Below, piece by piece: positions 1 to 64,000 of a DNA stretch of 64,000 bases. The stretch is taken from positions 744,001-808,000 of the forward strand of contig NZ_CP015102.1 in the NCBI RefSeq assembly GCF_002214485.1, written 5' to 3'. Made by a program: the position numbers and the translations under genes. The DNA comes from Thermococcus pacificus (lineage in GTDB: Archaea > Methanobacteriota_B > Thermococci > Thermococcales > Thermococcaceae). The notes under the pieces are model-generated. The model made no database searches. It saw only the letters and a list, made by a program, of their open reading frames with translations, and had not been told where the DNA came from. The number at the start of each line of letters is the position of its first letter. Position 1 is the stretch's first letter.

Positions 1-94
1 CGCAAAGAGGCCGGAGAGGCCCTACCCGAACCTCTGCCCGAGCTGCATGAGGAAGGTCATGAAGGCCCAGGTCAGGGCCGGCATTGCCCTCTGA
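1..94 (+). CDS. rpl34e: Ribosomal protein L34e, C-terminal end (gene cut by window edge)
   Basis: The window opens inside a reading frame (codons from base 2) that ends at TGA 92-94 and encodes 30 residues ending in a Cys-x-x-Cys pair (NLCPSC) followed by a basic tail. This matches the end of archaeal L34e, a zinc-ribbon protein of the large ribosomal subunit. The stop lies 10 bases before the cmk start, as expected for the archaeal rpl34e-cmk-rpl14e-cbf5 order. Only the tail is present, so the call rests on this motif plus neighbours. Confidence 0.8.
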
Positions 95-104
95 AGGTGT
101 TTCC

Positions 105-698
105 ATGCCGAAGGGCTGCCTCGTCATCACAGTCAGCGGCTTAGCCGGTTCGGGAACCACAACCCTATGCAGGAATCTTGCCAGGCACTACGGGTTCAAG
201 CACATATACGCGGGACTCATCTTCCGCCAGATGGCGAAGGAGAGGGGAATGACCCTGCAGGAGTTTCAGGAGTACGCCGAACTTCACCCTGAGATAGACA
301 GGGAGGTTGACAGGAGACAGGTTGAGGCAGCCAAAGAGTGTAACGTCGTTATAGAGGGCCGCCTGGCCGGCTGGATGGTAAAGGAAGCTGATCTGAGAAT
401 ATGGCTCGACGCGCCCATAATGGAGCGCGCCAAGAGGGTTGCCAGGCGGGAAGGCATCTCCGTTGAGGAGGCCTTCGTTCAAATTGCCGAGAGAGAAAAG
501 AGCAACAGGAAAAGGTATTTAAACCTCTACGGGATTGACATCGACGACAAGTCGATTTACGATTTAATCATTAATACGGCCCACTGGAATCCTGATGGCG
601 TCTTCGCCATTGTGAAGGCCGCCATCGACCACCTGTACCCCGACGGTGACGCGGGGTCGGGTTCAAACCCGGGCAACAAAAAAGCGGAGGTGGTATGA
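105..698 (+). CDS. cmk: Cytidylate kinase
   Basis: Archaeal CMP/dCMP kinase, about 197 residues, which phosphorylates CMP with ATP in pyrimidine nucleotide recycling. The N-terminal P-loop reads GLAGSGTTT (residues 12-20), and a lid region with paired arginines follows the CMP-binding part. Start 105 is preferred to the in-frame ATG at 84 because the protein then begins MPKGCLV directly before the first strand and P-loop. The gene sits between L34e and L14e, and its stop abuts the L14e start with no gap, so they are co-transcribed. The last 15 or so codons are unusual and contain a tRNA T-arm-like stretch near 655-675. Confidence 0.92.
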   Translation: MPKGCLVITVSGLAGSGTTTLCRNLARHYGFKHIYAGLIFRQMAKERGMTLQEFQEYAELHPEIDREVDRRQVEAAKECNVVIEGRLAGWMVKEADLRIWLDAPIMERAKRVARREGISVEEAFVQIAEREKSNRKRYLNLYGIDIDDKSIYDLIINTAHWNPDGVFAIVKAAIDHLYPDGDAGSGSNPGNKKAEVV

Positions 699-950
699 AT
701 GCCTGCTATGGAAGTTGGAAGGCTTGCCGTTGTTATCGCCGGCAGGAGGGCCGGCCAGAAGGTCGTCGTTGTTGACGTCATTGACAGGAACTTCGTCCTC
801 GTTACCGGCGCTGGCCTCAACAAGGTCAAGCGCAGGAGGATGAACGTCAAGCACCTCGAGCCCCTTCCGGAGAAGGTCAACATTGAGCGCGGCGCCGACG
901 ACGAGGCCGTCAAGGCCGCTCTCGAGCAGGCTGGAATAAGCCTTGAGTGA
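699..950 (+). CDS. rpl14e: Ribosomal protein L14e
   Basis: An 83-residue archaeal/eukaryotic large-subunit protein with an SH3-like KOW-type barrel ([23 protein letters not shown]) and a basic [13 protein letters not shown] segment, both hallmarks of L14e. The ATG follows the cmk TGA immediately, with the site GGAGGTGGT inside the end of cmk. It is the last gene of the L34e-cmk-L14e group, and a GC-rich hairpin follows the stop. Confidence 0.95.
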
Positions 951-953
951 TAC

Positions 954-976
954 AGCGGCCTTCGGCCGCTTCTTAA
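954..976 (+). terminator. GC-rich hairpin after rpl14e
   Basis: AGCGGCC (954-960) pairs perfectly with GGCCGCT (964-970) around a TTC loop, followed by TCTTAAC. It lies directly after the L14e stop and before the separately started SDR gene, so it probably marks the transcript end or an RNA processing site. Archaeal terminators usually rely on T-runs, which are weak here, so the role is inferred. Confidence 0.5.
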
Positions 977-1024
977 CTTCTCAACGCTTTTAAGTCCTTG
1001 TTCTCAAGTTTTCATGGTGGTTTC

Positions 1025-1735
1025 ATGAAAACTGCACTTATAACAGGCCCAACTGGTGGACTTGGGAGACTCCTTGTTGAGAAGCTCATTGAGAGGGGCT
1101 ATAGGGTTGTTGGTGTGGCCAGAAATGAGGAGAAGCTTCGTAAACTCCGGGATGAGTTACTGTCCTTTGAATACATAGTCGCAGATCTGAGTAAGGAGAA
1201 TTTTTCGGATACAGTCCTGGAAGGGCTTGGGAGGCTCGGTGTTGAAAGAGTTGACCTTCTTGTAAACAACGCGGGTTTCGCTTTGAGGAAACCCCTTCTT
1301 GAGCACTCAAGGGAGGAGCTGGAGAACCTGTTCAGGGTAAACACCCTCGCGCCCGTGGAGCTCACGAAGGCTCTCATCCCAATGCTCCCAAAGGGCTCGA
1401 CCGTAGTGTTCGTAATCAGCGGTGTTGCCTTCATCAGCGTCCCTGAACTGCCATCCTACTGCGCCGCCAAGGCCGCGCTCCACTATCTAACCATAAACCT
1501 TGAGCGGGAGCTAGGGGCTAGGGGAATCCATGTCATGAGGGTGTACCCCAAGCAGGTTAAGACAAGTTTCTGGAATGGTAGGGTCCCGAAGGGCTCAATA
1601 GAGCCCCAAAGAGTCGTGGATGCTATACTGAGAGGGCTCGATAAGGGCAAAAGGGAAGTCTTCGTGCCCGGCTATCTGAAGCTTGTTAAGTACCTGCCCA
1701 ACTGGCCGGTCTTCACATACCACTTCAAATACTAG
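1025..1735 (+). CDS. Short-chain dehydrogenase/reductase
   Basis: A 236-residue Rossmann-fold SDR oxidoreductase using NAD(P)H. Visible motifs are the cofactor glycine motif TGPTGGLG (residues 7-14), NNAG near the middle and the catalytic Y-x3-K as SYCAAKAAL. The substrate cannot be told from sequence. Start 1025 has GGTGGT just upstream; an in-frame ATG at 998 lacks a good site. The gene stands alone between the L34e-L14e group and cbf5. Confidence 0.9.
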   Translation: MKTALITGPTGGLGRLLVEKLIERGYRVVGVARNEEKLRKLRDELLSFEYIVADLSKENFSDTVLEGLGRLGVERVDLLVNNAGFALRKPLLEHSREELENLFRVNTLAPVELTKALIPMLPKGSTVVFVISGVAFISVPELPSYCAAKAALHYLTINLERELGARGIHVMRVYPKQVKTSFWNGRVPKGSIEPQRVVDAILRGLDKGKREVFVPGYLKLVKYLPNWPVFTYHFKY

Positions 1736-1793
1736 CTCAGGTTTATAAACTCGAAGACTAAATTAGGGCGATAACGCTCACCGGGTGATGCTC

Positions 1794-2804
1794 ATGGCGA
1801 GGGACGAAGTCAGGAGGATTTTGCCTGCCGACATAAAGCGAGAGGTCCTGATCAAGGACGAGAAGGCCGAGACGAATCCAAAGTGGGGCTTTCCGCCCGA
1901 GAAGAGGCCCATGGAGATGCACATGCAGTTCGGCATAATAAACCTCGACAAGCCACCGGGGCCGACGAGCCACGAGGTCGTTGCCTGGGTCAAGAGGCTA
2001 TTCAACCTCAGCAAAGCCGGCCACGGGGGGACCCTTGACCCGAAGGTCAGCGGAATCCTCCCGGTCGCGCTTGAACGGGCAACCAGAGTGGTCCAGGCCC
2101 TACTTCCTGCAGGTAAGGAGTACGTTGCTCTAATGCACCTCCACGGCGACGTTCCCGAGGACAGAATAAGGGCCGTCATGAAGGAGTTCGAGGGCGAGAT
2201 AATCCAAAGACCACCGCTCAGGAGTGCGGTCAAGAGAAGGCTGAGGACGAGGAAGGTCTACTACATCGAGGTGCTTGAGATAGACGGCAGGGACGTTCTC
2301 TTCCGCGTTGGCGTCGAGGCTGGAACATACATAAGATCACTCATCCACCACTTCGGCCTTGCACTCGGGGTTGGAGCGCACATGGCCGAGCTGAGGAGAA
2401 CTAGAAGCGGGCCCTTTAAGGAGGACGAAACCCTCGTCACGCTCCACGACCTCGTTGACTACTACCACTTCTGGAAGGAGGATGGGATTGAGGAGTACTT
2501 CAGGAAGGCGATACAGCCGATGGAGAAGGCGGTTGAACACCTCCCCAAGGTGTGGATAAGGGACTCCGCCGTTGCGGCGGTCACCCACGGTGCTGATTTA
2601 GCCGTTCCGGGCATAGTCAAGCTCAACAAGGGCATCAAGAAGGGCGATTTGGTTGCCATAATGACCCTCAAGGACGAGCTGGTGGCACTCGGCAAGGCCA
2701 CGATGACGAGCGGCGAGATGCTCCAGAAGAGCAAGGGCATAGCCGTCGATGTTGACAAGGTCTTCATGCCGAGGGAGTGGTATCCCAAACTTTGGGCTAA
2801 GTGA
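1794..2804 (+). CDS. cbf5: tRNA/rRNA pseudouridine synthase Cbf5 (dyskerin homologue)
   Basis: A TruB/Cbf5-family pseudouridine synthase, the catalytic subunit of archaeal H/ACA ribonucleoproteins (with Nop10, Gar1, L7Ae), which can also make Psi55 in tRNA. The catalytic aspartate lies in GHGGTLDPKVSG (about D85), and a C-terminal PUA domain covers roughly residues 250-336. The sequence is close to Pyrococcus Cbf5 from memory, including MARDEVRRILP, which fixes the start at 1794. GGTGAT at 1785-1790 provides the ribosome site; upstream ATGs at 1788 and earlier are less likely. Confidence 0.96.
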   Translation: MARDEVRRILPADIKREVLIKDEKAETNPKWGFPPEKRPMEMHMQFGIINLDKPPGPTSHEVVAWVKRLFNLSKAGHGGTLDPKVSGILPVALERATRVVQALLPAGKEYVALMHLHGDVPEDRIRAVMKEFEGEIIQRPPLRSAVKRRLRTRKVYYIEVLEIDGRDVLFRVGVEAGTYIRSLIHHFGLALGVGAHMAELRRTRSGPFKEDETLVTLHDLVDYYHFWKEDGIEEYFRKAIQPMEKAVEHLPKVWIRDSAVAAVTHGADLAVPGIVKLNKGIKKGDLVAIMTLKDELVALGKATMTSGEMLQKSKGIAVDVDKVFMPREWYPKLWAK

Positions 2805-2883
2805 GTGCGTGGTTGTATTTTCCCTTCTTTTCTCAGACATTGTGCAAGCAAAGGTTGATAAACCCCTCTCCATATCCCCGACC

Positions 2884-3471
2884 ATGAGCCACTACTACTC
2901 CGAAGAGCCAAACACGCCGTTGAAGACCAAGACGATAGAGGTCTGCATCAGAGGTCACTGCTTCAAGTTCATCACGGCAAGTGGTGTATTCTCCTTCGGG
3001 AAGCTAGACAGAGGAACCGAGCTGCTGATAGAAAGCATGGTGCTGGACGAGAAGTGGCGCGCCCTGGATCTGGGCTGTGGCTACGGTGCCATTGGCATCG
3101 TCGCGTCCCGGTTTGTGGACTACGTGGTCATGACCGACGTTAACAGGAGGGCTCTGAACCTGGCGAGGAAAAATTTAAAAATCAACAGTGTTAGGAACGC
3201 TGAAGTTCGCTGGGGCAGTCTCTACGAGCCCGTTAAGGGAGAAAAGTTCGACACTATCATCACAAACCCTCCCGTCCACGCTGGTAAGGACATCCTGAGG
3301 GAAATAGTTATAAACGCTCCCCAGCATCTCAACGATGGAGGCCTCCTGCAGCTCGTTATCAAGACAAAGCAGGGGGCAAAGTATATTAAGGCTCTAATGG
3401 ATGACCACTTCACTGAAGTGAGAGAGCTGGCTAAGGGGTCTGGCTATCGCGTATATGCCGGGATCGCCTAG
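2884..3471 (+). CDS. RsmC-like class I SAM methyltransferase
   Basis: A 195-residue methyltransferase with the SAM-binding motif DLGCGYGAIG and the N-specific motif NPPVH, as in RsmC-type 16S rRNA guanine-N2 methyltransferases and archaeal relatives such as MJ0882. RNA substrate is likely but unproven. The start chosen (MSHYYSEEPN) is the usual N-terminus of the family; upstream sequence is AT-rich and non-coding in character. Its last four codons and stop overlap the 5' end of the tRNA-Ser gene by 15 bases, so tRNA 5' maturation would cut the mRNA before its stop codon. Confidence 0.85.
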   Translation: MSHYYSEEPNTPLKTKTIEVCIRGHCFKFITASGVFSFGKLDRGTELLIESMVLDEKWRALDLGCGYGAIGIVASRFVDYVVMTDVNRRALNLARKNLKINSVRNAEVRWGSLYEPVKGEKFDTIITNPPVHAGKDILREIVINAPQHLNDGGLLQLVIKTKQGAKYIKALMDDHFTEVRELAKGSGYRVYAGIA

Positions 3472-3543
3472 CCTGGGATGGCGCGGGCCTTGAGAGCCCG
3501 TGTCCGCTTGGACACCGGGGTTCAAATCCCCGTCCCGGCGCCA
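3457..3543 (+). tRNA. tRNA-Ser (anticodon UGA)
   Basis: Class II tRNA with acceptor GCCGGGA pairing TCCCGGC, anticodon stem CGGGC/GCCCG around CTTGAGA (anticodon TGA), long variable arm GTCCGCTTGGAC and T-arm GGGGTTCAAATCCCC. CCA is encoded. No intron. It begins inside the end of the upstream methyltransferase gene and lies 39 bases before rps13, with no clear TATA box of its own between. Confidence 0.96.
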
Positions 3544-3582
3544 AAATCCTCTACGAAGGATTGAGATGGAGGTGTATTAGTA

Positions 3583-4032
3583 ATGACGGACAACTTCAGA
3601 CACATCGTCCGTGTAGCGGGAGTTGATTTGGACGGAAATAAGCAGCTGAGATGGGCCCTCACGGGCATCAGGGGTATAGGCATAAACTTCGCGACTATGG
3701 TGCTCAGGGTGGCAGGGATAGACCCGTTCATGAAGGCGGGCTACCTCACTGACGAGCAGGTCAAGGAGATTGAGAAGATACTCGAAGACCCGGTTGCCCA
3801 TGGAATCCCGGCTTGGGCAGTCAACAGGCCGAAGGACTACGAGACCGGTAAGGACATGCACCTTGTCACCGCCAAGCTTGCCATGGCCTGGCGTGAGGAC
3901 GTTAACAGGCTCCGCAGGATCAAGTCCTACCGCGGCATAAGACTTGAGCGCGGTCTGCCCGTCCGCGGCCAGAGGACGAGGTCGAACTTCAGGCACGGCA
4001 CCACCCTTGGTGTTAGCAGGAAGAAGAAGTGA
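3583..4032 (+). CDS. rps13: Ribosomal protein S13
   Basis: A 149-residue small-subunit head protein. It has the helix-hairpin-helix-like [10 protein letters not shown] near residues 29-38 and the C-terminal basic [14 protein letters not shown] region typical of S13. It starts the S13-S4-S11-RpoD run. GGAGGTG lies just upstream of ATG 3583, and S4 starts 15 bases after its stop. Confidence 0.97.
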
Positions 4033-4047
4033 AGTGAGGTGGTGTAA

Positions 4048-4590
4048 ATGGGAGACCCAAAGAGGCAGAGGAAGAGGTATGAGACTCCCTCTCACCCTTG
4101 GATTAAGGAGAGACTCGACCGTGAGAGAGTCCTCATGAAGAAGTACGCCCTTAAGAACAAGAAGGAGCTCTGGCGCCACGAGACCCAGCTCAAGGAGTTC
4201 AGGAGAAGGGCGAGGCGCCTTCTCGCGGCTCGTGGAAAGCAGGCCGAGATTGAGAAGGTTCAGCTCCTCCAGAGGCTTAACAGGCTTGGCCTTCTCCCGG
4301 CCGATGCGGTGCTCGATGACGTTCTCTCACTTACCGTTGAGGACGTTCTCGACAGGCGCCTTCAGACGGTGGTCTTCAAGAAGGGCCTCGCCAGGACCAT
4401 TGGACAGGCCAGGCAGCTCATAGTCCACGGTCACATAGAAGTAAACGGCCAGGTCATCCGCTCTCCGGGTTACCTCGTCCTCAAGGAGGAGGAAGACACT
4501 ATCACCTACGCGAAGAACTCTCCCTTCGCCAAGGAGAGCCACCCCGAGAGGATGGTTATTGAACAGGCTAAGCAGGGTGGTGAGGCATGA
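4048..4590 (+). CDS. rps4: Ribosomal protein S4
   Basis: A 180-residue small-subunit protein. It has a basic N-terminal part and an S4 RNA-binding domain ([15 protein letters not shown] near the middle, then [15 protein letters not shown]). It is the archaeal form, which lacks the zinc-binding N-terminus of many bacterial S4 proteins. It overlaps the S11 start by 4 bases (ATGA), which indicates translational coupling. Confidence 0.97.
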
Positions 4591-5009
4591 GCGAGGAGCA
4601 GACCCAGCAGGTTAACATAAAGAAGAAGGAGAAGTGGGGAGTTGCGCACATCTACTCCTCATACAACAACACCATCATCCACATCACCGACCTCACCGGA
4701 GCCGAGACGGTCAGCAGGTGGAGCGGTGGTATGGTCGTCAAGGCCGACAGGGACGAGCCCTCCCCGTACGCGGCTATGATCGCGGCAAGAAGGGCCGCCG
4801 AAGAGGCCATGGAGAAGGGCTTTGTCGGCGTCCACATCAAGGTCCGCGCTCCGGGAGGAAGCAAGAGCAAGAGCCCCGGTCCGGGTGCCCAGGCGGCCAT
4901 CCGTGCCCTCGCCAGGGCAGGCCTCAGGATCGGGAGGGTTGAGGACGTCACCCCGATTCCGCACGACGGCACCAGGCCGAAGGGCGGAAGAAGGGGTAGG
5001 CGCGTCTGA
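4587..5009 (+). CDS. rps11: Ribosomal protein S11
   Basis: A 140-residue small-subunit platform protein. It contains [19 protein letters not shown] and the C-terminal [21 protein letters not shown] motif that is nearly invariant in archaeal and eukaryotic S11. The start overlaps the rps4 stop. A T-rich stretch (5016-5028) follows before rpoD. Confidence 0.98.
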
Positions 5010-5038
5010 TCCCACAACTTCTTTTTTTGGTGATGCCA

Positions 5039-5833
5039 ATGAGCAAGGTTGTGAAGCCGGAGTTTGAGGTTCTTGAAAAGCGGGAGGACTCGATGAAGTT
5101 CATCCTCCGTGGAGTTGACGTTGCCTTTGCAAACGCCCTCAGGAGGACTATTCTTGCAGAGGTTCCCACCTTCGCCGTGGATGAGGTCGAGTTCTTTGAA
5201 AACGACTCTGCCCTGTTCGATGAGATAATCGCCCACAGGCTCGCTATGATACCCCTCACCACGCCTCACGAGAGGTTTTCTCTCGACTCCCTCGAGCTGG
5301 ACGATTACACCGTTACGTTGTCCCTCGAAGCAGAGGGGCCGGGAATGGTTTACTCCGGCGACCTGAAAAGCGACGATGAAGGTGTAAAGCCCGCCAACCC
5401 AGACATTCCGATAGTCAAGCTCGCCGAGGGGCAAAAGCTTACCCTCAACGCCTACGCCAAGCTCGGCCGCGGAAAGGATCACGCCAAGTGGCAGCCGGGC
5501 TTCGTGTACTACAAGTACCTCACGAGGATACACGTGGACAAGGAGGTTCCGGACTGGAAGGAACTCAAGGCCCTCGCCGAGAGGCGCGGTCTGCCGGTTG
5601 AAGAGACCGACGGGGAACTGGTCATAACCACCACCAAGGCCTTCTACCTGCCGAGGAAGTTCGACGAGTACGTAGGTGATAAGATACGCGAGGAGATAGT
5701 CCCTGGTTCGTTCGTCTTTACCGTCGAGACAAACGGAGAACTCCCCGTTGAGGAAATCGTGACCATAGCCCTCAAAATCCTCATGAGGAAGAGCGATAGA
5801 TTTATAAACGAGCTCCATAAATTAGCCGACTGA
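5039..5833 (+). CDS. rpoD: RNA polymerase subunit D
   Basis: A 264-residue subunit D (Rpo3), the archaeal counterpart of bacterial alpha N-terminal domain and eukaryotic RPB3, which pairs with L to start polymerase assembly. It carries the alpha motif [19 protein letters not shown] near residues 35-53. No cysteine cluster is seen, so the 4Fe-4S version of some archaea is absent. Start 5039 has GGTGAT at 5029-5034; TTG, GTG and ATG codons closer to that site are poor alternatives. The stop TGA lies one base before tRNA-Leu. Confidence 0.96.
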
Positions 5834-5834
5834 C

Positions 5835-5922
5835 GCGGGGGTAGCCGAGCCTGGCCAAAGGCGCGGGATTCAGGGTCCCGTCCCGTAGGGGTTCCGGGGT
5901 TCAAATCCCCGCCCCCGCACCA
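5835..5922 (+). tRNA. tRNA-Leu (anticodon CAG)
   Basis: Class II tRNA with acceptor GCGGGGG/CCCCCGC, anticodon stem CGGGA/TCCCG enclosing TTCAGGG (anticodon CAG), a variable arm and T-arm CCGGGGTTCAAATCCCC. CCA is encoded and there is no intron. It starts one base after the rpoD stop codon and precedes rpl18e. Confidence 0.96.
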
Positions 5923-5984
5923 GTATTTACGCTCACCCCGTTAAACTGTCGGTTTCCCTGCGAGAGCTTTGAGGAGGTATGTTC

Positions 5985-6350
5985 ATGGTTAAGAGAACCG
6001 GACCAACTGACGTAAACTTGAGGAGGCTCATCCGCTACCTCAGAAAGAAGTCGAACGAGGAAGGCGTTAGGATATGGAAGGATATCGCCTGGCGCCTTGA
6101 GAGGCCCAGGAGGCAGAGGGCTGAAGTGAACGTCAGCAGGATCAACCGCTACACCAAGGAGGGCGACATCGTCATCGTCCCGGGAAGCGTCCTTGGCGCT
6201 GGAAAGCTCGAGCACAAGGTCACCGTTGCCGCCTGGAAGTTCAGCGAGACGGCCAAGAAGAAGATAGTCGAGGCCGGTGGAGAGGTCCTCACCATTGAGG
6301 AGCTCATCGAGAGGAACCCGAAGGGTAGTGGAGTAATCATAATGGAGTGA
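5985..6350 (+). CDS. rpl18e: Ribosomal protein L18e
   Basis: About 121 residues, related to bacterial L15. Recognised by [21 protein letters not shown] at the start, [12 protein letters not shown] in the middle and the end [16 protein letters not shown] ends six bases before ATG 5985, so that start is preferred over the ATG at 5979. First gene of the L18e-L13-S9-RpoN group. Confidence 0.96.
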
Positions 6351-6356
6351 TGGGCC

Positions 6357-6785
6357 ATGAGGATAATTAACGCTGAAGGACTCATACTCGGAAGGCTCGC
6401 CTCGAAGGTCGCCAAGATGCTCCTCGAGGGCGAGGAAGTCGTCATAGTCAACGCAGAAAAGGCCATCATCACAGGAAACCGCGAGGACATATTCGCCAAG
6501 TACAAGCAGAGGACGGAACTTAGAACCAGAACCAACCCGAGGAGGGGTCCGTTCTACCCGAAGAGGAGCGATGAGATAGTGAGGAGAACCGTCAGGGGAA
6601 TGCTCCCGTGGAAGACCGACCGCGGAAGGAAGGCCTTCAAGAGGCTCAAGGTCTACGCCGGCGTTCCGAAGGAGTTCGAGGGCAGGGAGCTTGAGACCAT
6701 AATCGAGGCCCACATGTCGAGGCTCGCAACCCCGAAGTACGTCACCGTTGGAGAGGTTGCCAAGTTCCTCGGTGGAAAGTTCTGA
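6357..6785 (+). CDS. rpl13: Ribosomal protein L13
   Basis: A 142-residue large-subunit protein beginning [23 protein letters not shown] and containing [26 protein letters not shown], both diagnostic for archaeal L13. Six bases separate it from rpl18e and eleven from rps9, so all three are one transcript. Confidence 0.97.
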
Positions 6786-6796
6786 GGTGAGAGAAA

Positions 6797-7204
6797 ATGA
6801 AGGTCATCCAGACTGCTGGTAAGAGAAAGACGGCCATCGCGAGGGCCACCATCAGGGAAGGAAAGGGCCGCGTTAGGATCAACCACAAGCCCGTTGAGAT
6901 AATTGAGCCAGAGATAGCACGCTTCACTATCATGGAGCCGCTCGTCCTTGCCGGTGAGGAGATAGTGAGCAAGGTCGACATCGACGTTAAGGTTGAAGGC
7001 GGCGGCTTCATGGGACAGGCCGAGGCAGCCCGTGTCGCCATAGCCAGGGCCCTCGTTGAGTGGACCAACGACATGAACCTGAAGGAAAAGTTTATGAAGT
7101 ACGACAGGACCATGCTTGTCGGGGACAGCAGGAGAACCGAGCCACACAAGCCCAACCGCTCAACGAAGGGTCCGAGGGCCAAGAGGCAGAAGTCCTACCG
7201 CTGA
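6797..7204 (+). CDS. rps9: Ribosomal protein S9
   Basis: A 135-residue small-subunit protein that ends in the basic tail [12 protein letters not shown], which reaches the P-site tRNA. It begins [16 protein letters not shown], the S9 signature. GAGGTGAGAG lies directly upstream of ATG 6797. Confidence 0.97.
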
Positions 7205-7239
7205 TGCCTTTCCTTTAATATTCGGAGAAGGTGATACGG

Positions 7240-7437
7240 GTGATAGTTCCCGTAAGGTGCTTCACGTGTGGCAAAGTCATAGGGGACAAATACTACGAGT
7301 TTAAGGAGCGGGTCGAGAAGGGTGAGGACCCCGAGAAGGTGCTCGACGACCTCGGCGTTGAAAGGTACTGCTGCAGGAGGACGCTCCTCAGCCACGTCGA
7401 GCTGATCGACCAGGTAATGGTCTACAAAGTGTACTGA
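7240..7437 (+). CDS. rpoN: RNA polymerase subunit N
   Basis: A 65-residue subunit N (Rpo10; RPB10 homologue) that helps assemble the D-L core. Zinc ligands are visible as RCFTCGK near the start and RYCCRR near residue 45. Start GTG 7240 ([10 protein letters not shown]) is preferred because GGTGAT occupies 7230-7235; the GTG at 7231 would sit inside that site. This matches the usual 65-residue length. Confidence 0.96.
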
Positions 7438-7454
7438 AAAACCGCATTTCTCGG

Positions 7455-7532
7455 GGGGCCGTGGGGTAGCTTGGTCTATCCTCCCGGCTTGGGGTGCCGG
7501 AGACCCGGGTTCAAATCCCGGCGGCCCCACCA
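7455..7532 (+). tRNA. tRNA-Pro (anticodon GGG)
   Basis: Acceptor GGGGCCG/CGGCCCC, anticodon stem CCGGC/GCCGG around TTGGGGT (anticodon GGG), T-arm CCCGGGTTCAAATCCCGG, encoded CCA, no intron. It lies between rpoN and rpoK in the same direction, with only about 17 bases after the rpoN stop. Confidence 0.95.
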
Positions 7533-7583
7533 AAATTTGCACTGGAATGGGTTGAGCTAGAGTGGAAGGCAGGGGTGGTAGTC

Positions 7584-7757
7584 GTGTTTAGATATACCCG
7601 CTTTGAGAAGGCCCGCATCATAGGGGCCAGGGCACTTCAGATAGCGATGGGTGCGCCCATCCTCATCGACGTCCCGGAAGGAATCACGCCACTCGAGGCC
7701 GCGTTGCTCGAGTTTGAGAAGGGAATAATACCGCTCACCGTAATAAGGCCGAGCTGA
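7584..7757 (+). CDS. rpoK: RNA polymerase subunit K
   Basis: A 57-residue subunit K (Rpo6; omega/RPB6 homologue). The signature YTRFEKARIIGARALQIAMGAP spans most of the first half, and it ends TVIRPS. Start GTG 7584 has GGGGTGGT at 7572-7579 and gives the usual length; the frame stays open upstream into the tRNA-Pro gene, which is not coding. The enolase-like gene starts 6 bases later. Confidence 0.95.
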   Translation: MFRYTRFEKARIIGARALQIAMGAPILIDVPEGITPLEAALLEFEKGIIPLTVIRPS

Positions 7758-7763
7758 TGCGAG

Positions 7764-8789
7764 ATGACCGTGATAGAGAACGTTATCGGCAGGGTTGCAG
7801 TGCTCAGGGGTGGCAGGTACTCCGTTGAGGTAGATGTCATCACAAGCTCTGGCTTTGGCCGCTTTGCCGCCCCTATAGATGAGAACCCGAGCCTTTACAT
7901 AGCTGAGGCGCACAGGGCTGTGAGTGAGGTCGACGAAATAATTGGCCCGGAGCTCATAGGCTTCGACGCGAGCGAGCAGGAGTTAATAGACAGCTATCTC
8001 TGGGAGATAGACGGCACCGAGGATTTCAGCCACATAGGCGCGAACACTGCCTTAGCTGTCTCAGTGGCCGTTGCCAAAGCAGCAGCGAGCGTCAAAAAGA
8101 CCCCCCTCTACAGCTACCTCGGCGGCACTTTCACCACTGAGCTGCCCGTCCCAATACTCGAGGTGGCCAGCGGGGAGACATTTGACTACTACGTCACCGT
8201 CAGGGACCTCATGGAGATAACCGACGTCATCGACGCGCTCAACAAGCTACTTGAGCACGCGGAGGGGAACTCGGTGGGGGCCTTTTCAAAGGCCACTGAA
8301 AAGGCCACCGATGAGCTGGGCCTCGACGTTGCCCTCGGTCTCGTCCAGAAGAAGCCCCTCGGGACGGAGGAAGTGCTCTCCATCGTGGAGGATAACAACG
8401 TTGCATACATAAAGCCCATTGGCGACGAGGAACTCTTCCTCGAGCTCATCGCCGGAACCCACGAGGTGTTCGTTGATGGCGAATACCTCTTCCGTGAGAA
8501 GGACATACTCGATAGGCGCTACTACAACGCGCTTTCCATAAAACCCATAAACCTCGGCACGCTCACCGACTTATACAACCTCGTGAACGACGCGAAGTCG
8601 GAGAGGATAACCCCTATCCTCGCGGAGGCTCGCTACGAGTCCTCCGATGAGGCACTGGCTCACATAGCTGTGGGCCTGCGTTGCCCGGCGATGGTTTTCC
8701 GGAGGGATTCCATCGCCAAGCTGAACGAGCTGATAAGAATCGCCGAAGATTTGGGTGAAAGGGGTAGGATAATAACCTTTGAAGGATGA
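7764..8789 (+). CDS. Enolase-like protein, probably not an active enolase
   Basis: 341 residues with recognisable enolase ancestry: YSVEVDV near the start, Q-x3-D-x-YLWEIDGTEDFSHIGANTALAVSVAVAKAAA, and SIKPINLGTLTD, which parallels the catalytic-lysine segment LLKVNQIGTLTE. It is about 80-90 residues shorter than true enolases (around 430). The SHRSGET loop reads AEARYES here and the metal-ligand GDD segment is DGE, so catalysis is unlikely. It occupies the archaeal rpoK-eno-rps2 position, so it appears to be the local enolase gene that degenerated or changed role, with a true enolase expected elsewhere. Confidence 0.8.
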   Translation: MTVIENVIGRVAVLRGGRYSVEVDVITSSGFGRFAAPIDENPSLYIAEAHRAVSEVDEIIGPELIGFDASEQELIDSYLWEIDGTEDFSHIGANTALAVSVAVAKAAASVKKTPLYSYLGGTFTTELPVPILEVASGETFDYYVTVRDLMEITDVIDALNKLLEHAEGNSVGAFSKATEKATDELGLDVALGLVQKKPLGTEEVLSIVEDNNVAYIKPIGDEELFLELIAGTHEVFVDGEYLFREKDILDRRYYNALSIKPINLGTLTDLYNLVNDAKSERITPILAEARYESSDEALAHIAVGLRCPAMVFRRDSIAKLNELIRIAEDLGERGRIITFEG

Positions 8790-8802
8790 GGAGGTGTGAA
8801 GA

Positions 8803-9408
8803 ATGGAGGAATACCTTGTTCCACTCGACCAGTACCTTGCCGCCGGTGTCCACATCGGCACCCAGCAGAAGACCCAGGACATGAAGAAGTTCATCTACAG
8901 GGTCAGGCAGGACGGCCTCTACGTCCTCGACGTGAGGAAGACCGACGAGAGGCTTAGGGTTGCCGGCAGGTTCCTGGCCAAGTTCGACCCCGAGAGCATC
9001 CTCGCCGTGAGCGTTAGGCTCTACGGTCAGAAACCGGTCAAGAAGTTCGGCGAGGTTACCGGGGCCAAGGCCATTCCGGGCCGTTTCCTCCCCGGGACAA
9101 TGACCAACCCAAAGGTCAAGAAGTTCATGGAGCCGGACGTTCTCATCGTCACCGACCCGAGGGCTGACCACCAGGCTATGAAGGAGGCCATTGAGATCGG
9201 CATTCCGATAGTTGCCCTCGTTGACACGGAGAACTTCCTCAGCTACGTTGACCTTGCCATACCGACCAACAACAAGGGCAGAAAAGCTCTCGCGCTCATA
9301 TACTGGATCCTCGCCAGGGAGATCCTCTACAACAGGAAAGAGATCGAGAGCAGGGAGGACTTTAAGGTCCCGGTCGAGGACTTTGAGATGAGGATCATTA
9401 GGACCTGA
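8803..9408 (+). CDS. rps2: Ribosomal protein S2
   Basis: A 201-residue small-subunit protein. It contains [40 protein letters not shown] and [16 protein letters not shown], typical of archaeal S2/eukaryotic SA. GAGGAGGTG precedes ATG 8803. Last protein gene of the RpoK-S2 group, followed by tRNA-Leu. Confidence 0.97.
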
Positions 9409-9447
9409 GGGGAAGGTTTTTAATCCCTCCCCTTTAGTTTAGCTCGC

Positions 9448-9535
9448 GCGGGGGTGCCCGAGCCTGGCCAAAGGGGGCGGACTTAAGATCCGCTGCCGCA
9501 GGGCTGCGCGGGTTCGAATCCCGTCCCCCGCACCA
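9448..9535 (+). tRNA. tRNA-Leu (anticodon UAA)
   Basis: Class II tRNA with acceptor GCGGGGG/CCCCCGC, anticodon stem GCGGA/TCCGC around CTTAAGA (anticodon TAA), variable arm TGCCGCAGGGCTGCG and T-arm GGGTTCGAATCCC. CCA encoded. A possible promoter, GGTTTTTAATCC, lies around 9415-9427. Confidence 0.95.
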
Positions 9536-9593
9536 AAGCTTTAAAAATCGAGTCGTGTAGGTGAAGATGGTTTAAGATCATGAGGTGATCACT

Positions 9594-9752
9594 ATGGCGA
9601 GATTCCCCGAAGCTGAGGCAAGGATCTTTAGGAAATACATCTGCATGCGCTGCGGTGCCACCAATCCGTGGAAGGCCGAGAAGTGCAGGAAGTGCGGTTA
9701 CAAGGGCCTCCGCCCGAAGGCCAGGGAGCCGCGCGGTGGAATGGGACGCTGA
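9594..9752 (+). CDS. rpl40e: Ribosomal protein L40e
   Basis: A 52-residue zinc-ribbon ribosomal protein with cysteines at 17, 20, 31 and 34 (ICMRCG and KCRKCG) and the ending PRGGMGR, as in archaeal L40e and the ribosomal part of eukaryotic ubiquitin-L40. GAGGTGATC precedes ATG 9594. It closes the ribosomal block and is convergent with the PadR gene. Confidence 0.95.
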
Positions 9753-9860
9753 AGTCCCCCATATTCTATTTCTGGCTTTTCCATTCTGCGTTTCTACATT
9801 TCTGGGATTTTTATAGGATTGAAAGGAGAGTTTAAAATTCTCTGGAAGTCCAGCCAGCAT

Positions 9861-10190
9861 TCACTCTCCTTTAAGTTTGGAGAGCATATCCTCAAGAAAA
9901 GCGATACCGTCCTCGAGGAGTTTTTCCCCCTCGGGAGTGAGCCTGTAGTACTTCCTGGACGGCTTTCCGGTCTGGCTCTCCTGCCATTCAGCAGTTACGT
10001 AGCCTTCCTTCTCAAGCTTGTAGAGGACGACGTATGAGCTGACAGTCGCTGGCTCGAAGTTGAAGGCCTCCTTTATTCTTTCCTTCAGTTCGTACGCGTA
10101 CATGGGCCTCTCCTTCAACAGTCTCAGTATGTAGAGCCACAGAACTTCCTTGGTTATCTTGTTCCTGAGCCTCTCCATTGGAGTCGTCAT
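9861..10190 (-). CDS. PadR-family winged-helix transcriptional regulator
   Basis: A 109-residue DNA-binding protein: N-terminal helix, then KEVLWLYILRLLKERPMYAYELKERI, a recognition region FEPATVSSYVVLYKLEKEGYV, and a wing with GKPSRKYYRLTPEGEKLL, the PadR pattern. It has no large effector domain. Start ATG 10190 follows GGTGAG; an upstream in-frame start (10232) lies within the promoter. It is divergent from the FUN14 gene, and the shared intergenic region holds a perfect inverted repeat that could be its operator. Confidence 0.85.
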   Translation of the reverse strand: MTTPMERLRNKITKEVLWLYILRLLKERPMYAYELKERIKEAFNFEPATVSSYVVLYKLEKEGYVTAEWQESQTGKPSRKYYRLTPEGEKLLEDGIAFLEDMLSKLKGE

Positions 10191-10239
10191 GCTCTCACCT
10201 ACTTTTATGGTCTGTAAATATTTTGGTTCCATTTAATTT

Positions 10240-10261
10240 AAACGTTTTGGCGGTAACGTTT
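10240..10261. promoter_or_regulatory. Inverted repeat, candidate PadR operator
   Basis: AAACGTT (10240-10246) and AACGTTT (10255-10261) form a perfect 7-bp inverted repeat with an 8-base spacer in the divergent PadR/FUN14 region. The right arm overlaps the TTTTTATC stretch, which is at TATA distance from the FUN14 start. Arm length and spacing fit a dimeric winged-helix site; the link to the adjacent PadR is inferred from position. Confidence 0.45.
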
Positions 10262-10299
10262 TTATCCCATGAGGCTTTTGCTATACTCTGGGTGGTAGA

Positions 10300-10599
10300 A
10301 TGGAGTTCGACGTAAACGCCATGATGGGCGACATGGGTGTAGGGGCTGTGGTCGGCTTCTTAACCGGCTACGCCATCAAGAAGGTTATGAAGCTGGCGCT
10401 GGCCCTAATAGGCGCCTACGTGGTCAGCCTCCTCTGGCTCGAGCAGAAAGGAGTTTTGATAATAGACAAGGACCGGCTCTTCAACCTCGTGGGCGAGTGG
10501 AGCCATGAAGTCCTGACCGCGGGAGAGAAGGTCATGGCCCTCCTCCCAGGCACGGCGGCCTTTCTGGGCGGCTTTGCCCTCGGCTTCCACAGGGGGTAA
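10300..10599 (+). CDS. FUN14-family small membrane protein
   Basis: 99 residues with two or three hydrophobic segments. The pattern GVGAVVGFLTGYAIKKVMKLALALIGAYVVSLLWLEQKGVLIID matches FUN14 proteins, small membrane proteins of unknown role in archaea (the mitochondrial relative FUNDC1 is a mitophagy receptor). GGGTGGT lies before ATG 10300. The gene is divergent from the PadR regulator and may be its target. Confidence 0.75.
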   Translation: MEFDVNAMMGDMGVGAVVGFLTGYAIKKVMKLALALIGAYVVSLLWLEQKGVLIIDKDRLFNLVGEWSHEVLTAGEKVMALLPGTAAFLGGFALGFHRG

Positions 10600-10610
10600 A
10601 ATGGAGGACG

Positions 10611-11372
10611 TTAAACCCTGCCGTGGTATAGAACCCTCACGAGCTCCTCCGGAAGGCCCTCCCTCTTTATCCTCTCCTCTATGAGCCTCTTCTCCTCCTC
10701 ATAGTCCACTTCTATGAACTTCGTGTGGAGGGTATTAACATCCACCAGTGCGAAAGTCGCCCTGTGGGCCTTTCCGGGCGGATAGCCAACGCTTCCGGGG
10801 CAGACCACCCTTCCGTACCGAGTCATCACGTTGACTGGGTACCTGGGCGATGCTACGAAGAGTATCTCGTAGTCCTTCACCGGCCTCATTATGGCGTCGT
10901 AATACGCCGTTGGCTGCTCGGGGAGCACCTTGCCGTAGAACGGATCGAGCGGGCTTCCGTATACCCCAAATATGTCGTTCTTTCCAATCTTGTCAACGAG
11001 GTAAACCGGCAGGTCCCTTATGAACTCCCTGCCCTCATGGCCGAGGGCCTCCCACGTGTACTTCAGGGCAGCCTTAATGTAGTCAGGATACTCAATCCGA
11101 TCTATGTAGTCCGGACCCTCGGCGTGGGGATCGCTCTCAGCTATGACCTGGTCGAACTCGCCCCGGATGACCTTGACCCTGTTGTTCCTTATGAGGTCGT
11201 CGAGCGTGTCTAGGACTTCCCTTGGGTACGGGAAGAGGCCGACGACGTTTCCGAGGATGTAGTACTTCTCAATCTCATACCCCTCCTCCTTGAGCCCCTC
11301 TATCCTCTCGAGGGCCTTCGCCAGTGCCGGCAGGTTCCCGTTGATGTTGGCCAGAACTGCGACGTACGTCAT
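10611..11372 (-). CDS. Metallophosphoesterase-fold protein lacking the metal ligands
   Basis: 253 residues that follow the calcineurin-like (YfcE/DUF2436-type) phosphoesterase layout, but each metal-binding motif is altered. The expected DIHGN is NINGN (residues 9-13), GDIVG is GNVVG (41-45), GNHD is GEFD (71-74), HGSP is YGSP (138-141), and GHTH is ASPR (174-177). The GSVGYP motif is kept. The protein fold is therefore probably intact while hydrolysis is lost, suggesting a binding or regulatory role. Start ATG 11372 follows GAGGGGTG; GTG and ATG codons at 11381 and 11378 overlap that site. Confidence 0.8.
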   Translation of the reverse strand: MTYVAVLANINGNLPALAKALERIEGLKEEGYEIEKYYILGNVVGLFPYPREVLDTLDDLIRNNRVKVIRGEFDQVIAESDPHAEGPDYIDRIEYPDYIKAALKYTWEALGHEGREFIRDLPVYLVDKIGKNDIFGVYGSPLDPFYGKVLPEQPTAYYDAIMRPVKDYEILFVASPRYPVNVMTRYGRVVCPGSVGYPPGKAHRATFALVDVNTLHTKFIEVDYEEEKRLIEERIKREGLPEELVRVLYHGRV

Positions 11373-11445
11373 CCGCATCACCCCTCAACTTTTTCTTACT
11401 ATACTTAACTAAAAAGATGGGAGTATTTAAGGCTTTCGTTGGGGA

Positions 11446-11523
11446 TCAACGCTTCCTGCTCTTCTTTCCCCTCTCCTCCAGTCTCATGGCGGCGAGGTAG
11501 AGCAGAACCGCGTCCTCCGTCAT
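11446..11523 (-). CDS. Very small basic protein, 25 residues
   Basis: A short frame beginning MTEDAVLLYLAAMRLEERG and ending in a Lys/Arg-rich tail KKSRKR. Its support is a strong ribosome site, GGAGGTGATGAC, directly before the ATG. The N-terminal part could form an amphipathic helix. It lies 73 bases upstream of the phosphoesterase-like gene on the same strand. Function unknown; it resembles in design the 35-residue protein at 16014. Confidence 0.45.
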   Translation of the reverse strand: MTEDAVLLYLAAMRLEERGKKSRKR

Positions 11524-11694
11524 GTCATCACCTCCGTTTTGTTTTTGTTTGAATCTCAATAGGTTGCCTTTGGATGGTATATTTTAACTAAGGGTGCAAT
11601 GATAACCGTGCACTGGCTGAGTGTGATTTTGGGTGGGGTGTTTATCGGCGCTTGGGGTTTTATGATCCTAGAGGTGACATGCGGGCTTTGATAA

Positions 11695-11965
11695 AACTTC
11701 ACGAGTTAGCTTTGGGAAAATTGACCAAGAGGTTCCTTTCTTCATAATTGACGGATGGGCATCAGCGTGCATGTCTCAAATTCCTGCTTGAATAAGGGTT
11801 TACTTCTCGAGCCACTCAAGCAGTTTGAGTTTATTCTGGCGCCCTAAGGGCGCCTTTATGAGAGCAAACACCTGAGAGATGCAATTAATGGGTAAGCCCC
11901 TTAAAACTGAGGATTCTAAAAGGACATGTGAACATTGACCAAACTTCGTGAAGGCAAATTTTGGG
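11695..11965. repeat. Intergenic repeat element, copy D (inverted)
   Basis: A non-coding 270-base stretch related to the elements at 20.6 and 63.2-63.9 kb. Its right end, read on the minus strand, gives TTTGCCTTCACGAAGTTTGG, like the left end of copy A (CTTCGCCTTCGCGAAGTTTG). Its left end contains CTTTGGGAAAATTGACCAA, like copy E. In the middle GGCGCCC-TAA-GGGCGCC (11838-11854) is a perfect 7-3-7 hairpin. Together with the promoter-like start this fills the gap between 11524 and tRNA-Arg; no gene is seen in it. Confidence 0.6.
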
Positions 11966-11969
11966 AGAA

Positions 11970-12047
11970 TGGCGGACCGGCGGGGATTTGAACCCCGGAC
12001 CTGCGGCTTAGGAGGCCGCCGCCCTGTCCTAGCTAGGCTACCGGTCC
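11970..12047 (-). tRNA. tRNA-Arg (anticodon CCU)
   Basis: On the minus strand: acceptor GGACCGG/CCGGTCC, anticodon stem GCGGC/GCCGC around CTCCTAA (anticodon CCT), T-arm CCGGGGTTCAAATCCCCG, encoded CCA, no intron. It is divergent from the Lrp gene, and the AT-rich 12060-12090 stretch probably holds promoters for both. Repeat copy D directly follows its 3' end. Confidence 0.95.
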
Positions 12048-12117
12048 ACTGCCCGCTATTTCATCCCGGGGAAGGGTATTTAAAGTTTACGGTTTTCACT
12101 CTTTAGGGGGTGAGGAA

Positions 12118-12567
12118 GTGGACGAGCTAGACCTTAAGATACTTTCACTGCTCCAGGAAAATGCCCGCCTTTCCTACCGCGAGATAGCGAGGGAACTGAG
12201 GGTGGCCGTCGGAACAGTCTACAACAGAATCAAGAGGATGGAGGAAGAGGGCGTAATTAGGGGGTTTGCTCCCGTCCTCGACTACGAGAAGCTCGGCTTT
12301 GGCCTCACTGCCGTCATCGGTGTGAAGGCCCAGGGACGCAGAATCGTCGAGATAGAGCGCGAGATAGCCAGAAACGACAGGGTGATGCTGGTCTATGACA
12401 TAACCGGGGAGTTCGACATAGTGGTCGTCGCGAAGTTCAGAGACAGGGCGGACATGAACCGGTTCGTGAAGTGGCTCCTCTCGCTGGAGGGGGTGGAGAA
12501 GACCAACACGAGTGTGGCCATGCAGGTTGTAAAAGAGGACATGAGGCTCAGGCTAACGGAGGACTAG
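12118..12567 (+). CDS. Lrp/AsnC-family transcriptional regulator
   Basis: 149 residues: N-terminal HTH (LDLKILSLLQENARLSYREIARELRVAVGTVYNRIKRMEEEG) and a C-terminal RAM ligand-binding domain (TAVIGVKA, VYDITGEFDIVVVAKF). Such proteins form octamers that sense amino acids or other small molecules; the ligand here is unknown. GTG 12118 follows GGGGGTGAGG, and GTATTTAAAG near 12076 is a likely TATA element. The 3' end overlaps the convergent gene by 15 bases. Confidence 0.92.
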   Translation: MDELDLKILSLLQENARLSYREIARELRVAVGTVYNRIKRMEEEGVIRGFAPVLDYEKLGFGLTAVIGVKAQGRRIVEIEREIARNDRVMLVYDITGEFDIVVVAKFRDRADMNRFVKWLLSLEGVEKTNTSVAMQVVKEDMRLRLTED

Positions 12568-12879
12568 AACTTCGTCGAGGAATCGCTTTGCGAAGTCGTC
12601 AAAGCTCTCGACGGGGAGGACTACGTCCTTTCCGTTGACCTTTCCCTCAAAAATCAGGCTCCTAGCCGTTATCTCCCGTATCTTCTTGAAGTCAGGGTTC
12701 TCTGTTACAGTGCTCTCAAGGACCTCTGTGAACTCTGCCTCGTCTGCGTGCCTCACGACTCCCTCAATGACGACCTCTTTTCCGCACTCCTCCTCACTGC
12801 AGCGGAATTTGAAGGGGAGGCCGGGCTCGACCTCCACCGGGATCGTCAAGCCGTCGGCGTTGTAGATGAAGACCTTCAT
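12553..12879 (-). CDS. Uncharacterised conserved protein
   Basis: 108 residues, not recognised as a named family. It opens with a short beta-rich part (MKVFIYNADGLTIPVEVEPG) and has one CSEEEC pair around residues 27-32 that could bind a metal or form a disulfide, then a charged helical half. Start ATG 12879 is favoured by GGAGTG upstream; a GTG at 12888 is an alternative. It lies just after gfcR on the same strand, so they are probably co-transcribed. Confidence 0.6.
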   Translation of the reverse strand: MKVFIYNADGLTIPVEVEPGLPFKFRCSEEECGKEVVIEGVVRHADEAEFTEVLESTVTENPDFKKIREITARSLIFEGKVNGKDVVLPVESFDDFAKRFLDEVLVLR

Positions 12880-12884
12880 TCCAA

Positions 12885-13601
12885 TCACTCCAGTTTTATT
12901 AGGCTCTCCACCGGGATGCTATACTCCTCTTTGAGGTGGTCGATCACGTCGCCGACGCTTATGAGGAAGAACATCCCGACGGGCTTTGCTCCCGCCTGCC
13001 TGCACATCTCCAGCAAAGCCCTCTGCGTTTCCCCGCTCCTTATGACGTCGTCCACTATGAGGACGTTCTCTCCCTTCCTGAGGGCCCACTGCGGCAGGTA
13101 GAGTGTTGTAACGCTTCCCGAGGCGCTGGGGACGTAGCTGACCTCGTAGAACTTCTCAACGCCCACTTCCTTCTTTTTCTTGGCGTAGACGACATCGACG
13201 TTGAGCTCCCTCGCCACGTGGACGCCGAAGGCTATGCCGTCCGTTGCGGCCGTTAGAACCTTGTCCACGTTCATGTCCATGTACCTTCCGGCCACGTCTT
13301 CGGCTATAAGGCTCATCAGCGCGGTGTCGCTGAGGACGGGCATGTTGTCAAAGAAGCCGTACTCGTCGAACTTTATCCTCTTCCGGACTTCCTCTTCTAT
13401 GTTTATGTAGGGCAGGAGCAGGTTGAGGAGCTCCTTCGTCCTCTCTGCACTTGGAAGAACCTTCCCCCTCACGTACCTGTTGAGCACCGTTATTGGGAGC
13501 CCCGTTATCTTGGAGAGCTCCTCGTAGGTGTAGGTCTTCTTGAGCAGCCTGAGCACCCTGACCAGTCTCAGCTTTTCCTGCACGGACTTAAGCTGACTCA
13601 C
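12885..13601 (-). CDS. gfcR: PRTase-like transcriptional regulator GfcR
   Basis: 238 residues combining an N-terminal helix-turn-helix (YTYEELSKITGLPITVLNRYVRG, about 24-46) with a phosphoribosyltransferase domain carrying the PRPP motif VLIVDDVIRSGET near residue 185. This is the OPRT-like family in which the haloarchaeal member GfcR controls sugar catabolism; in Thermococcales the role is less settled. GTG 13601 follows GGTGAG. A TATA box, ATATTTATAC, lies near 13638-13650 on the minus strand. Confidence 0.85.
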   Translation of the reverse strand: MSQLKSVQEKLRLVRVLRLLKKTYTYEELSKITGLPITVLNRYVRGKVLPSAERTKELLNLLLPYINIEEEVRKRIKFDEYGFFDNMPVLSDTALMSLIAEDVAGRYMDMNVDKVLTAATDGIAFGVHVARELNVDVVYAKKKKEVGVEKFYEVSYVPSASGSVTTLYLPQWALRKGENVLIVDDVIRSGETQRALLEMCRQAGAKPVGMFFLISVGDVIDHLKEEYSIPVESLIKLE

Positions 13602-13655
13602 GCTCTCACCTCCAGTGCCCAGTGATTAACAAAAAAATGTATAAATATGTTTCGG

Positions 13656-14156
13656 TCACTCGGTGGCCTTTACAATCTTCCCGCGGTATTCCCCTATAAC
13701 GTCGCCATAATCGCGGAGCAGGAACTCCCCCGTAACGGGCTCTCCGTCGGGGTGGTTTAGACCGGGGCAGAATGGATCCATTTTAACGTATACTTCCATC
13801 TTCTTCCCCGACTTCACGAACACGAAAGGATAGAGCCTGCAGGCGAGGGGTCTATGGGGGTAGATTTTGCACCTCTTTGTCTCCGGATCGAGGAAGACGC
13901 AGGCCCCGTCGAAGGGGCGCTTTTTGAGGGCGTAGCTCAGAAACTTGTCGCCCCTGTAGAACATCTTATCGTAGTCAACGAACTCCCAGGCGTTATAGCC
14001 CAGCCCCTCGATTTCAGTTATGTCCTCGTCCCGAACCGGGATCTCAAGCTCGTGGCAGCACCTTCCGCAGTTCTCAAGGCACTTAAATTTAAAGGTGGGA
14101 TCGTACTCGACCTCCAAGGTCTCGAGGTCGATGGTGGCGACCCACCTCCTCTCCAA
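13656..14156 (-). CDS. YkgJ-family cysteine-cluster protein
   Basis: 166 residues with cysteines at 26, 30, 33 and 34 (CLENCGRCC), then GACVFLD, CKIYPHRPLACRLYPF and a late CPG. This is the YkgJ/CxxCxxCC family, thought to bind zinc or an iron-sulfur cluster; its function is unknown. It is first in the direction away from SRP54 and the RAM protein, with short spacing (4 bases), so it is probably in their transcript. Confidence 0.85.
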   Translation of the reverse strand: MERRWVATIDLETLEVEYDPTFKFKCLENCGRCCHELEIPVRDEDITEIEGLGYNAWEFVDYDKMFYRGDKFLSYALKKRPFDGACVFLDPETKRCKIYPHRPLACRLYPFVFVKSGKKMEVYVKMDPFCPGLNHPDGEPVTGEFLLRDYGDVIGEYRGKIVKATE

Positions 14157-14160
14157 CCCC

Positions 14161-14400
14161 TCACCCCCTGTAGGAGCTGGCTATCAGCGTCTCCGTCATC
14201 TCGATGTTCTTGAGCTTCCTCAGAACCTCATCGTGGAACCTGTCGAGGGCCTCAACGTTCTCCACCTCAACGCGGAGGATCAGGTCGTACTCCCCGTAGA
14301 CCCTGTAAATTTCCTTGATCCTCTCGTGTCCGCTGAGGGCGTTGTAAACCTCCTCCTCATGGCCGGGCTTAACGACAACCAGCACGAACACCTCCATCAT
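14161..14400 (-). CDS. Stand-alone Lrp/AsnC RAM-domain protein
   Basis: 79 residues comprising only the ligand-binding RAM fold ([36 protein letters not shown]), without an HTH. Such proteins can sense amino acids on their own or mix with full-length Lrp proteins. The ATG at 14400 overlaps the srp54 stop as ATGA, which implies coupling; the ATG at 14397 is an alternative. Confidence 0.85.
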
Positions 14401-15743
14401 ATCCCCAGCCCCCCGAAGTTGAACTTCTTGGCCATCTTGGCCAGCTTCCTCTTGTCCATGCTCTTGAACATCTTCTTCATCTGGTTGTACTGGTTCAAAA
14501 GCTCTCTGACTTCAGCCGTGCTCGTGCCGGAACCACGCGCTATTCTCTTTATCCTCGAGTAGTTGATTATTTCGGGGTTCTCAAGCTCCTCATCGGTCAT
14601 TGAGTCCATTATTACGCGGTATTTTCTCAGCTTCTCCTCGCCGACCTTAACCATGTCGTCTGGAAGTGAGTAGCCAAGTCCAGGTATCATCTGGAGTATC
14701 TGCTTGAGCGGTCCCATGTTCTGCATGGCCTCAAGCTGAGCATACATGTCTTTGAGGTTGAACTTGCCCTTGAGGAACTTCTCCATGTCCTCTTCCTTGA
14801 ACTCCTGCTGCTTCTGGAGCTCTTCAAGTTTCTCGAGGAGGCCCTCTATGTCGCCCATTCCGAGCAGTCTGGAGACGAAGCGCTTGGGGTCGAAGGCCTC
14901 TAAGTCATCAATCCTCTCGCCCACACCGATGAACTTTATCGGGGCGCCGGTTGCCGCCACTGCCGAAAGCGCACCGCCGCCCTTTGCGCTTCCGTCGAGC
15001 TTCGTGACGATTATAGAGCCTATCGGAGTGGCCTCCTTGAACGCTAATGCCTGGTTATAGGCCTGCTGGCCGATGGTTCCGTCTATGACGAGGATAACCT
15101 CATGGGGCTTTATGGCCTCGCTTATCTGCCTCATCTCCTCGATGAGACCGGACTCCTCCTTATGCCTTCCCGCGGAGTCGACTATGATGACGTCGACTCC
15201 CTTCTCCTTAAAGTACTCCACTCCCTCGCGGGCCAGCTTCACCGCGTCCTTCTCCTCGGGATCACCGAAGACCTCTATTCCAAGGGGCTCCACGAGCTGC
15301 TTGAGCTGGAAGTACGCACCGGGCCTCCAGGTGTCGGAGCAGACGAGACCGACCTTGTAGCCCCTCTTCTGGAGGTGTCTGGCGAGCTTCGCCACGCTCG
15401 TAGTCTTACCGGAACCCTGTATGCCGACGGTGAGCAGGATGGTTGGTTTCTCCTTTATCTCCAGGGGTTTTGCTTCCTTTCCTAGGAACTTTGTGAGTTC
15501 CTCATAGACTATCTGGATTATATGCTCCTTCTTGGAGGCCCCCGCCGGGGGCTCCTCCTCAAGGGCCCTCTTCTCTATGGTCTTCGTCAGCTGGAGGACC
15601 ATCCTTACGTTAACATCCGCCTGAATGAGTGCCCTCTGTATGTCTCGCACTACCTCTTTGATAGTCGCCTCGTCCACCGTCCTTGAGCGGGCGAGCTTCT
15701 TGAGGGCGCTGTTGAGTGCCTTTCCAAGCTTTTCTAGGGCCAT
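14397..15743 (-). CDS. srp54: Signal recognition particle protein SRP54
   Basis: 448-residue SRP GTPase that binds signal peptides and 7S RNA and docks ribosomes at FtsY. It has an N helical bundle, G-domain motifs [21 protein letters not shown] and [10 protein letters not shown], and a methionine-rich M domain ([13 protein letters not shown], then [11 protein letters not shown]). Start ATG 15743 ([10 protein letters not shown]) follows GGTGGGAG; the ATG 30 bases upstream is less likely. Confidence 0.97.
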
Positions 15744-16013
15744 TTTCTCCCACCGTAGGGAAGATGTCTTCAAAGTTTATAAACGGTTGGGTGGTGGAGC
15801 CCCATTCAGATGTATTCTTTTGAAGGAAAAAGGGTGTCTAGGGGCCATTTATTTGGACAATTATGTTCATTCAGCATCAATCTCGAACTTCTCTGCTTTT
15901 TCAAGGGAATAAGGGATTTATAGAGACACGTATGAAATTTTGAGGGCTGAAAACCCTTATAAGCCGAAAATAACATTAGAAATGAATGGAGAGATGAAAA
16001 GGAGGTGAGAGAG

Positions 16014-16121
16014 ATGATGTGGATGCCAGCGGTCTATGGATACATGATCACCAAGGAGATGGAGAGGAAAAAGAAGAGGTCGATTCCTGAGGAGCTGGAG
16101 TACGTTGAGATGCTGATGTAG
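16014..16121 (+). CDS. Small protein of 35 residues
   Basis: A short frame MMWMPAVYGYMITKEMERK continuing through KKRSIPEELEYVEMLM. Its support is a very strong ribosome site (AGGAGGTGAGAGAG), an upstream TATA-like CCTTATAAGCC near 15955-15965, and a palindrome plus T-run after the stop, which together make a complete mini transcription unit. A short hydrophobic start with a basic centre suggests peripheral membrane association. Function unknown. Confidence 0.55.
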   Translation: MMWMPAVYGYMITKEMERKKKRSIPEELEYVEMLM

Positions 16122-16139
16122 TGAGGCCTCACCTTTTTT
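16121..16139 (+). terminator. Palindrome with T-run
   Basis: GTGAGGCCTCAC (16121-16132) is a perfect palindrome overlapping the stop codon of the 35-residue small protein, followed by CTTTTTTA. A T-run after a transcript end is the usual archaeal termination signal. Confidence 0.6.
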
Positions 16140-16274
16140 ATTTCCCCAGGGTGAGGATGTGGCTGCTGTGCTACGTCCCAGACTTTAAATCGACAAACGC
16201 CGATATTATTTTTAACGAATGTCTATTAGAAAGTCTTTTATACTTTAAGATAGTATGTAATACTGGTGACACCC

Positions 16275-16484
16275 ATGACAACGGTGATTAGGAAAGATGC
16301 GGAGAGGTTTTTGAAGGAGCTTAGAACCCATTACGGCGATGTCTGGAAGATGCCGCGCAGCAACTACCTGTCAAAGCCTGATTTCATTGTTATAGATCCA
16401 AAAAGCGGTAAAAAGACCAAGGTCAGCTTCGTCTCCCTAGACGACGGCGAGGTCGTTGGAGTAGTATACGACGAGCTTGGATGA
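16275..16484 (+). CDS. Uncharacterised 69-residue protein
   Basis: Small basic protein starting MTTVIRKDAERFLKELRTHYGD, with an apparent beta-rich half (FIVIDPKSGKKTKVSFVSLDDGEVVGVVYDELG). No family recognised. Start ATG 16275 follows GGTGAC at 16265-16270. TTTTATACTTTAA near 16236-16249 is a good promoter. It has its own transcript between two AT-rich regions. Confidence 0.65.
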   Translation: MTTVIRKDAERFLKELRTHYGDVWKMPRSNYLSKPDFIVIDPKSGKKTKVSFVSLDDGEVVGVVYDELG

Positions 16485-16573
16485 GCTTTCGTTTTTGACT
16501 AATTCTATTCGTATGTTTTAGTTAATGGAAAACAATTAAATACTTCCACGTTGTAAACCCTCTGGTGGAAATA

Positions 16574-17875
16574 ATGCCCACTGAAGTTTACCGCGAGGCC
16601 CTTCGACTGGCCGAGGACATACGTGACAAATACCTCAGAGCGGTCACTTACGCTAAAATTGGCTACTACATGCACCGGGCCAAGCATCCCGAGTACAAGA
16701 CCGCCTTTAAGTACGCCTTCAACGTCGTCTCCTCCATGGAGAACCCATTTCTGGCCGCCAAGGCCCTCATAGAGATCGGCACCTACCTCTGGAAGACCGG
16801 CTCCAAGACCGCCAGAAAGGTCTTCGGTCAGGTTCACGATGCCGTCGTCGATTTTCCTCAGCCAATACGCGACGACCTCCTCGAGGAACTCGTGGTCAGG
16901 CTGCTTGAGCTTGGAATAATCGACGACGCACTCTTCTACGTCGGCGACATCGAGGACAACATAAAGCGCAACGACCTCCTCCTGAAGATCCTCAGGGTGT
17001 ACCTCAAGCACGGCAACATGCGCAGGGCCTACCTAATCATAAACCAGATAGATGATGAGCCATGGCGCTCCATAGCTGTCGTCGAGACCGTCAAGGTGCA
17101 CCTCAAGCGAGAGGAGTTCGGAAGCGCGATACGCATACTCACCGAGCTCAAGAGCGAATACTGGCTCGGGGAGGCCATGAAGGAGGTCGCCATGTGCCTC
17201 AAGACAGCCGACGTTCCAAAGGCCACCTACCAGAAGTTCGTCGACATAGCCCTCTCGCTCTCGGGCGAGACGGGCTCTGACGTCCTCAACTCCCTCCTAA
17301 TAGGGATGGGCAGTCAGGGAGAGCTCGAGTTCGTGATGGGAATCCTCGAAAAGCTCCCCCCCGAGCAGAGGACTTCCGTACTGGAAGGCATCGTCAGCGC
17401 CTCGATCGACAGGGAGGAGGTCCTCAGCAGGCTCCTCAACCTGCTCAGGGGCGATGAGTTCGAGCGCATCGCGGGCTTTGTCATGGACAGGCTTCTCTCC
17501 CGGCCGGTGAGCGAGAGTTACTCCGACCTCGTGAAGACCATAGGGGGGAGAACCCGCGAAGATGCCGTCCTCGTCAAGGTCGCCACGTACCTCGCTAAAC
17601 TGGGGGACTTCGATGCCGCGTTGGAGTTCGCCTCAAGGGTCAGGGGTCACTACCTCCGCTCCCTCGCCTTCGGAAGCATAGCCGTCTCCAAGCTCAAGGG
17701 TGGCGACATAGACGGGGCCATCGATGCGGCCCTTGAGGTGAAGGACCCGAAGTGGGGCTCCTGGCTCCTCAGCGAGATACTCACCAAGATCCTCGAACTC
17801 CAGGCTGAGGGAGAGGTAAGCGAGGATATCGAGGCGAAGGCCGAATCCCAGCGTGCCATCTGGGAGAAGGGCTAA
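16574..17875 (+). CDS. Alpha-helical repeat protein of unknown function
   Basis: 433 residues composed almost wholly of helix pairs in TPR/HEAT-like repeats (for example LVVRLLELGIIDDALFYVGDIED, ILTELKSEYWLGEAMKEVAMCLK, VATYLAKLGDFDAALEFASRV). Such solenoids bind other proteins. No signal peptide or enzyme motif is visible. Start ATG 16574 follows GGTGGA; AACAATTAAATAC upstream is a TATA candidate. It lies 40 bases before the MTA phosphorylase gene. Confidence 0.75.
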   Translation: MPTEVYREALRLAEDIRDKYLRAVTYAKIGYYMHRAKHPEYKTAFKYAFNVVSSMENPFLAAKALIEIGTYLWKTGSKTARKVFGQVHDAVVDFPQPIRDDLLEELVVRLLELGIIDDALFYVGDIEDNIKRNDLLLKILRVYLKHGNMRRAYLIINQIDDEPWRSIAVVETVKVHLKREEFGSAIRILTELKSEYWLGEAMKEVAMCLKTADVPKATYQKFVDIALSLSGETGSDVLNSLLIGMGSQGELEFVMGILEKLPPEQRTSVLEGIVSASIDREEVLSRLLNLLRGDEFERIAGFVMDRLLSRPVSESYSDLVKTIGGRTREDAVLVKVATYLAKLGDFDAALEFASRVRGHYLRSLAFGSIAVSKLKGGDIDGAIDAALEVKDPKWGSWLLSEILTKILELQAEGEVSEDIEAKAESQRAIWEKG

Positions 17876-17915
17876 CGTTTTAAGCCTCAGGTCTTTTCTT
17901 CTTCTAGGTGATACC

Positions 17916-18719
17916 ATGCCAAGGATAGCGATTATTGGAGGTTCCGGCGTATACGACCCCAAGCTGCTCGAAAACGTCAGGGAGGAGTTCGTGAGCACTC
18001 CCTACGGAAAGGTCCGGGTGAAGGTAGGGGAGTACGACGGTGAGGAGATAGCTTTTCTGGCCAGGCACGGCGAGGGCCACAGCGTTCCGCCGCACAAGAT
18101 AAACTACCGCGCCAACATCTGGGCGCTCCACGAGCTCGGCGTCGAGAGGATTCTCTCAACTTCAGCCGTCGGCTCACTCAACGAGGCCATGAAGCCAGGC
18201 GATTTTGTGATACTCGACCAGCTGATGGACTTCACCAAAACCAGGCACTACACCTTTTACGACGGCGACGAGAGCCCGCACGACAGGAAGTTTGTTGCCC
18301 ACGTCGACTTCACAGACCCCTACTGCCCGGAGCTGAGGAAAGCCCTCATCACGGCGGCGAAGGAGCTGGGCTTCAGCTACCATCCGACGGGGACCTACGC
18401 CTGCATGGAGGGGCCACGCTTCGAGACGAGAGCGGAGATAAGGGCACTTAAGATACTCGGTGCCGACGTCGTCGGGATGACCCAGTGCCCCGAGGCTGCT
18501 CTAGCGAGGGAGCTTGAAATGTGCTACGCCAGCGTTGCCATCGTCACGAACTTCGCGGCTGGAATAAGCACCCAGAAGCTCACCCATACCGAGGTCGTCG
18601 AGCTGATGGCCCAGAAGAGCGAGGAGATAAAGTACCTCCTCATGAAGTCCATAAAGTACATACCGAGGGAAAGGCACTGCGGCTGCAAGGACGCCCTGAA
18701 GGGCGCGACAGGTGAGTGA
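17916..18719 (+). CDS. mtnP: S-methyl-5'-thioadenosine phosphorylase
   Basis: 267-residue purine nucleoside phosphorylase family enzyme that splits MTA to adenine and methylthioribose-1-phosphate. Visible are IIGGSGVYD near the start, HGEGHSVPPHKINYRAN, CMEGPRFETRAEI and GMTQCPEAALARE. The ending CGC near the C-terminus resembles the disulfide-rich tail of hyperthermophilic archaeal MTAPs. ATG 17916 follows GGTGAT. Substrate preference among MTA, adenosine and inosine cannot be settled by sequence. Confidence 0.9.
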   Translation: MPRIAIIGGSGVYDPKLLENVREEFVSTPYGKVRVKVGEYDGEEIAFLARHGEGHSVPPHKINYRANIWALHELGVERILSTSAVGSLNEAMKPGDFVILDQLMDFTKTRHYTFYDGDESPHDRKFVAHVDFTDPYCPELRKALITAAKELGFSYHPTGTYACMEGPRFETRAEIRALKILGADVVGMTQCPEAALARELEMCYASVAIVTNFAAGISTQKLTHTEVVELMAQKSEEIKYLLMKSIKYIPRERHCGCKDALKGATGE

Positions 18720-18823
18720 TGTTCTTTTTTCTTCATCTCTCTCCCAAAAGGTGCTTACGTTGAGAACTTAAGGTTAAAGAAAGCGTTTAATAATCAGAAA
18801 CCCCGTTCTTTATGGTGATCGAA

Positions 18824-20161
18824 GTGAAGTACGACGTCGTGGTTATTGGAGCCTCCGCGGGAGGATTGACGGCGGCAATTTCAGCCAAGAAGTTCTACCC
18901 GGACAAGACCGTCCTGGTCATCAGAAAGGAAGAAGTTGGGATGATACCCTGCGGGATCCCGTACATCTTTGGAACCCTGAAGAGCGTTGACGACGACGTT
19001 CTGCCTGTTGAAAGATTCCTGAAACCCCTCGGTGTTGACCTGCTGACCGATGAAGTCGTTGAAATCGACCCCAAAAGGAAAGTCCTCAAAACTAGGTCGG
19101 GAAGGGAAGTTGCCTGGGAGAAACTCGTCATCGCAACGGGTTCGAGGCCGGCAAAGCCGAACTTTCCAGGCGTTGAGCTTGAGGGAATATACACCATTTC
19201 CAAGGACTACGAATACCTCAAAAGGCTTAGGGAGAAAATTGAGGAAGCGGAAAGGATTGTCATTGTCGGCGGTGGCTTCATAGCCCTTGAAGTTGGCGAC
19301 GAGATAAGAAAGCTCGGCAAGGAAGTCACGCTTGTTGTCAGAAGCAGGCTTTTGAGGAGCTCCTTTGATCCGGAGTTCAGCGAGATGATTGAGGAAAGAC
19401 TGAAGGAAGTCGGGGTTAATATCATCCACGGCCAGGTTGAAGCGTTTGAGGGAAGCGGAAAGGTCGAGAAAATTAGGCTCCTCGACGGAAAGGAGGTTCC
19501 CGCGGATTTGGTAATCCTCTCGACAGGTTACAAGCCAAACGTTGAACTAGCTATTAAGGCAGGGCTTAAGGTCACCCGCTACGGCATCTGGACCGATGAG
19601 TACATGCGGACTTCTCATCCGGACATCTTTGCCGTCGGTGACTGCGTTGAGCACAGGGATTTCTTCACAGGGAAACCCTACGGACTTATGCTCGCCTCGA
19701 CGGCGACCTTCGAGGCCAGAATCGCTGGTGCAAACCTCTTCAAGCTCCAGATAGTGAGAGAGAACAGGAGGACGATAGGCGTTTACTCCACCCACGTTGC
19801 CGGTTTGACCCTGGCGGCGGCGGGCCTCACGGAAGAAGCCGCCAAGAAGGAGGGCTTTGAGGTTATAGTTGGCTACGGAAAGGGCCCCGACAGGCACCCA
19901 GCAAAGTTCCCGGACACCTCCATGGTAACCGTGAAGCTCATATTCTCCCGCGACAGGGGCGCTATCCTCGGCGCCCAGATAGCGGGCGGAAAGAGCGTCG
20001 GCGAGATGATAAACATCCTCGCGCTGGCCATACAGAAGAGGCTGACCGCGAGTGAGCTCTACACCCTCCAGATAGCGACCCACCCGCTCCTCACGGCTTC
20101 CCCAGTTGGATACCAGATACTCCAGGCGGCAGAGGACGCGCTGGCGAAGCTGAGGGCTTGA
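18824..20161 (+). CDS. CoA-disulfide-reductase-like FAD/NAD(P)H oxidoreductase
   Basis: 445 residues of the pyridine nucleotide-disulfide oxidoreductase family. FAD motif GASAGG (9-14), a single redox cysteine C43 in MIPCGIPYIFG, NAD(P)H motif IVGGGFIALEVG and FAD motif DIFAVGDCVEH are visible, with a dimerisation domain at the end. One active Cys at position 43 fits CoA disulfide reductases, NADH oxidases and the NAD(P)H sulfur oxidoreductase group of Thermococcales. GTG 18824 is chosen because GGTGAT lies at 18814-18819; an ATG at 18812 is the alternative. Confidence 0.8.
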   Translation: MKYDVVVIGASAGGLTAAISAKKFYPDKTVLVIRKEEVGMIPCGIPYIFGTLKSVDDDVLPVERFLKPLGVDLLTDEVVEIDPKRKVLKTRSGREVAWEKLVIATGSRPAKPNFPGVELEGIYTISKDYEYLKRLREKIEEAERIVIVGGGFIALEVGDEIRKLGKEVTLVVRSRLLRSSFDPEFSEMIEERLKEVGVNIIHGQVEAFEGSGKVEKIRLLDGKEVPADLVILSTGYKPNVELAIKAGLKVTRYGIWTDEYMRTSHPDIFAVGDCVEHRDFFTGKPYGLMLASTATFEARIAGANLFKLQIVRENRRTIGVYSTHVAGLTLAAAGLTEEAAKKEGFEVIVGYGKGPDRHPAKFPDTSMVTVKLIFSRDRGAILGAQIAGGKSVGEMINILALAIQKRLTASELYTLQIATHPLLTASPVGYQILQAAEDALAKLRA

Positions 20162-20347
20162 ATCTCTGGGGACACTCTTTTACTTTTTGTGTGGTTTGCT
20201 TTTGCTCTGCCTCTCTCGAACGCCTTTAGGCGGGCAAACACTATGAAACTGCAATTTCGTTAGCAAACCCCCTTGAAGGTATGGTATTCCCAAAAAGCAG
20301 AAGCTCAATTTTTTCCCATCGCTTTGCGCAGGTGAAGTTTGTTAGAA

Positions 20348-20425
20348 TGGCGCCCCGGCGGGGATTTGAACCCCGGACCTCAAGGTCCGCAGCCTTGCGC
20401 CCTATCCAGACTAGGCCACCGGGGC
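20348..20425 (-). tRNA. tRNA-Arg (anticodon GCG)
   Basis: Minus strand: acceptor GCCCCGG/CCGGGGC, anticodon stem CAAGG/CCTTG around CTGCGGA (anticodon GCG), T-arm CCGGGGTTCAAATCCCCG, encoded CCA, no intron. A TATA-like TTTATAAA lies upstream near 20455, shared with the region before tRNA-Gly. Confidence 0.95.
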
Positions 20426-20531
20426 ATCTGCCAGCTAACCATTCTCGGGAACGCTTTATAAATTTAACCGTTTCAGCGCACCGAAAGATTTATAAAGCGT
20501 CCGAAGGTGACTATGTAACGGGCCGCGGAGT

Positions 20532-20609
20532 GCGGTGGTAGTCTAGCCTGGTCTAGGACAGCGGCCTGCCACGCCGCTGGCCCGGGTTCAAATCCCGGCC
20601 ACCGCACCA
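20532..20609 (+). tRNA. tRNA-Gly (anticodon GCC)
   Basis: Acceptor GCGGTGG/CCACCGC, anticodon stem GCGGC/GCCGC around CTGCCAC (anticodon GCC), T-arm CCCGGGTTCAAATCCCGG, encoded CCA. TTTATAAAG near 20489-20497 is at promoter distance. Repeat copy A starts about 10 bases beyond its 3' end. Confidence 0.96.
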
Positions 20610-20619
20610 CAATTTTAAC

Positions 20620-20900
20620 AAACTTCGCCTTCGCGAAGTTTGATCAAGGTTCGTGGTTCTTATTAGGGGTGCCAAAATACAGCAGGATTCCTTTTACGAG
20701 CTGTTTTGGGGCTTGAATTCCCTCAGCTGACCCTTTCAAAGAGTTACTCCTCTTGACGCTCTTCGAGCGTCGGTTAAAATTTGAACTCTTTCCAAAATGC
20801 CTTGTGAATTGAATTCAAAGCTTAATCTGGAGTTCCTTAGCTCTGAATCTCATTAAAGACCAAACTCTCGCAAGAACCACGAATTTTTAGTGAAGCTTTT
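20620..20900. repeat. Intergenic repeat element, copy A (best-preserved)
   Basis: A 280-base non-coding element between tRNA-Gly and udp. It starts with hairpin AAACTTCG-CCTTCG-CGAAGTTT (20620-20641), then GATCAAGG. Terminal inverted repeats TTCGTGGTTCTT (20650-20661) and AAGAACCACGAA (20872-20883) are perfect over 12 bases. Inside are GATTCCTTTTACGAGCTGTTTT and hairpin GACGCTC-TTC-GAGCGTC (20755-20771). Copy B at 63.4-63.7 kb is the same design in inverse orientation. No open reading frame of note. Confidence 0.75.
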
Positions 20901-20944
20901 TTTAGACGTTTCCTTAGCAGAACGTTGGAAATAAAAATAAAACA

Positions 20945-21778
20945 TCAACCTCTCAGTCCCGGGAACCAGACCTTCTTGCCCTTCCGCTCCTTCTCCTCGT
21001 CCCACTCGGCAAGTATCTTAACCGCCTCGCTGGCGACGAGGGCGGCTTCCTTCTCTCCTGCTTTACCGAACTCGTTGGTAACACGGTTGGCGAAGACGGC
21101 GCAAACACAGCCAGCCCTCAGGCCGTAGATGCTCGCCAGCGTGTAAAGGGTAGCGGCCTCCATCTCGAAGTTCGTGACGTTGGCCTGCCTGAGGTCGTCG
21201 AGGATGTTCCTGGCAAAGCTCGGGAAGTAGCCGTTCAGGCCGGGCCTGCCCTGGCCGAGGTAGAAGCTGTCAGTCGAGGCGGTTATGCCTAGGTGGTACC
21301 TGACGCCCAGGCTCTCGGCCGCTTCAATCAGGGCCATCGTGACCTCCAAATCGGCGACGGCTGGGTACTCAACTCTAACGTACTGCTTTGAAGTTCCTTC
21401 AAGCCTCACCGCTGCCTTCGCAATGATTAAGTCCCCTATCTCCATTCCTGGCTGTATCGCACCGGTCGAGCCAACGCGGATGAAAGTGTCCGCCCCTATC
21501 GCGGCGAGCTCTTCAACCGCTATGGCTGTAGATGGCCCTCCTATTCCCGTTGAGGTCACGCTTATCGGGACGCCTTTGTACTTCCCGGTGTGCGTCCTGT
21601 ACTCGCGGTGAAAGGCTATCTCTTTGGCCTCATCCCAGAGTGAACTTATTTTTGGGACCCTCTCAGGATCGCCGGGCAGGAGGACGTACCTGGCAACGTC
21701 GCCGGGCTTGCAGGCTATGTGGTACTGGTAGCCTTCCTCCGTTTGAGGCCTCTCAGCCGAAACGAACTTTTCACCCAT
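20945..21778 (-). CDS. udp: Uridine phosphorylase
   Basis: 277-residue nucleoside phosphorylase (NP-I family) converting uridine and phosphate to uracil and ribose-1-phosphate. Visible: YVLLPGDPERVPKI, TGIGGPSTAIAVEEL, FIRVGSTGAI and NFEMEAATLYTLA (ribose-binding Met-Glu). Start ATG 21778 follows GGTGGT; a GTG at 21787 lies within that site. Divergent from the threonine synthase-like gene with about 70 bases between. Confidence 0.92.
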   Translation of the reverse strand: MGEKFVSAERPQTEEGYQYHIACKPGDVARYVLLPGDPERVPKISSLWDEAKEIAFHREYRTHTGKYKGVPISVTSTGIGGPSTAIAVEELAAIGADTFIRVGSTGAIQPGMEIGDLIIAKAAVRLEGTSKQYVRVEYPAVADLEVTMALIEAAESLGVRYHLGITASTDSFYLGQGRPGLNGYFPSFARNILDDLRQANVTNFEMEAATLYTLASIYGLRAGCVCAVFANRVTNEFGKAGEKEAALVASEAVKILAEWDEEKERKGKKVWFPGLRG

Positions 21779-21850
21779 GGTAACCACCTTTTTATGCTCT
21801 CGTGCACTATAGTCAGTGTTGGAACTAAAAAAGCCTTTGGAGCTGAAAGC

Positions 21851-22915
21851 ATGCTCAGGTGTACGCGGTGCGGTAAGGCATATCCCGAGACGTTCAGGCT
21901 GAGGTGCGACTGCGGTGAGACACTACTCGTTGAGAGAGAAGGCTATGACTTCTTCGGGAGCCTCCTGCCCTACCTAGACATCAGGCGGTACCTCAATTTC
22001 CTTCCCATTGGGGGCAACTACCTCCCTCCCGCGATACCTGCTATAACGCCGACTACTTCAGTTCAGGCAGGACCGGTCTTTGCCCTCTTCAAGCTGGAAT
22101 ATCTCCAGCCCAGCGGCTCCTTCAAGGACAGGGGAACGTTCGTTACCGTTGCCAAGCTCATGGAGGAAGACATAAACGAGGTTGTCCTCGACAGTTCAGG
22201 AAACGCGGCATTAAGCCTTGCCCTCTACTCCCTTCCAGCGGGAATAAAGGCCCACCTCTTCGTCTCGTATGACACCATGCCAGAAAAGCTCTCCCTCCTT
22301 CAGAGCCTCGGTGCGGTTATCCACTTCGTTGAGGGAGACAGAATGGCGGTTCACGAGAAAGCCGAGGAGTTCGCTGAGAGAGAGGGCCTAACCTACGTCT
22401 CCCACTGGCTTAACCCGTACTTCCTCGAGGGAACCAAGACGGCCGCCTTCGAAGTTTACGAGCAGGTTGGGGTTCCAGACTACGTTTTGGTACCAACCGG
22501 TTCTGGGACTCTGTTCCTCGGCCTCTGGAAGGGCTTTAAGGAGCTTGAGAAGATGGGCGAGATAGCGAGGCTTCCGGTCTTCGTTGCGGTTCAAGCGGCT
22601 GGCTACGAGAGCCTCTGCGAGCGCTCTAAACTGCCGAACCCGCTGGCGGATGGCATAGCTATTCCACAGCCACCCAGGCTGAAGGAGATGGAACGTGTCT
22701 TGGACGAGACTGGCGGCCTCTGCGTGAGCGTTGACGAGCATGAAACCAGGGAGGCACTGAGCTGGCTGAAAAGGGCCGGCTTCCTCGTTGAACCCACCTC
22801 GGCAGTTGTCCTCGCGGCAATGTGGAAGCTGATTGAGAGGGGGGAGATTTCAGACGGTTCGAGGGTCCTGCTTCCCCTTACTGGTTCAGGTCTTAAACTA
22901 ATCGAAGGTATTTAA
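21851..22915 (+). CDS. Threonine synthase family PLP enzyme
   Basis: 354 residues. N-terminal zinc ribbon (C4, C7, C19, C21), then a fold-type-II PLP domain with the Schiff-base lysine intact in SGSFKDRG (K92), the PLP O3' asparagine in SSGNAALSLAL, and phosphate loop PTGSGTLFLG. It would make threonine from phosphohomoserine, though related archaeal paralogues may use other substrates. It is the active counterpart to the paralogue at 60791, in which this lysine is replaced. Start ATG 21851 has GGAG upstream. Confidence 0.85.
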   Translation: MLRCTRCGKAYPETFRLRCDCGETLLVEREGYDFFGSLLPYLDIRRYLNFLPIGGNYLPPAIPAITPTTSVQAGPVFALFKLEYLQPSGSFKDRGTFVTVAKLMEEDINEVVLDSSGNAALSLALYSLPAGIKAHLFVSYDTMPEKLSLLQSLGAVIHFVEGDRMAVHEKAEEFAEREGLTYVSHWLNPYFLEGTKTAAFEVYEQVGVPDYVLVPTGSGTLFLGLWKGFKELEKMGEIARLPVFVAVQAAGYESLCERSKLPNPLADGIAIPQPPRLKEMERVLDETGGLCVSVDEHETREALSWLKRAGFLVEPTSAVVLAAMWKLIERGEISDGSRVLLPLTGSGLKLIEGI

Positions 22916-22951
22916 AGTCTTGAGTGGATATTCAGCTGGAGGTGAGTGGAG

Positions 22952-23827
22952 ATGATTAGGTATCCGGCCGTCGCTGGAAGCTTCTATCCCGCTGACGAAG
23001 AACTAGTCGAGATGCTGGAGAGGTTCTTCAGGGATCTCGGGGAGGAGGGTAGCGAGAGAAAAATCACGGCTGGCGTTGCACCGCACGCTGGCTACGTCTT
23101 CTCCGGCTACACAGCGAGCAGAACCTACAAGGCAATCTTTGAGGACGGCCTGCCTGAAACCTTCGTAATCCTCGGGCCAAATCACACGGGCCTCGGCTCA
23201 CTGATAGCGGTTTACCCTGAAGGTGAGTGGCTGACTCCGCTGGGAACCATAGAAGTCGATTCCGAGATGGCCAAGGCGATAGCAAAGCTATCCGGGATAG
23301 CGGATTTAGATGAGCTTGCCCACAAGTACGAGCACTCGATCGAGGTACAGGTGCCATTCATCCAGTATATCGTCGAGAAAGCAGGAAAGGATGTCAAACT
23401 CGTTCCGATAGCCCTTGGAATTCAGGATGAGGAGGTTTCGAGGGCACTTGGACGGGCCATATTCGAAGCCAGCAGGGAACTGGGACGGGACGTGGTCGTT
23501 ATCGCGAGCACTGACTTCACCCACTACGGCTCCGTTTACGGCTACGTGCCATTTAAGGCCAGGGCTGACGAGCTTCCCCACAGGATAAAGGAGTGGGACT
23601 TTCAGGTAATAAGGCGCATCCTTGACTTCGACGTCGATGGGATGTTCAATGAGATCAGAAAGCTTGACCACACGATGTGCGGGCCCGGTGGCGTCGGAAC
23701 CGCGATAGTCTACTCTCGCCTAGCCGGAGCGGTTGAAGCTGAGTTGCTCCATTACACGACCAGCTTCGAGGTGAGCAGGAGCACCGATGCAGTAGTTGGA
23801 TACGCGAGCATCGTGATGAGGAAGTGA
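22952..23827 (+). CDS. MEMO1-family protein
   Basis: 291 residues with [15 protein letters not shown] at the start, [27 protein letters not shown] and STDFTHYG, the conserved MEMO pattern related to class III extradiol dioxygenases. Biochemical role in archaea is unknown. It is immediately upstream of mevalonate kinase, an association often seen in archaea, which suggests a link to isoprenoid synthesis. GGAGGTGAGTGG precedes ATG 22952. Confidence 0.9.
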
Positions 23828-23880
23828 CTACCAAAAGCCACATAAACTTTCTTTTTCTTTTTGTTTGTGGAGGGTCAAAG

Positions 23881-24885
23881 ATGAGAGTCTTAGCTTCAGC
23901 TCCCGCTAAAATTATCCTCTTCGGTGAGCACAGCGTGGTTTACGGAAAGCCAGCAATAGCGGCCGCCATAAACCTTCGAACCTACGTCAGGGCCGAGTTC
24001 AACGACTCTGGAAGGATAAAAATAGAGGCCCACGACATAAAGACCCCCGGTTTGATAGTTTCCTTCTCCGAGAACGAGATATACTTCGAGAGCGACTACG
24101 GAAAGGCCGCCGAGGTTCTCAGTTACGTCAGACAGGCGATAGAGCTTGTCCGGGAAGAGGCCGACGTTAATGGTAGGGGAATCACGGTCTCGATTACCTC
24201 TCAGATTCCGGTTGGAGCTGGACTTGGAAGCTCGGCCGCCGTTGCCGTTGCCACAATCGGGGCGGTCTCAAAGCTCCTCGGTCTTGAACTCACCAACGAG
24301 GAGATAGGAAAGCTCGGCCACCGCGTTGAGCTCCTGGTCCAGGGTGCCTCAAGCGGAATAGACCCGACGGTTTCTGCCATAGGGGGAATAATTCACTACG
24401 AGAAAGGTAAATTCGAGCACCTTCCCTTCATGGAACTGCCGATAGTCGTTGGCTACACTGGCTCAAGCGGCTCAACCAAAGAGCTGGTGGCAATGGTGAG
24501 GAGGACCTACGAGGAGATGCCTGAGATAGTCGAGCCAATCCTAGCTTCGATGGGTAAAGTCGTGGAGAAGGCAAGGGAGACCCTGTTGTCGGAGCTTGAA
24601 GAGGGGCAGAAGCTCGCCCGCCTCGGCAGGCTGATGAACATCAACCACGGCCTTTTAGATGCCCTGGGCGTCTCAACGAAGAAGCTGAGCGAGCTGGTCT
24701 ACGCCGCGAGAACCGCCGGCGCTTTGGGGGCGAAGATAACTGGAGCAGGAGGAGGCGGTTGCATGTACGCCCTGGCCCCGGAGAGGCAGAGCGAGGTGGC
24801 AACGGCGATAACGATAGCCGGTGGGACGCCGATGATAACCGAGATAAGCCGCGAAGGGCTTCGCATTGAGGAGGTTCTGCCATGA
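23881..24885 (+). CDS. mvk: Mevalonate kinase
   Basis: 334-residue GHMP kinase producing mevalonate-5-phosphate. Motif 1 is [21 protein letters not shown], the ATP loop is [15 protein letters not shown], and motif 3 is [17 protein letters not shown] 23881 follows GGAGGGTC. Its stop overlaps the ipk start by 4 bases, so the two steps are coupled in translation. Confidence 0.95.
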
Positions 24886-25673
24886 TAATCGTCAAGATCG
24901 GCGGGAGCGTCTTCAGTGACAAGAAGGGGAAGCCGGAGAACTTCGATGTGGAGACAGTCAGAGAGATTGCGAGGGAAATAGCGAACTTTTATCCCAGAGA
25001 GGACTTTATCGTAGTTCACGGCGGGGGCAGCTTCGGGCACCCGGAGGCGAAAAAGTACGGCATAAGGGATGGCCTGCCCGAGGACTGGGAGTCAGCAAGC
25101 CTCAAAAGGATCGGCTTCACCCTGACCCACCAGGCGATGCTGAGGGCCAACGCGAAGTTCATAGAGGCCTTCGTTGCAGAGAACCTGCCCGCATTCTCGG
25201 TATCTACCTCTTCGGTCTTCATAACCGAGAACGGGGAAGTGGCCTACGGCGACGTTGAGGTCATTGAAAGACTGCTGGAGCTGAAGTTCATCCCGGTTCT
25301 CTTCGGTGACGTTTCCATCGACCTGGCGAAGGGAATAGACATCCTCTCGGGCGACCAGATAATAACATACCTCACCAAGATGCTTGAGCCGAAGAAGGTG
25401 ATCTTCCTCATGGATGTCGACGGGATCTATGACGGAAAGCCCGGCGAGGGGGAGCTGGTCCAGAACCTCTCAAAGGAGGAAATCGACGCCCTGCTCGATA
25501 GGCTCCACTGCACTGCCGCCGGAACCGACGTCACCGGTGGAATCTGCAACAAGCTCCGTGAGGCAAAAAAGATAGCCGAGCACTCCGAGGTCTGGTTCGT
25601 GAACGGGAAAGTTCCAGGAAGACTGAGCGGGGCGATAAGGGGGGACGGCTTCGGGACGAGGCTGAGGGGGTGA
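24882..25673 (+). CDS. ipk: Isopentenyl phosphate kinase
   Basis: 263-residue amino acid kinase-fold enzyme that phosphorylates isopentenyl phosphate to IPP in the archaeal mevalonate route. It has [30 protein letters not shown] with the substrate histidine, and [15 protein letters not shown]. It starts in the mvk stop (ATGATAATC). The downstream neighbour is the decayed CinA-like gene, 4 bases on. Confidence 0.94.
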
Positions 25674-25677
25674 GAGC

Positions 25678-26401
25678 TTGCTGGCTGAGGTGATGACGGT
25701 AGGTGATGAACTTCTCACGGGAAACACCGTTGACAGCAACTCCGCCTTCATAGCGAAGAAGCTGACCGAGAGGGGCTACTGGGGAGAAGGATCACCACCG
25801 TCGGGGACCGACTTTGGGGAGATAAAAAAGGCAATCAACGAGTCCCTTGAGAGAAGGCCTGACGTTCTCGTTATATCCAGCGGGTTGGGCCCGACCCACG
25901 ACGACGTTACCATGTTAGCTGTCGCCGAAGCTTTGGGAAGGAAACTCGTCCTCTGCGAGGAGTGTTTGGAAAAAATTAGGGCCTTCTACGAGCGCCTTTA
26001 CAGGGAAGGCTACATAGACGACCCGGCTTTGAACGAGGGAAGGATGAAGATGACCTACCTCCCTGAGGGAGCCGAACCACTTGAGAACAGCGAGGGGCAC
26101 CTCCTGGTCATTATATCGAGTACTATGGCGTAAGATCTTCGTCCTCCCCGGAATGCCGCGGGAGATGAAGGTCATGCTCGAGGGGGAAGTCCTCCCGAGG
26201 CTTGGCGAGAGAAAGTTCGTCCAGCTCAAGTTCCTCGCTGAGATAACCGACGAGAGCAAGCTCGTACCCGTATTAAAAGAGACCCTGGAGCGCTTCAATG
26301 TTGGAGTCCACCCCTCGCCGAAGGGCTTCGGGAAGTACATAGGCGCGATAATCTTCGCCGAGTTACTGGAGCCTGCACACAGCTGGCCTCCTCCGTCCTG
26401 A
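25678..26401 (+). pseudogene. Decayed CinA/MoaB-like (MoCF_biosynth) gene
   Basis: The reading frame starts LAEVMTVGDELLTGNTVDSNS, the molybdopterin-binding-fold domain of CinA-like proteins, but is broken several times. After GYW a missing base changes VRRITTVGD into other residues, and an extra base restores the frame at DFGEI. At about 26097 a base is lost after NSEG, so the frame stops at 26131. Near 26130 another shift is needed to reach IFVLPGMPREMK, which runs on to 26401 with an aberrant ending. At least four indels plus loss of the C-terminus indicate a true pseudogene behind ipk. Confidence 0.85.
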
Positions 26402-26433
26402 AGGGCAAGGCTTGAAAAAGAAAAAGATCAAGC

Positions 26434-27114
26434 TTAATAAGGCTCTTTCTCAGGCGTGAAAATAAGCCCGCCCTTGGTGACCATATAGCTCCAGGACTTG
26501 AGGTTGTACTCGAGGAACGGGCTTCTGACGACGGTCAAAACCCTCTTTAAACTTTCACCTTCAACCTTAACGCTAAGTCTGAAGACGCTCAACGAGAAGC
26601 TGTTTACGAGCTCCACGATGTTCTCCGGAAACAGCTTGACGTTGAAGGCCATCAGTATTCCGTTGTTGCCGCCCAGGGATAGGGTTTTCGTTATTGCAGG
26701 AATCATGACAGGAAGATCCCGGGTACGCCTGACACCGTAGATGTCGAGGCCCAAAACGATGTACAGAACATTGCTCATCCCACTAAAGGCTGCCCTAATG
26801 CGGCCCCCTATTATCTCGGGATCGCTGGTCCTCAAAATTAGATCCGGGTTCATGCTCTCCTCTACGAGGGGGTTTATGGAAACTAAGACAACGTTTTTGA
26901 GAGTGGCGTCCACATCAGGGTAAACCGCCCGTAGGTACTTAACTACTGAATAGTAGGCATCGTTGAAGGAAATAACGACGACCTTCTCATAGTCGGGCTG
27001 GAGCATTTTGATCAGGTGGTAGATTATCACCTCGACGTCGCTCCCAATCTCGTGGCTTATTAAGGTGGGGCTCAGCTGTCTGGTGGACATCGCCATTATC
27101 TCCAGGGGGTCCAT
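26434..27114 (-). CDS. KaiC-operon protein, degenerate RecA-like fold
   Basis: 226 residues. Its strand/helix layout (KVVVISFNDAYYSVVKYL, LYIVLGLDIYG, GILMAFNVKLFPENIVELV) resembles a KaiC/RecA-like core, but no Walker A is present; where it would be one reads SHEIGSDVEVIIYHL. It may be a non-ATP-binding partner of the KaiC-like ATPase at the head of the operon. Start ATG 27114 follows GGTGAG; its site overlaps the end of the middle gene. Family not certain. Confidence 0.5.
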   Translation of the reverse strand: MDPLEIMAMSTRQLSPTLISHEIGSDVEVIIYHLIKMLQPDYEKVVVISFNDAYYSVVKYLRAVYPDVDATLKNVVLVSINPLVEESMNPDLILRTSDPEIIGGRIRAAFSGMSNVLYIVLGLDIYGVRRTRDLPVMIPAITKTLSLGGNNGILMAFNVKLFPENIVELVNSFSLSVFRLSVKVEGESLKRVLTVVRSPFLEYNLKSWSYMVTKGGLIFTPEKEPY

Positions 27115-27116
27115 GA

Positions 27117-27416
27117 TCACTCACCGTAGATCCTCTTGAGCTCGGAAACGAGGTCCTCAAGGCTTTCCACTGTTACAGAACCTCCAAAGCGATCCTTAAG
27201 GCTGTCTATGACAACCATCTCAAGCAATCTTGCGCTGTACTCTCCGAAGAGCCTTCCAACGGCGGCCTTGAAAGCTGAAGGATCCTCGTAGGCGAGCTCG
27301 AGGCCTTTCCCTGTGGTGACCCTCAGGTGGGTCTCCAGGACGGCCTTTAACCCAGGGTTGACTTTCTCAAGGGCAGCGGAGAGGGCCTTTGTCAGTATCT
27401 CGGCTCCTTTACTCAT
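27117..27416 (-). CDS. Small helical protein of KaiC operon
   Basis: 99 residues, mostly helical (ILTKALSAALEKVNPGLKAVLETHLRV, AAVGRLFGEYSARLLEMVVIDSL), recalling NitrOD5/DUF3227-type domains found with archaeal KaiC-like and chemosensory proteins; this assignment is tentative. ATG 27416 overlaps the KaiC stop (27409-27411), and its stop abuts the next gene, so the three genes form a tight operon. Confidence 0.5.
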   Translation of the reverse strand: MSKGAEILTKALSAALEKVNPGLKAVLETHLRVTTGKGLELAYEDPSAFKAAVGRLFGEYSARLLEMVVIDSLKDRFGGSVTVESLEDLVSELKRIYGE

Positions 27417-28770
27417 AAATAACCACCCCCTCATCTGTTATCTCGTAGCGGTAAATCTTCCTCGAATGGTTCGAGCCCCTGGCCTTTACAACGGCCAGCC
27501 GGCGCTCTATCCTGTCATTGACCAGTTCATAGCGGAGGCCAATTATAACGTCTGTGAGAGTGCTGGCTCCGGTCATCGGGACGACCCTGAAGTCGGTCTC
27601 GTCGTTCAGGGTGAAGTATATGGTGGTCCTGTACTCCTTGGTGAGCAGGGTAAGGTAGCGGAGCATCTTGGTAAGCTCCTTTTCATTCATATGCTGCTTC
27701 AACGCGGTAAGGCTGTCCACGACGAGGACTTCCGGCTTATGCTCCTCTATAGCCCTCTTTATCCTGATGAAGGTCTGAACCGGGGTATGGGCTTCGGGGA
27801 TTATGTTGAGAATGTTGAGGTTCCCGTTGAGAACCTTCTCTATTGGGAGGCCGTAGTTCTTGGCCGCCCTGAGGAGCTGGTCCATCGGCTCTTCGAAGGC
27901 CAGGTAAAGGGCCTTTCTTCCCTCCAGCGCGTTGTTCACGGCGAAGTGGAGGGCGAAGGTGGTCTTCCCCGTTCCCGTCATGCCAACGAGCAAAACGCTG
28001 GAGCCCCTGTAGAGGCCTCCGCCCACAATCTCGTCGAGCTTCTTTATTCCCGTGCTTATTTTCTCCCACGTCGGCTCGATCTCAGCCCTCCTGAGCTCGG
28101 GGATGTCCAGGAACTCTATACCATGTGAGCTTATGGTGTACTCGAACTGGGGCTTCTTGATGCTCCTGCGCCTCATCTTCCTGACTTCCATCAGCCGGAT
28201 AAGGGACTCCCCAAGGCTCTTCGACTTGAGGACTATAACCCCATCGACCACGAACTCCTCTATACCGTAACCGACCTTTTCCTGGCCCATGGGCTTCTCG
28301 GCTATGAGAAGAACCGTGGCGCCGGTGGCCTTCATGAACCTTCCCAAAGTTGTATGAAGGAACGCTCTGAGCTTTGCCTGCCCCATGAGCTGGCCGAAGA
28401 CGCTTATAGAGTCTAGGACCACCCTCTGTGGCTGGAAAGTCAGTATCTCGCCCATTATGAGCTCTATTTCCTTCTCTATGGTCTCAGAAGAGACTGTGAC
28501 CAAGTCTATGAACTTGAAGAGGCCCTTCTGTTCGAGTTCCCCAAAGTCCATTCCGAGCTGCTTCATCTCCTCGAAGAAGTCCGTCTTGGTCTCGGCGAAC
28601 GAGATATAAACCCCTTTCTCACCGAACTTTTTGGCGCCGTTGTAGAGCCACGTTGAGGAAAAGATCGTCTTCCCCGAACCTGGTTCTCCTGCCACGAGGA
28701 TGAGCGCTCCCTCCGGAAAGCCGCCTTCTACAACCTGCTCATCGAAGAAATCTATGCCCATCTTTCTCAT
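27409..28770 (-). CDS. Two-domain KaiC-like ATPase
   Basis: 453 residues with two RecA/KaiC domains. Walker A motifs are GEPGSGKT (about 28-35) and GMTGTGKT (263-270); Walker B segments are RVVLDS (near D120) and EVLVVDSL. Each opens with the KaiC phrase G-FPEG or GGLYRGS. Archaeal KaiC-like proteins act as ATP-driven signalling hubs or regulate motility; the bacterial clock role should not be assumed. ATG 28770 follows GGTGA. Divergent from fni. Confidence 0.88.
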   Translation of the reverse strand: MRKMGIDFFDEQVVEGGFPEGALILVAGEPGSGKTIFSSTWLYNGAKKFGEKGVYISFAETKTDFFEEMKQLGMDFGELEQKGLFKFIDLVTVSSETIEKEIELIMGEILTFQPQRVVLDSISVFGQLMGQAKLRAFLHTTLGRFMKATGATVLLIAEKPMGQEKVGYGIEEFVVDGVIVLKSKSLGESLIRLMEVRKMRRRSIKKPQFEYTISSHGIEFLDIPELRRAEIEPTWEKISTGIKKLDEIVGGGLYRGSSVLLVGMTGTGKTTFALHFAVNNALEGRKALYLAFEEPMDQLLRAAKNYGLPIEKVLNGNLNILNIIPEAHTPVQTFIRIKRAIEEHKPEVLVVDSLTALKQHMNEKELTKMLRYLTLLTKEYRTTIYFTLNDETDFRVVPMTGASTLTDVIIGLRYELVNDRIERRLAVVKARGSNHSRKIYRYEITDEGVVIYE

Positions 28771-28964
28771 GCGTTTTCACCATTTTTTAATCATGGATTT
28801 TGATCCTTATTAAGTTTATCTTTCGAACCCACGAGTATTTTGTGATATTTCAGTGAGAGACTGCCACACGATTGCTCTACTCACATTTATTCTCCAGTAT
28901 CAGGTTTACCCCGCCCACCCAAAACCTCTTAACTTCCCCCACCTTTTTCCATCCGGTGGTGTGA

Positions 28965-30089
28965 ATGCAGGCCTTTGATAAAGAGGAACTCACGGTCATC
29001 AGGAAGTTCGAGCACATAGAACACTGCCTCAAGAGGAACGTGCAAGCACACGTTTCCAACGGGTTTGAGGACGTTCATTTTGTCCACATGAGCCTTCCCG
29101 AGATCGACAAGGACGAGATCGACATGAGCGTTGAGTTCCTCGGGAGGCGTTTTGACTACCCGATTTTCATAGCGGGAATGACGGGTGGGACTAAGGGCTC
29201 CCAGCTGGCTGGAAGGATAAACAAGACCTTGGCCAAAGCCGCCCAGGAGCTTAACATACCCATGGGCGTTGGGAGCCAGAGGGCGATGATAAGAAAGCCC
29301 GAGACCTGGGAGAGCTACTACGTGAGAGATGTGGCTCCAGACGTTTTTCTCGTCGGCAACCTTGGGGCACCGCAGTTCGCCGAGACGATGCCGGAGCGCT
29401 ACGGATTGGAGGAGGCTCTGAGGGCTGTTGAGACAATTCAGGCCGATGCCCTAGCCATACACATGAACCCCCTCCAGGAGAGCGTCCAGCCCGAGGGGGA
29501 TACGCAGTACAGGGGCGTTCTTAAAGCATTAGCCGAACTTAAAGCCGAGTTCCCATACCCGATAATAGCGAAGGAAACAGGAGCGGGAGTTTCGAAGGAA
29601 GTGGCCATAAGACTTGAGAGTATAGGGATTGACGCCATCGATGTAGGCGGCCTCGGCGGGACGAGCTGGAGTGCAGTCGAGTATTACAGGGTGAAGGACG
29701 AGATCGGAAAGGGCTTGGCCCTGCGCTTCTGGGACTGGGGCATCAAAACGGCCATAAGCGTTGCCGAAGTGCGCTATTCGACCGATCTGCCGATAATAGC
29801 CACTGGCGGGATGAGAGATGGAATAACTATAGCAAAGGCTCTGGCAATGGGGGCCACCTTCGCCGGTGTGGCACTTCCGCTCCTCAAGCCAGCTGTAAAG
29901 GGCGATGTTGAGGGCGTGATTAAAATCCTGAGGCGCTACATCGAGGAAATCAGGAACGCGATGTTCCTTGTTGGTGCTAGGAATGTTGAAGAGCTGAGAA
30001 AAGTTCCGCTCGTGATTACGGGCTTCACAAGGGAGTGGCTGGAGCAGAGGATTGATCTGAGGGAATACCTTCGGGGCGGCAGGCTCTGA
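28965..30089 (+). CDS. fni: Isopentenyl-diphosphate delta-isomerase type 2
   Basis: 374-residue FMN-dependent isomerase interconverting IPP and DMAPP. It has [11 protein letters not shown] (FMN/NADPH-contacting), [36 protein letters not shown] and IATGGMRDG. It belongs with mvk, ipk and GGPP synthase in this window. GGTGGTGTGA lies before ATG 28965. Confidence 0.95.
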
Positions 30090-30154
30090 CCTTTCTTTTC
30101 TCCCTTTGAAATGCACACCTTTTTAAACCCTCGGGACAACTAAGACCAACGCAG

Positions 30155-30180
30155 CCCCACGCCTCAGGAGAGGCCTGGGG
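30155..30180 (+). promoter_or_regulatory. Hairpin at predicted 5' end of RNase J mRNA
   Basis: CCCCA-C-GCCTC-AGGA-GAGGC-C-TGGGG folds into a 10-bp stem with one C/C mismatch. The likely TATA (CTTTTTAAACCC, about 30117-30126) puts the start near 30150, so the mRNA would begin almost at the hairpin, five bases before the AAGGAGG ribosome site. Confidence 0.55.
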
Positions 30181-30198
30181 GCGTAAGGAGGAATAGAC

Positions 30199-31533
30199 AT
30201 GATAAAAATCTACACTCTTAGCGGCTACGAGGAAGTCGGCAAGAACATGACGGCCGTCGGCTATACCAACGGCGGCAGGGAAGAGGTAGTTATAATCGAC
30301 ATGGGTATAAGGCTCGACCGCGTTCTAATCCACGAGGATGTGAACATCCAGGAGTTTCCAACGAAGGAGCTCCAGAAGCTCGGAGCAATCCCGGACGACT
30401 CTGTTCTAAGGAACAAGAAGGTCGTCGCCATAACCTTCACCCACGGCCACCTCGACCACATAGGGGCGATAGGAAAGCTCGCACCCCACTACCCTGACGT
30501 GCCGGTGTACGGGACGCCGTACACCATAAAGCTCGCCAAAAGCGAGGTCAAGAGCGAGAAGTACTTCGAGGTCAAGAACCCCATGTACGAGACCCAGTTC
30601 GGCGAGATAGTGCAGGTCAGCGAGAACCTCGCGATAGAGTTCGTCCAGATAACCCACTCGATACCGCAGGCGGCCATGGTGGTCGTTCACACGCCCGAAG
30701 GCGCAGTAGTTCACACCGGCGACTTCAAGTTCGACAACAACAACCCGCTCGGCGAGAAGCCTGACTACAAGCGCCTCAAGGAGCTCGGAAAGGAGGGCGT
30801 TAAGGTCCTCATACCGGAATCCACGCGCGTCTCAGAGCCGACTAAAACCCCAAGTGAGGCCGTTGCTCAAATGCTCCTCGAGGACTTCTTCCTCTACGAG
30901 GGCATGGAGGAGGATGGGTTAATAGCAACGACCTTCGCCAGCCACATCCCGCGCCTCCAGGAGCTCATCTGGATAGCCAACAAGATGGGCAGGCAGGCGG
31001 TTTTTGTAGGCCGCTCACTGGCGAAGTACACGGGAATAGCGAAGCAGCTCGGCCTCATAAGAATGAAAGGAGCCAGGGCCGTCAGGAGCCCCAACGCGAT
31101 AAAGAAGGTTCTCGCAGAGGTTTCCGGCGCGAGGGAGAACTACCTGCTCGTCGTCACCGGCCACCAGGGTGAGCCTGGAGCGGTTCTTACCAGAATGGCC
31201 AACGGAGAGCTCTACGACATAGGCAAGCGCGACACGGTGGTATTCTCCGCGGGGACGATACCGAACCCGCTCAACAAGGCCCAGCGCTACGTCCTCGAGA
31301 CGAAGCTCAAGATGAAGGGCGTCAGGATGATAAAGGACCTCCACGTGAGCGGCCACGCGAGCAGGGAAGACCACCGCTACTTACTGAGGATGCTCAATCC
31401 GGAGAACATCGTTCCGGCCCACGGCGAGTTCAGGATGCTAACCCACTACGCGGAATTGGCAGAGGAGGAAGGCTACCTCATAGGGCGCGATGTTTTTGTG
31501 TCGAGGAACGGATACACGGTTGAGATACGCTGA
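30199..31533 (+). CDS. rnj: Ribonuclease J (archaeal)
   Basis: 444-residue metallo-beta-lactamase/beta-CASP nuclease. Motif 2 is FTHGHLDHIGA; later motifs include VHTGDFKFD, the beta-CASP GRSLAKYT region and HVSGHASREDH near the C-terminus. Euryarchaeal RNase J is a 5'-3' exoribonuclease involved in RNA turnover. AAGGAGG precedes ATG 30199. It sits between fni and GGPP synthase. Confidence 0.92.
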   Translation: MIKIYTLSGYEEVGKNMTAVGYTNGGREEVVIIDMGIRLDRVLIHEDVNIQEFPTKELQKLGAIPDDSVLRNKKVVAITFTHGHLDHIGAIGKLAPHYPDVPVYGTPYTIKLAKSEVKSEKYFEVKNPMYETQFGEIVQVSENLAIEFVQITHSIPQAAMVVVHTPEGAVVHTGDFKFDNNNPLGEKPDYKRLKELGKEGVKVLIPESTRVSEPTKTPSEAVAQMLLEDFFLYEGMEEDGLIATTFASHIPRLQELIWIANKMGRQAVFVGRSLAKYTGIAKQLGLIRMKGARAVRSPNAIKKVLAEVSGARENYLLVVTGHQGEPGAVLTRMANGELYDIGKRDTVVFSAGTIPNPLNKAQRYVLETKLKMKGVRMIKDLHVSGHASREDHRYLLRMLNPENIVPAHGEFRMLTHYAELAEEEGYLIGRDVFVSRNGYTVEIR

Positions 31534-31608
31534 ACGTCGAGGGCAAAACTGATAAAGGATGCCCCCTTTCTTTTTCCAGCTTACTCTCATCACTCACGGG
31601 GTGGTAGA

Positions 31609-32640
31609 ATGGGGAAGTACGATGAGCTGTTCATGAGGATTAAGGAGAAAGCCAAGGACGTTGATAGAGTCATTCTAGAACTGGTGCCTGAGAAGGAGCC
31701 AAAGAGCCTGTACGAAGCTTCCCGCCACTACCCGCTCGCGGGAGGGAAGCGCGTCAGGCCGTTCGTCGTTCTTCGCGCGACTGAGGCCGTTGGTGGTGAC
31801 CCAGAGAAGGCCATCTATCCGGCCGCATCGGTTGAGTTCATACACAATTACTCCCTCGTCCACGACGACATAATGGACATGGACGAGCTGAGGCGCGGAA
31901 GGCCGACCGTCCACAAGCTCTGGGGAGTTAATATGGCTATCCTGGCTGGAGACCTTCTCTTCAGCAAGGCTTTCGAGGCGATAGCAAAGGCCGAGGTTCC
32001 CCCGGAGAAGAAGGCGAGAATCCTCGACGTCCTTGTCAGAACTTCGAACATGCTCTGCGAGGGCCAGGCCCTCGACATAGAGTTCGAGACGAGGGAAGAG
32101 GTGGGTGTCGACGAGTACCTCAGGATGATAAGCGGCAAGACGGGGGCACTCTTCCAGGGTTCGGCTGAGATTGGAGCCATCGTCGGAACTGATAACGAGG
32201 AGTACATTCAGGCTTTGTCAAAGTGGGGCATGAACGTCGGCATAGCCTTCCAGATATGGGACGACGTGCTCGACCTCATAGCTGACGAGGAGAAGCTGGG
32301 CAAGCCCGTCGGCAGCGACATAAGGAAGGGCAAGAAGACCCTCATAGTGAGCCACTTCTTCGACCACGCGAGCGAGGAGGACAAGACCGAGTTCCTCAAG
32401 GTCTTCGGAAAGTACGCCGGAGATGCAAAGGGCGACGCCCTCATACACGACGAGAAGGTGAAGGAAGAGGTTGCCAAGGCCATTGAGCTCCTCAAGAAGT
32501 ACGGGAGCATTGACTATGCCGCTCAATACGCCAAGAACCTCATCAAAGAAGCAAACGAAGCTTTGAAGGTCCTCCCGGAGAGCGAGGCGAGGAGGGATCT
32601 GGAGCTTCTCGCTGAGTTCCTGGTTGAGAGGGAGTTCTGA
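31609..32640 (+). CDS. idsA: Geranylgeranyl/farnesyl diphosphate synthase
   Basis: 343-residue trans-prenyltransferase making the C15/C20 chains for archaeal lipids. First aspartate motif DDIMD (86-90), second DDVLD (around 239). The fifth residue before the first motif is Tyr81, as in the bifunctional FPP/GGPP synthase of T. kodakarensis, which suggests mixed C15/C20 products. GGGTGGTAGA precedes ATG 31609. Confidence 0.94.
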   Translation: MGKYDELFMRIKEKAKDVDRVILELVPEKEPKSLYEASRHYPLAGGKRVRPFVVLRATEAVGGDPEKAIYPAASVEFIHNYSLVHDDIMDMDELRRGRPTVHKLWGVNMAILAGDLLFSKAFEAIAKAEVPPEKKARILDVLVRTSNMLCEGQALDIEFETREEVGVDEYLRMISGKTGALFQGSAEIGAIVGTDNEEYIQALSKWGMNVGIAFQIWDDVLDLIADEEKLGKPVGSDIRKGKKTLIVSHFFDHASEEDKTEFLKVFGKYAGDAKGDALIHDEKVKEEVAKAIELLKKYGSIDYAAQYAKNLIKEANEALKVLPESEARRDLELLAEFLVEREF

Positions 32641-32734
32641 ACCCCCTTCGGACTTTTCTCCCAATTTGTTCCTTCTCCATTTGCTCCAGCAACCCTTAAA
32701 TAGCATTTCGATGTTTATCTCAACGGTGGCGGTT

Positions 32735-34054
32735 ATGGAGGTTCTGGAACTCCTATCTGAACTCGTCTCTTTTGAAACAGTTAACGACCCGGCAAGGGGG
32801 ATAAAGCCGTCGAAGGACTGCCCGCGCTTCATAATGGATCGTCTCTCCGAGTGGGGAATTGAGAGCAGGCTGCTTGAAAGGGACGGCTACTACGCGGTCT
32901 ACGGCGAAATCGGAGAAGGAAAGCCAAGGCTCCTCTTCATGGCCCACTTCGACGTCGTGCCCGTCAACCCCGCGGAGTGGGAGACCGACCCGTTCAGGCT
33001 CACGGTAGAGGGGAACCGTGCCTACGGGAGGGGCAGCGCCGACGATAAGGGGAATGTAGCTTCCATAATGCTCGCCCTTAGAGAGCTCTCGAGGGAGAGG
33101 CTGAACGGGAAAGTCCTGTTCGCCTTCACCGGGGACGAGGAGATAGGCGGGAGGATGGCCATGCACATCGCCGAAAAACTGAGCAAGGAAGGCAAGCTCC
33201 CGGAGTACATGATAAACGCCGATGGCATCGGTATGGTGCCCATAATCCGGAGGAGGAAGGGCTTTGGAGTCATGCTTCGCATCCCCTCGGAGAGGGTCAG
33301 GGTCAAGGGCAGGCTCAGAGAGAAGACATTCAGAATAAGCACTCCTGTGGTGGAGACGAGGCACGCCGCCTATTTTCTGCCCGGGGTTGATACACACCCG
33401 ATGATAGCGGCTTCTCACTTCCTGAGGAGCAGGAACGCTCTGGCCGTCTCCCTGGAGGGGAGCTTCCTCAAGGGGAACGTTGTGCCGGGCGAGGTGAGGC
33501 TCAAGTACATCGAACCGGGCGAAGGCGGAGATGTGGAAGTTGATTTGGGTCTTACAAGGCTCCTGAAGGCAATAGTCCCCCTCGTTAGGGCACCTATAAA
33601 GACCGAGAGGTACAGCGACTACGGCGTCTCCATAACCCCAAACCTCTACACCCTGGAGGGCGGGGAGCACGTTCTGAGGATAGACGTAAGGGCAATGAGC
33701 CGCTCCAAAGAGGATATCGAGCGGGCGATGAGGGAAGTGGTCGAGTTCAATCTCCCCGGGGCGGAGCTCACAGTGATGACGAACGAAAAAGCCGGCTATC
33801 TCTTCACACAGCCGGGAGAGAGGATAGTGAGGGTGATGCTGGAAGTGCTGGAAGGCGAGGGTGAGAGGGCCGAGCCCATCGAGGGGCCCGGGGCGGCGGA
33901 CTCAAGGTTCTTCACCCCCTACGGGGTCAGGGCAATAGACTTCGGCCCGAGGGGAGGCAACATCCACGGCCCGAACGAGTACGTCGAGGTGGACTCACTC
34001 GAGAAGATGCCCAGGATATACAAAGGGGTGGCGCTGAGGCTGCTTGGGGGGTAG
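32735..34054 (+). CDS. M20-family metallopeptidase/deacylase
   Basis: 439 residues of the ArgE/DapE/ACY1/CPG2 family. Metal ligands appear in MAHFDVVPV, the bridging Asp in GRGSADDKGN, and the catalytic Glu pair in FTGDEEIGG. A dimerisation domain lies in the middle. Substrate could be a peptide or an N-acyl amino acid. Start ATG 32735 has GGTGG upstream; the frame is open further upstream but that region is AT-rich with a promoter-like TTAAATAGC. Confidence 0.85.
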   Translation: MEVLELLSELVSFETVNDPARGIKPSKDCPRFIMDRLSEWGIESRLLERDGYYAVYGEIGEGKPRLLFMAHFDVVPVNPAEWETDPFRLTVEGNRAYGRGSADDKGNVASIMLALRELSRERLNGKVLFAFTGDEEIGGRMAMHIAEKLSKEGKLPEYMINADGIGMVPIIRRRKGFGVMLRIPSERVRVKGRLREKTFRISTPVVETRHAAYFLPGVDTHPMIAASHFLRSRNALAVSLEGSFLKGNVVPGEVRLKYIEPGEGGDVEVDLGLTRLLKAIVPLVRAPIKTERYSDYGVSITPNLYTLEGGEHVLRIDVRAMSRSKEDIERAMREVVEFNLPGAELTVMTNEKAGYLFTQPGERIVRVMLEVLEGEGERAEPIEGPGAADSRFFTPYGVRAIDFGPRGGNIHGPNEYVEVDSLEKMPRIYKGVALRLLGG

Positions 34055-34866
34055 TTATTCTCTTGCCAGCATGTACCCCACCGGCAGATGCTCGGCTCCA
34101 CTCTTCCACTTTTCGTATGCTGCGTCCCATCTTTTTAGAAGATCAACGCGCTTTTTCTCGTCTTTTATTCCCTCCACGTATTCCCGTGGAATGTATGCCA
34201 GGTAGTGCGGAAGGCCAGGCTCGAAGGTTCCGCTTTCGATTATCTCTCCGCCCGCTTTCTCGACGAGTTCTTTGAGTTCCTCCATAGTTGGATAATGCAG
34301 GTCGTCCTTTTCGCCAAAGAGCGCCTCAAAGATCTCCTCTCGAAGGTTGTAGAGTTCGAGGTGTGCCCTTTGCCTCTCGTTGTTCGCCACCGGCAGGCTC
34401 TCGGCTATGAAGACCCTATCCGCAACGCGGAGCATCTCGGAGATTACTTTTATCATCGTCTCCTCGTTCTTCAAACTTCGTATTCCGTGAACGAGGACGA
34501 CCATGTCGAAGGCTTTGAACGGGAATGGAGCTCCCTCGCGTCGAGCTTTAGGGGAATTACCCCCTGTTTCACGCTTGCCGATGAGATTATTTCCTCGAAG
34601 AAGCACCACCTTGATTTATCAACCGCCACAACGCGGCCGGTTTCGCCAACGAGATAGGCGAGGGGAACCGTTGTTAGAGCGTGAGCGCCGCAGCCGATTT
34701 CGAGGACGTTCGTGCCTTCTCTTATCGGTGCAAACCGGAGAACGCGGAAGCGTTCGAGCATTTCAAGATGAAGCCAATCGGGAGGCAATGGAAGTTCATT
34801 CCGGGGCGAGATTTTGGGAAGGACGTCCTTCTTGAAGGCTTCCTCACTAACCGGTATGAAAAACAC
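34055..34866 (-). pseudogene. SAM methyltransferase gene with one frameshift
   Basis: The N-terminal part (from ATG 34866) runs through the SAM motif VLEIGCGAHALTTVPLAY and VVAVDKSRW to KLDAREL; the frame then shifts, and the C-terminal half resumes as PFPFKAFDMVVLVHGIRSL to the end at 34055. One missing C in GAGCTC-CATTCCCG near 34535 accounts for the break; adding it gives one continuous product of about 270 residues. Nothing else is damaged, so this is either a recent mutation or a sequencing error. UbiE-like small-molecule or metalloid methyltransferases are the nearest match. Confidence 0.75.
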
Positions 34867-34985
34867 CGGAAAATGCTAAAGGGCTTTTCTTTAAGGAGTT
34901 TTCGGAGAAAAGGTTTTATAAGGTGGGGTTGAAGTAATTACAGGTCAAAAAATTAAACTTAGAAAAAAAGAAGTGGATGAGATCA

Positions 34986-37889
34986 TCACTCCACAAACAC
35001 CGCAGGCTTCAGCGGCATGGCCTGCCTCTTCTTTCCACCCTTGTCTTCCTCAGCGTTGATGATTATCTCCAGGCCGAGCTCCTTCTCCATGAAGTCCTTC
35101 GCCTCTCTCAGCGCTTTCTCCTCGTCAATGCGCTTCACTTCAAAGGCGCGCTCCTTGATGAGTCTCTGGATGAGCTTGCTTACCTCCTTGCCGTGCTTCC
35201 TCATCTCCGGGTCCTTCATCAGCTCGGCCATAGCTGACTTGAAGTCCCTCTTTTCTGCAACAACTTCAACAACGCGCCACTTCCACTCCGGGGCGGTGTA
35301 GATGTAGACCCTCTTGGCATCTTCTAGCTTGGCAACTCTTATTATCTCCTTGATGTCCTCGATGACGGACTGGACGAACTGCTCTTCAGCCTCTACCGTC
35401 TCGTTCCACCACTCCTCGACGGGTTCGGGCCACTTCGCCAGGCTTACGAAGCCCTCTCCGCCGAGCTTCTCCCAGAGCTCCTCCGCTATGTGTGGTGTGA
35501 AGGGCGCCATGAGCCTGACCCAGACCTCGGCGAGCTTCCTCAGTACATAGCGCTTGGCCTCGTCGTCCCTGCCCTCTGTCCTCCTTAGGTACCAGCGCAG
35601 GTCGTTGAGAACTGAGTAGAACGCCCACTGCACTGCCGTCCTCGTCCTGAACTCCTCGAGGGCCTTGGTTGTTTCCTCGATGGCCTTGTTGAGGCGGTGG
35701 AGCATCCAGCGGTCGATGTCCTTGAGTTCAACATCTTCCTTGGCCTCGTAGGTGGAGAAATCGCTTATCAGCTCGTAGAACCTCTCAACCTGCCTGCGGA
35801 GCTTGCCGACCTCCTTCCTGCGCCAGTCGAAGTCGCTGTCGTGCTCGGCAAGGCCCATTATGTATAGCCTCACGACATCTGCCCCGTTCTCCTCGATGGC
35901 ATCTATGAAGTTCAGCACGTTGCCCTTGCTCTTGCTCATCTTCTGGCCCTCAAGCGTTCCGAAGCCGTTTACCGCTATTCCCCTTGGCCAGTGCTCCTTC
36001 CTGAAGACTGCGGTGTGGTTGAAGATGAAGAACGTCAGGTGGTTCGGGATGAGGTCTTTCGCCGAGCAGCGCCAGTCGAGCGGGTACCAGTACTCGAACT
36101 CCTCTTTCATCTCGTGGATTATCTCCGCTGGAATTCCGGTCTTCTCTGCGAGCTTTTTCTCCTTCTCCTCATCAAAGTCCTCGCGGAAGATGTAGTCAAA
36201 GAACTCTCTATCGAGCTTCTCCGGGTCAAGCTTGCCTTCGTCCCTAAGGCGGTTCATGTGCCTGCTTATCGTGTAGTAAGCCATGTAGATGGTCGAGTCG
36301 CTAAGGCTCTCGATTACCCAGTCTGGATCCCACGGGAGAGGCGTTCCAAGGCCGACCTTCCTTGCGCAGGCCTTCTTGTCGAGCCAGTCTATTACCGCCT
36401 CGAACTGTGCTCTCCTGCTCTCCGGGTAAATCGTCATGTTGGCCAGAGCTTCCCTCGCCTTCTCCTTCCATTCGGGGTTGCCGTAGTCGATGAACCACTG
36501 GTCGTGGATTATCTTGATGACCGCCTGGTTGCCAAAGCGGCTTATTACCGGCTTCTCGGCGAACTCGTACATTATCTCCGCTGTGCCCTTCTCCTGGAGT
36601 TCCTTCGCTATGAGGTCCTTGACCTCCTGGACGGGCTTACCAGCGTACGGCTCTATCTTGAAGACGCCCTTGTGGTACTCCGCCTTGTAGATGTTCTTGG
36701 TAGCTTCTTCGAGCTTCTCAACGTCCTTCTGGCTCTTCACACCAAGCCTCTCGGCCTCCTCGACGGCCGGGAACTCACCGTAGCCCTCAAGTTTGATCAG
36801 CGAGATGTAGCTTATCTCCTCGACAACTCTAGGATCTATATCGTACTTGAGCAGGATCTCGGTTTCCTTCTTCAGGTCTTCCAGAGCGATGTGGTCGAAG
36901 GGAGCATGAGCTGGGACGCTCATGACAACGCCGGTTGCGTTGTTGGGGTCAACGAACTCCGCCGGGAGGATTATTATCTCGTCACCGGTCACTGGGTTCT
37001 TCACGTATTTTCCGATGAGCCTCTCGCCCTTGAACTCCTCGATTACCTCTATCTCCCTGTCCTGGAAGGAGAGCTTGTAGGCGGCCTCCTTGCTGACTAT
37101 CCAGGTTTCCTCTTTTCCGTTGCGCCTAACCTTCGCCTTGACGTAGGTTGCCTCAGGGTTCAGCCACATGTTGGTGACGCCGTATACCGTCTCTGGCCTC
37201 AGCGTTGCCGCGGGAAGGTAGATTTCTTCGCCGTCTTCCTCGAGGATGAACTTGATTATGACGTAGTCCAGAATCTGGACGTCCTCGCCCTCCATTATGT
37301 CGTGGTCTCCCAGTGGCGTACCGACAACCGGATCCCAGCGGACACGGTGAGCCCCCTTGACGACCAGTCCCATGTCCTTGAGCGTCCAGAACTGCCACTC
37401 GATGAACTTGCTGAAGGGCGGGAACAGGCTTGTGGTGTGGAACTCACGCGTCCAGTCGACGGAGAAACCGGCCCTGATGAAGGTCTCCTTGGCGGCCTTC
37501 ATGAAGTACTTCACGATTTCCTTCGGGTCTTCAAATTTCCAGAGTATCTCCTCAGGGACTTTGTAGACGTCGCGATAGACGTGGATGGTCTTCGGGTCGC
37601 GGTTCTTTATGCGCTCCGCTATTCCGACTATCGGCGCGCCAGTGATGTGCCATCCCATCGGGAATAACACGTTGTAGCCCTGCATTCTCTTAAAGCGCGC
37701 TATTACGTCCGGGATCGTGTATGTCCTCGCGTGGCCGACGTGGAGGTGACCCGAGAGGTAGGGGAAAGCTACAGTTATGTAGAACTTCTTCTCCTTGGGC
37801 TTCGCGTTCCTGTCGGGCTCGAAAACCCTCTCCTCCATCCATTTCCTCTGCCACTTTTCCTCAATGGCCTTGAAGTCAAGCTCAGCCAT
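34986..37889 (-). CDS. leuS: Leucyl-tRNA synthetase
   Basis: 967 residues, the length of Pyrococcus LeuRS. Class I signature HVGH (50-53), an inserted editing domain with TLRPETVYGVTNMW and the aspartate in VPAHAPFDHIAL, and KMSKSKGN near residue 650, followed by the anticodon and archaeal C-terminal domains. GGAGGTTTTAGGC precedes ATG 37889. A promoter TTAAATA on the minus strand (38058-38064) predicts a leader of about 145 bases with a leucine-rich mini-ORF. Confidence 0.97.
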   Translation of the reverse strand: MAELDFKAIEEKWQRKWMEERVFEPDRNAKPKEKKFYITVAFPYLSGHLHVGHARTYTIPDVIARFKRMQGYNVLFPMGWHITGAPIVGIAERIKNRDPKTIHVYRDVYKVPEEILWKFEDPKEIVKYFMKAAKETFIRAGFSVDWTREFHTTSLFPPFSKFIEWQFWTLKDMGLVVKGAHRVRWDPVVGTPLGDHDIMEGEDVQILDYVIIKFILEEDGEEIYLPAATLRPETVYGVTNMWLNPEATYVKAKVRRNGKEETWIVSKEAAYKLSFQDREIEVIEEFKGERLIGKYVKNPVTGDEIIILPAEFVDPNNATGVVMSVPAHAPFDHIALEDLKKETEILLKYDIDPRVVEEISYISLIKLEGYGEFPAVEEAERLGVKSQKDVEKLEEATKNIYKAEYHKGVFKIEPYAGKPVQEVKDLIAKELQEKGTAEIMYEFAEKPVISRFGNQAVIKIIHDQWFIDYGNPEWKEKAREALANMTIYPESRRAQFEAVIDWLDKKACARKVGLGTPLPWDPDWVIESLSDSTIYMAYYTISRHMNRLRDEGKLDPEKLDREFFDYIFREDFDEEKEKKLAEKTGIPAEIIHEMKEEFEYWYPLDWRCSAKDLIPNHLTFFIFNHTAVFRKEHWPRGIAVNGFGTLEGQKMSKSKGNVLNFIDAIEENGADVVRLYIMGLAEHDSDFDWRRKEVGKLRRQVERFYELISDFSTYEAKEDVELKDIDRWMLHRLNKAIEETTKALEEFRTRTAVQWAFYSVLNDLRWYLRRTEGRDDEAKRYVLRKLAEVWVRLMAPFTPHIAEELWEKLGGEGFVSLAKWPEPVEEWWNETVEAEEQFVQSVIEDIKEIIRVAKLEDAKRVYIYTAPEWKWRVVEVVAEKRDFKSAMAELMKDPEMRKHGKEVSKLIQRLIKERAFEVKRIDEEKALREAKDFMEKELGLEIIINAEEDKGGKKRQAMPLKPAVFVE

Positions 37890-37984
37890 GCCTAAAACCT
37901 CCTTTAGCTTTGATTTTCAACACTGAGAGTCCAGGGGGAACTCCAAAAGAGCGAGACTCAGGAATAGGGGGGTTATCGGGGAAA

Positions 37985-38035
37985 TCAGTTACCGCTGAGA
38001 TTACGGTGGAGAAGACACTCCCCCCTCATCAGCAT
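37985..38035 (-). promoter_or_regulatory. Leucine-rich mini-ORF in leuS leader
   Basis: MLMRGECLLHRNLSGN, 16 codons with four leucines (CTG, CTT, CTC, CTC), ends about 95 bases before leuS. Its ATG is 26 bases from the centre of the predicted TATA box, so it would lie at the very 5' end of the transcript and be read leaderlessly. Small sample; could be chance. Confidence 0.3.
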
Positions 38036-38125
38036 CGCTTCTGGTAACGGAATTGAGTATTTAAGGTTTTTGGCGCTCCGCGGGCTTTTTATATCCTTTC
38101 GATGCAGATTTTAATGGTGGTGCTC

Positions 38126-39718
38126 GTGAAAGCGTTCGTCAACGGAAGGATATACGTCTCTTTTAAGCCTCTGAAGACCGTCGATGCGATTCTTGTGGCG
38201 TCTGGAAGAATTGTCTACGCGGGCTCGAGCGAGATGGCCATAAAAATCGCCCGGGAGCTCGGCGGTGAGGTGGTTGACCTGGAGGGCAGGGTCGTTCTGC
38301 CAGGCTTCATTGACTCCCATCTCCACCTGGAGGAGCTCGGGATGTACCTCGAGACCCTCGACCTCAGGGGCGTTGGGAGCATAGCGGAGCTCAAGGAGAG
38401 GGTTAGGAGCTACGCTGAGATCGCCAAAACGAGCTGGATACTGGGACATGGCTGGGATCAGGAACTTTTCGAGGAAAATCGCTGGCCCATGCGCTGGGAC
38501 ATTGACGAGGTCGTCGATGACAGACCCGTTATGCTCTCCCGTGTCTGCCTTCACGCTGCCGTCCTCAACACGGAGGCGATGGAGTTAGCAGGTTTGTTGG
38601 ATTCGGAACTCCCCGGTGTCATGCGGGATGAAAACGGAGAAGTCACAGGCGTCGTCAAGGAGGAGGCCTTCGAACTCGCCCGCGAGAAGTTCAAGGAGAC
38701 ACTAACCCTCGAGGACTACGAGCACTTCGTGAAGATGGCTGTCGACTACGCCGCCTCCTTGGGGATAACTGCCGTTGGAACTGTGAGCGTTGAGGAGAAA
38801 ACGTTGAAAGCCATATCCAACCTCGAGGAGCGCGGGGAGCTCAAGATACGGGTCTTCGCGTACATCGACCCCGGAAAGAGGGAGGTAAAGGGGAATGGCA
38901 TGTTCGGAAACCTGGACGTCCTCGATTCCCTCAAAAAGCTCGGAATCAGGCGCGGCTTTGGGAGGGGGAAGCTGAGAATAAACGGGATTAAGGTTCTCGC
39001 CGACGGCTCCCTCGGGGCAAGGACGGCGTGGCTGAGCGAGCCCTACAGCGACGCGCCAACACAAGGCTACGCCAACATCTCGAGGGAACTCCTTGAGAAA
39101 ATCGTGAGGGGCGCTCACGAAGCCGGACTCCAGATGGCCGTCCACGGAATAGGGGACGCGACAATAGACATGATACTGGACGTTTATTCCTCGCTCGACG
39201 ACCCTGGAAAGCTCAGGCACAGGATAGAGCACGCCTCGATTCTGAGGCCGGATCAAATTGAGAGGATGGCCCGGCTCGGGGTAGTCGGAGCGGTTCAGCC
39301 CCACTTCGTGGTGACCGACTGGTGGGCGGTTAGAAGGGTTGGAAAGGAGCGCGCCGGCTGGGTTTATCCCTTCAGGAGCATGCTCGATGCGGGGATAGTC
39401 CTCGGTTTCGGTACGGATTCGCCCATAGAGCCCACCAACCCCTGGGAGACGGTTTATGCAGCGGTAACGCGCGGAAAATACGAGGGCGCGGAGCCCTACG
39501 AGTACACGAAAAACGAGGCCCTATCATTGGAAGAAGCCCTGCACGCCTACACCTACGGCTCCGCCTACATACTGGGTGCGGAGGATGAGCTTGGAACGCT
39601 TGAAGAAGGCAAGTTCGCGGACTTCGTTGTGGTAGACAAAGACCCCTTCGGAATGGATGAGAGGAAACTCAGGGAGGTAAAGGTGCTGGAGACGTACGTG
39701 GGTGGGGAAAAGGTGTAA
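38126..39718 (+). CDS. Amidohydrolase family protein (YtcJ-like)
   Basis: 530 residues of the Amidohydro_3 type: GFIDSHLHLEELG metal-binding start, KVLADGSLGARTAWL, AVHGIGDATIDMILD, HRIEHASIL, GFGTDSPIEPTNPW and the closing GTLEEGKFADFVVVDKDPF. Likely hydrolyses a C-N bond of an unknown substrate, possibly a formamide or cyclic amide. Start GTG 38126 follows GGTGGT at 38116-38121; an ATG at 38102 lacks a site. Confidence 0.85.
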   Translation: MKAFVNGRIYVSFKPLKTVDAILVASGRIVYAGSSEMAIKIARELGGEVVDLEGRVVLPGFIDSHLHLEELGMYLETLDLRGVGSIAELKERVRSYAEIAKTSWILGHGWDQELFEENRWPMRWDIDEVVDDRPVMLSRVCLHAAVLNTEAMELAGLLDSELPGVMRDENGEVTGVVKEEAFELAREKFKETLTLEDYEHFVKMAVDYAASLGITAVGTVSVEEKTLKAISNLEERGELKIRVFAYIDPGKREVKGNGMFGNLDVLDSLKKLGIRRGFGRGKLRINGIKVLADGSLGARTAWLSEPYSDAPTQGYANISRELLEKIVRGAHEAGLQMAVHGIGDATIDMILDVYSSLDDPGKLRHRIEHASILRPDQIERMARLGVVGAVQPHFVVTDWWAVRRVGKERAGWVYPFRSMLDAGIVLGFGTDSPIEPTNPWETVYAAVTRGKYEGAEPYEYTKNEALSLEEALHAYTYGSAYILGAEDELGTLEEGKFADFVVVDKDPFGMDERKLREVKVLETYVGGEKV

Positions 39719-39732
39719 ATGAGCTGCCGGGC

Positions 39733-40809
39733 TCAGAGGGTTATAAGCTCCCTCTCAGCCCTCGTCAGCCTCTTCCCCCTCCCGTCTATCACCGCCACGT
39801 CGTCCTCTATCCTAACGCCGCCGAGGCCGGGGACGTAGATGCCCGGCTCTATCGTGAAGGTCATGCCGTTTTCGAGGATTACTTCGCTGTCTGGCCCTAT
39901 ATAAGGTTCCTCGTGCACATCTAAGCCAAGACCGTGTCCTGTCCTGTGGGTGAAGTACTTGCCATAACCTGCCGCCGAAATCACGCCCCGCGCGGCGGCG
40001 TCAACATCTTTTGCTTTTACTCCTTCCCTAACCGTCCTGTAAGCTTTTTCCTGTGCCTCCTTGACAGTCTCGTATATCTCGACCAGCCTTTCGTTCGGCT
40101 TTCCGAGCGCTATCGTTCGCGTTATGTCCGAGCAGTAGCCCTTCCACTTTGCACCGTAGTCGAGGATAACGAGGTCGCCCTTTCTAAGGTGCCTGTTTCC
40201 AGGGGCATGGTGCGGGTTGGCGGCGTTCTCACCGCTCGCCACGATGGGTTCGAAGGATATTCCGTCGGAAAGCTCCCTTACGGCAAGCTCTATCTTCAAA
40301 GCCAGCTCGCTCTCGCGCATCCCGAGGAGGTCCCAGCTTAGGAGCTCTTCAAAGACCCTGTCGACGACTTTAGCCGCGTGCTTCATGTAGTCTATTTCCT
40401 TCTCATCTTTCCTCATTCTCAGCTCCCTAATAACGGAACTAAGCGGATAGAACTCAAACCCCCTGTTTCCAACGCGGAAGATGTTGATCAGCCAATCAGC
40501 GCGCATGGTGTCCTCGACGAGCAGTTTTCCGGACGAAAGCTTGAACTCCGCGAGGATCCAGGCGAGCTTCTCATAGGGGTTCTCGCCGTCGCGCCAGAAG
40601 GTAGCCGGGAAGTTCCTGACAACGTTCTCATAAAGGCTCGGCGCGAGGAGGCGGTAGTTTCCGTCTGAGCTGACGACTAGAACCGTGGGTCTCTCGCCGG
40701 CCTCGTGAATGTGCAGTCCCGTGAGGTAGTACAGGTTCGTTCCGGGGCTTATTAGAGCACCGTCAAAGCCGCGCTCCTTCATCAGAGAGACGAATCTATC
40801 GAGGCGCAT
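39733..40809 (-). CDS. M24-family Xaa-Pro aminopeptidase or dipeptidase
   Basis: 358 residues with a creatinase-like N domain and a pita-bread catalytic domain. Metal ligands are in DYGAKWKGYCSDITRT (two Asp), THRTGHGLG (His), TIEPGIYV (Glu) and VRIEDDVAV (Glu). Prolidase or aminopeptidase P activity cannot be distinguished. ATG 40809 follows GGTGA; GTG 40818 lies within that site. Divergent from rpl15e. Confidence 0.88.
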   Translation of the reverse strand: MRLDRFVSLMKERGFDGALISPGTNLYYLTGLHIHEAGERPTVLVVSSDGNYRLLAPSLYENVVRNFPATFWRDGENPYEKLAWILAEFKLSSGKLLVEDTMRADWLINIFRVGNRGFEFYPLSSVIRELRMRKDEKEIDYMKHAAKVVDRVFEELLSWDLLGMRESELALKIELAVRELSDGISFEPIVASGENAANPHHAPGNRHLRKGDLVILDYGAKWKGYCSDITRTIALGKPNERLVEIYETVKEAQEKAYRTVREGVKAKDVDAAARGVISAAGYGKYFTHRTGHGLGLDVHEEPYIGPDSEVILENGMTFTIEPGIYVPGLGGVRIEDDVAVIDGRGKRLTRAERELITL

Positions 40810-40869
40810 GTGCTTCACCGTACCGACTACTCCGCAACCCTTAAAAACTCAACCTCCAACCTCGACCGA

Positions 40870-40936
40870 CTAGGCGGGGTCAACCCGCGGGATGTTCCCG
40901 TAAGGGAGAACCACAAACACGGAAGGGGTGAACGAG
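40870..40936 (+). promoter_or_regulatory. Structured leader of rpl15e
   Basis: CCTTAAAAAC (about 40839-40848) is a likely TATA, giving a start near 40870. The first bases fold as GCGGG-GTCAA-CCCGC (40874-40888), immediately followed by GGGA-TGT-TCCC (40889-40899). GGGGTGA then precedes ATG 40937. Such a leader could serve L15e autoregulation; inferred. Confidence 0.4.
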
Positions 40937-41521
40937 ATGAGCATGTACAAGTACATTAGGGAAGCCTGGAAGAGCCCGAAGAAGAGCTACGTTGGCGACC
41001 TTCTCAAGGCCAGGATGATAAAGTGGAGGAGGGAGCCGGTTGTCGTCCGCGCCGAGAGGCCGACCAGGCTCGACCGCGCCCGCTCTCTCGGCTACCAGGC
41101 CAAGCAGGGCTACGTTATCGTCCGCGTCCGCGTGAGGAAGGGCGGTAGGAAGAGGCCCAGGTGGAAGGGCGGAAGGAAGCCCTCCAAGATGGGTATGGTC
41201 AAGTACTCACCAAAGAAGAGCCTTCAGTGGATAGCCGAGGAGAAGGCCGCTCGCAAGTACCCGAACCTCGAGGTCCTCAACAGCTACTGGGTCGGCGAGG
41301 ATGGTATGTACAAGTGGTTTGAGGTCATAATGGTCGACCCGCACCACCCGGTCATCAAGGCCGACCCGAAGATCAACTGGATAACCGGTAAGGCCCACAA
41401 GGGACGCGTCTTCCGCGGCCTCACCAGCGCCGGTAGGAAGAGCCGCGGCCTGAGGAACAAGGGCAAAGGTGCTGAAAAGGTCAGGCCCAGCATAAGGGCC
41501 AACAAGGGCAGGGGCAAGTGA
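40937..41521 (+). CDS. rpl15e: Ribosomal protein L15e
   Basis: 194 residues beginning [23 protein letters not shown] and containing [31 protein letters not shown], typical of archaeal/eukaryotic L15e. The start at 40937 is set by GGGGTGA; GTG 40928 overlaps it. Followed by two RNA-related genes. Confidence 0.96.
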
Positions 41522-41635
41522 AGCCCCTTGATCTTCTTCTATTCTAAGGCACTGCCTGCTTTTGGTATGGAGCTCCCCCGGATTCTCGGGGATTAGCTTT
41601 TAAAGCCGCCCCTCCAATTCACTTTGGTGAGAAAG

Positions 41636-42091
41636 ATGGCGAAGCTTAGAGCACACCACATCAGGCTTACCACCTTCATCCAGGCGACCGAGGACGAGGA
41701 CAAGGTTCTCGACGCGATAGCGACCTTTATCCCCGAGGAGATAGACGAGGACGATGTAATCTTCGACATCGACGAGACAACGGGCTTCTTCGGCAACCCA
41801 ATCAAGGTAGTCAACGTTGAGATAAAGAGGAGCAAAGCCGTGAGACAGTTCCTCGACTACTTCAAGGAGCTTCTGAGCGAGGATGACAGGAACTACCTCC
41901 TGAAACATCTCGACGAGAAAATCGACGAGGAGGGAACCTTCTACGTCCGCTTCAACAAGCAGAAGGCCTATCTAGGCGACGTCGAGATAGACGAAGGAGC
42001 TGATGTCATCCAGGTCAGGATAAAGATCAAGGCCTTTCCTATGAGGAAGGAAGCGGTGGTTAAAGCCGTTAGGGAGTGGCTGGAGGAATGA
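41636..42091 (+). CDS. Predicted RNA-binding protein, COG1325-type
   Basis: 151 residues, beginning KLRAHHIRLTTFIQATEDEDKVLDAI, an L5-like RNA-binding fold long predicted to act with the archaeal exosome. It overlaps the RNase P gene start by 4 bases, supporting a role in RNA processing. GGTGA precedes ATG 41636. Function is inferred from family and context. Confidence 0.8.
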   Translation: MAKLRAHHIRLTTFIQATEDEDKVLDAIATFIPEEIDEDDVIFDIDETTGFFGNPIKVVNVEIKRSKAVRQFLDYFKELLSEDDRNYLLKHLDEKIDEEGTFYVRFNKQKAYLGDVEIDEGADVIQVRIKIKAFPMRKEAVVKAVREWLEE

Positions 42092-42774
42092 GCGCAGAAC
42101 TGGAAATACGTGAAGCGGAAGAGCTTTCCTTCTCGCGGGACTACTTCGTCGAGATGGACGTGAGGAGCGAGGAAGCCTATCAGCTCGCGAGCGAGTGGTT
42201 CGACGAGGTGGTCTTCACAAAAAAGCTCGTCCTTGAAAGCTCTCCCGATTGGGGTGTGCTTAAGGAAGAGCTGAAGGCCCTCCGTGAGACCCATAGCAAA
42301 GTCGCCCTCCTACTCGTCACGAAAAAGCCGAGCCTCATTCGTGAGGTCAAGAACCGCAGTCCAAGGGCTTTAATCTACGTCCAGGGCGGCGACATGCGGG
42401 TGAACCGTGCCGCACTTGAGGCGGGTGTGGATGCCTTGATAGGCCCCTGGTTCGGGAGGAAGGATCCGGGCTTTGACCACATCCTGGCGGGAATAGCCGC
42501 GAGGAGGGGAGTTGCCATAGGCTTTTCCCTTTCACCGCTCCTGAGGGCCAATTCCTACGAGAGGGTTCAGCTCCTCCGCTTCATGACCAAAACTTGGCAG
42601 CTCGTGAGGAAGTACGACGTTCCACGCTTTATAACGAGTTCTGCCGAGAGCAGGTGGGAAGTTCGCGGGCCGAGAGACCTGATGAGCCTCGGGATAAACC
42701 TCGGGATGGAAATTCCTGAAGCAAGGACGAGTCTGAACTTCCATCCGAGGAGGCTTCTGTCAAAGCTCAAATGA
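42088..42774 (+). CDS. rnp3: RNase P protein subunit 3 (Rpp30)
   Basis: 228-residue TIM-barrel-like subunit of archaeal RNase P. Visible: YFVEMDVRSEEAYQLA, VALLLVTKKPSLIREVKNRSPRALIYVQGGDMRVNRAALEAGVDALIGPW, and FITSSAESRWEVRGPRDLMSLGINLGM. It acts with Pop5 in 5' maturation of pre-tRNA. The start lies in the stop of the preceding gene (ATGA). Confidence 0.93.
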   Translation: MSAELEIREAEELSFSRDYFVEMDVRSEEAYQLASEWFDEVVFTKKLVLESSPDWGVLKEELKALRETHSKVALLLVTKKPSLIREVKNRSPRALIYVQGGDMRVNRAALEAGVDALIGPWFGRKDPGFDHILAGIAARRGVAIGFSLSPLLRANSYERVQLLRFMTKTWQLVRKYDVPRFITSSAESRWEVRGPRDLMSLGINLGMEIPEARTSLNFHPRRLLSKLK

Positions 42775-42796
42775 AATAGAAAGAGAAAAGAAAGTA

Positions 42797-44122
42797 TCAC
42801 CCCTCCAAGGCCGGGAAGTAGTCCGGCTCGTAGTCCTCAAGCTTTCTATCCAGATAGTCCTCGTAGCCTTGAAGGTCGAGGAAGCCGTGTCCACTGAGGT
42901 TGAAGAGTATGACCTCCTCTTTTCTCTCCTCCTTTGCATTCAGTGCCCTGTCTATTGCTCCCTTTATGGCGTGGGCGCTCTCAGGGGCTGGAATTATGCC
43001 CTCGGTCTTCGCGAACAGCTCAGCCGCCTGGAAGACCTCGTTCTGGTGGTAGGCAACTGGCTTAACTACTCCATGGTTTATGAGGACACTCAGCGTTGGA
43101 GCTAATCCGTGGTAGCGTAAACCCCCGGCGTGTATCGGCGGGACGTAGTAGGTGTGGCCCAAAGTGTGCATCTTCATCTTTGGAGTGTAGCCGCCAGAAT
43201 CGCCGAAGTCGTACTTGTAAACGCCGCGCGTCATGCTTGGCGCGGCCCTCGGTTCAACGGTTATGAACTCGTAGTCGGCTTTGCCATGGAGGACGTCCTT
43301 CACGAACGGATAAGCTAAGCCGGCGAAGTTGCTCCCGCCGCCGACGCAGCCGATTATAACGTCCGGCTCCTCAAACTCCTTCATCTGCTCTTTGGCTTCC
43401 AGTCCTATAACCGTCTGGTGCATGAGAACGTGATTTAAAACGCTCCCAAGGGAATAGCGGGCCTTCTCGTCCCTTAAAACGTCTTTAATGGCCTCACTTA
43501 TCGCTATACCCAGGCCACCGGGGTGGTTCGGGTCTTCGGCCAAGAACTTCCTTCCTATCTCTGTCCTGTCGCTTGGGCTCGGGTAGATTTCAGCACCGTA
43601 CAGGCGCATTATCGTCTTCCTGTAAGGTTTCTGCCGGTAGCTGGCGCGGGCCATGTAGACCCTTACCTTCAGTCCCAGGAGCGCTCCTGCTAAGCTCAAG
43701 GCAGTTCCCCACTGGCCGGCACCGGTCTCGGTGACGAGCCTCTCGATTCCCTGCTCTTTGGCGTAGTAGGCCTGAGCCAAGGCCGTGTTTATCTTGTGGC
43801 TTCCCGTTACGGTTGCGCCCTCGTACTTGAAGTATATCCTTGCGGGAGTTCCGAGGACCTTCTCAAGGTTCGTCGCCCTGAAGAGCGGCGTTGGCCTTCC
43901 GATCTTGGCATAGAGCTCTCTCACCTTCTTGGGTATCTCGATGTACCGTTCCGTGCTTATCTCCTGTTTCACAAGCTCGGCCGCAAAAATCCTCAGGAGC
44001 TTCTCAGGTTCCATCGGCTCGTCCGTCTCCGGGTCGAGGGGAGGCTCTAAAGGCTCCGGAAGATCCGGCAGGATGTTGTACCACTTCGTGGGTATCTTTG
44101 AGTCGGGAAGAACGGCTTTCAT
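42797..44122 (-). CDS. trpB2: Tryptophan synthase beta chain 2
   Basis: 441 residues, TrpB2 subgroup with the long N-terminal extension ([24 protein letters not shown]). PLP lysine K110 in [38 protein letters not shown] phosphate loop. TrpB2 forms indole-to-tryptophan without stable TrpA, and no trpA is near, so it stands as an orphan. GGAGGTGGTAG precedes ATG 44122. Confidence 0.93.
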
Positions 44123-44552
44123 TCTACCACCTCCTTTTCAAGAACCTCCACACTAATCGTCTCAACAAGTCCCAAAAGCGAGGGAATAATTAGCGTGAGG
44201 GTTAAGCCGAGGCCTCTACGTTGGAGAGAAGGTCGGCCAAAAACGGTCCCCCCTGTTCAGCTCAGCGCCAAAAACAATCCCGCCTTAGAATTGATGAACT
44301 GCCCACGTTATTCACGAAACCCTTACAGGGGCCAAAAACACTCACTCCTGCATATCATAGGGCATCGGACATAGGGGAAGTGCATACCTTATAGGGTTTT
44401 CGGCCGGTGCCTTGAAAATCTGACGAACTTTCTTCGGTATTCTCTTTGAAATCGTCACTGGTTCAAAGATTGAGGCTTACGGTCGCACCAGCCATGCCTC
44501 ATGAAGAGGAAGCCCCGCCGAAGACCGTCGACACGATCAGAGAAGGCGCGGG
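44123..44552. promoter_or_regulatory. 430-base upstream region of trpB2 with repeated GCCAAAAAC
   Basis: No gene is seen. The motif GCCAAAAAC occurs at 44236, 44267 and 44331 (spacings 31 and 64 bases, near multiples of three helical turns), 114-217 bases upstream of trpB2. Phased A-tracts may bend DNA or mark a binding site. A 34-residue frame near 44500 has poor support. Confidence 0.35.
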
Positions 44553-45236
44553 CTAAAACATTCTCACCCGCGATTGAACGAACTCATCAACAGCCCTGCA
44601 ATCTCCCCTGACAGATACAACCGCAAGGCCACCTGCTATTCTCACCTCGGCGATGTAAACGCAGTGGTTTTCCTTTCTCATCAGGACCTCTCGAATAATG
44701 CTTTCCCGCGGTCCGAAGTTCCCTGGAGCCTCCGCATAACCATTTTCCCGGGCATTTTGAACCGCGTTAAGGTACGCTCCATCCGCCTTCTCTGCAGGTC
44801 TCCTCAGGACGATAGGGTAGCTGGTTATGGGCATTCTAACCTCCAGATTTTTCCAGGCCATTCCGGAGACGTGGACGACTTTTCCGGCAGGTTCCACGAG
44901 GTAGGAGCAGGACTGTGAAACGTCGGCGCTCTCGTTAAGCGGCCATAGGCTGCCCTCGACATCCCAGCATCCGGTTTTGAGGTGGAGCCCCGAGACGAGG
45001 TTCAGGCTTGTTGCCCGAGGCGGAGTCAGCAGGATGGCGATTAAGATGACAAGAATTCCGAAGGGGACGAGCATCCTGGGTTTCCGTGAGTAGTACCGCC
45101 TGAACGTGACAACCGGAAGGAGAAACGCCAGGGCGAACGTCGCGAGCCCCAGCGGGCGGTTAAGCTGGACCACTATCCACGCAAAGAAGGAGATGACTGC
45201 GGACATGAGCACCGACGCGGGCAGCTTCCAGCCCAT
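44553..45236 (-). CDS. Membrane-anchored protein of unknown function
   Basis: 227 residues: three hydrophobic segments in the first 75 residues (PASVLMSAVISFFAWIVVQL, LATFALAFLLPVVTF, LVPFGILVILIAILL), then a soluble part of about 150 residues, presumably outside, with four scattered cysteines (CWDVEG, CSYL, HCVYIAEV, GDCRAVDEF) that could form disulfides. No family recognised. Confidence 0.65.
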   Translation of the reverse strand: MGWKLPASVLMSAVISFFAWIVVQLNRPLGLATFALAFLLPVVTFRRYYSRKPRMLVPFGILVILIAILLTPPRATSLNLVSGLHLKTGCWDVEGSLWPLNESADVSQSCSYLVEPAGKVVHVSGMAWKNLEVRMPITSYPIVLRRPAEKADGAYLNAVQNARENGYAEAPGNFGPRESIIREVLMRKENHCVYIAEVRIAGGLAVVSVRGDCRAVDEFVQSRVRMF

Positions 45237-45355
45237 GGTTTCATCCCCCTCTGAAGTACGGCATTCCGCTTAAAAGCCTCTCCACGGCTTCAAACCCGGT
45301 TGAAGCGTTTCCGGAAAGGTTATTAGTGGGGAAGGCGTAGGAATCCTGATGCGGC

Positions 45356-46357
45356 ATGCTCCGGCTTGAGGTCAACTGCGACGAGGGTGAGGGGGAGAAG
45401 GTAGAGGAAGTCCTGAGGAAGTGGAACGTGCAGTACTACACCGAGGAGGTTCGGAGCAACGGGAAAAGGGTTCTGCGCTTCACCGCCCTCGTTCCGGAGT
45501 TCGTCATAAACGACATAGCAGACGACCTCATGAAGGCGATAGACCTTCGAAAGGGTTACTCTTCAATAACCTGGGCCTCGGTGAGCGGAAAGTCCGTCAA
45601 GTACTCCAGCTCCGTCAAGTCACTGGCCAAGTACAAGCGCCGCTGGACCCTCGTGGATATCGAGGGTCTAATAGAGAACGCCAACAACCAGGCCCGCGTT
45701 GACCCTATTCAGCTCACCCTCGGCGCGGTCGCGTCGATCATAGCCCTCTTCGGCCTTATACAAGACAGCATAGTCATGATAATCTCCGCGATGCTGCTCT
45801 CGCCAATACTTGGCCCGCTCTACGGTTTCTCCATCAACGTCGTCATGGGCAAGGGCAGGGACGCGGTGAGTGCCGTCTACTCCATCCTCAAGCTCCTCGG
45901 GGTCATCTTTGCATCGGCCCTCATAGTTTCTCTCCTCCTGGAGATCTTTGGGGCCATGCCGGGGGAACCGACCCACGAGATACTCATCCGCGGCCAGTCC
46001 GGCATCGTTTATATCTTGCTGGCCATCATCCTCGGTTACGCCGGGATAGTGGCGATAGTGAGCAGGGTTCCAGAGATACTGGCCGGCGTTTCGATAGCGG
46101 CGGCGCTGGTACCGCCAACGACGGTGATAGGAATCTCCCTCGCGATGGGATGGTGGGAAATCTTTGAAGGCTCCCTCGTTCTCGTCCTGGAAAACGTCCT
46201 CGGCCTTCTGAGCGGCTCCCTGCTGGGCCTCTACGTCCTTAACGTCTCCCCCAGGAGCTACTACGAGAAGAGGGCGGCAAAAATATACACAAAGAGGACG
46301 ATGGCAGTGCTCGCGCTGATGGTCTTTGCACTCGTCCTGTTGGAGCTGGTCGCTTAG
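45356..46357 (+). CDS. DUF389/TIGR00341 membrane protein
   Basis: 333 residues: a soluble N-terminal ferredoxin-like part of about 110 residues, then several membrane segments with the family signature DSIVMIISAMLLSPILGPLYGFSIN and ILAGVSIAAALVPPTTVIGISLA. Function unknown; found widely in archaea and bacteria. Its end overlaps the convergent gene by 4 bases. Confidence 0.85.
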   Translation: MLRLEVNCDEGEGEKVEEVLRKWNVQYYTEEVRSNGKRVLRFTALVPEFVINDIADDLMKAIDLRKGYSSITWASVSGKSVKYSSSVKSLAKYKRRWTLVDIEGLIENANNQARVDPIQLTLGAVASIIALFGLIQDSIVMIISAMLLSPILGPLYGFSINVVMGKGRDAVSAVYSILKLLGVIFASALIVSLLLEIFGAMPGEPTHEILIRGQSGIVYILLAIILGYAGIVAIVSRVPEILAGVSIAAALVPPTTVIGISLAMGWWEIFEGSLVLVLENVLGLLSGSLLGLYVLNVSPRSYYEKRAAKIYTKRTMAVLALMVFALVLLELVA

Positions 46358-46800
46358 GCGACCTCCGTCTGCTCGTAGATGGGCTTTCCCTGCCTGTGCT
46401 TGAGAAGCAGGCTGTAGAAGAACTCCTTGAGGTCCGGGCTCATGTTGTCGTCGAGAAGCAGGTCGGCCCTTCCGCTGTAGTCCTTCTCGGCCTTCGTGAT
46501 AAGGAGAGCAATGGCTGGCGTCAGTCCCTGGAGCAGTATCCTGACGAGCTCCGGCAGCGCTTCCTCGTCTATCTCTTCATCGGCCTCGAGGCCGAGGTAG
46601 ACGATGAAGCCCTTCATCTGAACCGCGAGGATGAACTCGGTATCGCTCAGCTCGAAGAAGGAGAAGTTGTACGTTTTCGAGTCTGCCCTCGCGAGGAGAA
46701 CGCCCTTTATCGAGACCGTCACCGGCTCCTCGTCTATCTCGAAGACCAGATCTTTGGCCAGCTCGCTCTGGGCTATCGCGTAGAGTTCCTCCATCGACAT
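46354..46800 (-). CDS. Uncharacterised acidic protein
   Basis: 148 residues, acidic, apparently alpha/beta with no membrane segment. Phrases such as YNFSFFELSDTEFILAVQMKGFIVYLGLEA suggest a beta-sheet core. Not recognised as a family. ATG 46800 has GAAGGGAG upstream. Divergent from the NikR-like gene. Confidence 0.65.
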   Translation of the reverse strand: MSMEELYAIAQSELAKDLVFEIDEEPVTVSIKGVLLARADSKTYNFSFFELSDTEFILAVQMKGFIVYLGLEADEEIDEEALPELVRILLQGLTPAIALLITKAEKDYSGRADLLLDDNMSPDLKEFFYSLLLKHRQGKPIYEQTEVA

Positions 46801-46878
46801 GGGACTCCCTTCTCTGGGGGGGATAAAAGGGTTTCGTCACCTTTTTAACGATTGAAGCGAAGTTTATACGGTGGTGGC

Positions 46879-47295
46879 ATGAAGATAACGCGCTTCGGTG
46901 TCTCCGTTCCTGAGGAGCTTCTTGAGAAGTTCGACCGTATAATAGAGGAGAAGGGCTATGTCAACAGGAGTGAGGCGATAAGGGACATGATGCGTGACTT
47001 CATAGTCAGGCACGAGTGGGAGCAAGGCGAGGGCGAGGTGGCTGGAACTATAACGATGCTCTACAACCATGACGAGGCAGAGGTTGTGAAGGAGCTTCTC
47101 GATTTGCAGCACGACTACCTTGAGGAGATAATTTCGAGCATTCACGTTCACATGGACGAGCACAACTGTCTTGAGGTCGTTATCGTCAAGGGAAAGGCGA
47201 GCAGGATAAAGGAGATAGCGGACAGGCTGTTGAGCCTGAAAGGGGTAAAGCACGGCAAGCTCGTCATGACCGGAACCGGAAAGGAGCTCGTCTAG
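46879..47295 (+). CDS. nikR: NikR-like ribbon-helix-helix regulator
   Basis: 138 residues: N-terminal ribbon-helix-helix ([39 protein letters not shown]) and a C-terminal ACT-like metal-sensing domain with [23 protein letters not shown], which keeps the histidines and cysteine that bind nickel in NikR. Targets would be metal transport genes, none of which are adjacent. ATG 46879 follows GGTGGTGG. Confidence 0.9.
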
Positions 47296-47307
47296 CGGGG
47301 GATGCAC

Positions 47308-47718
47308 ATGAGAGTGCTGAGCTTCCTGACCTCCCTGCTCGTTGCTCTCTCGTTCCTCCTCCCCTGGCTTAGGCCGCCCTCCGGAGAGCTGACGTTCCTC
47401 CATATTCTCAACGAGATTGTGACTTCCCCGAACGGCTTCGAGGGAGCCTTCTGGTGGCTAAACCCGAGCAGCACGGGCTCAATATTCACCTACGTGGCCT
47501 TTTTCGCGGGCCTCTTCATGATACTCCTCGGCGTCTTCTTCGGCCTCCTCGGGGGGAGGCTCGGTCCAGGAGTCGGTCTGGTCGGCATGCTCCTCTTCAC
47601 AGTCATCGCATGGTACTTCTACGGAGGGGGCTTCCTCGAGATCCTCGGTGAGGGCTACCTGCTGGCCCTCGGTTCCTTCGTGGCCGGCTTTCTCCTGGCG
47701 GGCGGTAAGTATCTCTAA
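47308..47718 (+). CDS. Small multi-pass membrane protein
   Basis: 136 residues with four likely membrane helices (FLTSLLVALSFLLPWL, FTYVAFFAGLFMILLGVFFGLLGG, GLVGMLLFTVIAWYF, YLLALGSFVAGFLLAG). No family recognised. It lies 12 bases after the NikR-like gene, so it may be co-transcribed. ATG 47308 preferred; ATG 47302 possible. 3' end overlaps rqcH by 4 bases. Confidence 0.65.
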   Translation: MRVLSFLTSLLVALSFLLPWLRPPSGELTFLHILNEIVTSPNGFEGAFWWLNPSSTGSIFTYVAFFAGLFMILLGVFFGLLGGRLGPGVGLVGMLLFTVIAWYFYGGGFLEILGEGYLLALGSFVAGFLLAGGKYL

Positions 47719-49667
47719 CCGACTACTTCAACAACGTCGCCATTTCCGGGCGGCAGGACTGCCATGATGTCCTCTTCCCTCACTTTGTAGCCCCACTTCT
47801 CCAGGATGTGCTTTATTCTCTTCACGAGCTCGCTCTTCTTAAGCGAGCCAGGTCTGATGACGATGTACTTATCCGTGTGAGCCTTTATCGCGTCCACCGG
47901 GGCGCAGATCACGTAATCTTCTCCCTCGTAGTTTATCACACCGACGGCGAGCTTGAGAGGCAGTCCATGGAGCCAGTTCCTCTTACCGTAGACCATAAAA
48001 GCTCCTTTTCCAAGGTATTCGCCGCTCGGGGTCTGCTTGGTGACCTGGTTTGGATAGGCCCAGTAGGCATCCTCGCTGTAGACCCCTCTGCTCCATGCCT
48101 TGCTCATCGAGACAGCGAACTGGCAGGCCTCGAATACTGTCTTCTCCCCGGCCTTCTGCCCGTCCTTGATTACGACGTGGGGAGCGCCATAAACGTCGGC
48201 GTGGCAGTAGAGGTCGTTATCCGTCATGTGCCTCTTTATCAGAATCTCGTTGGTGCTCGCGTCCTTTCCGGCCAGAACGAGGAAGCCCTCGCTCGAGATA
48301 AACCAGCGGAACTTCTCGAACCACTTCTTCTTTCTCCGCTCGATTTTCTTGACGTTGAGTTCCTTCTTCATCTCCTCCTCGATGAGCTTCTCAACCTCGT
48401 CGAGCTTCCGTTTGGTATCTTCGTAGGCCTTTAAAGCACCCTCATACTTGTGGCGGAACTTCTTGGCATTCTCGTAGTATAGCTCCGCGTTCTCCCCTAT
48501 GCTCCTGTTGAGGTAGAGCCTGACCTTTTTTCCTTCGAGCTCTATCGTGACGGCCTTCTCTTTGGGGTCGATGCCCTTCACCATCAGAGCGACCTTGTTT
48601 CCAGCTTTCTTGCCCTCCTCGATTCTGCGCTTAAACTCGTCCCAGCCGAGGGTTTCGGTTGCCTTCCTGAACTCCTCCAGCAGGCGCTCCACGAGGGCGT
48701 AGTTTGCGTAGATCAAATCGCCTATCTCCTGGTTGGCCTTCGCACTTTCCTCGAAGCCCTTCAGCATCTCCTCCTGCTTCCTCAGCGTCATAAGGAGCTG
48801 CCTCTTCTTCGCCTCTAGCTTTTTAGTCTGCTCAACCTTTGCCTTTTCGACCGTTATCTTCCCGAAGTACTCATCCAGGGCTTCGCTGAAGGTGTTGAAG
48901 TACTTCTTCTCAAACCCATCGTAGATCCTCAGCTCTATCGGGACGACGTCGTGCATGTTGCCGTCTTTAAAGACTATGTTTGGCCTTGGCTCGTCGTTGA
49001 AGGTCCTGAGCATCGCGTCATAAACCTTTAGGAGGTCATCGTCGCTCAGCTCTTTAACTGGCGCCGTCTTCTCGAAGCCCGCCCGGATGGAAATCTCCTC
49101 CGCGTACATACCGCCCATGTTTAGTTTTCTCGCCAGGGCCCGGACGAGCTCTAGATTCTCTTCCTCCCGCATAAGCTCCAGGAAGCGCTCCTTCGAGACC
49201 TCGAGCGGGTTCTCCCTCGCGGGCGGATACTGGTACTCGGCCTTCGGCATTATCCTCCGGTCCTTGTACTCCTCGTAGCGAAGCGCCGCAACAATCTTGT
49301 TCTCAGAATCCACGAGGATGATGTTTCCACGCCTGAAAAGCTCGCCTATGATGGTGTAGTCCCCGATTTTGACCTTAACTATCCTGTCGAAGCCGTGCTG
49401 CTCTATGGCATCGATGAAGCCACCGGAGAGATGCTTCCTGAGGAGCATCGTGAAGCTCGACGGACTCTTTGGGGCCTCCTTGACGTAGCTCGTCAGATGG
49501 AAGCGCTTCCCTGCCTGGAGAATGAGGTCTGCCCTGCCCTCTTTCGTGCGGAGCTTTATCCTTATCTCATCCCCGTCGTGGTAAACCTTATCAACGCGAG
49601 AACCAACCAGCCACTGGAGTTCTCTAACTATGTAGCGTATATCAACGCTGCTCATTTCCTCCTTCAT
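47715..49667 (-). CDS. rqcH: NFACT/RqcH ribosome quality control protein
   Basis: 650 residues, the Rqc2/NEMF/FbpA family that binds stalled large subunits. NFACT-N domain with the Asp-Arg pair needed for tail synthesis in bacterial RqcH (FDRIVKV, D94-R95), a long central coiled coil (about 290-450) and the NFACT-R domain (FRWFISSEGFLVLAGKDASTNE, then CHADVYGAPHVVIK). ATG 49667 follows GGTGGGAG. Confidence 0.93.
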   Translation of the reverse strand: MKEEMSSVDIRYIVRELQWLVGSRVDKVYHDGDEIRIKLRTKEGRADLILQAGKRFHLTSYVKEAPKSPSSFTMLLRKHLSGGFIDAIEQHGFDRIVKVKIGDYTIIGELFRRGNIILVDSENKIVAALRYEEYKDRRIMPKAEYQYPPARENPLEVSKERFLELMREEENLELVRALARKLNMGGMYAEEISIRAGFEKTAPVKELSDDDLLKVYDAMLRTFNDEPRPNIVFKDGNMHDVVPIELRIYDGFEKKYFNTFSEALDEYFGKITVEKAKVEQTKKLEAKKRQLLMTLRKQEEMLKGFEESAKANQEIGDLIYANYALVERLLEEFRKATETLGWDEFKRRIEEGKKAGNKVALMVKGIDPKEKAVTIELEGKKVRLYLNRSIGENAELYYENAKKFRHKYEGALKAYEDTKRKLDEVEKLIEEEMKKELNVKKIERRKKKWFEKFRWFISSEGFLVLAGKDASTNEILIKRHMTDNDLYCHADVYGAPHVVIKDGQKAGEKTVFEACQFAVSMSKAWSRGVYSEDAYWAYPNQVTKQTPSGEYLGKGAFMVYGKRNWLHGLPLKLAVGVINYEGEDYVICAPVDAIKAHTDKYIVIRPGSLKKSELVKRIKHILEKWGYKVREEDIMAVLPPGNGDVVEVVG

Positions 49668-49707
49668 TCTCCCACCGAAAAGAGTTGGAGTGGGGAGTTA
49701 AAAGCTT

Positions 49708-49851
49708 TCACAAGAGCCTGGGACCAAGTACCAGGACGAGCCCACCGGCGAGCGCCATGGCCGCACGGAGAGTCTCCGAGTTGGAGTCGTCGAAGGCCTC
49801 GTTCAGAAGCTCCCAGAAAAGCCCGGCAACGCCCATGTTATAGATTATCAC
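49708..49851 (-). CDS. Small hydrophobic protein, 47 residues
   Basis: Frame MIIYNMGVAGLFWELLNEAF with a second hydrophobic stretch LRAAMALAGGLVLVLGPRLL. GTG start at 49851 overlaps the stop of the preceding 33-residue frame (GTGA), suggesting coupling; an ATG at 49836 is the alternative. Too short for family recognition. Confidence 0.4.
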   Translation of the reverse strand: MIIYNMGVAGLFWELLNEAFDDSNSETLRAAMALAGGLVLVLGPRLL

Positions 49852-49949
49852 GCCAGTTTACTGAAAGCACCGGCACCGGAGGCAAGGACTGCCAATATTG
49901 CTCCAAGCAGGGCCACCGAGACAACGCTGGCAAGAAAGCCGGTTTCCAA
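49848..49949 (-). CDS. Small hydrophobic protein, 33 residues
   Basis: TTG-started frame METGFLASVVSVALLGAILA and onward, a single membrane helix. A strong site GGTGGAGGTAAAGGG precedes it, and TTTTAACATGG near 50002 is a possible promoter. Together with the 47-residue frame it may form a two-part membrane unit, or both may be pieces of one gene. Low certainty. Confidence 0.4.
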   Translation of the reverse strand: METGFLASVVSVALLGAILAVLASGAGAFSKLA

Positions 49950-50100
49950 CCCTTTACCTCCACCACAACCGCCACTTAGGAACTGGAGTGACCATGTTAA
50001 AACCCTTTTCCCAGATGCAGAGCACACTTGTGTATACAAGCCCATAGATGAACTCACTAAAGTTAAATAGTCTAACGCTGTAACACTCATGGTGATACAG

Positions 50101-51835
50101 ATGAAAGGCTACTTCACGTTCGTACTGCACACCCATCTTCCATACGTCAGGAAGCACGGGAAATGGCCCTTCGGTGAAGAGTGGGTATACGAAGCAATGA
50201 GCGAAACCTACCTGCCCCTGCTCATGGAGTTCGAGAGGCTGAGGGAGAGCGGGGTGAAGTTCAACCTGGTGATCAACATAACACCGGTTCTGGCGGAGCA
50301 GCTCGCGGACGAGTACATGAAGGATGAGTTCGAGCGCTATATAAGGAGGAAGATAGAGGCGACGGAGAAAGACCTCCTGTCGGGGAAATACGACAAGAAG
50401 GCCGTGAAGGCCAGCTTAGACCACTTCCGGAGGGTCTACGACTACTGGAGGGCCATAAACGGCGACATCCTCGGGAAGTTCCGCGAGTTGCAGGATGCGG
50501 GGTACATCGAGATAATAACCTCCGCGGCGACACACGGCTATCTGCCCCTCCTGGGGAGGGACGAGGCGATAAGGGCCCAGATAGCCAATGGCGTTGCCAC
50601 CTATGAGAAGTACTTCGGGAGAAGGCCGAGGGGGATATGGCTGCCGGAATGTGCCTACAGGCCCTCTGGTGAGTGGGACCTACCGGGCGGGAGGAAGGTC
50701 AGGAGGCAGGGCATCGAGAAGTTCCTTGAGGAGTTCGGCATAGAGTACTTCTTCGTGGAGAGCAAGCTCATTGATGAAGGTCCCGTCACCAAAGAGTACG
50801 GTGAGGTTGAGGTTTACGAAGGTGGAAAGAGCACGCTCAGGCCCTACTGGATAAAGGGTTCGAACGTTGCCGTCTTCGCGAGGAACAGGGAGACGGGCCA
50901 CCAGGTCTGGAGCGCCCACTTTGGCTACCCCGGTGACTTCTGGTACAGGGAGTTCCACAGGAAGGCCCCGGAGAGCGGAGGCCAGTACTGGAGGATAACT
51001 GGTAAGGACGTTGACATCGGTGAAAAGGAGTTCTACGACCCGGACAAGGCCATGGAACGCGTTGAAGAGCACGCGAGGCACTTCGTCTCACTGGTGGAGA
51101 GACTTCTGAGGGAGTACGAGGAAAAGACCGGAGAGAAGGGCATAATAGTGGCTCCATACGACACGGAGCTCTTCGGCCACTGGTGGTTCGAGGGAGTTAA
51201 ATGGCTCGGCAGGGTTCTTGAGTTAATGGCAAGCAGGGGAATAGAGACGGTCAGCCTCTCCAGGTTCCTTGAGAACTACTCCGGCGAGAGGCACGATATA
51301 GAGCTTCCAGAGGGCTCGTGGGGGGCAAACGCCGACCACTCGACATGGTGGAATGAAGAAACGGAGTGGACGTGGGAGCACGTTTACCGCGCGGAGGACA
51401 GGATGGTCGCTCTCGCGAGCAGGTTTTACGGAAAGGATGCCCTGGCCGACCGCATAATAGAACAGCTCGCGAGGGAGCTTTTGATTTTAGAGGCCAGCGA
51501 CTGGCAGTTCCTTATAACAACGGGCCAGGCAAAGGAGTACGGCAAGAGGAGGGTTTTGGTCCACAGCAGGGACTTCCACAGGCTGGCTAACGAGCTTGTG
51601 AGGTACGCGAAGACGGGAGAGTTCGATACTAAACTGCTTGAAGAGCTTGAGGAGCGCGATAACGCCTTTAAGCCAGTATTGGTGGAGCACTACGTCAGCG
51701 AGAACCCGCCGGAGCTTGAGGAATACGTCGAGCCTCCCGAGGTTCCGCCGGAGAAGGGAGGGGCCGAAAAGCCGGCCGAAGAGAGGGCCTACTCGACTGC
51801 CATAGCCGTTGAAACGGTGGAATCAAAGAGAGAAA

Positions 51836-51849
<14 letters not shown>
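50101..51849 (+). CDS. GH57 1,4-alpha-glucan branching enzyme (catalytic part)
   Basis: 582 residues of the GH57 branching enzyme known from T. kodakarensis (TK1436). Nucleophile E183 in WLPECAYRP and acid/base D354 in APYDTELFGHWW lie at the same positions as in that enzyme; VLHTHLPYVRKHG opens the barrel. The linker EEYVEPPEVPPEKGG leads to a stop at 51847-51849. In TK1436 the chain continues through HhH motifs; here that part lies in another frame from about 51836. The catalytic region itself appears complete. GGTGAT precedes ATG 50101. Confidence 0.93.
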
Positions 51850-53200
<1,351 letters not shown>

Positions 53201-53234
53201 GTCAACACCTCCAAAATTTGAAAAGAAAAGGGAT

Positions 53235-53342
53235 TTAAGACCCTTGTGCTTTCTCGGCCTTAAGGAGCCGTCCGACGCTCCAGTACATCAGGGCGAAGAT
53301 AACGAGCCATGCACCCACCATGTAGATTACCCAGCTTTCCAT
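53235..53342 (-). CDS. NSS transporter small subunit, MetS-like
   Basis: 35-residue single-helix protein starting MESWVIYMVGAWLVIFALMY, ending in a short charged tail. Small subunits of this size accompany NSS transporters such as MetPS. It lies 10 bases downstream of the transporter stop, with site GAGGTGGTGACG before the ATG. Too short for most gene finders. Confidence 0.7.
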   Translation of the reverse strand: MESWVIYMVGAWLVIFALMYWSVGRLLKAEKAQGS

Positions 53343-53352
53343 CGTCACCACC

Positions 53353-54912
53353 TCAGACCCTTATGATGACCTCGTTCTTCTCTAGCTCCTTTGCATACTT
53401 CTTCTTGATTGAGTAGTAGCTCTCCACGGCGCCTATGACAAGCATCACTATTATCGCTATCCTTGCCGGCCACTCCAGCGTTGATCCAACGAGGCTCTTG
53501 AACATTCCGATCATGGGTACCAGCAGCAGTATTGGTGCGATGTAGAGGATTATTGGCTTGTACCAGCTTGGCACGGTCATCCATGCGCCCTCGTGGAGTT
53601 CCTTCCAGAAGTTGTCGGGCTTGAAGAGGTAGACCGCTATTATGATATCAAAGAGCGCTAGTAGGGTCAGCTGGAAGTTCACCCACGCATCGACCTGATC
53701 CATGTAACCGCTGATGTAGACGACTGGGAGGCCCATCACGAGGTAGAGCAGGAGTACCAGCCAGGTGCCAGTGCTCCTCTTGATGTTGAGGTCCTCCTCA
53801 AGCAGTGCCGTGAGGTAGTTGTACATGGCTATGGCCGATGTAAAGCCCGCGAACCAGAGGAGCAGGAACCACAGCGCACCGAAGATCCTTCCAGCATCCC
53901 CCATGCTTACGAAGACGTTCGGCAGGCTGGTGTATGAGAAGCCAAGGCCGAACTCGTGACCGATCCAGGAAAGGGCCTCACTCTTGCCCTTGGCAAGGAT
54001 CTCTGGCGGGACTATCTTGGGAGCGTAGGCGGTGGCGAGCGGTATGGCTATTGAACCGCCGAGGACGACCTCAGCGAACTCGTTGAGCGAGACGGTGGCT
54101 ATGCCCGAGAGGGCAACGTCATCCTTCGGGCCGAGGTAGCTGGCGTAGTTCTGGATGATACCCATACCCAGCGAGAGCGTGAAGAATATCTGCCCTGTTG
54201 CCGCGAGCATTACCTCCCACAGGTGGTCTCCGAGGTAGCTCCAGTTGGGGCTCCAGATGAACTTGAAGCCGTCAATGGTGCTCCAGTTGGGGTCAACCGG
54301 GGAGCCGAGGACAAAGATGTAGCCGACCATGAGGATGGCGAATACGTAGAGCAGCGGCATTATTACCTTGACCCATCTCTCTATTCCCTTGCTGACACCC
54401 TGACCAACGGCTATGGCAAGCAATATCACCGTTATACCCCAAAACAGGAAGACCTGACCGTAGTTGCTGAGGTAGTTGCTGAAGAATTCTCCCGTGTTCT
54501 GGCCGAAGTAGGCGCCAGTTATGCTGAACCAGGAGTAAGCCGCTGACCATCCAATGAGGTGCAGGTAGTAGCTGTTGAGAAGCACCGTCAGACTGAAGGC
54601 AAGCATTCCTGCTATAACGCCAAACCAGAGCGCGCTCCTCGGCTTGAGGCTCTCCCTGGCCATGAGGTAGTACGTTGGACCGAGGGTACCGTGGCCATAC
54701 TTGCCACCGTAGCGACCGGCGACCCACTCAATCCACATCACTGGAATACCGAGGAAGAACAATGCCACGAAGTACGGCACCATGAAGGCGCCGCCACCGT
54801 TTTGGGCCACCTGCGTCGGGAACCTGACGAAGTTACCAAGGCCTATTGCGTTTCCGGCCATTGCTAAAATCAAACCGAGTTTAGTTGCCCATTGATCCCT
54901 CTGTTGTTCCAC
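53353..54912 (-). CDS. Sodium-dependent amino acid transporter (NSS/SNF family)
   Basis: 519 residues with about 12 membrane helices. The TM1 signature AMAGNAIGLGNFVRFPTQVAQNGGGAF contains the sodium-binding loop of LeuT-fold transporters; WIEWVAGRYGG follows. Imports an amino acid with Na+; the partner suggests a MetPS-like system. Start GTG 54912 is preferred because AGGAGGT lies 7 bases upstream; GTG 54921 abuts that site. Confidence 0.9.
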   Translation of the reverse strand: MEQQRDQWATKLGLILAMAGNAIGLGNFVRFPTQVAQNGGGAFMVPYFVALFFLGIPVMWIEWVAGRYGGKYGHGTLGPTYYLMARESLKPRSALWFGVIAGMLAFSLTVLLNSYYLHLIGWSAAYSWFSITGAYFGQNTGEFFSNYLSNYGQVFLFWGITVILLAIAVGQGVSKGIERWVKVIMPLLYVFAILMVGYIFVLGSPVDPNWSTIDGFKFIWSPNWSYLGDHLWEVMLAATGQIFFTLSLGMGIIQNYASYLGPKDDVALSGIATVSLNEFAEVVLGGSIAIPLATAYAPKIVPPEILAKGKSEALSWIGHEFGLGFSYTSLPNVFVSMGDAGRIFGALWFLLLWFAGFTSAIAMYNYLTALLEEDLNIKRSTGTWLVLLLYLVMGLPVVYISGYMDQVDAWVNFQLTLLALFDIIIAVYLFKPDNFWKELHEGAWMTVPSWYKPIILYIAPILLLVPMIGMFKSLVGSTLEWPARIAIIVMLVIGAVESYYSIKKKYAKELEKNEVIIRV

Positions 54913-54921
54913 AATCTCCAC

Positions 54922-55212
54922 CTCCTATTCTTAAGTGTCTGGGATAGCTAACCCCTGGATAGTATTGGGGCATTGTGTATAAGCAAAGGCATTCTATAAA
55001 AAACTTTCTGATGGCTTTGTTCGACGAAAGACGATTTACTCGGGCATAAAACTTACAGTATCGGCATTTTGTCGTTTTTTCAATACGCCATGATAACGTA
55101 ACCAATCTGTTGGAGGTATGACAACCATATGACCTTTTGTGGAAAATATGTCAAAAATCTGCTGGGAGCATCATCCCAAAAAGGTTTAATTTACCGTGCA
55201 CCAAAATCCCGT
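54922..55212. other. AT-rich upstream region, no gene seen
   Basis: Nearly 300 bases of AT-rich sequence upstream of the transporter and before the sRNA candidate. TTTAATTTACC (about 55182-55192) is a good TATA element for the RNA at 55213. Nothing else is supported. Confidence 0.5.
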
Positions 55213-55277
55213 GGCGCCCGATGATTGCAACAAGAGTGAGCTGAGGGGGTGATGACCGACTTCTCGCTGAGGGCGCC
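55213..55277 (+). ncRNA. Box C/D guide sRNA candidate
   Basis: Closed by perfect inverted GGCGCCC (55213-55219) and GGGCGCC (55271-55277). Inside are box C-like CGATGA (55219-55224, one change from TGATGA), D' CTGA (55241-55244), C' TGATGA (55250-55255) and D CTGA (55267-55270). Guide stretches are TGCAACAAGAGTGAG before D' and CCGACTTCTCG before D. Layout and size match archaeal 2'-O-methylation guides. Targets would carry CTCACTCTTGTTGCA-like and CGAGAAGTCGG-like sequence. An upstream TATA element supports independent transcription. Confidence 0.7.
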
Positions 55278-55477
55278 GTGAACTGCATTGAAAATGCGTT
55301 CATCTGAGCCATTTCTTCATCAAAAGTTCATCGATGTAGTCTTGTGTTCTCCAATGTATAAAAAATCTTGGATGTACATCGCCCTTTTTGCCCCAAGATT
55401 TCGGGAGGGTTTTTCTTTTCGCCGAAAATTTCCGTATATAACTTTTTGTTTGAAATCAACCGTTCTCCTGCCTCCTT

Positions 55478-55500
55478 TATCGAAAGGTTTATATATGCAA
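55478..55500 (+). promoter_or_regulatory. gdhA promoter (BRE/TATA)
   Basis: CGAAAGG followed by TTTATATATG (55481-55496) is an excellent archaeal BRE-TATA pair. The start would be near 55515-55520, leaving a leader of about 30 bases with GAGGTGG before ATG 55547. The gdh promoter is known as very strong in Thermococcales. Between 55278 and this point I see a small hairpin (GCATT-GAA-AATGC, 55286-55298) and no gene. Confidence 0.8.
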
Positions 55501-55546
55501 ATGCCTAAGGGTAGCTCGCAGATTACCGAAACCCGAGGTGGTATAG

Positions 55547-56806
55547 ATGGTCGAGATTGACCCCTTTGAGATGGCCGTTAAGCAGCTTGAGAGGGCTGCC
55601 CAGTTCATGGACATAAGCGAAGAGGCCCTCGAGTGGCTCAAGAAGCCCATGAGGATTGTTGAGGTCTCAGTTCCGCTCGAGATGGACGACGGTTCTGTCA
55701 AGGTTTTCACCGGTTTCCGCGTCCAGCACAACTGGGCCCGCGGTCCGACCAAGGGTGGTATAAGGTGGCACCCGGCCGAGACTCTCAGCACCGTTAAGGC
55801 CCTCGCCACCTGGATGACCTGGAAGGTTGCAGTCGTTGACCTCCCCTACGGTGGAGGTAAGGGTGGTATCATCGTTGACCCGAAGAAGCTCTCCGAGAGG
55901 GAGAAGGAGAGGCTCGCCCGCTCATACATCAGGGCCATCTACGACGTCATCAGCCCGTACACCGACATTCCGGCCCCGGACGTTTACACCAACCCGCAGA
56001 TCATGGCCTGGATGATGGATGAGTACGAGGCCATCAGCAGGAGAAAGGTTCCGAGCTTTGGTATCATCACCGGAAAGCCGCCCGGAGTCGGCGGTATTGT
56101 CGCGAGGATGGACGCAACGGCGAGGGGTGCCAGCTACACCGTCCGCGAGGCCGCCAAGGCCCTCGGCATGGACCTCAAGGGCAAGACCATCGCCATCCAG
56201 GGTTACGGTAACGCTGGCTACTACATGGCCAAGATCATGAGCGAGGAGCACGGCATGAAGGTCGTAGCGGTCAGCGACAGCAAGGGCGGCATCTACAACC
56301 CGGACGGCCTTAACGCCGACGAAGTTCTCGAGTGGAAGAAGAAGAACGGCACCGTCAAGGACTTCCCGGGAGCTACCAACATCACCAACGAGGAGCTCCT
56401 CGAGCTTGACGTCGACGTCCTCGCCCCGAGCGCCATCGAGGGTGTCATCACCAAGGACAACGCCGACAAGATCAAGGCCAAGATCGTTGCCGAGCTCGCC
56501 AACGGTCCGACCACCCCGGAGGCCGACGAGATACTCCACGAGAAGGGCGTCCTCATCATACCGGACTTCCTCTGTAACGCCGGTGGTGTCACCGTCAGCT
56601 ACTTCGAGTGGGTTCAGAACATAACCGGCGACTACTGGGACACCGAGACCACCAGGGCCAAGCTCGACAAGAAGATGACCAAGGCCTTCTGGGACGTCTA
56701 CAACACCCACAAGGAGAAGGGCATCAACATGAGGGACGCCGCCTACGTCGTAGCCGTCCAGAGGGTCTACGACGCCATGAAGTGGCGCGGATGGGTGAAG
56801 AAGTGA
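55547..56806 (+). CDS. gdhA: Glutamate dehydrogenase
   Basis: 419-residue hexameric enzyme linking glutamate, 2-oxoglutarate and ammonia. Substrate lysines are in [11 protein letters not shown] and PYGGGKGG, coenzyme loop in [14 protein letters not shown]. Codon use is strongly biased to preferred codons, as expected for one of the most abundant proteins in these cells. Very close to Pyrococcus/Thermococcus GdhA in length. Confidence 0.98.
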
Positions 56807-56917
56807 TTTCTTCTCCCTTTTCTATTCGTTTCTACGCCTGATAATTCTCTCTTCTTACAGGCGTCGCAGACAATCTGTTGTTTGAAAAAATTAGGACGGT
56901 GTTAATTCGAGGGAAGC

Positions 56918-58081
56918 TCACACCTTCGCCCAGTACTCCTTTTCTTCCACCATTGCCTTTATCATCTCGTCCTCGTCCTTGAACATCGTCCTCCTCGACG
57001 GGTTCTGCATGCCGTAGAACTCCATGAATGGGCTGGGTCTTCTCTTGAACGGGTAGTAGAGGTAAATAGCAGCGAGCGTTCTGTAAGCCTCGGCCATCTC
57101 GCTTATAACTCCTGCAGAAACGCCCTCCGCGTAGTGATAAACCGCTATCGCCTTGCTGACGTCGACGAGGTTGAAATCGCGCTCGACGAGCTGGCGCCTC
57201 AGTATGTCGGTAGCCTGCTCTATGTCGGCCCTGTCAAGCTCCTCAACCTCCTCCCCATCAAGGAGGTGCTTTATCCTGATGCGCTTTACCGAGGGATCCG
57301 CGTTCACCTGAGCGTCATATTCGGCGACGACCCACCAGTCGTCTAAAGCTCCTGGATCAAGGACCGTGAAGTGCTCGCTCAGCTTGTTGTAGAATCCCCT
57401 GACGCGGTGGTAGTACTCCTCCTCGTGACCTGTCATTGGGTAGCTGAGGTAGACGAGGGGCTTCTCGTTCTCGTGGAAGAGCAGATCGAGGAAGACAGCG
57501 TGTGGGTGCCTTATGCCGAACTGGAGGACGTAGCGAACCTCGAGCCCCTCTTTCTTGAGTTCGTGGACGAGGGTCTTCACGTGGTTTATCGCGTCCTCGC
57601 GCCACATAACAAGGGTGGTGAGCTTTATGTTCTCGGGGTTCTCACCGAAGCGCTCGAACCATTCGGGGTCGTTGATGATCCTCCTCCTGACGGACAGGAC
57701 GTCGTCGAGGACTATTATGACGCGGTCAGGTTTCAGGAGTTTGAGGTTGCTCGCTGTGAAGCCGATGACACTCCCACTTCCCCAGCGGAAGAGGCTCGGC
57801 GTTGAGACGAGGTGATAGACCTTATCGCTCCCGTCTATCTCCCTCCGGATTCTCTCAAAGGCCTCGTCGCGTATCTCATTCATCAAATCCTGGTGGTTTA
57901 TGGCAAAGTCGAGGACGTTCTTCCTCGTTATCTTAACGCCCCTCTCCTTGCCGACTTCTCTTATGTAATCAAAAACATGGTAGTAGGCGTAGCTCTCGTT
58001 CTCCACGAGCTTGAGCGCCTCGGTTATGTACTCATCCCTGCCGTTGAGCGGCGGGCCTGTGAGCAGGACTACCTCCTTCAT
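56918..58081 (-). CDS. P-loop ATPase/kinase-like protein
   Basis: 387 residues. The start VVLLTGPPLNGRDEYITEAL is a P-loop-like turn lacking the usual GKS/T (G-x4-NGRD), and VIIVLDDVLSVRRRI follows like an adenylate-kinase lid region. A second half (PLVYLSYPMTGHEEEYYHRVRGFYNKLSE) resembles nucleoside 2-deoxyribosyltransferase-like folds. Function unknown; conserved-looking in character. Divergent from psmB. Confidence 0.65.
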   Translation of the reverse strand: MKEVVLLTGPPLNGRDEYITEALKLVENESYAYYHVFDYIREVGKERGVKITRKNVLDFAINHQDLMNEIRDEAFERIRREIDGSDKVYHLVSTPSLFRWGSGSVIGFTASNLKLLKPDRVIIVLDDVLSVRRRIINDPEWFERFGENPENIKLTTLVMWREDAINHVKTLVHELKKEGLEVRYVLQFGIRHPHAVFLDLLFHENEKPLVYLSYPMTGHEEEYYHRVRGFYNKLSEHFTVLDPGALDDWWVVAEYDAQVNADPSVKRIRIKHLLDGEEVEELDRADIEQATDILRRQLVERDFNLVDVSKAIAVYHYAEGVSAGVISEMAEAYRTLAAIYLYYPFKRRPSPFMEFYGMQNPSRRTMFKDEDEMIKAMVEEKEYWAKV

Positions 58082-58199
58082 TCTACCACCCCACTGTATT
58101 TAACCCCGTATTTTGGACGAAACCTTTAAATACTATTCCCCCAAAGTGCGGTTGTAAAGGTTCTTCTATTCTAAAAACATACCAGCAGGGGTGTTGTAA

Positions 58200-58811
58200 T
58201 TGGCTGAAAAGCTAAAGGGAACGACTACAGTCGGCATTGTATGTAGGGACGGCGTAGTCCTGGCAGCGGACAGGAGAGCATCGCTCGGCAACATGGTGCT
58301 GTCTGAGAACGTGACAAAGGTGTTCTGGATAGACGACCACCTGGCCCTCGCAGGGGCGGGTAGTGTCGGCGATATTCTGAGCATAGTAAGGCTTCTGAGG
58401 GCAGAGGCCAAGCTCTACAGGGCCAAGGTTGGCAGAGAAATGAGCGTTAAGGCCCTCGCAACACTGACTTCTAACATCCTTCACGGGGGCAGGGGCTACG
58501 CTTACCTTGCCTGGTTCCTCGTTGGTGGCTACGACTCTGCCCCGAGGCTCTACTCAATAGACGCCGCTGGCGGCGTTACGGAGGACAGGTTCACCGCCGC
58601 CGGTTCCGGAATGGAGTTCGCCTTCTCCATACTTGAAACCGAGTTTGAAGAGGATATGCCCCTTAAAGAGGGCGTTAAGCTGGCACTCAGGGCAATAAAG
58701 GCCGCCACCAGGAGAGACGTTTTTACCGGGGGCGGCGTTACCCTCGTTACCATCACAGAGGAAGGTTACAAGGAGTGGACCGAGGAGGAGATAAAAGCCC
58801 TTCTGGAATGA
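58200..58811 (+). CDS. psmB: Proteasome beta subunit
   Basis: 203-residue Ntn hydrolase. A 7-residue propeptide MAEKLKG precedes the catalytic Thr8 ([26 protein letters not shown]), giving an autoprocessed N-terminal nucleophile. Asp and Lys of the active site are in ADRRAS and the following stretch. Thermococcales usually have two beta genes; this is one of them. TTG 58200 follows GGGGTG. GTATTTAACC-like promoters lie in the short divergent region. Confidence 0.95.
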
Positions 58812-58821
58812 GGTGGTACCA

Positions 58822-60768
58822 GTGATACGGAGAGAGACATTCGTTGACGACATCCTACGCGATATAAGGGAAGTGATAAGCCAGATGGTTCCCCCGGAGG
58901 CCAGGATAACCGAGGTCGAGTTCGAGGGGCCGGAGCTCGTCATATACGTCAAGAACCCTGAGGCCATAATGCGCGACGGGGAGCTCATCAAGAACCTCGC
59001 CAAGGTCCTCAAGAAGCGCATAAGCGTCCGCCCCGACCCAGACATCCTCCTTCCGCCCGAGAAAGCGGAGGAGATGATAAAGGAGCTCGTCCCCAAGGAG
59101 GCCGAGATAACCAACATCAGCTTCGACCCATCGGTTGGCGAGGTCATCATAGAGGCCAAGAAACCAGGTCTCGTCATAGGAAAGAACGGGGAGACGCTAA
59201 GGCTCATAACCCAGAAGGTCCACTGGGCCCCCAGGGTCATCAGAACTCCGCCGCTTCAGAGCCAGACGATTTACTCCATAAGGCAGATACTCCAGGCCGA
59301 GGCCAAGGACAGGAGAAAGTTCCTCCGCCAGGCTGGCAGGAACATCTACCGCAAGCCCGAGACAAAGAGTGAGTGGATAAGGATAACCGGTCTCGGAGGA
59401 TTCAGGGAGGTTGGCAGGAGCGCACTCCTGGTTCAAACCAACGAGAGCTACGTTCTGGTCGACTTCGGAGTCAACATAGCGGCCCTGCGCGACCCCAAGA
59501 AGGCATTCCCTCACTTCGATGCACCTGAGTTCCGCTATGTGCTCGATGCCGGGTTATTGGACGCAATAATAATCACCCACGCCCACCTCGATCACAGCGG
59601 CATGCTTCCCTACCTCTTCCGCTACAAGCTCTTCGACGGGCCGATATACACCACCCCTCCGACGAGGGACCTGATGGTTCTCCTCCAGCAGGACTTCATT
59701 GAGATACAGAAGATGAACGGCGTCGAGCCGCTCTACAGGCCGAGGGACATAAAAGAGGTCATCAAGCACACAATAACCCTCGACTACGGCGAGGTTAGGG
59801 ACATAGCCCCCGACATGAGGCTCACGCTCCACAACGCGGGCCACATACTCGGTTCATCGATAGTGCACCTCCACATAGGCAACGGGCTGCACAACATAGC
59901 CATCACCGGCGACTTCAAGTTCATCCCGACGAGGCTCTTCGAGCCTGCAGTGAGCAGGTTCCCGCGCGTTGAAACCCTTGTTATGGAGTCCACCTACGGT
60001 GGAAGCAACGACTACCAGATGCCGCGTGAGGAGGCAGAGAAGAGGCTCATAGAGGTCATCCACCAGACCATAAGGCGCGGCGGAAAGGTGCTCATCCCGG
60101 CGATGGCAGTCGGAAGGGCGCAGGAGATAATGATGGTCCTCGAGGAGTACGCGAGGATCGGCGGCCTTGAAGTGTCGATTTACCTCGATGGAATGATATG
60201 GGAAGCTACCGCGATCCATACCGCCTACCCGGAGTACCTCAGCAGACACCTCCGCGAGCAGATATTCCACGAGGGCTACAACCCGTTCCTCAACCCGATA
60301 TTCAAGTCCGTCGCCAACAGCAGGGAGAGGCAGGACATCATAGACTCCGGCGAGCCAGCGATAATCATAGCCACCTCAGGTATGCTCGTCGGCGGACCGA
60401 GCGTCGAGTACTTCAAGCAGCTAGCCTCAGATCCGAAGAACAGCATTATCTTCGTCAGCTACCAGGCGGAGGGAACCCTCGGAAGACAGGTGCAGAGGGG
60501 TCTGAGGGAGATACCGCTCGTCGGCGAGGACGGAAGAACCGAGGTGGTCAACGTCAACATGGAGGTTCACACCATCGACGGCTTCTCCGGTCACGCGGAC
60601 AGGAAGGAGCTCATAAGCTACATCGCCAGGCTCAGGCCCAGGCCGGAGAGGGTCATAACCGTCCACGGCGAGACCCACAAGTGCCTCGACCTCAGCACGA
60701 GCATCCACAAGAAGTTCGGTATCCCGACGCGCGCCCCGAACAACCTCGACGCCATAAGGCTCAAGTGA
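58822..60768 (+). CDS. aCPSF1 (FttA) ribonuclease and transcription termination factor
   Basis: 648 residues: two N-terminal KH domains (second with VIGKNGETLRLI), then metallo-beta-lactamase with ITHAHLDHSGML and beta-CASP with IATSGMLVGGPSV and DGFSGHADRKEL. This conserved archaeal CPSF73 homologue cleaves RNA 3' ends and terminates transcription. GTG 58822 follows GAGGTGG; a GTG at 58813 lies in that site. Third-gene neighbour is the threonine synthase-like fusion. Confidence 0.95.
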   Translation: MIRRETFVDDILRDIREVISQMVPPEARITEVEFEGPELVIYVKNPEAIMRDGELIKNLAKVLKKRISVRPDPDILLPPEKAEEMIKELVPKEAEITNISFDPSVGEVIIEAKKPGLVIGKNGETLRLITQKVHWAPRVIRTPPLQSQTIYSIRQILQAEAKDRRKFLRQAGRNIYRKPETKSEWIRITGLGGFREVGRSALLVQTNESYVLVDFGVNIAALRDPKKAFPHFDAPEFRYVLDAGLLDAIIITHAHLDHSGMLPYLFRYKLFDGPIYTTPPTRDLMVLLQQDFIEIQKMNGVEPLYRPRDIKEVIKHTITLDYGEVRDIAPDMRLTLHNAGHILGSSIVHLHIGNGLHNIAITGDFKFIPTRLFEPAVSRFPRVETLVMESTYGGSNDYQMPREEAEKRLIEVIHQTIRRGGKVLIPAMAVGRAQEIMMVLEEYARIGGLEVSIYLDGMIWEATAIHTAYPEYLSRHLREQIFHEGYNPFLNPIFKSVANSRERQDIIDSGEPAIIIATSGMLVGGPSVEYFKQLASDPKNSIIFVSYQAEGTLGRQVQRGLREIPLVGEDGRTEVVNVNMEVHTIDGFSGHADRKELISYIARLRPRPERVITVHGETHKCLDLSTSIHKKFGIPTRAPNNLDAIRLK

Positions 60769-60790
60769 GCGCTTCGATGAAGGGATAGGA

Positions 60791-62122
60791 ATGAAGGTTC
60801 GCTGTCCGGGCTGTGGACGGCTCTATTCTTCCATTATTCCCCCTACATGCTGCGGGGAACCTCTGAGGATAGAGTACGACTACGAGGGAGTGGACATCTC
60901 CCGGTGGAGCAACAGGGAGCCGGGAGTGTGGAGGTACCGCGAGCTGTTACCAGAGGTTCCAGAGGTTGTCAGCCTCCGCGAGGGGGGCACTCCGGTTATC
61001 AGGGCCAGGCTTGGAGAGGAGCTGGGATACAGTGTCTTCATCAAGGACGAAACCAGAAATCCCACGGGCTCCTTCCGGGACAGGCTGGTCACCGTTGCGG
61101 TCTCATACGGTTTGCCGCACGCCGAAAACGGCTTCGTGGTTGCAAGCAACGGGAACGCCGCCGCGTCCCTGGCGGCATACGCCGCGCGGACGGGAAAACC
61201 TGCCTATACCGTTGTGCCAAAGCTCATAGAGCAGGGGAAGCTGAACCAGATAGCGGCCTTTGGGGCAAGACTCATACGCTACGGTGAGAGCGTCGACGAG
61301 GACATAAGCTACGCCGAGGGGCTGGCAGAGGGTAAGGGGCTCTACAACATAACCCCGGAGAGCAACCTCATAGGTCTCGAGGGACAGAAGACCATAGCCT
61401 TCGAACTCTGGGAGAAGGTCAGGCCAACGCATGTAATTGTCCCCACAGGAAGCGGGAGCAACCTGTACAGCATCTACAAGGGCTTCGCTGAGCTCATGAA
61501 AATAGGCGTTCTCGATGAAATGCCGAAGCTCATAGCGGTGCAGACCGAGAGGTGCTCACCCATAGCGAGTGAGGTTCTCGGGGTTGAACCCAGGGTTGAG
61601 CCTACAAAAGCCCTTGGACTCTACGTGAAGAACCCTGTCATGAAGGAGCTCGCTCTCGAGGCGATAAACGGGAGCGGCGGCACTGCGGTTCTCGTTGGCG
61701 AGGATGAGCTCGACCTCGGCCAGAGGCTCCTGGCAAAGGAAGGTATATTCGCCGAGTACGCTTCATCGGTCATAGTCCCCGCCCTCCTCAAGCTTGCAGA
61801 GGAGGGCTACTTCGAGAGGGACGACAGAATAGCGCTCATAGTGACCAGCTCTGGTTTGAAGGGCCACTACTCGGAGAGCAGGGAGAAGTTCAGCGTCGGC
61901 GGGACAAAGCTGGATATACTCAAGCTCCTGAGCGAACGGGAGATGTACGGCTACGAGATATGGGAGGCCCTTGAAAAGCCGCTTAAGTACCAGGCGGTCT
62001 ACCAGCACCTCCGCGAGCTGGAGAGCATGGGGCTCATAGAGGAAACCCACAGGAAAGGAAGACGGGTCTATTACGGTCTGACCGAAAAGGGTCGGAAGTT
62101 CCTTGAAACACTCGGCGGGTAG
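60791..62122 (+). CDS. Threonine synthase-like domain fused to winged helix; PLP lysine replaced
   Basis: 443 residues. Zinc ribbon with C5, C8, C20, C21; then a fold-type-II PLP domain with KDETRNPTGSFRDRL, in which the expected Schiff-base lysine is Arg96, while ASNGNAAASLAAYAARTG, the phosphate loop PTGSGSNLYSIYKG and TSSGLKG are kept. Residues about 372-443 are a PadR-like winged helix (TKLDILKLLSEREMYGYEIW, YQHLRELESMGLIEE, RRVYYGLTEKGRKFL). Loss of the lysine and gain of a DNA-binding domain argue for a ligand-sensing transcription regulator rather than an enzyme. It is in line with aCPSF1 upstream. Confidence 0.85.
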   Translation: MKVRCPGCGRLYSSIIPPTCCGEPLRIEYDYEGVDISRWSNREPGVWRYRELLPEVPEVVSLREGGTPVIRARLGEELGYSVFIKDETRNPTGSFRDRLVTVAVSYGLPHAENGFVVASNGNAAASLAAYAARTGKPAYTVVPKLIEQGKLNQIAAFGARLIRYGESVDEDISYAEGLAEGKGLYNITPESNLIGLEGQKTIAFELWEKVRPTHVIVPTGSGSNLYSIYKGFAELMKIGVLDEMPKLIAVQTERCSPIASEVLGVEPRVEPTKALGLYVKNPVMKELALEAINGSGGTAVLVGEDELDLGQRLLAKEGIFAEYASSVIVPALLKLAEEGYFERDDRIALIVTSSGLKGHYSESREKFSVGGTKLDILKLLSEREMYGYEIWEALEKPLKYQAVYQHLRELESMGLIEETHRKGRRVYYGLTEKGRKFLETLGG

Positions 62123-62167
62123 AAAGGTTTTAAAGCTCCTTTTAAAAGCTAAGCGTAGGTGGAGAAG

Positions 62168-62536
62168 GTGAAGCTGGCTATTGAACACAAGTTCTCACTC
62201 ACGGTCTACCTCTGGGGGACCATAACCGGGATAATCAGCGGAGTAGCGGCCGCCAAGATGGAATACGGGTGGCTCCTAGGAGTGGCGCTGTACTTCGTCA
62301 TCGACAGGTTTGTGATGGCAGTTATCAAGGAGCTCCCACCGGAAATACCCGACGAGAGGCTTATACTGAGAAAGGCCTTCTGGGGCTGGCTCCTGTTCTG
62401 GCTGTACTTCACTATGCTCAGCTACTCAATCATGACCCACTTCACTCCCCAGTGCTACTCCAATCAGAGCCTGCTCTACCAGATGGTAACGAACGGCAAC
62501 GCGACCGTTCCCTGTAACGTAACTCCCGCGGGGTGA
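62168..62536 (+). CDS. Small membrane protein, function unknown
   Basis: 122 residues with three likely membrane helices (FSLTVYLWGTITGIISGVAAA, WLLGVALYFVIDRFVMAVI, WGWLLFWLYFTMLSYSIM) and a C-terminal tail with two cysteines and Asn-rich sites (CYSNQS, NATVPCNVT) that may lie outside the cell and carry glycans. GTG 62168 follows AGGTGGAG. It ends 4 bases before rpiA. Confidence 0.7.
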   Translation: MKLAIEHKFSLTVYLWGTITGIISGVAAAKMEYGWLLGVALYFVIDRFVMAVIKELPPEIPDERLILRKAFWGWLLFWLYFTMLSYSIMTHFTPQCYSNQSLLYQMVTNGNATVPCNVTPAG

Positions 62537-62540
62537 TGGT

Positions 62541-63224
62541 ATGGAGGAACTCAAAAGGGCTGTGGCAAAGGAGGCCCTGAAGTTCATCGAAGACGACATG
62601 ATAGTTGGCCTCGGCACGGGCTCCACGACGGCATACTTCATTGAATATCTCGGAAAGCTCATCATGGAGGAGGAGCTTGAGGACGTCTACGGCGTTCCGA
62701 CATCATACCAGTCAAGAATGCTCGCCATTGAGAACGGCGTTCCAGTCCTCGGCCTCGACGAGGTTGACGCGATAGACATAGCGGTTGACGGAGCGGACGA
62801 GGTCGATCCACAGCTGAACCTCATAAAGGGCCGCGGGGCGGCTCTGACTATGGAGAAAATAATCGAGTACCGCGCAGGGACTTTCCTCGTGCTCGTCGAT
62901 GAGAGCAAGCTCGTTGAAAGCCTCGGTCAGAAGATGCCCGTGCCAATAGAGGTTATCCCTGCTGCATGGAGGGCGATAGCCGAAGAAATAGAGGTCTTCA
63001 ACGCGACGGCAGAGCTCAGAATGGCTAGCAAGAAGGACGGGCCGGTCGTAACCGACAACGGCAACTTCATACTCGACGCAAGATTCCACCGCATAGAGGA
63101 CCCTCTAGACCTCGAGATAGAGCTCAACAACATCCCCGGCGTCGTCGAGAACGGCATCTTCGCGGACATAGCAGATATCGTCCTCGTTGGCACGAAGGAG
63201 GGTGTCAAGAGGCTGGAGCGCTGA
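62541..63224 (+). CDS. rpiA: Ribose-5-phosphate isomerase A
   Basis: 227-residue enzyme interconverting ribose-5-phosphate and ribulose-5-phosphate. It has GLGTGSTTAYFIEYLG, DIAVDGADEVDPQLNLIKGRGAALTMEK with catalytic Asp/Glu/Lys, and VPIEVIPAAWR. GGTGAT-like sites overlap the end of the preceding gene. Repeat copies follow its stop. Confidence 0.95.
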   Translation: MEELKRAVAKEALKFIEDDMIVGLGTGSTTAYFIEYLGKLIMEEELEDVYGVPTSYQSRMLAIENGVPVLGLDEVDAIDIAVDGADEVDPQLNLIKGRGAALTMEKIIEYRAGTFLVLVDESKLVESLGQKMPVPIEVIPAAWRAIAEEIEVFNATAELRMASKKDGPVVTDNGNFILDARFHRIEDPLDLEIELNNIPGVVENGIFADIADIVLVGTKEGVKRLER

Positions 63225-63402
63225 AACTTTGCCTTTGCAAGGTTTCATCAAAGTTCGTGATTCCTTTTTAGGGCTCTTTATTTTTGGAGGGTTTCCACTA
63301 GGAGTTAAGCATTAAACGTTGGATTCTGCAGTATGGTTCTCATTGCGGTTGGTTCGCTTTCAACGCGCTCCGTTGAGCGTTAAAAAACCGAACCTTCACG
63401 AA
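63225..63402. repeat. Intergenic repeat element, copy C (degenerate)
   Basis: Directly after rpiA. The left end AACTTTGCCTTTGCAAGGTTTCATCAAAGTTCGTGATTCC lines up with copy A's left end, including TTCGTGATTCCT (63254-63265). The right side has AACCTTCACGAA (63391-63402) in inverse, and GCTC-CGTT-GAGC within the interior. Shorter and more changed than A or B. Confidence 0.5.
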
Positions 63403-63690
63403 CAAGCTTTTGAAAAAAAGCCTCACCAAAAGTTCGTGGTTCTTCTTAAATTGTCGGTTTGAGAGTCGGTTTGAGAAGGATTCCATTGAGAGGAACTAGA
63501 GTGAATCTTGAATTCCACCTGTTAACCTAATGCTTGTTATGAGTTCAATTATAACCGACGCCCAAAGGGCGTCAAGGGAGGAGAACTCCCTGAGAAAGGG
63601 CTATAATTAGGGAATTCAAATCTAAAACAGCTCGTAAAAAGGAATCCCCTTGCGGTTAGCGCTGTCAAAAAGAACCACCAACCTTGATCA
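63403..63690. repeat. Intergenic repeat element, copy B (inverse to A)
   Basis: Read on the minus strand it aligns with copy A over most of its length: TTTGATCAAGG, GGTGGTTCTT, GGATTCCTTTTTACGAGCTGTTTT, GAATTCCC, then hairpin GACGCCC-AAA-GGGCGTC (63557-63573) and GGTTATAATTGAACTC. Ends are TTCGTGGTTCTT (63433-63444) and AAGAACCACCAA (63670-63681), one mismatch from inverse complements. About 249 bases between ends. Confidence 0.7.
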
Positions 63691-63699
63691 AACTCAACG

Positions 63700-63935
63700 G
63701 GGCTGTCGTCCCGTGCGTTGGAGCTTCACTCCAACGTCGCGCAGGCGAACAAGCTTTGGGAAAGCTTGACCAAAACAGTGCCCTTTTCATTAAATTGGCA
63801 GAGATTAAACGTGCACTAATCAAGAACAACATTTATAAGGGGTTACTCTCCAAACAGCCGTATTAAAACCGTTTCAACCTTTTTATTGGCGTCCTTTGGA
63901 CGCCGTTTGAAGATAGAAACACTTCACAAAACATA
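63700..63935. repeat. Intergenic repeat element, copy E (partial)
   Basis: It begins with hairpin CGTTGGAG-CTTCA-CTCCAACG (63716-63736), then GAACAAGCTTTGGGAAAGCTTGACCAAAA, like the outer side of copies B and D, and carries a 7-3-7 hairpin GGCGTCC-TTT-GGACGCC (63888-63904). The far end is not clear before the window closes. Bases 63935-64000 hold nothing recognisable. Confidence 0.5.
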
Positions 63936-64000
63936 TCAACAGGAAAGAAACCCATACTCACATTAGTTTGCATTAAAAAGAGGCACTTACTCTTCCGCCA

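Follow-up and report, generated by a model that had tools for sequence, protein, structure and literature searches.

Foldback and MITE-like repeats that seed inversions are a known kind of element. Integron attC sites belong to the recombination sites that act as folded single strands; these are imperfect palindromes, frequently in arrays, in which the ends are conserved and the interior varies. The repeats of the REP/BIME plus RAYT or IS200/IS605 (Y1) systems are likewise palindromic and intergenic, lie behind genes and are often arrayed. In Drosophila, the foldback-like Galileo elements have long inverted arms and cause inversions by ectopic recombination (PMC2775673). SSV- and pTN3-type integrative elements target tRNA genes, and the pTN3 integrase has been implicated in Thermococcus inversions (PMC5495485). 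A 2024 review of prokaryotic MITEs mentions neither Thermococcus nor Pyrococcus (PMC10969869), and the open-licence papers that we searched describe no foldback, palindromic or MITE-like elements in the Thermococcales.

The window, i.e. the whole stretch of 64,000 nucleotides from the Thermococcus pacificus chromosome analysed here, contains representatives of a large family of foldback DNA elements, non-coding and about 220-300 bp long. Like MITEs, they are short, non-coding, intergenic and present in high copy number, with terminal inverted repeats common to subfamilies of different interior. They differ from MITEs in their strict register at tRNA 3' ends and in forming one continuous long foldback with outer hairpins; neither a parent transposon (in the fetched loci) nor a target-site duplication was seen. 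With Galileo they share the long inverted arms and the presence of copies at inversion junctions, but they are far smaller, archaeal and located at tRNA ends, and no coding copy is known. Integron attC sites are a possible mechanistic analogue, although the Thermococcus elements are very different in size and sequence and their arrays contain no cassettes at the loci examined. Compared with REP/BIME sequences they are much longer and have inverted ends. A Y1 transposase was considered as mobiliser and rejected, as PF01797 is absent from the genome of T. pacificus (G000), from the two richest in elements, T. nautili (G013; PMC3968343) and G010, and from most element-bearing genomes, being found in a minority only. 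The association with tRNA genes is shared with SSV/pTN3-type elements, whereas the units described here comprise 220-300 bp, occur in dozens of copies, contain neither an integrase nor a split integrase gene, and lie outside the tRNA, starting after the CCA, with no att core inside the tRNA gene.

The element at 20.6 kb spans positions 20619-20913 (+ strand throughout). It starts with a 5' outer hairpin, CAAACTTCGCCTTCGCGAAGTTTG (20619..20642), 9 bases past the CCA of tRNA-Gly(GCC) (20532-20609), and continues with the left-end 14-bp end motif AAGTTTGATCAAGG (20636..20649), the 5' arm of the closing stem GGTTCGTGGTTCTT (20648..20661), the central 7-3-7 hairpin GACGCTC-TTC-GAGCGTC (20755..20771), the 3' arm of the closing stem AAGAACCACGAATT (20872..20885) and a degenerate 3' outer hairpin region (20889..20913). 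The inverted ends, flanking hairpins and central hairpin ascribed to this element in the initial annotation are thus all present. The sequence TTCGTGGTTCTT stands in perfect inversion at 20650-20661 and 20872-20883; allowing up to two mismatches, it occurs 13 times in the window versus 4.9 expected, a number reached by none of the shuffles. On the other side of the adjacent tRNA genes, a degenerate element (20190..20347, - strand, left boundary approximate) lies directly behind tRNA-Arg(GCG) (20348-20425, -). Between the two elements lies a tRNA pair whose orientation is reversed in five of the 12 related genomes. The tRNA-Arg/tRNA-Gly segment (20322-20617) is flipped in place in G019, G005, G021, G059 and G006 relative to T. 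pacificus, G010 and T. nautili.

The proposed relatives are present, at about 11.7, 63.2, 63.4-63.7 and 63.7-64.0 kb, all on the minus strand. A CATGTC-subfamily element (11703..11966; central hairpin GGCGCCC-TAA-GGGCGCC at 11838-11854) lies behind tRNA-Arg(CCT) (11970-12047, -) and is followed by the start of a second, truncated element (11640..11702). Near the end of the window, a short or truncated GTGATTC-type element (63225..63402) abuts the stop codon of the gene at 62541-63224. Next to it are a GTGGTTC-subfamily element (63403..63749; central hairpin GACGCCC-TTT-GGGCGTC at 63557-63573; long cloverleaf-like 5' end at 63682-63749) and an element of a second type (CGCTGGCGGAA; 63750..64000; central hairpin GGCGTCC-AAA-GGACGCC at 63888-63904), which runs beyond the window end toward a tRNA-Val at ~64312. 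The claim that all copies share their end sequences stood only in part: several subfamilies are represented among the copies, and the TTCGTGGTTCTT ends are missing from the ones at 11.7 and 63.7-64.0 kb. Elsewhere in the genome (1.786 Mb, one contig), a 301-bp query detected clear paralogues with E = 6e-30, 5e-19, 5e-19 and 1e-17.

From the loci of T. pacificus a common plan could be read: a 5' hairpin, GATCAAGG, a closing stem and imperfect arms lead to the central 7-3-7 hairpin, after which arms, closing stem, CTTTGATC and a 3' hairpin complete the second half. The element ends reduce to a 14-bp inverted motif (AAGYTTSAYCAARR) adjoining a hairpin. A looser form, AARYTTSAYSAARR, gave 42 matches in T. 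pacificus versus four for the reversed pattern; the tighter AAGYTTSAYCAARR gave 75 in G010 and 56 in T. nautili, mostly as inward pairs at constant spacing, with no match of the reversed controls in either genome. We extracted 186 distinct copies from all fetched DNA, which bear out the proposal of a dispersed non-coding element with terminal inverted repeats. Their lengths from motif start to motif start fall into sharp classes near 215-229, 245-264 and 280-290 bases. At 70% identity at least eight subfamilies are distinguished, which have the ends in common and differ in their interiors; copies of the same subfamily are frequently 85-95% identical. Both the closing stem (GTGGTTC, GTAGCTC, GTGATTC, GCATGTC and others) and the central hairpin (GACGCCC, GCGCTCC, AACGCCC or AGCGCCC, with the complementary partner in the other arm) are subfamily-specific. 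The second type of element begins with CAGCCCTTGC..GCAAGCGCTGGCGGAA and has only the 3' motif in common with the first.

Some further features of these loci are worth recording. A 66-nt cloverleaf-like 5' end hairpin (CAAACTTCGCCTGCGCGACGTTGAAGC..GGGACGAYAGTCCCGTTGAGTTTG), seen in the window at 63682-63749 (-) and at loci L044, L048, L053 and L061, is about 90-97% conserved across species, and cloverleaf-like and short forms of the 5' hairpin alternate at the same place. A second GC-rich repeated module (TGTACTCTCAAACCCCCG..GGGGCTTCGCCCCAC..GGGGGGCTAACGCCCCC) recurs beside element arrays and tRNA genes (L129, 1760-1800; L164, 1720-1815; L334, about 1640-1860; T. pacificus chromosome, 1267510-1267640). 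The 3-nt central loop is found as GAA and TTC (also as GGA/TCC and GGG/CCC) inside subfamilies, and this comparison suggests occasional loop inversion, one orientation usually being dominant. We dropped the idea that such flipping (GAA versus TTC) proves cruciform processing, since some flips exist but one orientation dominates in most subfamilies.

Further copies in related genomes were found throughout the genus: Blast matches are present in 57 of the 61 Thermococcus genomes, and the two motifs at element spacing in 55. Among other genera, paired motifs were detected in one of three genomes of g2 and, as a single match per genome, in three of 13 of g4; they are absent from g3 (nine genomes), g5 (seven) and g6 (one), and the reversed paired-motif control gave zero in all 94 genomes. 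The single matches in the g4 genomes G074, G076 and G077 might be stray copies outside the main range. We take genomes G014, G021, G012, G064 and G066 to be T. onnurineus, T. sp. 4557, T. kodakarensis, P. abyssi and P. horikoshii; the sister genus g3 (nine genomes) would then be Pyrococcus. The end motif was not found in a few Thermococcus genomes (G022 and G033), G022 being a complete genome. With the queries used, no copies were found on plasmids, phages or viral contigs.

The initial annotation missed two features of the family, its fixed position behind tRNA genes and its coincidence with rearrangement junctions. Concerning the former, the first hairpin starts 2-9 nt past the CCA in 23 of the 44 tRNA genes of T. 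pacificus, as a rule behind the final gene of a tRNA group, and about half of the tRNA genes have no element. At the loci of T. pacificus, G010 and T. nautili, 59 array edges face tRNA 3' ends and four face 5' ends. In most first-type copies 17-21 nt separate the motif from the tRNA; a second group of distances, at 241-280 nt, is consistent with a single intervening second-type element. Elements often form tandem arrays, some of which start directly behind a stop codon (window position 63224; L129), and many copies have a T-rich stretch after the first hairpin. Occupancy varies between species. The tRNA-Arg(CCT) site carries a CATGTC element in T. pacificus and a GTGATTC-type element in T. nautili and G005; G059 has just a hairpin there, and in G021 nothing could be recognised. 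G010 has an extra unit of roughly 270 bp that is absent from T. nautili. Such sites, occupied, differently occupied or empty in related species, lend support to the earlier suggestion of a non-autonomous mobile element.

In this genus IS elements are scarce, and it is debated what shuffles the chromosomes (PMC5495485, PMC2718504). For the REARRANGEMENT junctions, three tests point one way, toward the elements. When window positions 4001-24000 were compared with 12 genomes, all breaks in order or orientation fell into three gaps (11.44-11.97, 20.16-20.32 and 20.62-20.94 kb), each with elements or remnants in it. The segment 11.97-20.6 kb is inverted as a block in G020 and G009, and 11.97-20.16 kb is relocated about 70 kb away in G010. 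At the three element-free tRNA genes of this region there is no rearrangement, apart from one insertion into tRNA-Leu in G009. This insertion of roughly 12.5 kb (G009, C1 486154-498669), which splits synteny at the tRNA-Leu gene (window position 5835), is probably an integrated plasmid or virus. The comparison is suggestive but not final, because the element gaps account for about 29% of crude intergenic length in this 20-kb region and the genomes share ancestry; the concentration of breaks may partly be due to elements being long, dispensable intergenic spaces.

The second test compared G010 with T. nautili. Among the 12 loci with both flanks placed (nine more were unplaceable and left out), five are junctions between different T. 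nautili element loci and seven remain syntenic. The third test concerns the inversions between T. onnurineus and T. sp. 4557, whose endpoints Cossu et al. placed within tRNA pairs (PMC5495485). By flank comparison we recovered junctions matching the published ones, and of the eight junction sides seven carry elements. In vitro, no recombination was obtained with the tRNA-Leu and tRNA-Thr genes of the published endpoints (PMC5495485). An inversion in laboratory culture of T. nautili took place between two tRNA-Gly genes (PMC5495485); the two T. nautili tRNA-Gly genes that best fit this event by locus-tag spacing share 247 bp at 96% identity, of which 78 bp are tRNA and about 167 bp element.

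As single-stranded DNA, 20622-20885 folds with z = -4.5 and the 63.4-63.7 kb copy with z = -3.1 relative to shuffles; the long 5' end of 66 nt folds into a four-way cloverleaf (z = -6.1). This strong foldback, the close register and set orientation that the elements keep behind a unit's final tRNA, and the T-rich stretch past the first hairpin of many copies would suit a structured RNA, such as a tRNA trailer, a small RNA or a 3' processing or termination signal co-transcribed with the tRNA. The pairing errors argue otherwise. An RNA fold kept on one strand should tolerate G-U over A-C on that strand. Single-strand consensus folding favours G-U on the strand folded, and a count from such folding was discarded; with only pairs predicted on both strands kept, six subfamilies gave 25 G-U and 24 A-C cells, whereas 106 distinct tRNAs taken from these loci gave 11 and 0 in their acceptor and T stems. 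It is therefore more likely that the element is maintained, or re-made, as DNA and not as an RNA fold. The covariation reported for the central hairpin is real between subfamilies, the four hairpins quoted being subfamily differences, but weak within a subfamily, where at least two Watson-Crick types occur in only four of 99 strand-independent pairs. Of the selection on structure (RNA or single-stranded DNA) proposed at the outset, what holds is that subfamilies differing in sequence have retained the foldback; nothing points to RNA. About half of the tRNA genes and some complete Thermococcus genomes (G022) do without the element or its end motif, some copies stand behind protein genes, subfamilies swap at the same tRNA, and Rfam returned no match to the element at the gathering threshold or even at E = 10. 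We consequently regard an RNA function as quite unlikely. Rfam matches elsewhere in the window were an sR58 C/D box RNA and an eL15 ribosomal protein leader (55217-55272 and 40874-40917).

At the DNA level, the elements might be old, immobile repeats that tolerate breakage and are spread and swapped by ordinary or pTN3-type integrase recombination alone. IntpTN3 recombines any homologous stretch of at least about 100 bp (PMC5495485), a length exceeded by the 247 bp, including about 167 bp of element, shared by the T. nautili tRNA-Gly pair presumed to have inverted in culture, and the 85-95% identity within subfamilies fits as well. Recombination could by itself replace one subfamily by another, with no transposition involved. 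It accounts less well for the common ends and register of subfamilies whose interiors differ; the tRNA 3' register and an end motif common to unrelated interiors suggest targeted insertion, and extra single units exist. On balance, passive repeats of this sort appear unlikely. The elements could also be host sites of chromosome architecture, i.e. cruciform-forming DNA that is kept as a barrier or insulator where tRNA genes are strongly transcribed and that breaks only incidentally. DNA-level pairing, strong hairpins with cloverleaf-like ends and the clustering at tRNA genes are what such sites would display, but the elements are nearly lacking in some Thermococcus genomes and in the Pyrococcus-like genus, and this, the tandem arrays and the variable occupancy make this very improbable.

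We therefore favour, as the probable explanation, that the family consists of non-autonomous, tRNA-end-targeted foldback mobile DNA elements serving as recombination sites; common ends, unrelated interiors, a fixed target and variable occupancy together fit mobility in trans best. According to this proposal, one enzyme, of the host or of a plasmid, would recognise the shared ends in trans and insert or swap elements at tRNA 3' ends, and the hairpins would act as DNA, either as a cruciform or as a single strand. Exchange between dispersed copies, via their ends or via roughly 250 bp of homology, could then yield inversions and translocations. With one genome per species, we found neither a target-site duplication nor a clean recent empty site, and sites compared between species are too diverged to define such a duplication. 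No autonomous partner with the same ends was present in the fetched loci. Long gaps between inward motifs were considered as places for an autonomous copy and rejected, since they held only arrays with decayed motifs and no plausible transposase. A bolder possibility, tentative and rather doubtful at present, is that the elements are dedicated, genome-wide folded-DNA recombination sites at tRNA 3' ends, on which a specific enzyme would act via the hairpin ends, so that the whole genus would shuffle its chromosomes at portable sites.

As far as can be told, the tRNA-end register, the paired hairpin ends and the link to genus-wide scrambling are new. That Thermococcus chromosomes are scrambled so fast although IS elements and repeats are few has been described as paradoxical (PMC2718504). 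The shuffling agent has been sought for years, and a plasmid integrase has been proposed (PMC5495485). If the junctions are the elements rather than the tRNA genes, this paradox gets a concrete, testable answer: the repeats exist, would have been overlooked because they are non-coding and diverged, and would supply a short shared sequence at many tRNA ends. A mobile DNA lineage would also be revealed. Thermococcus chromosomes are reported to be scrambled and those of Pyrococcus more colinear, and the distribution of the elements agrees with this contrast. On the favoured reading, the elements would be the repeats behind much of the chromosome scrambling in Thermococcus, and may help to explain its speed.
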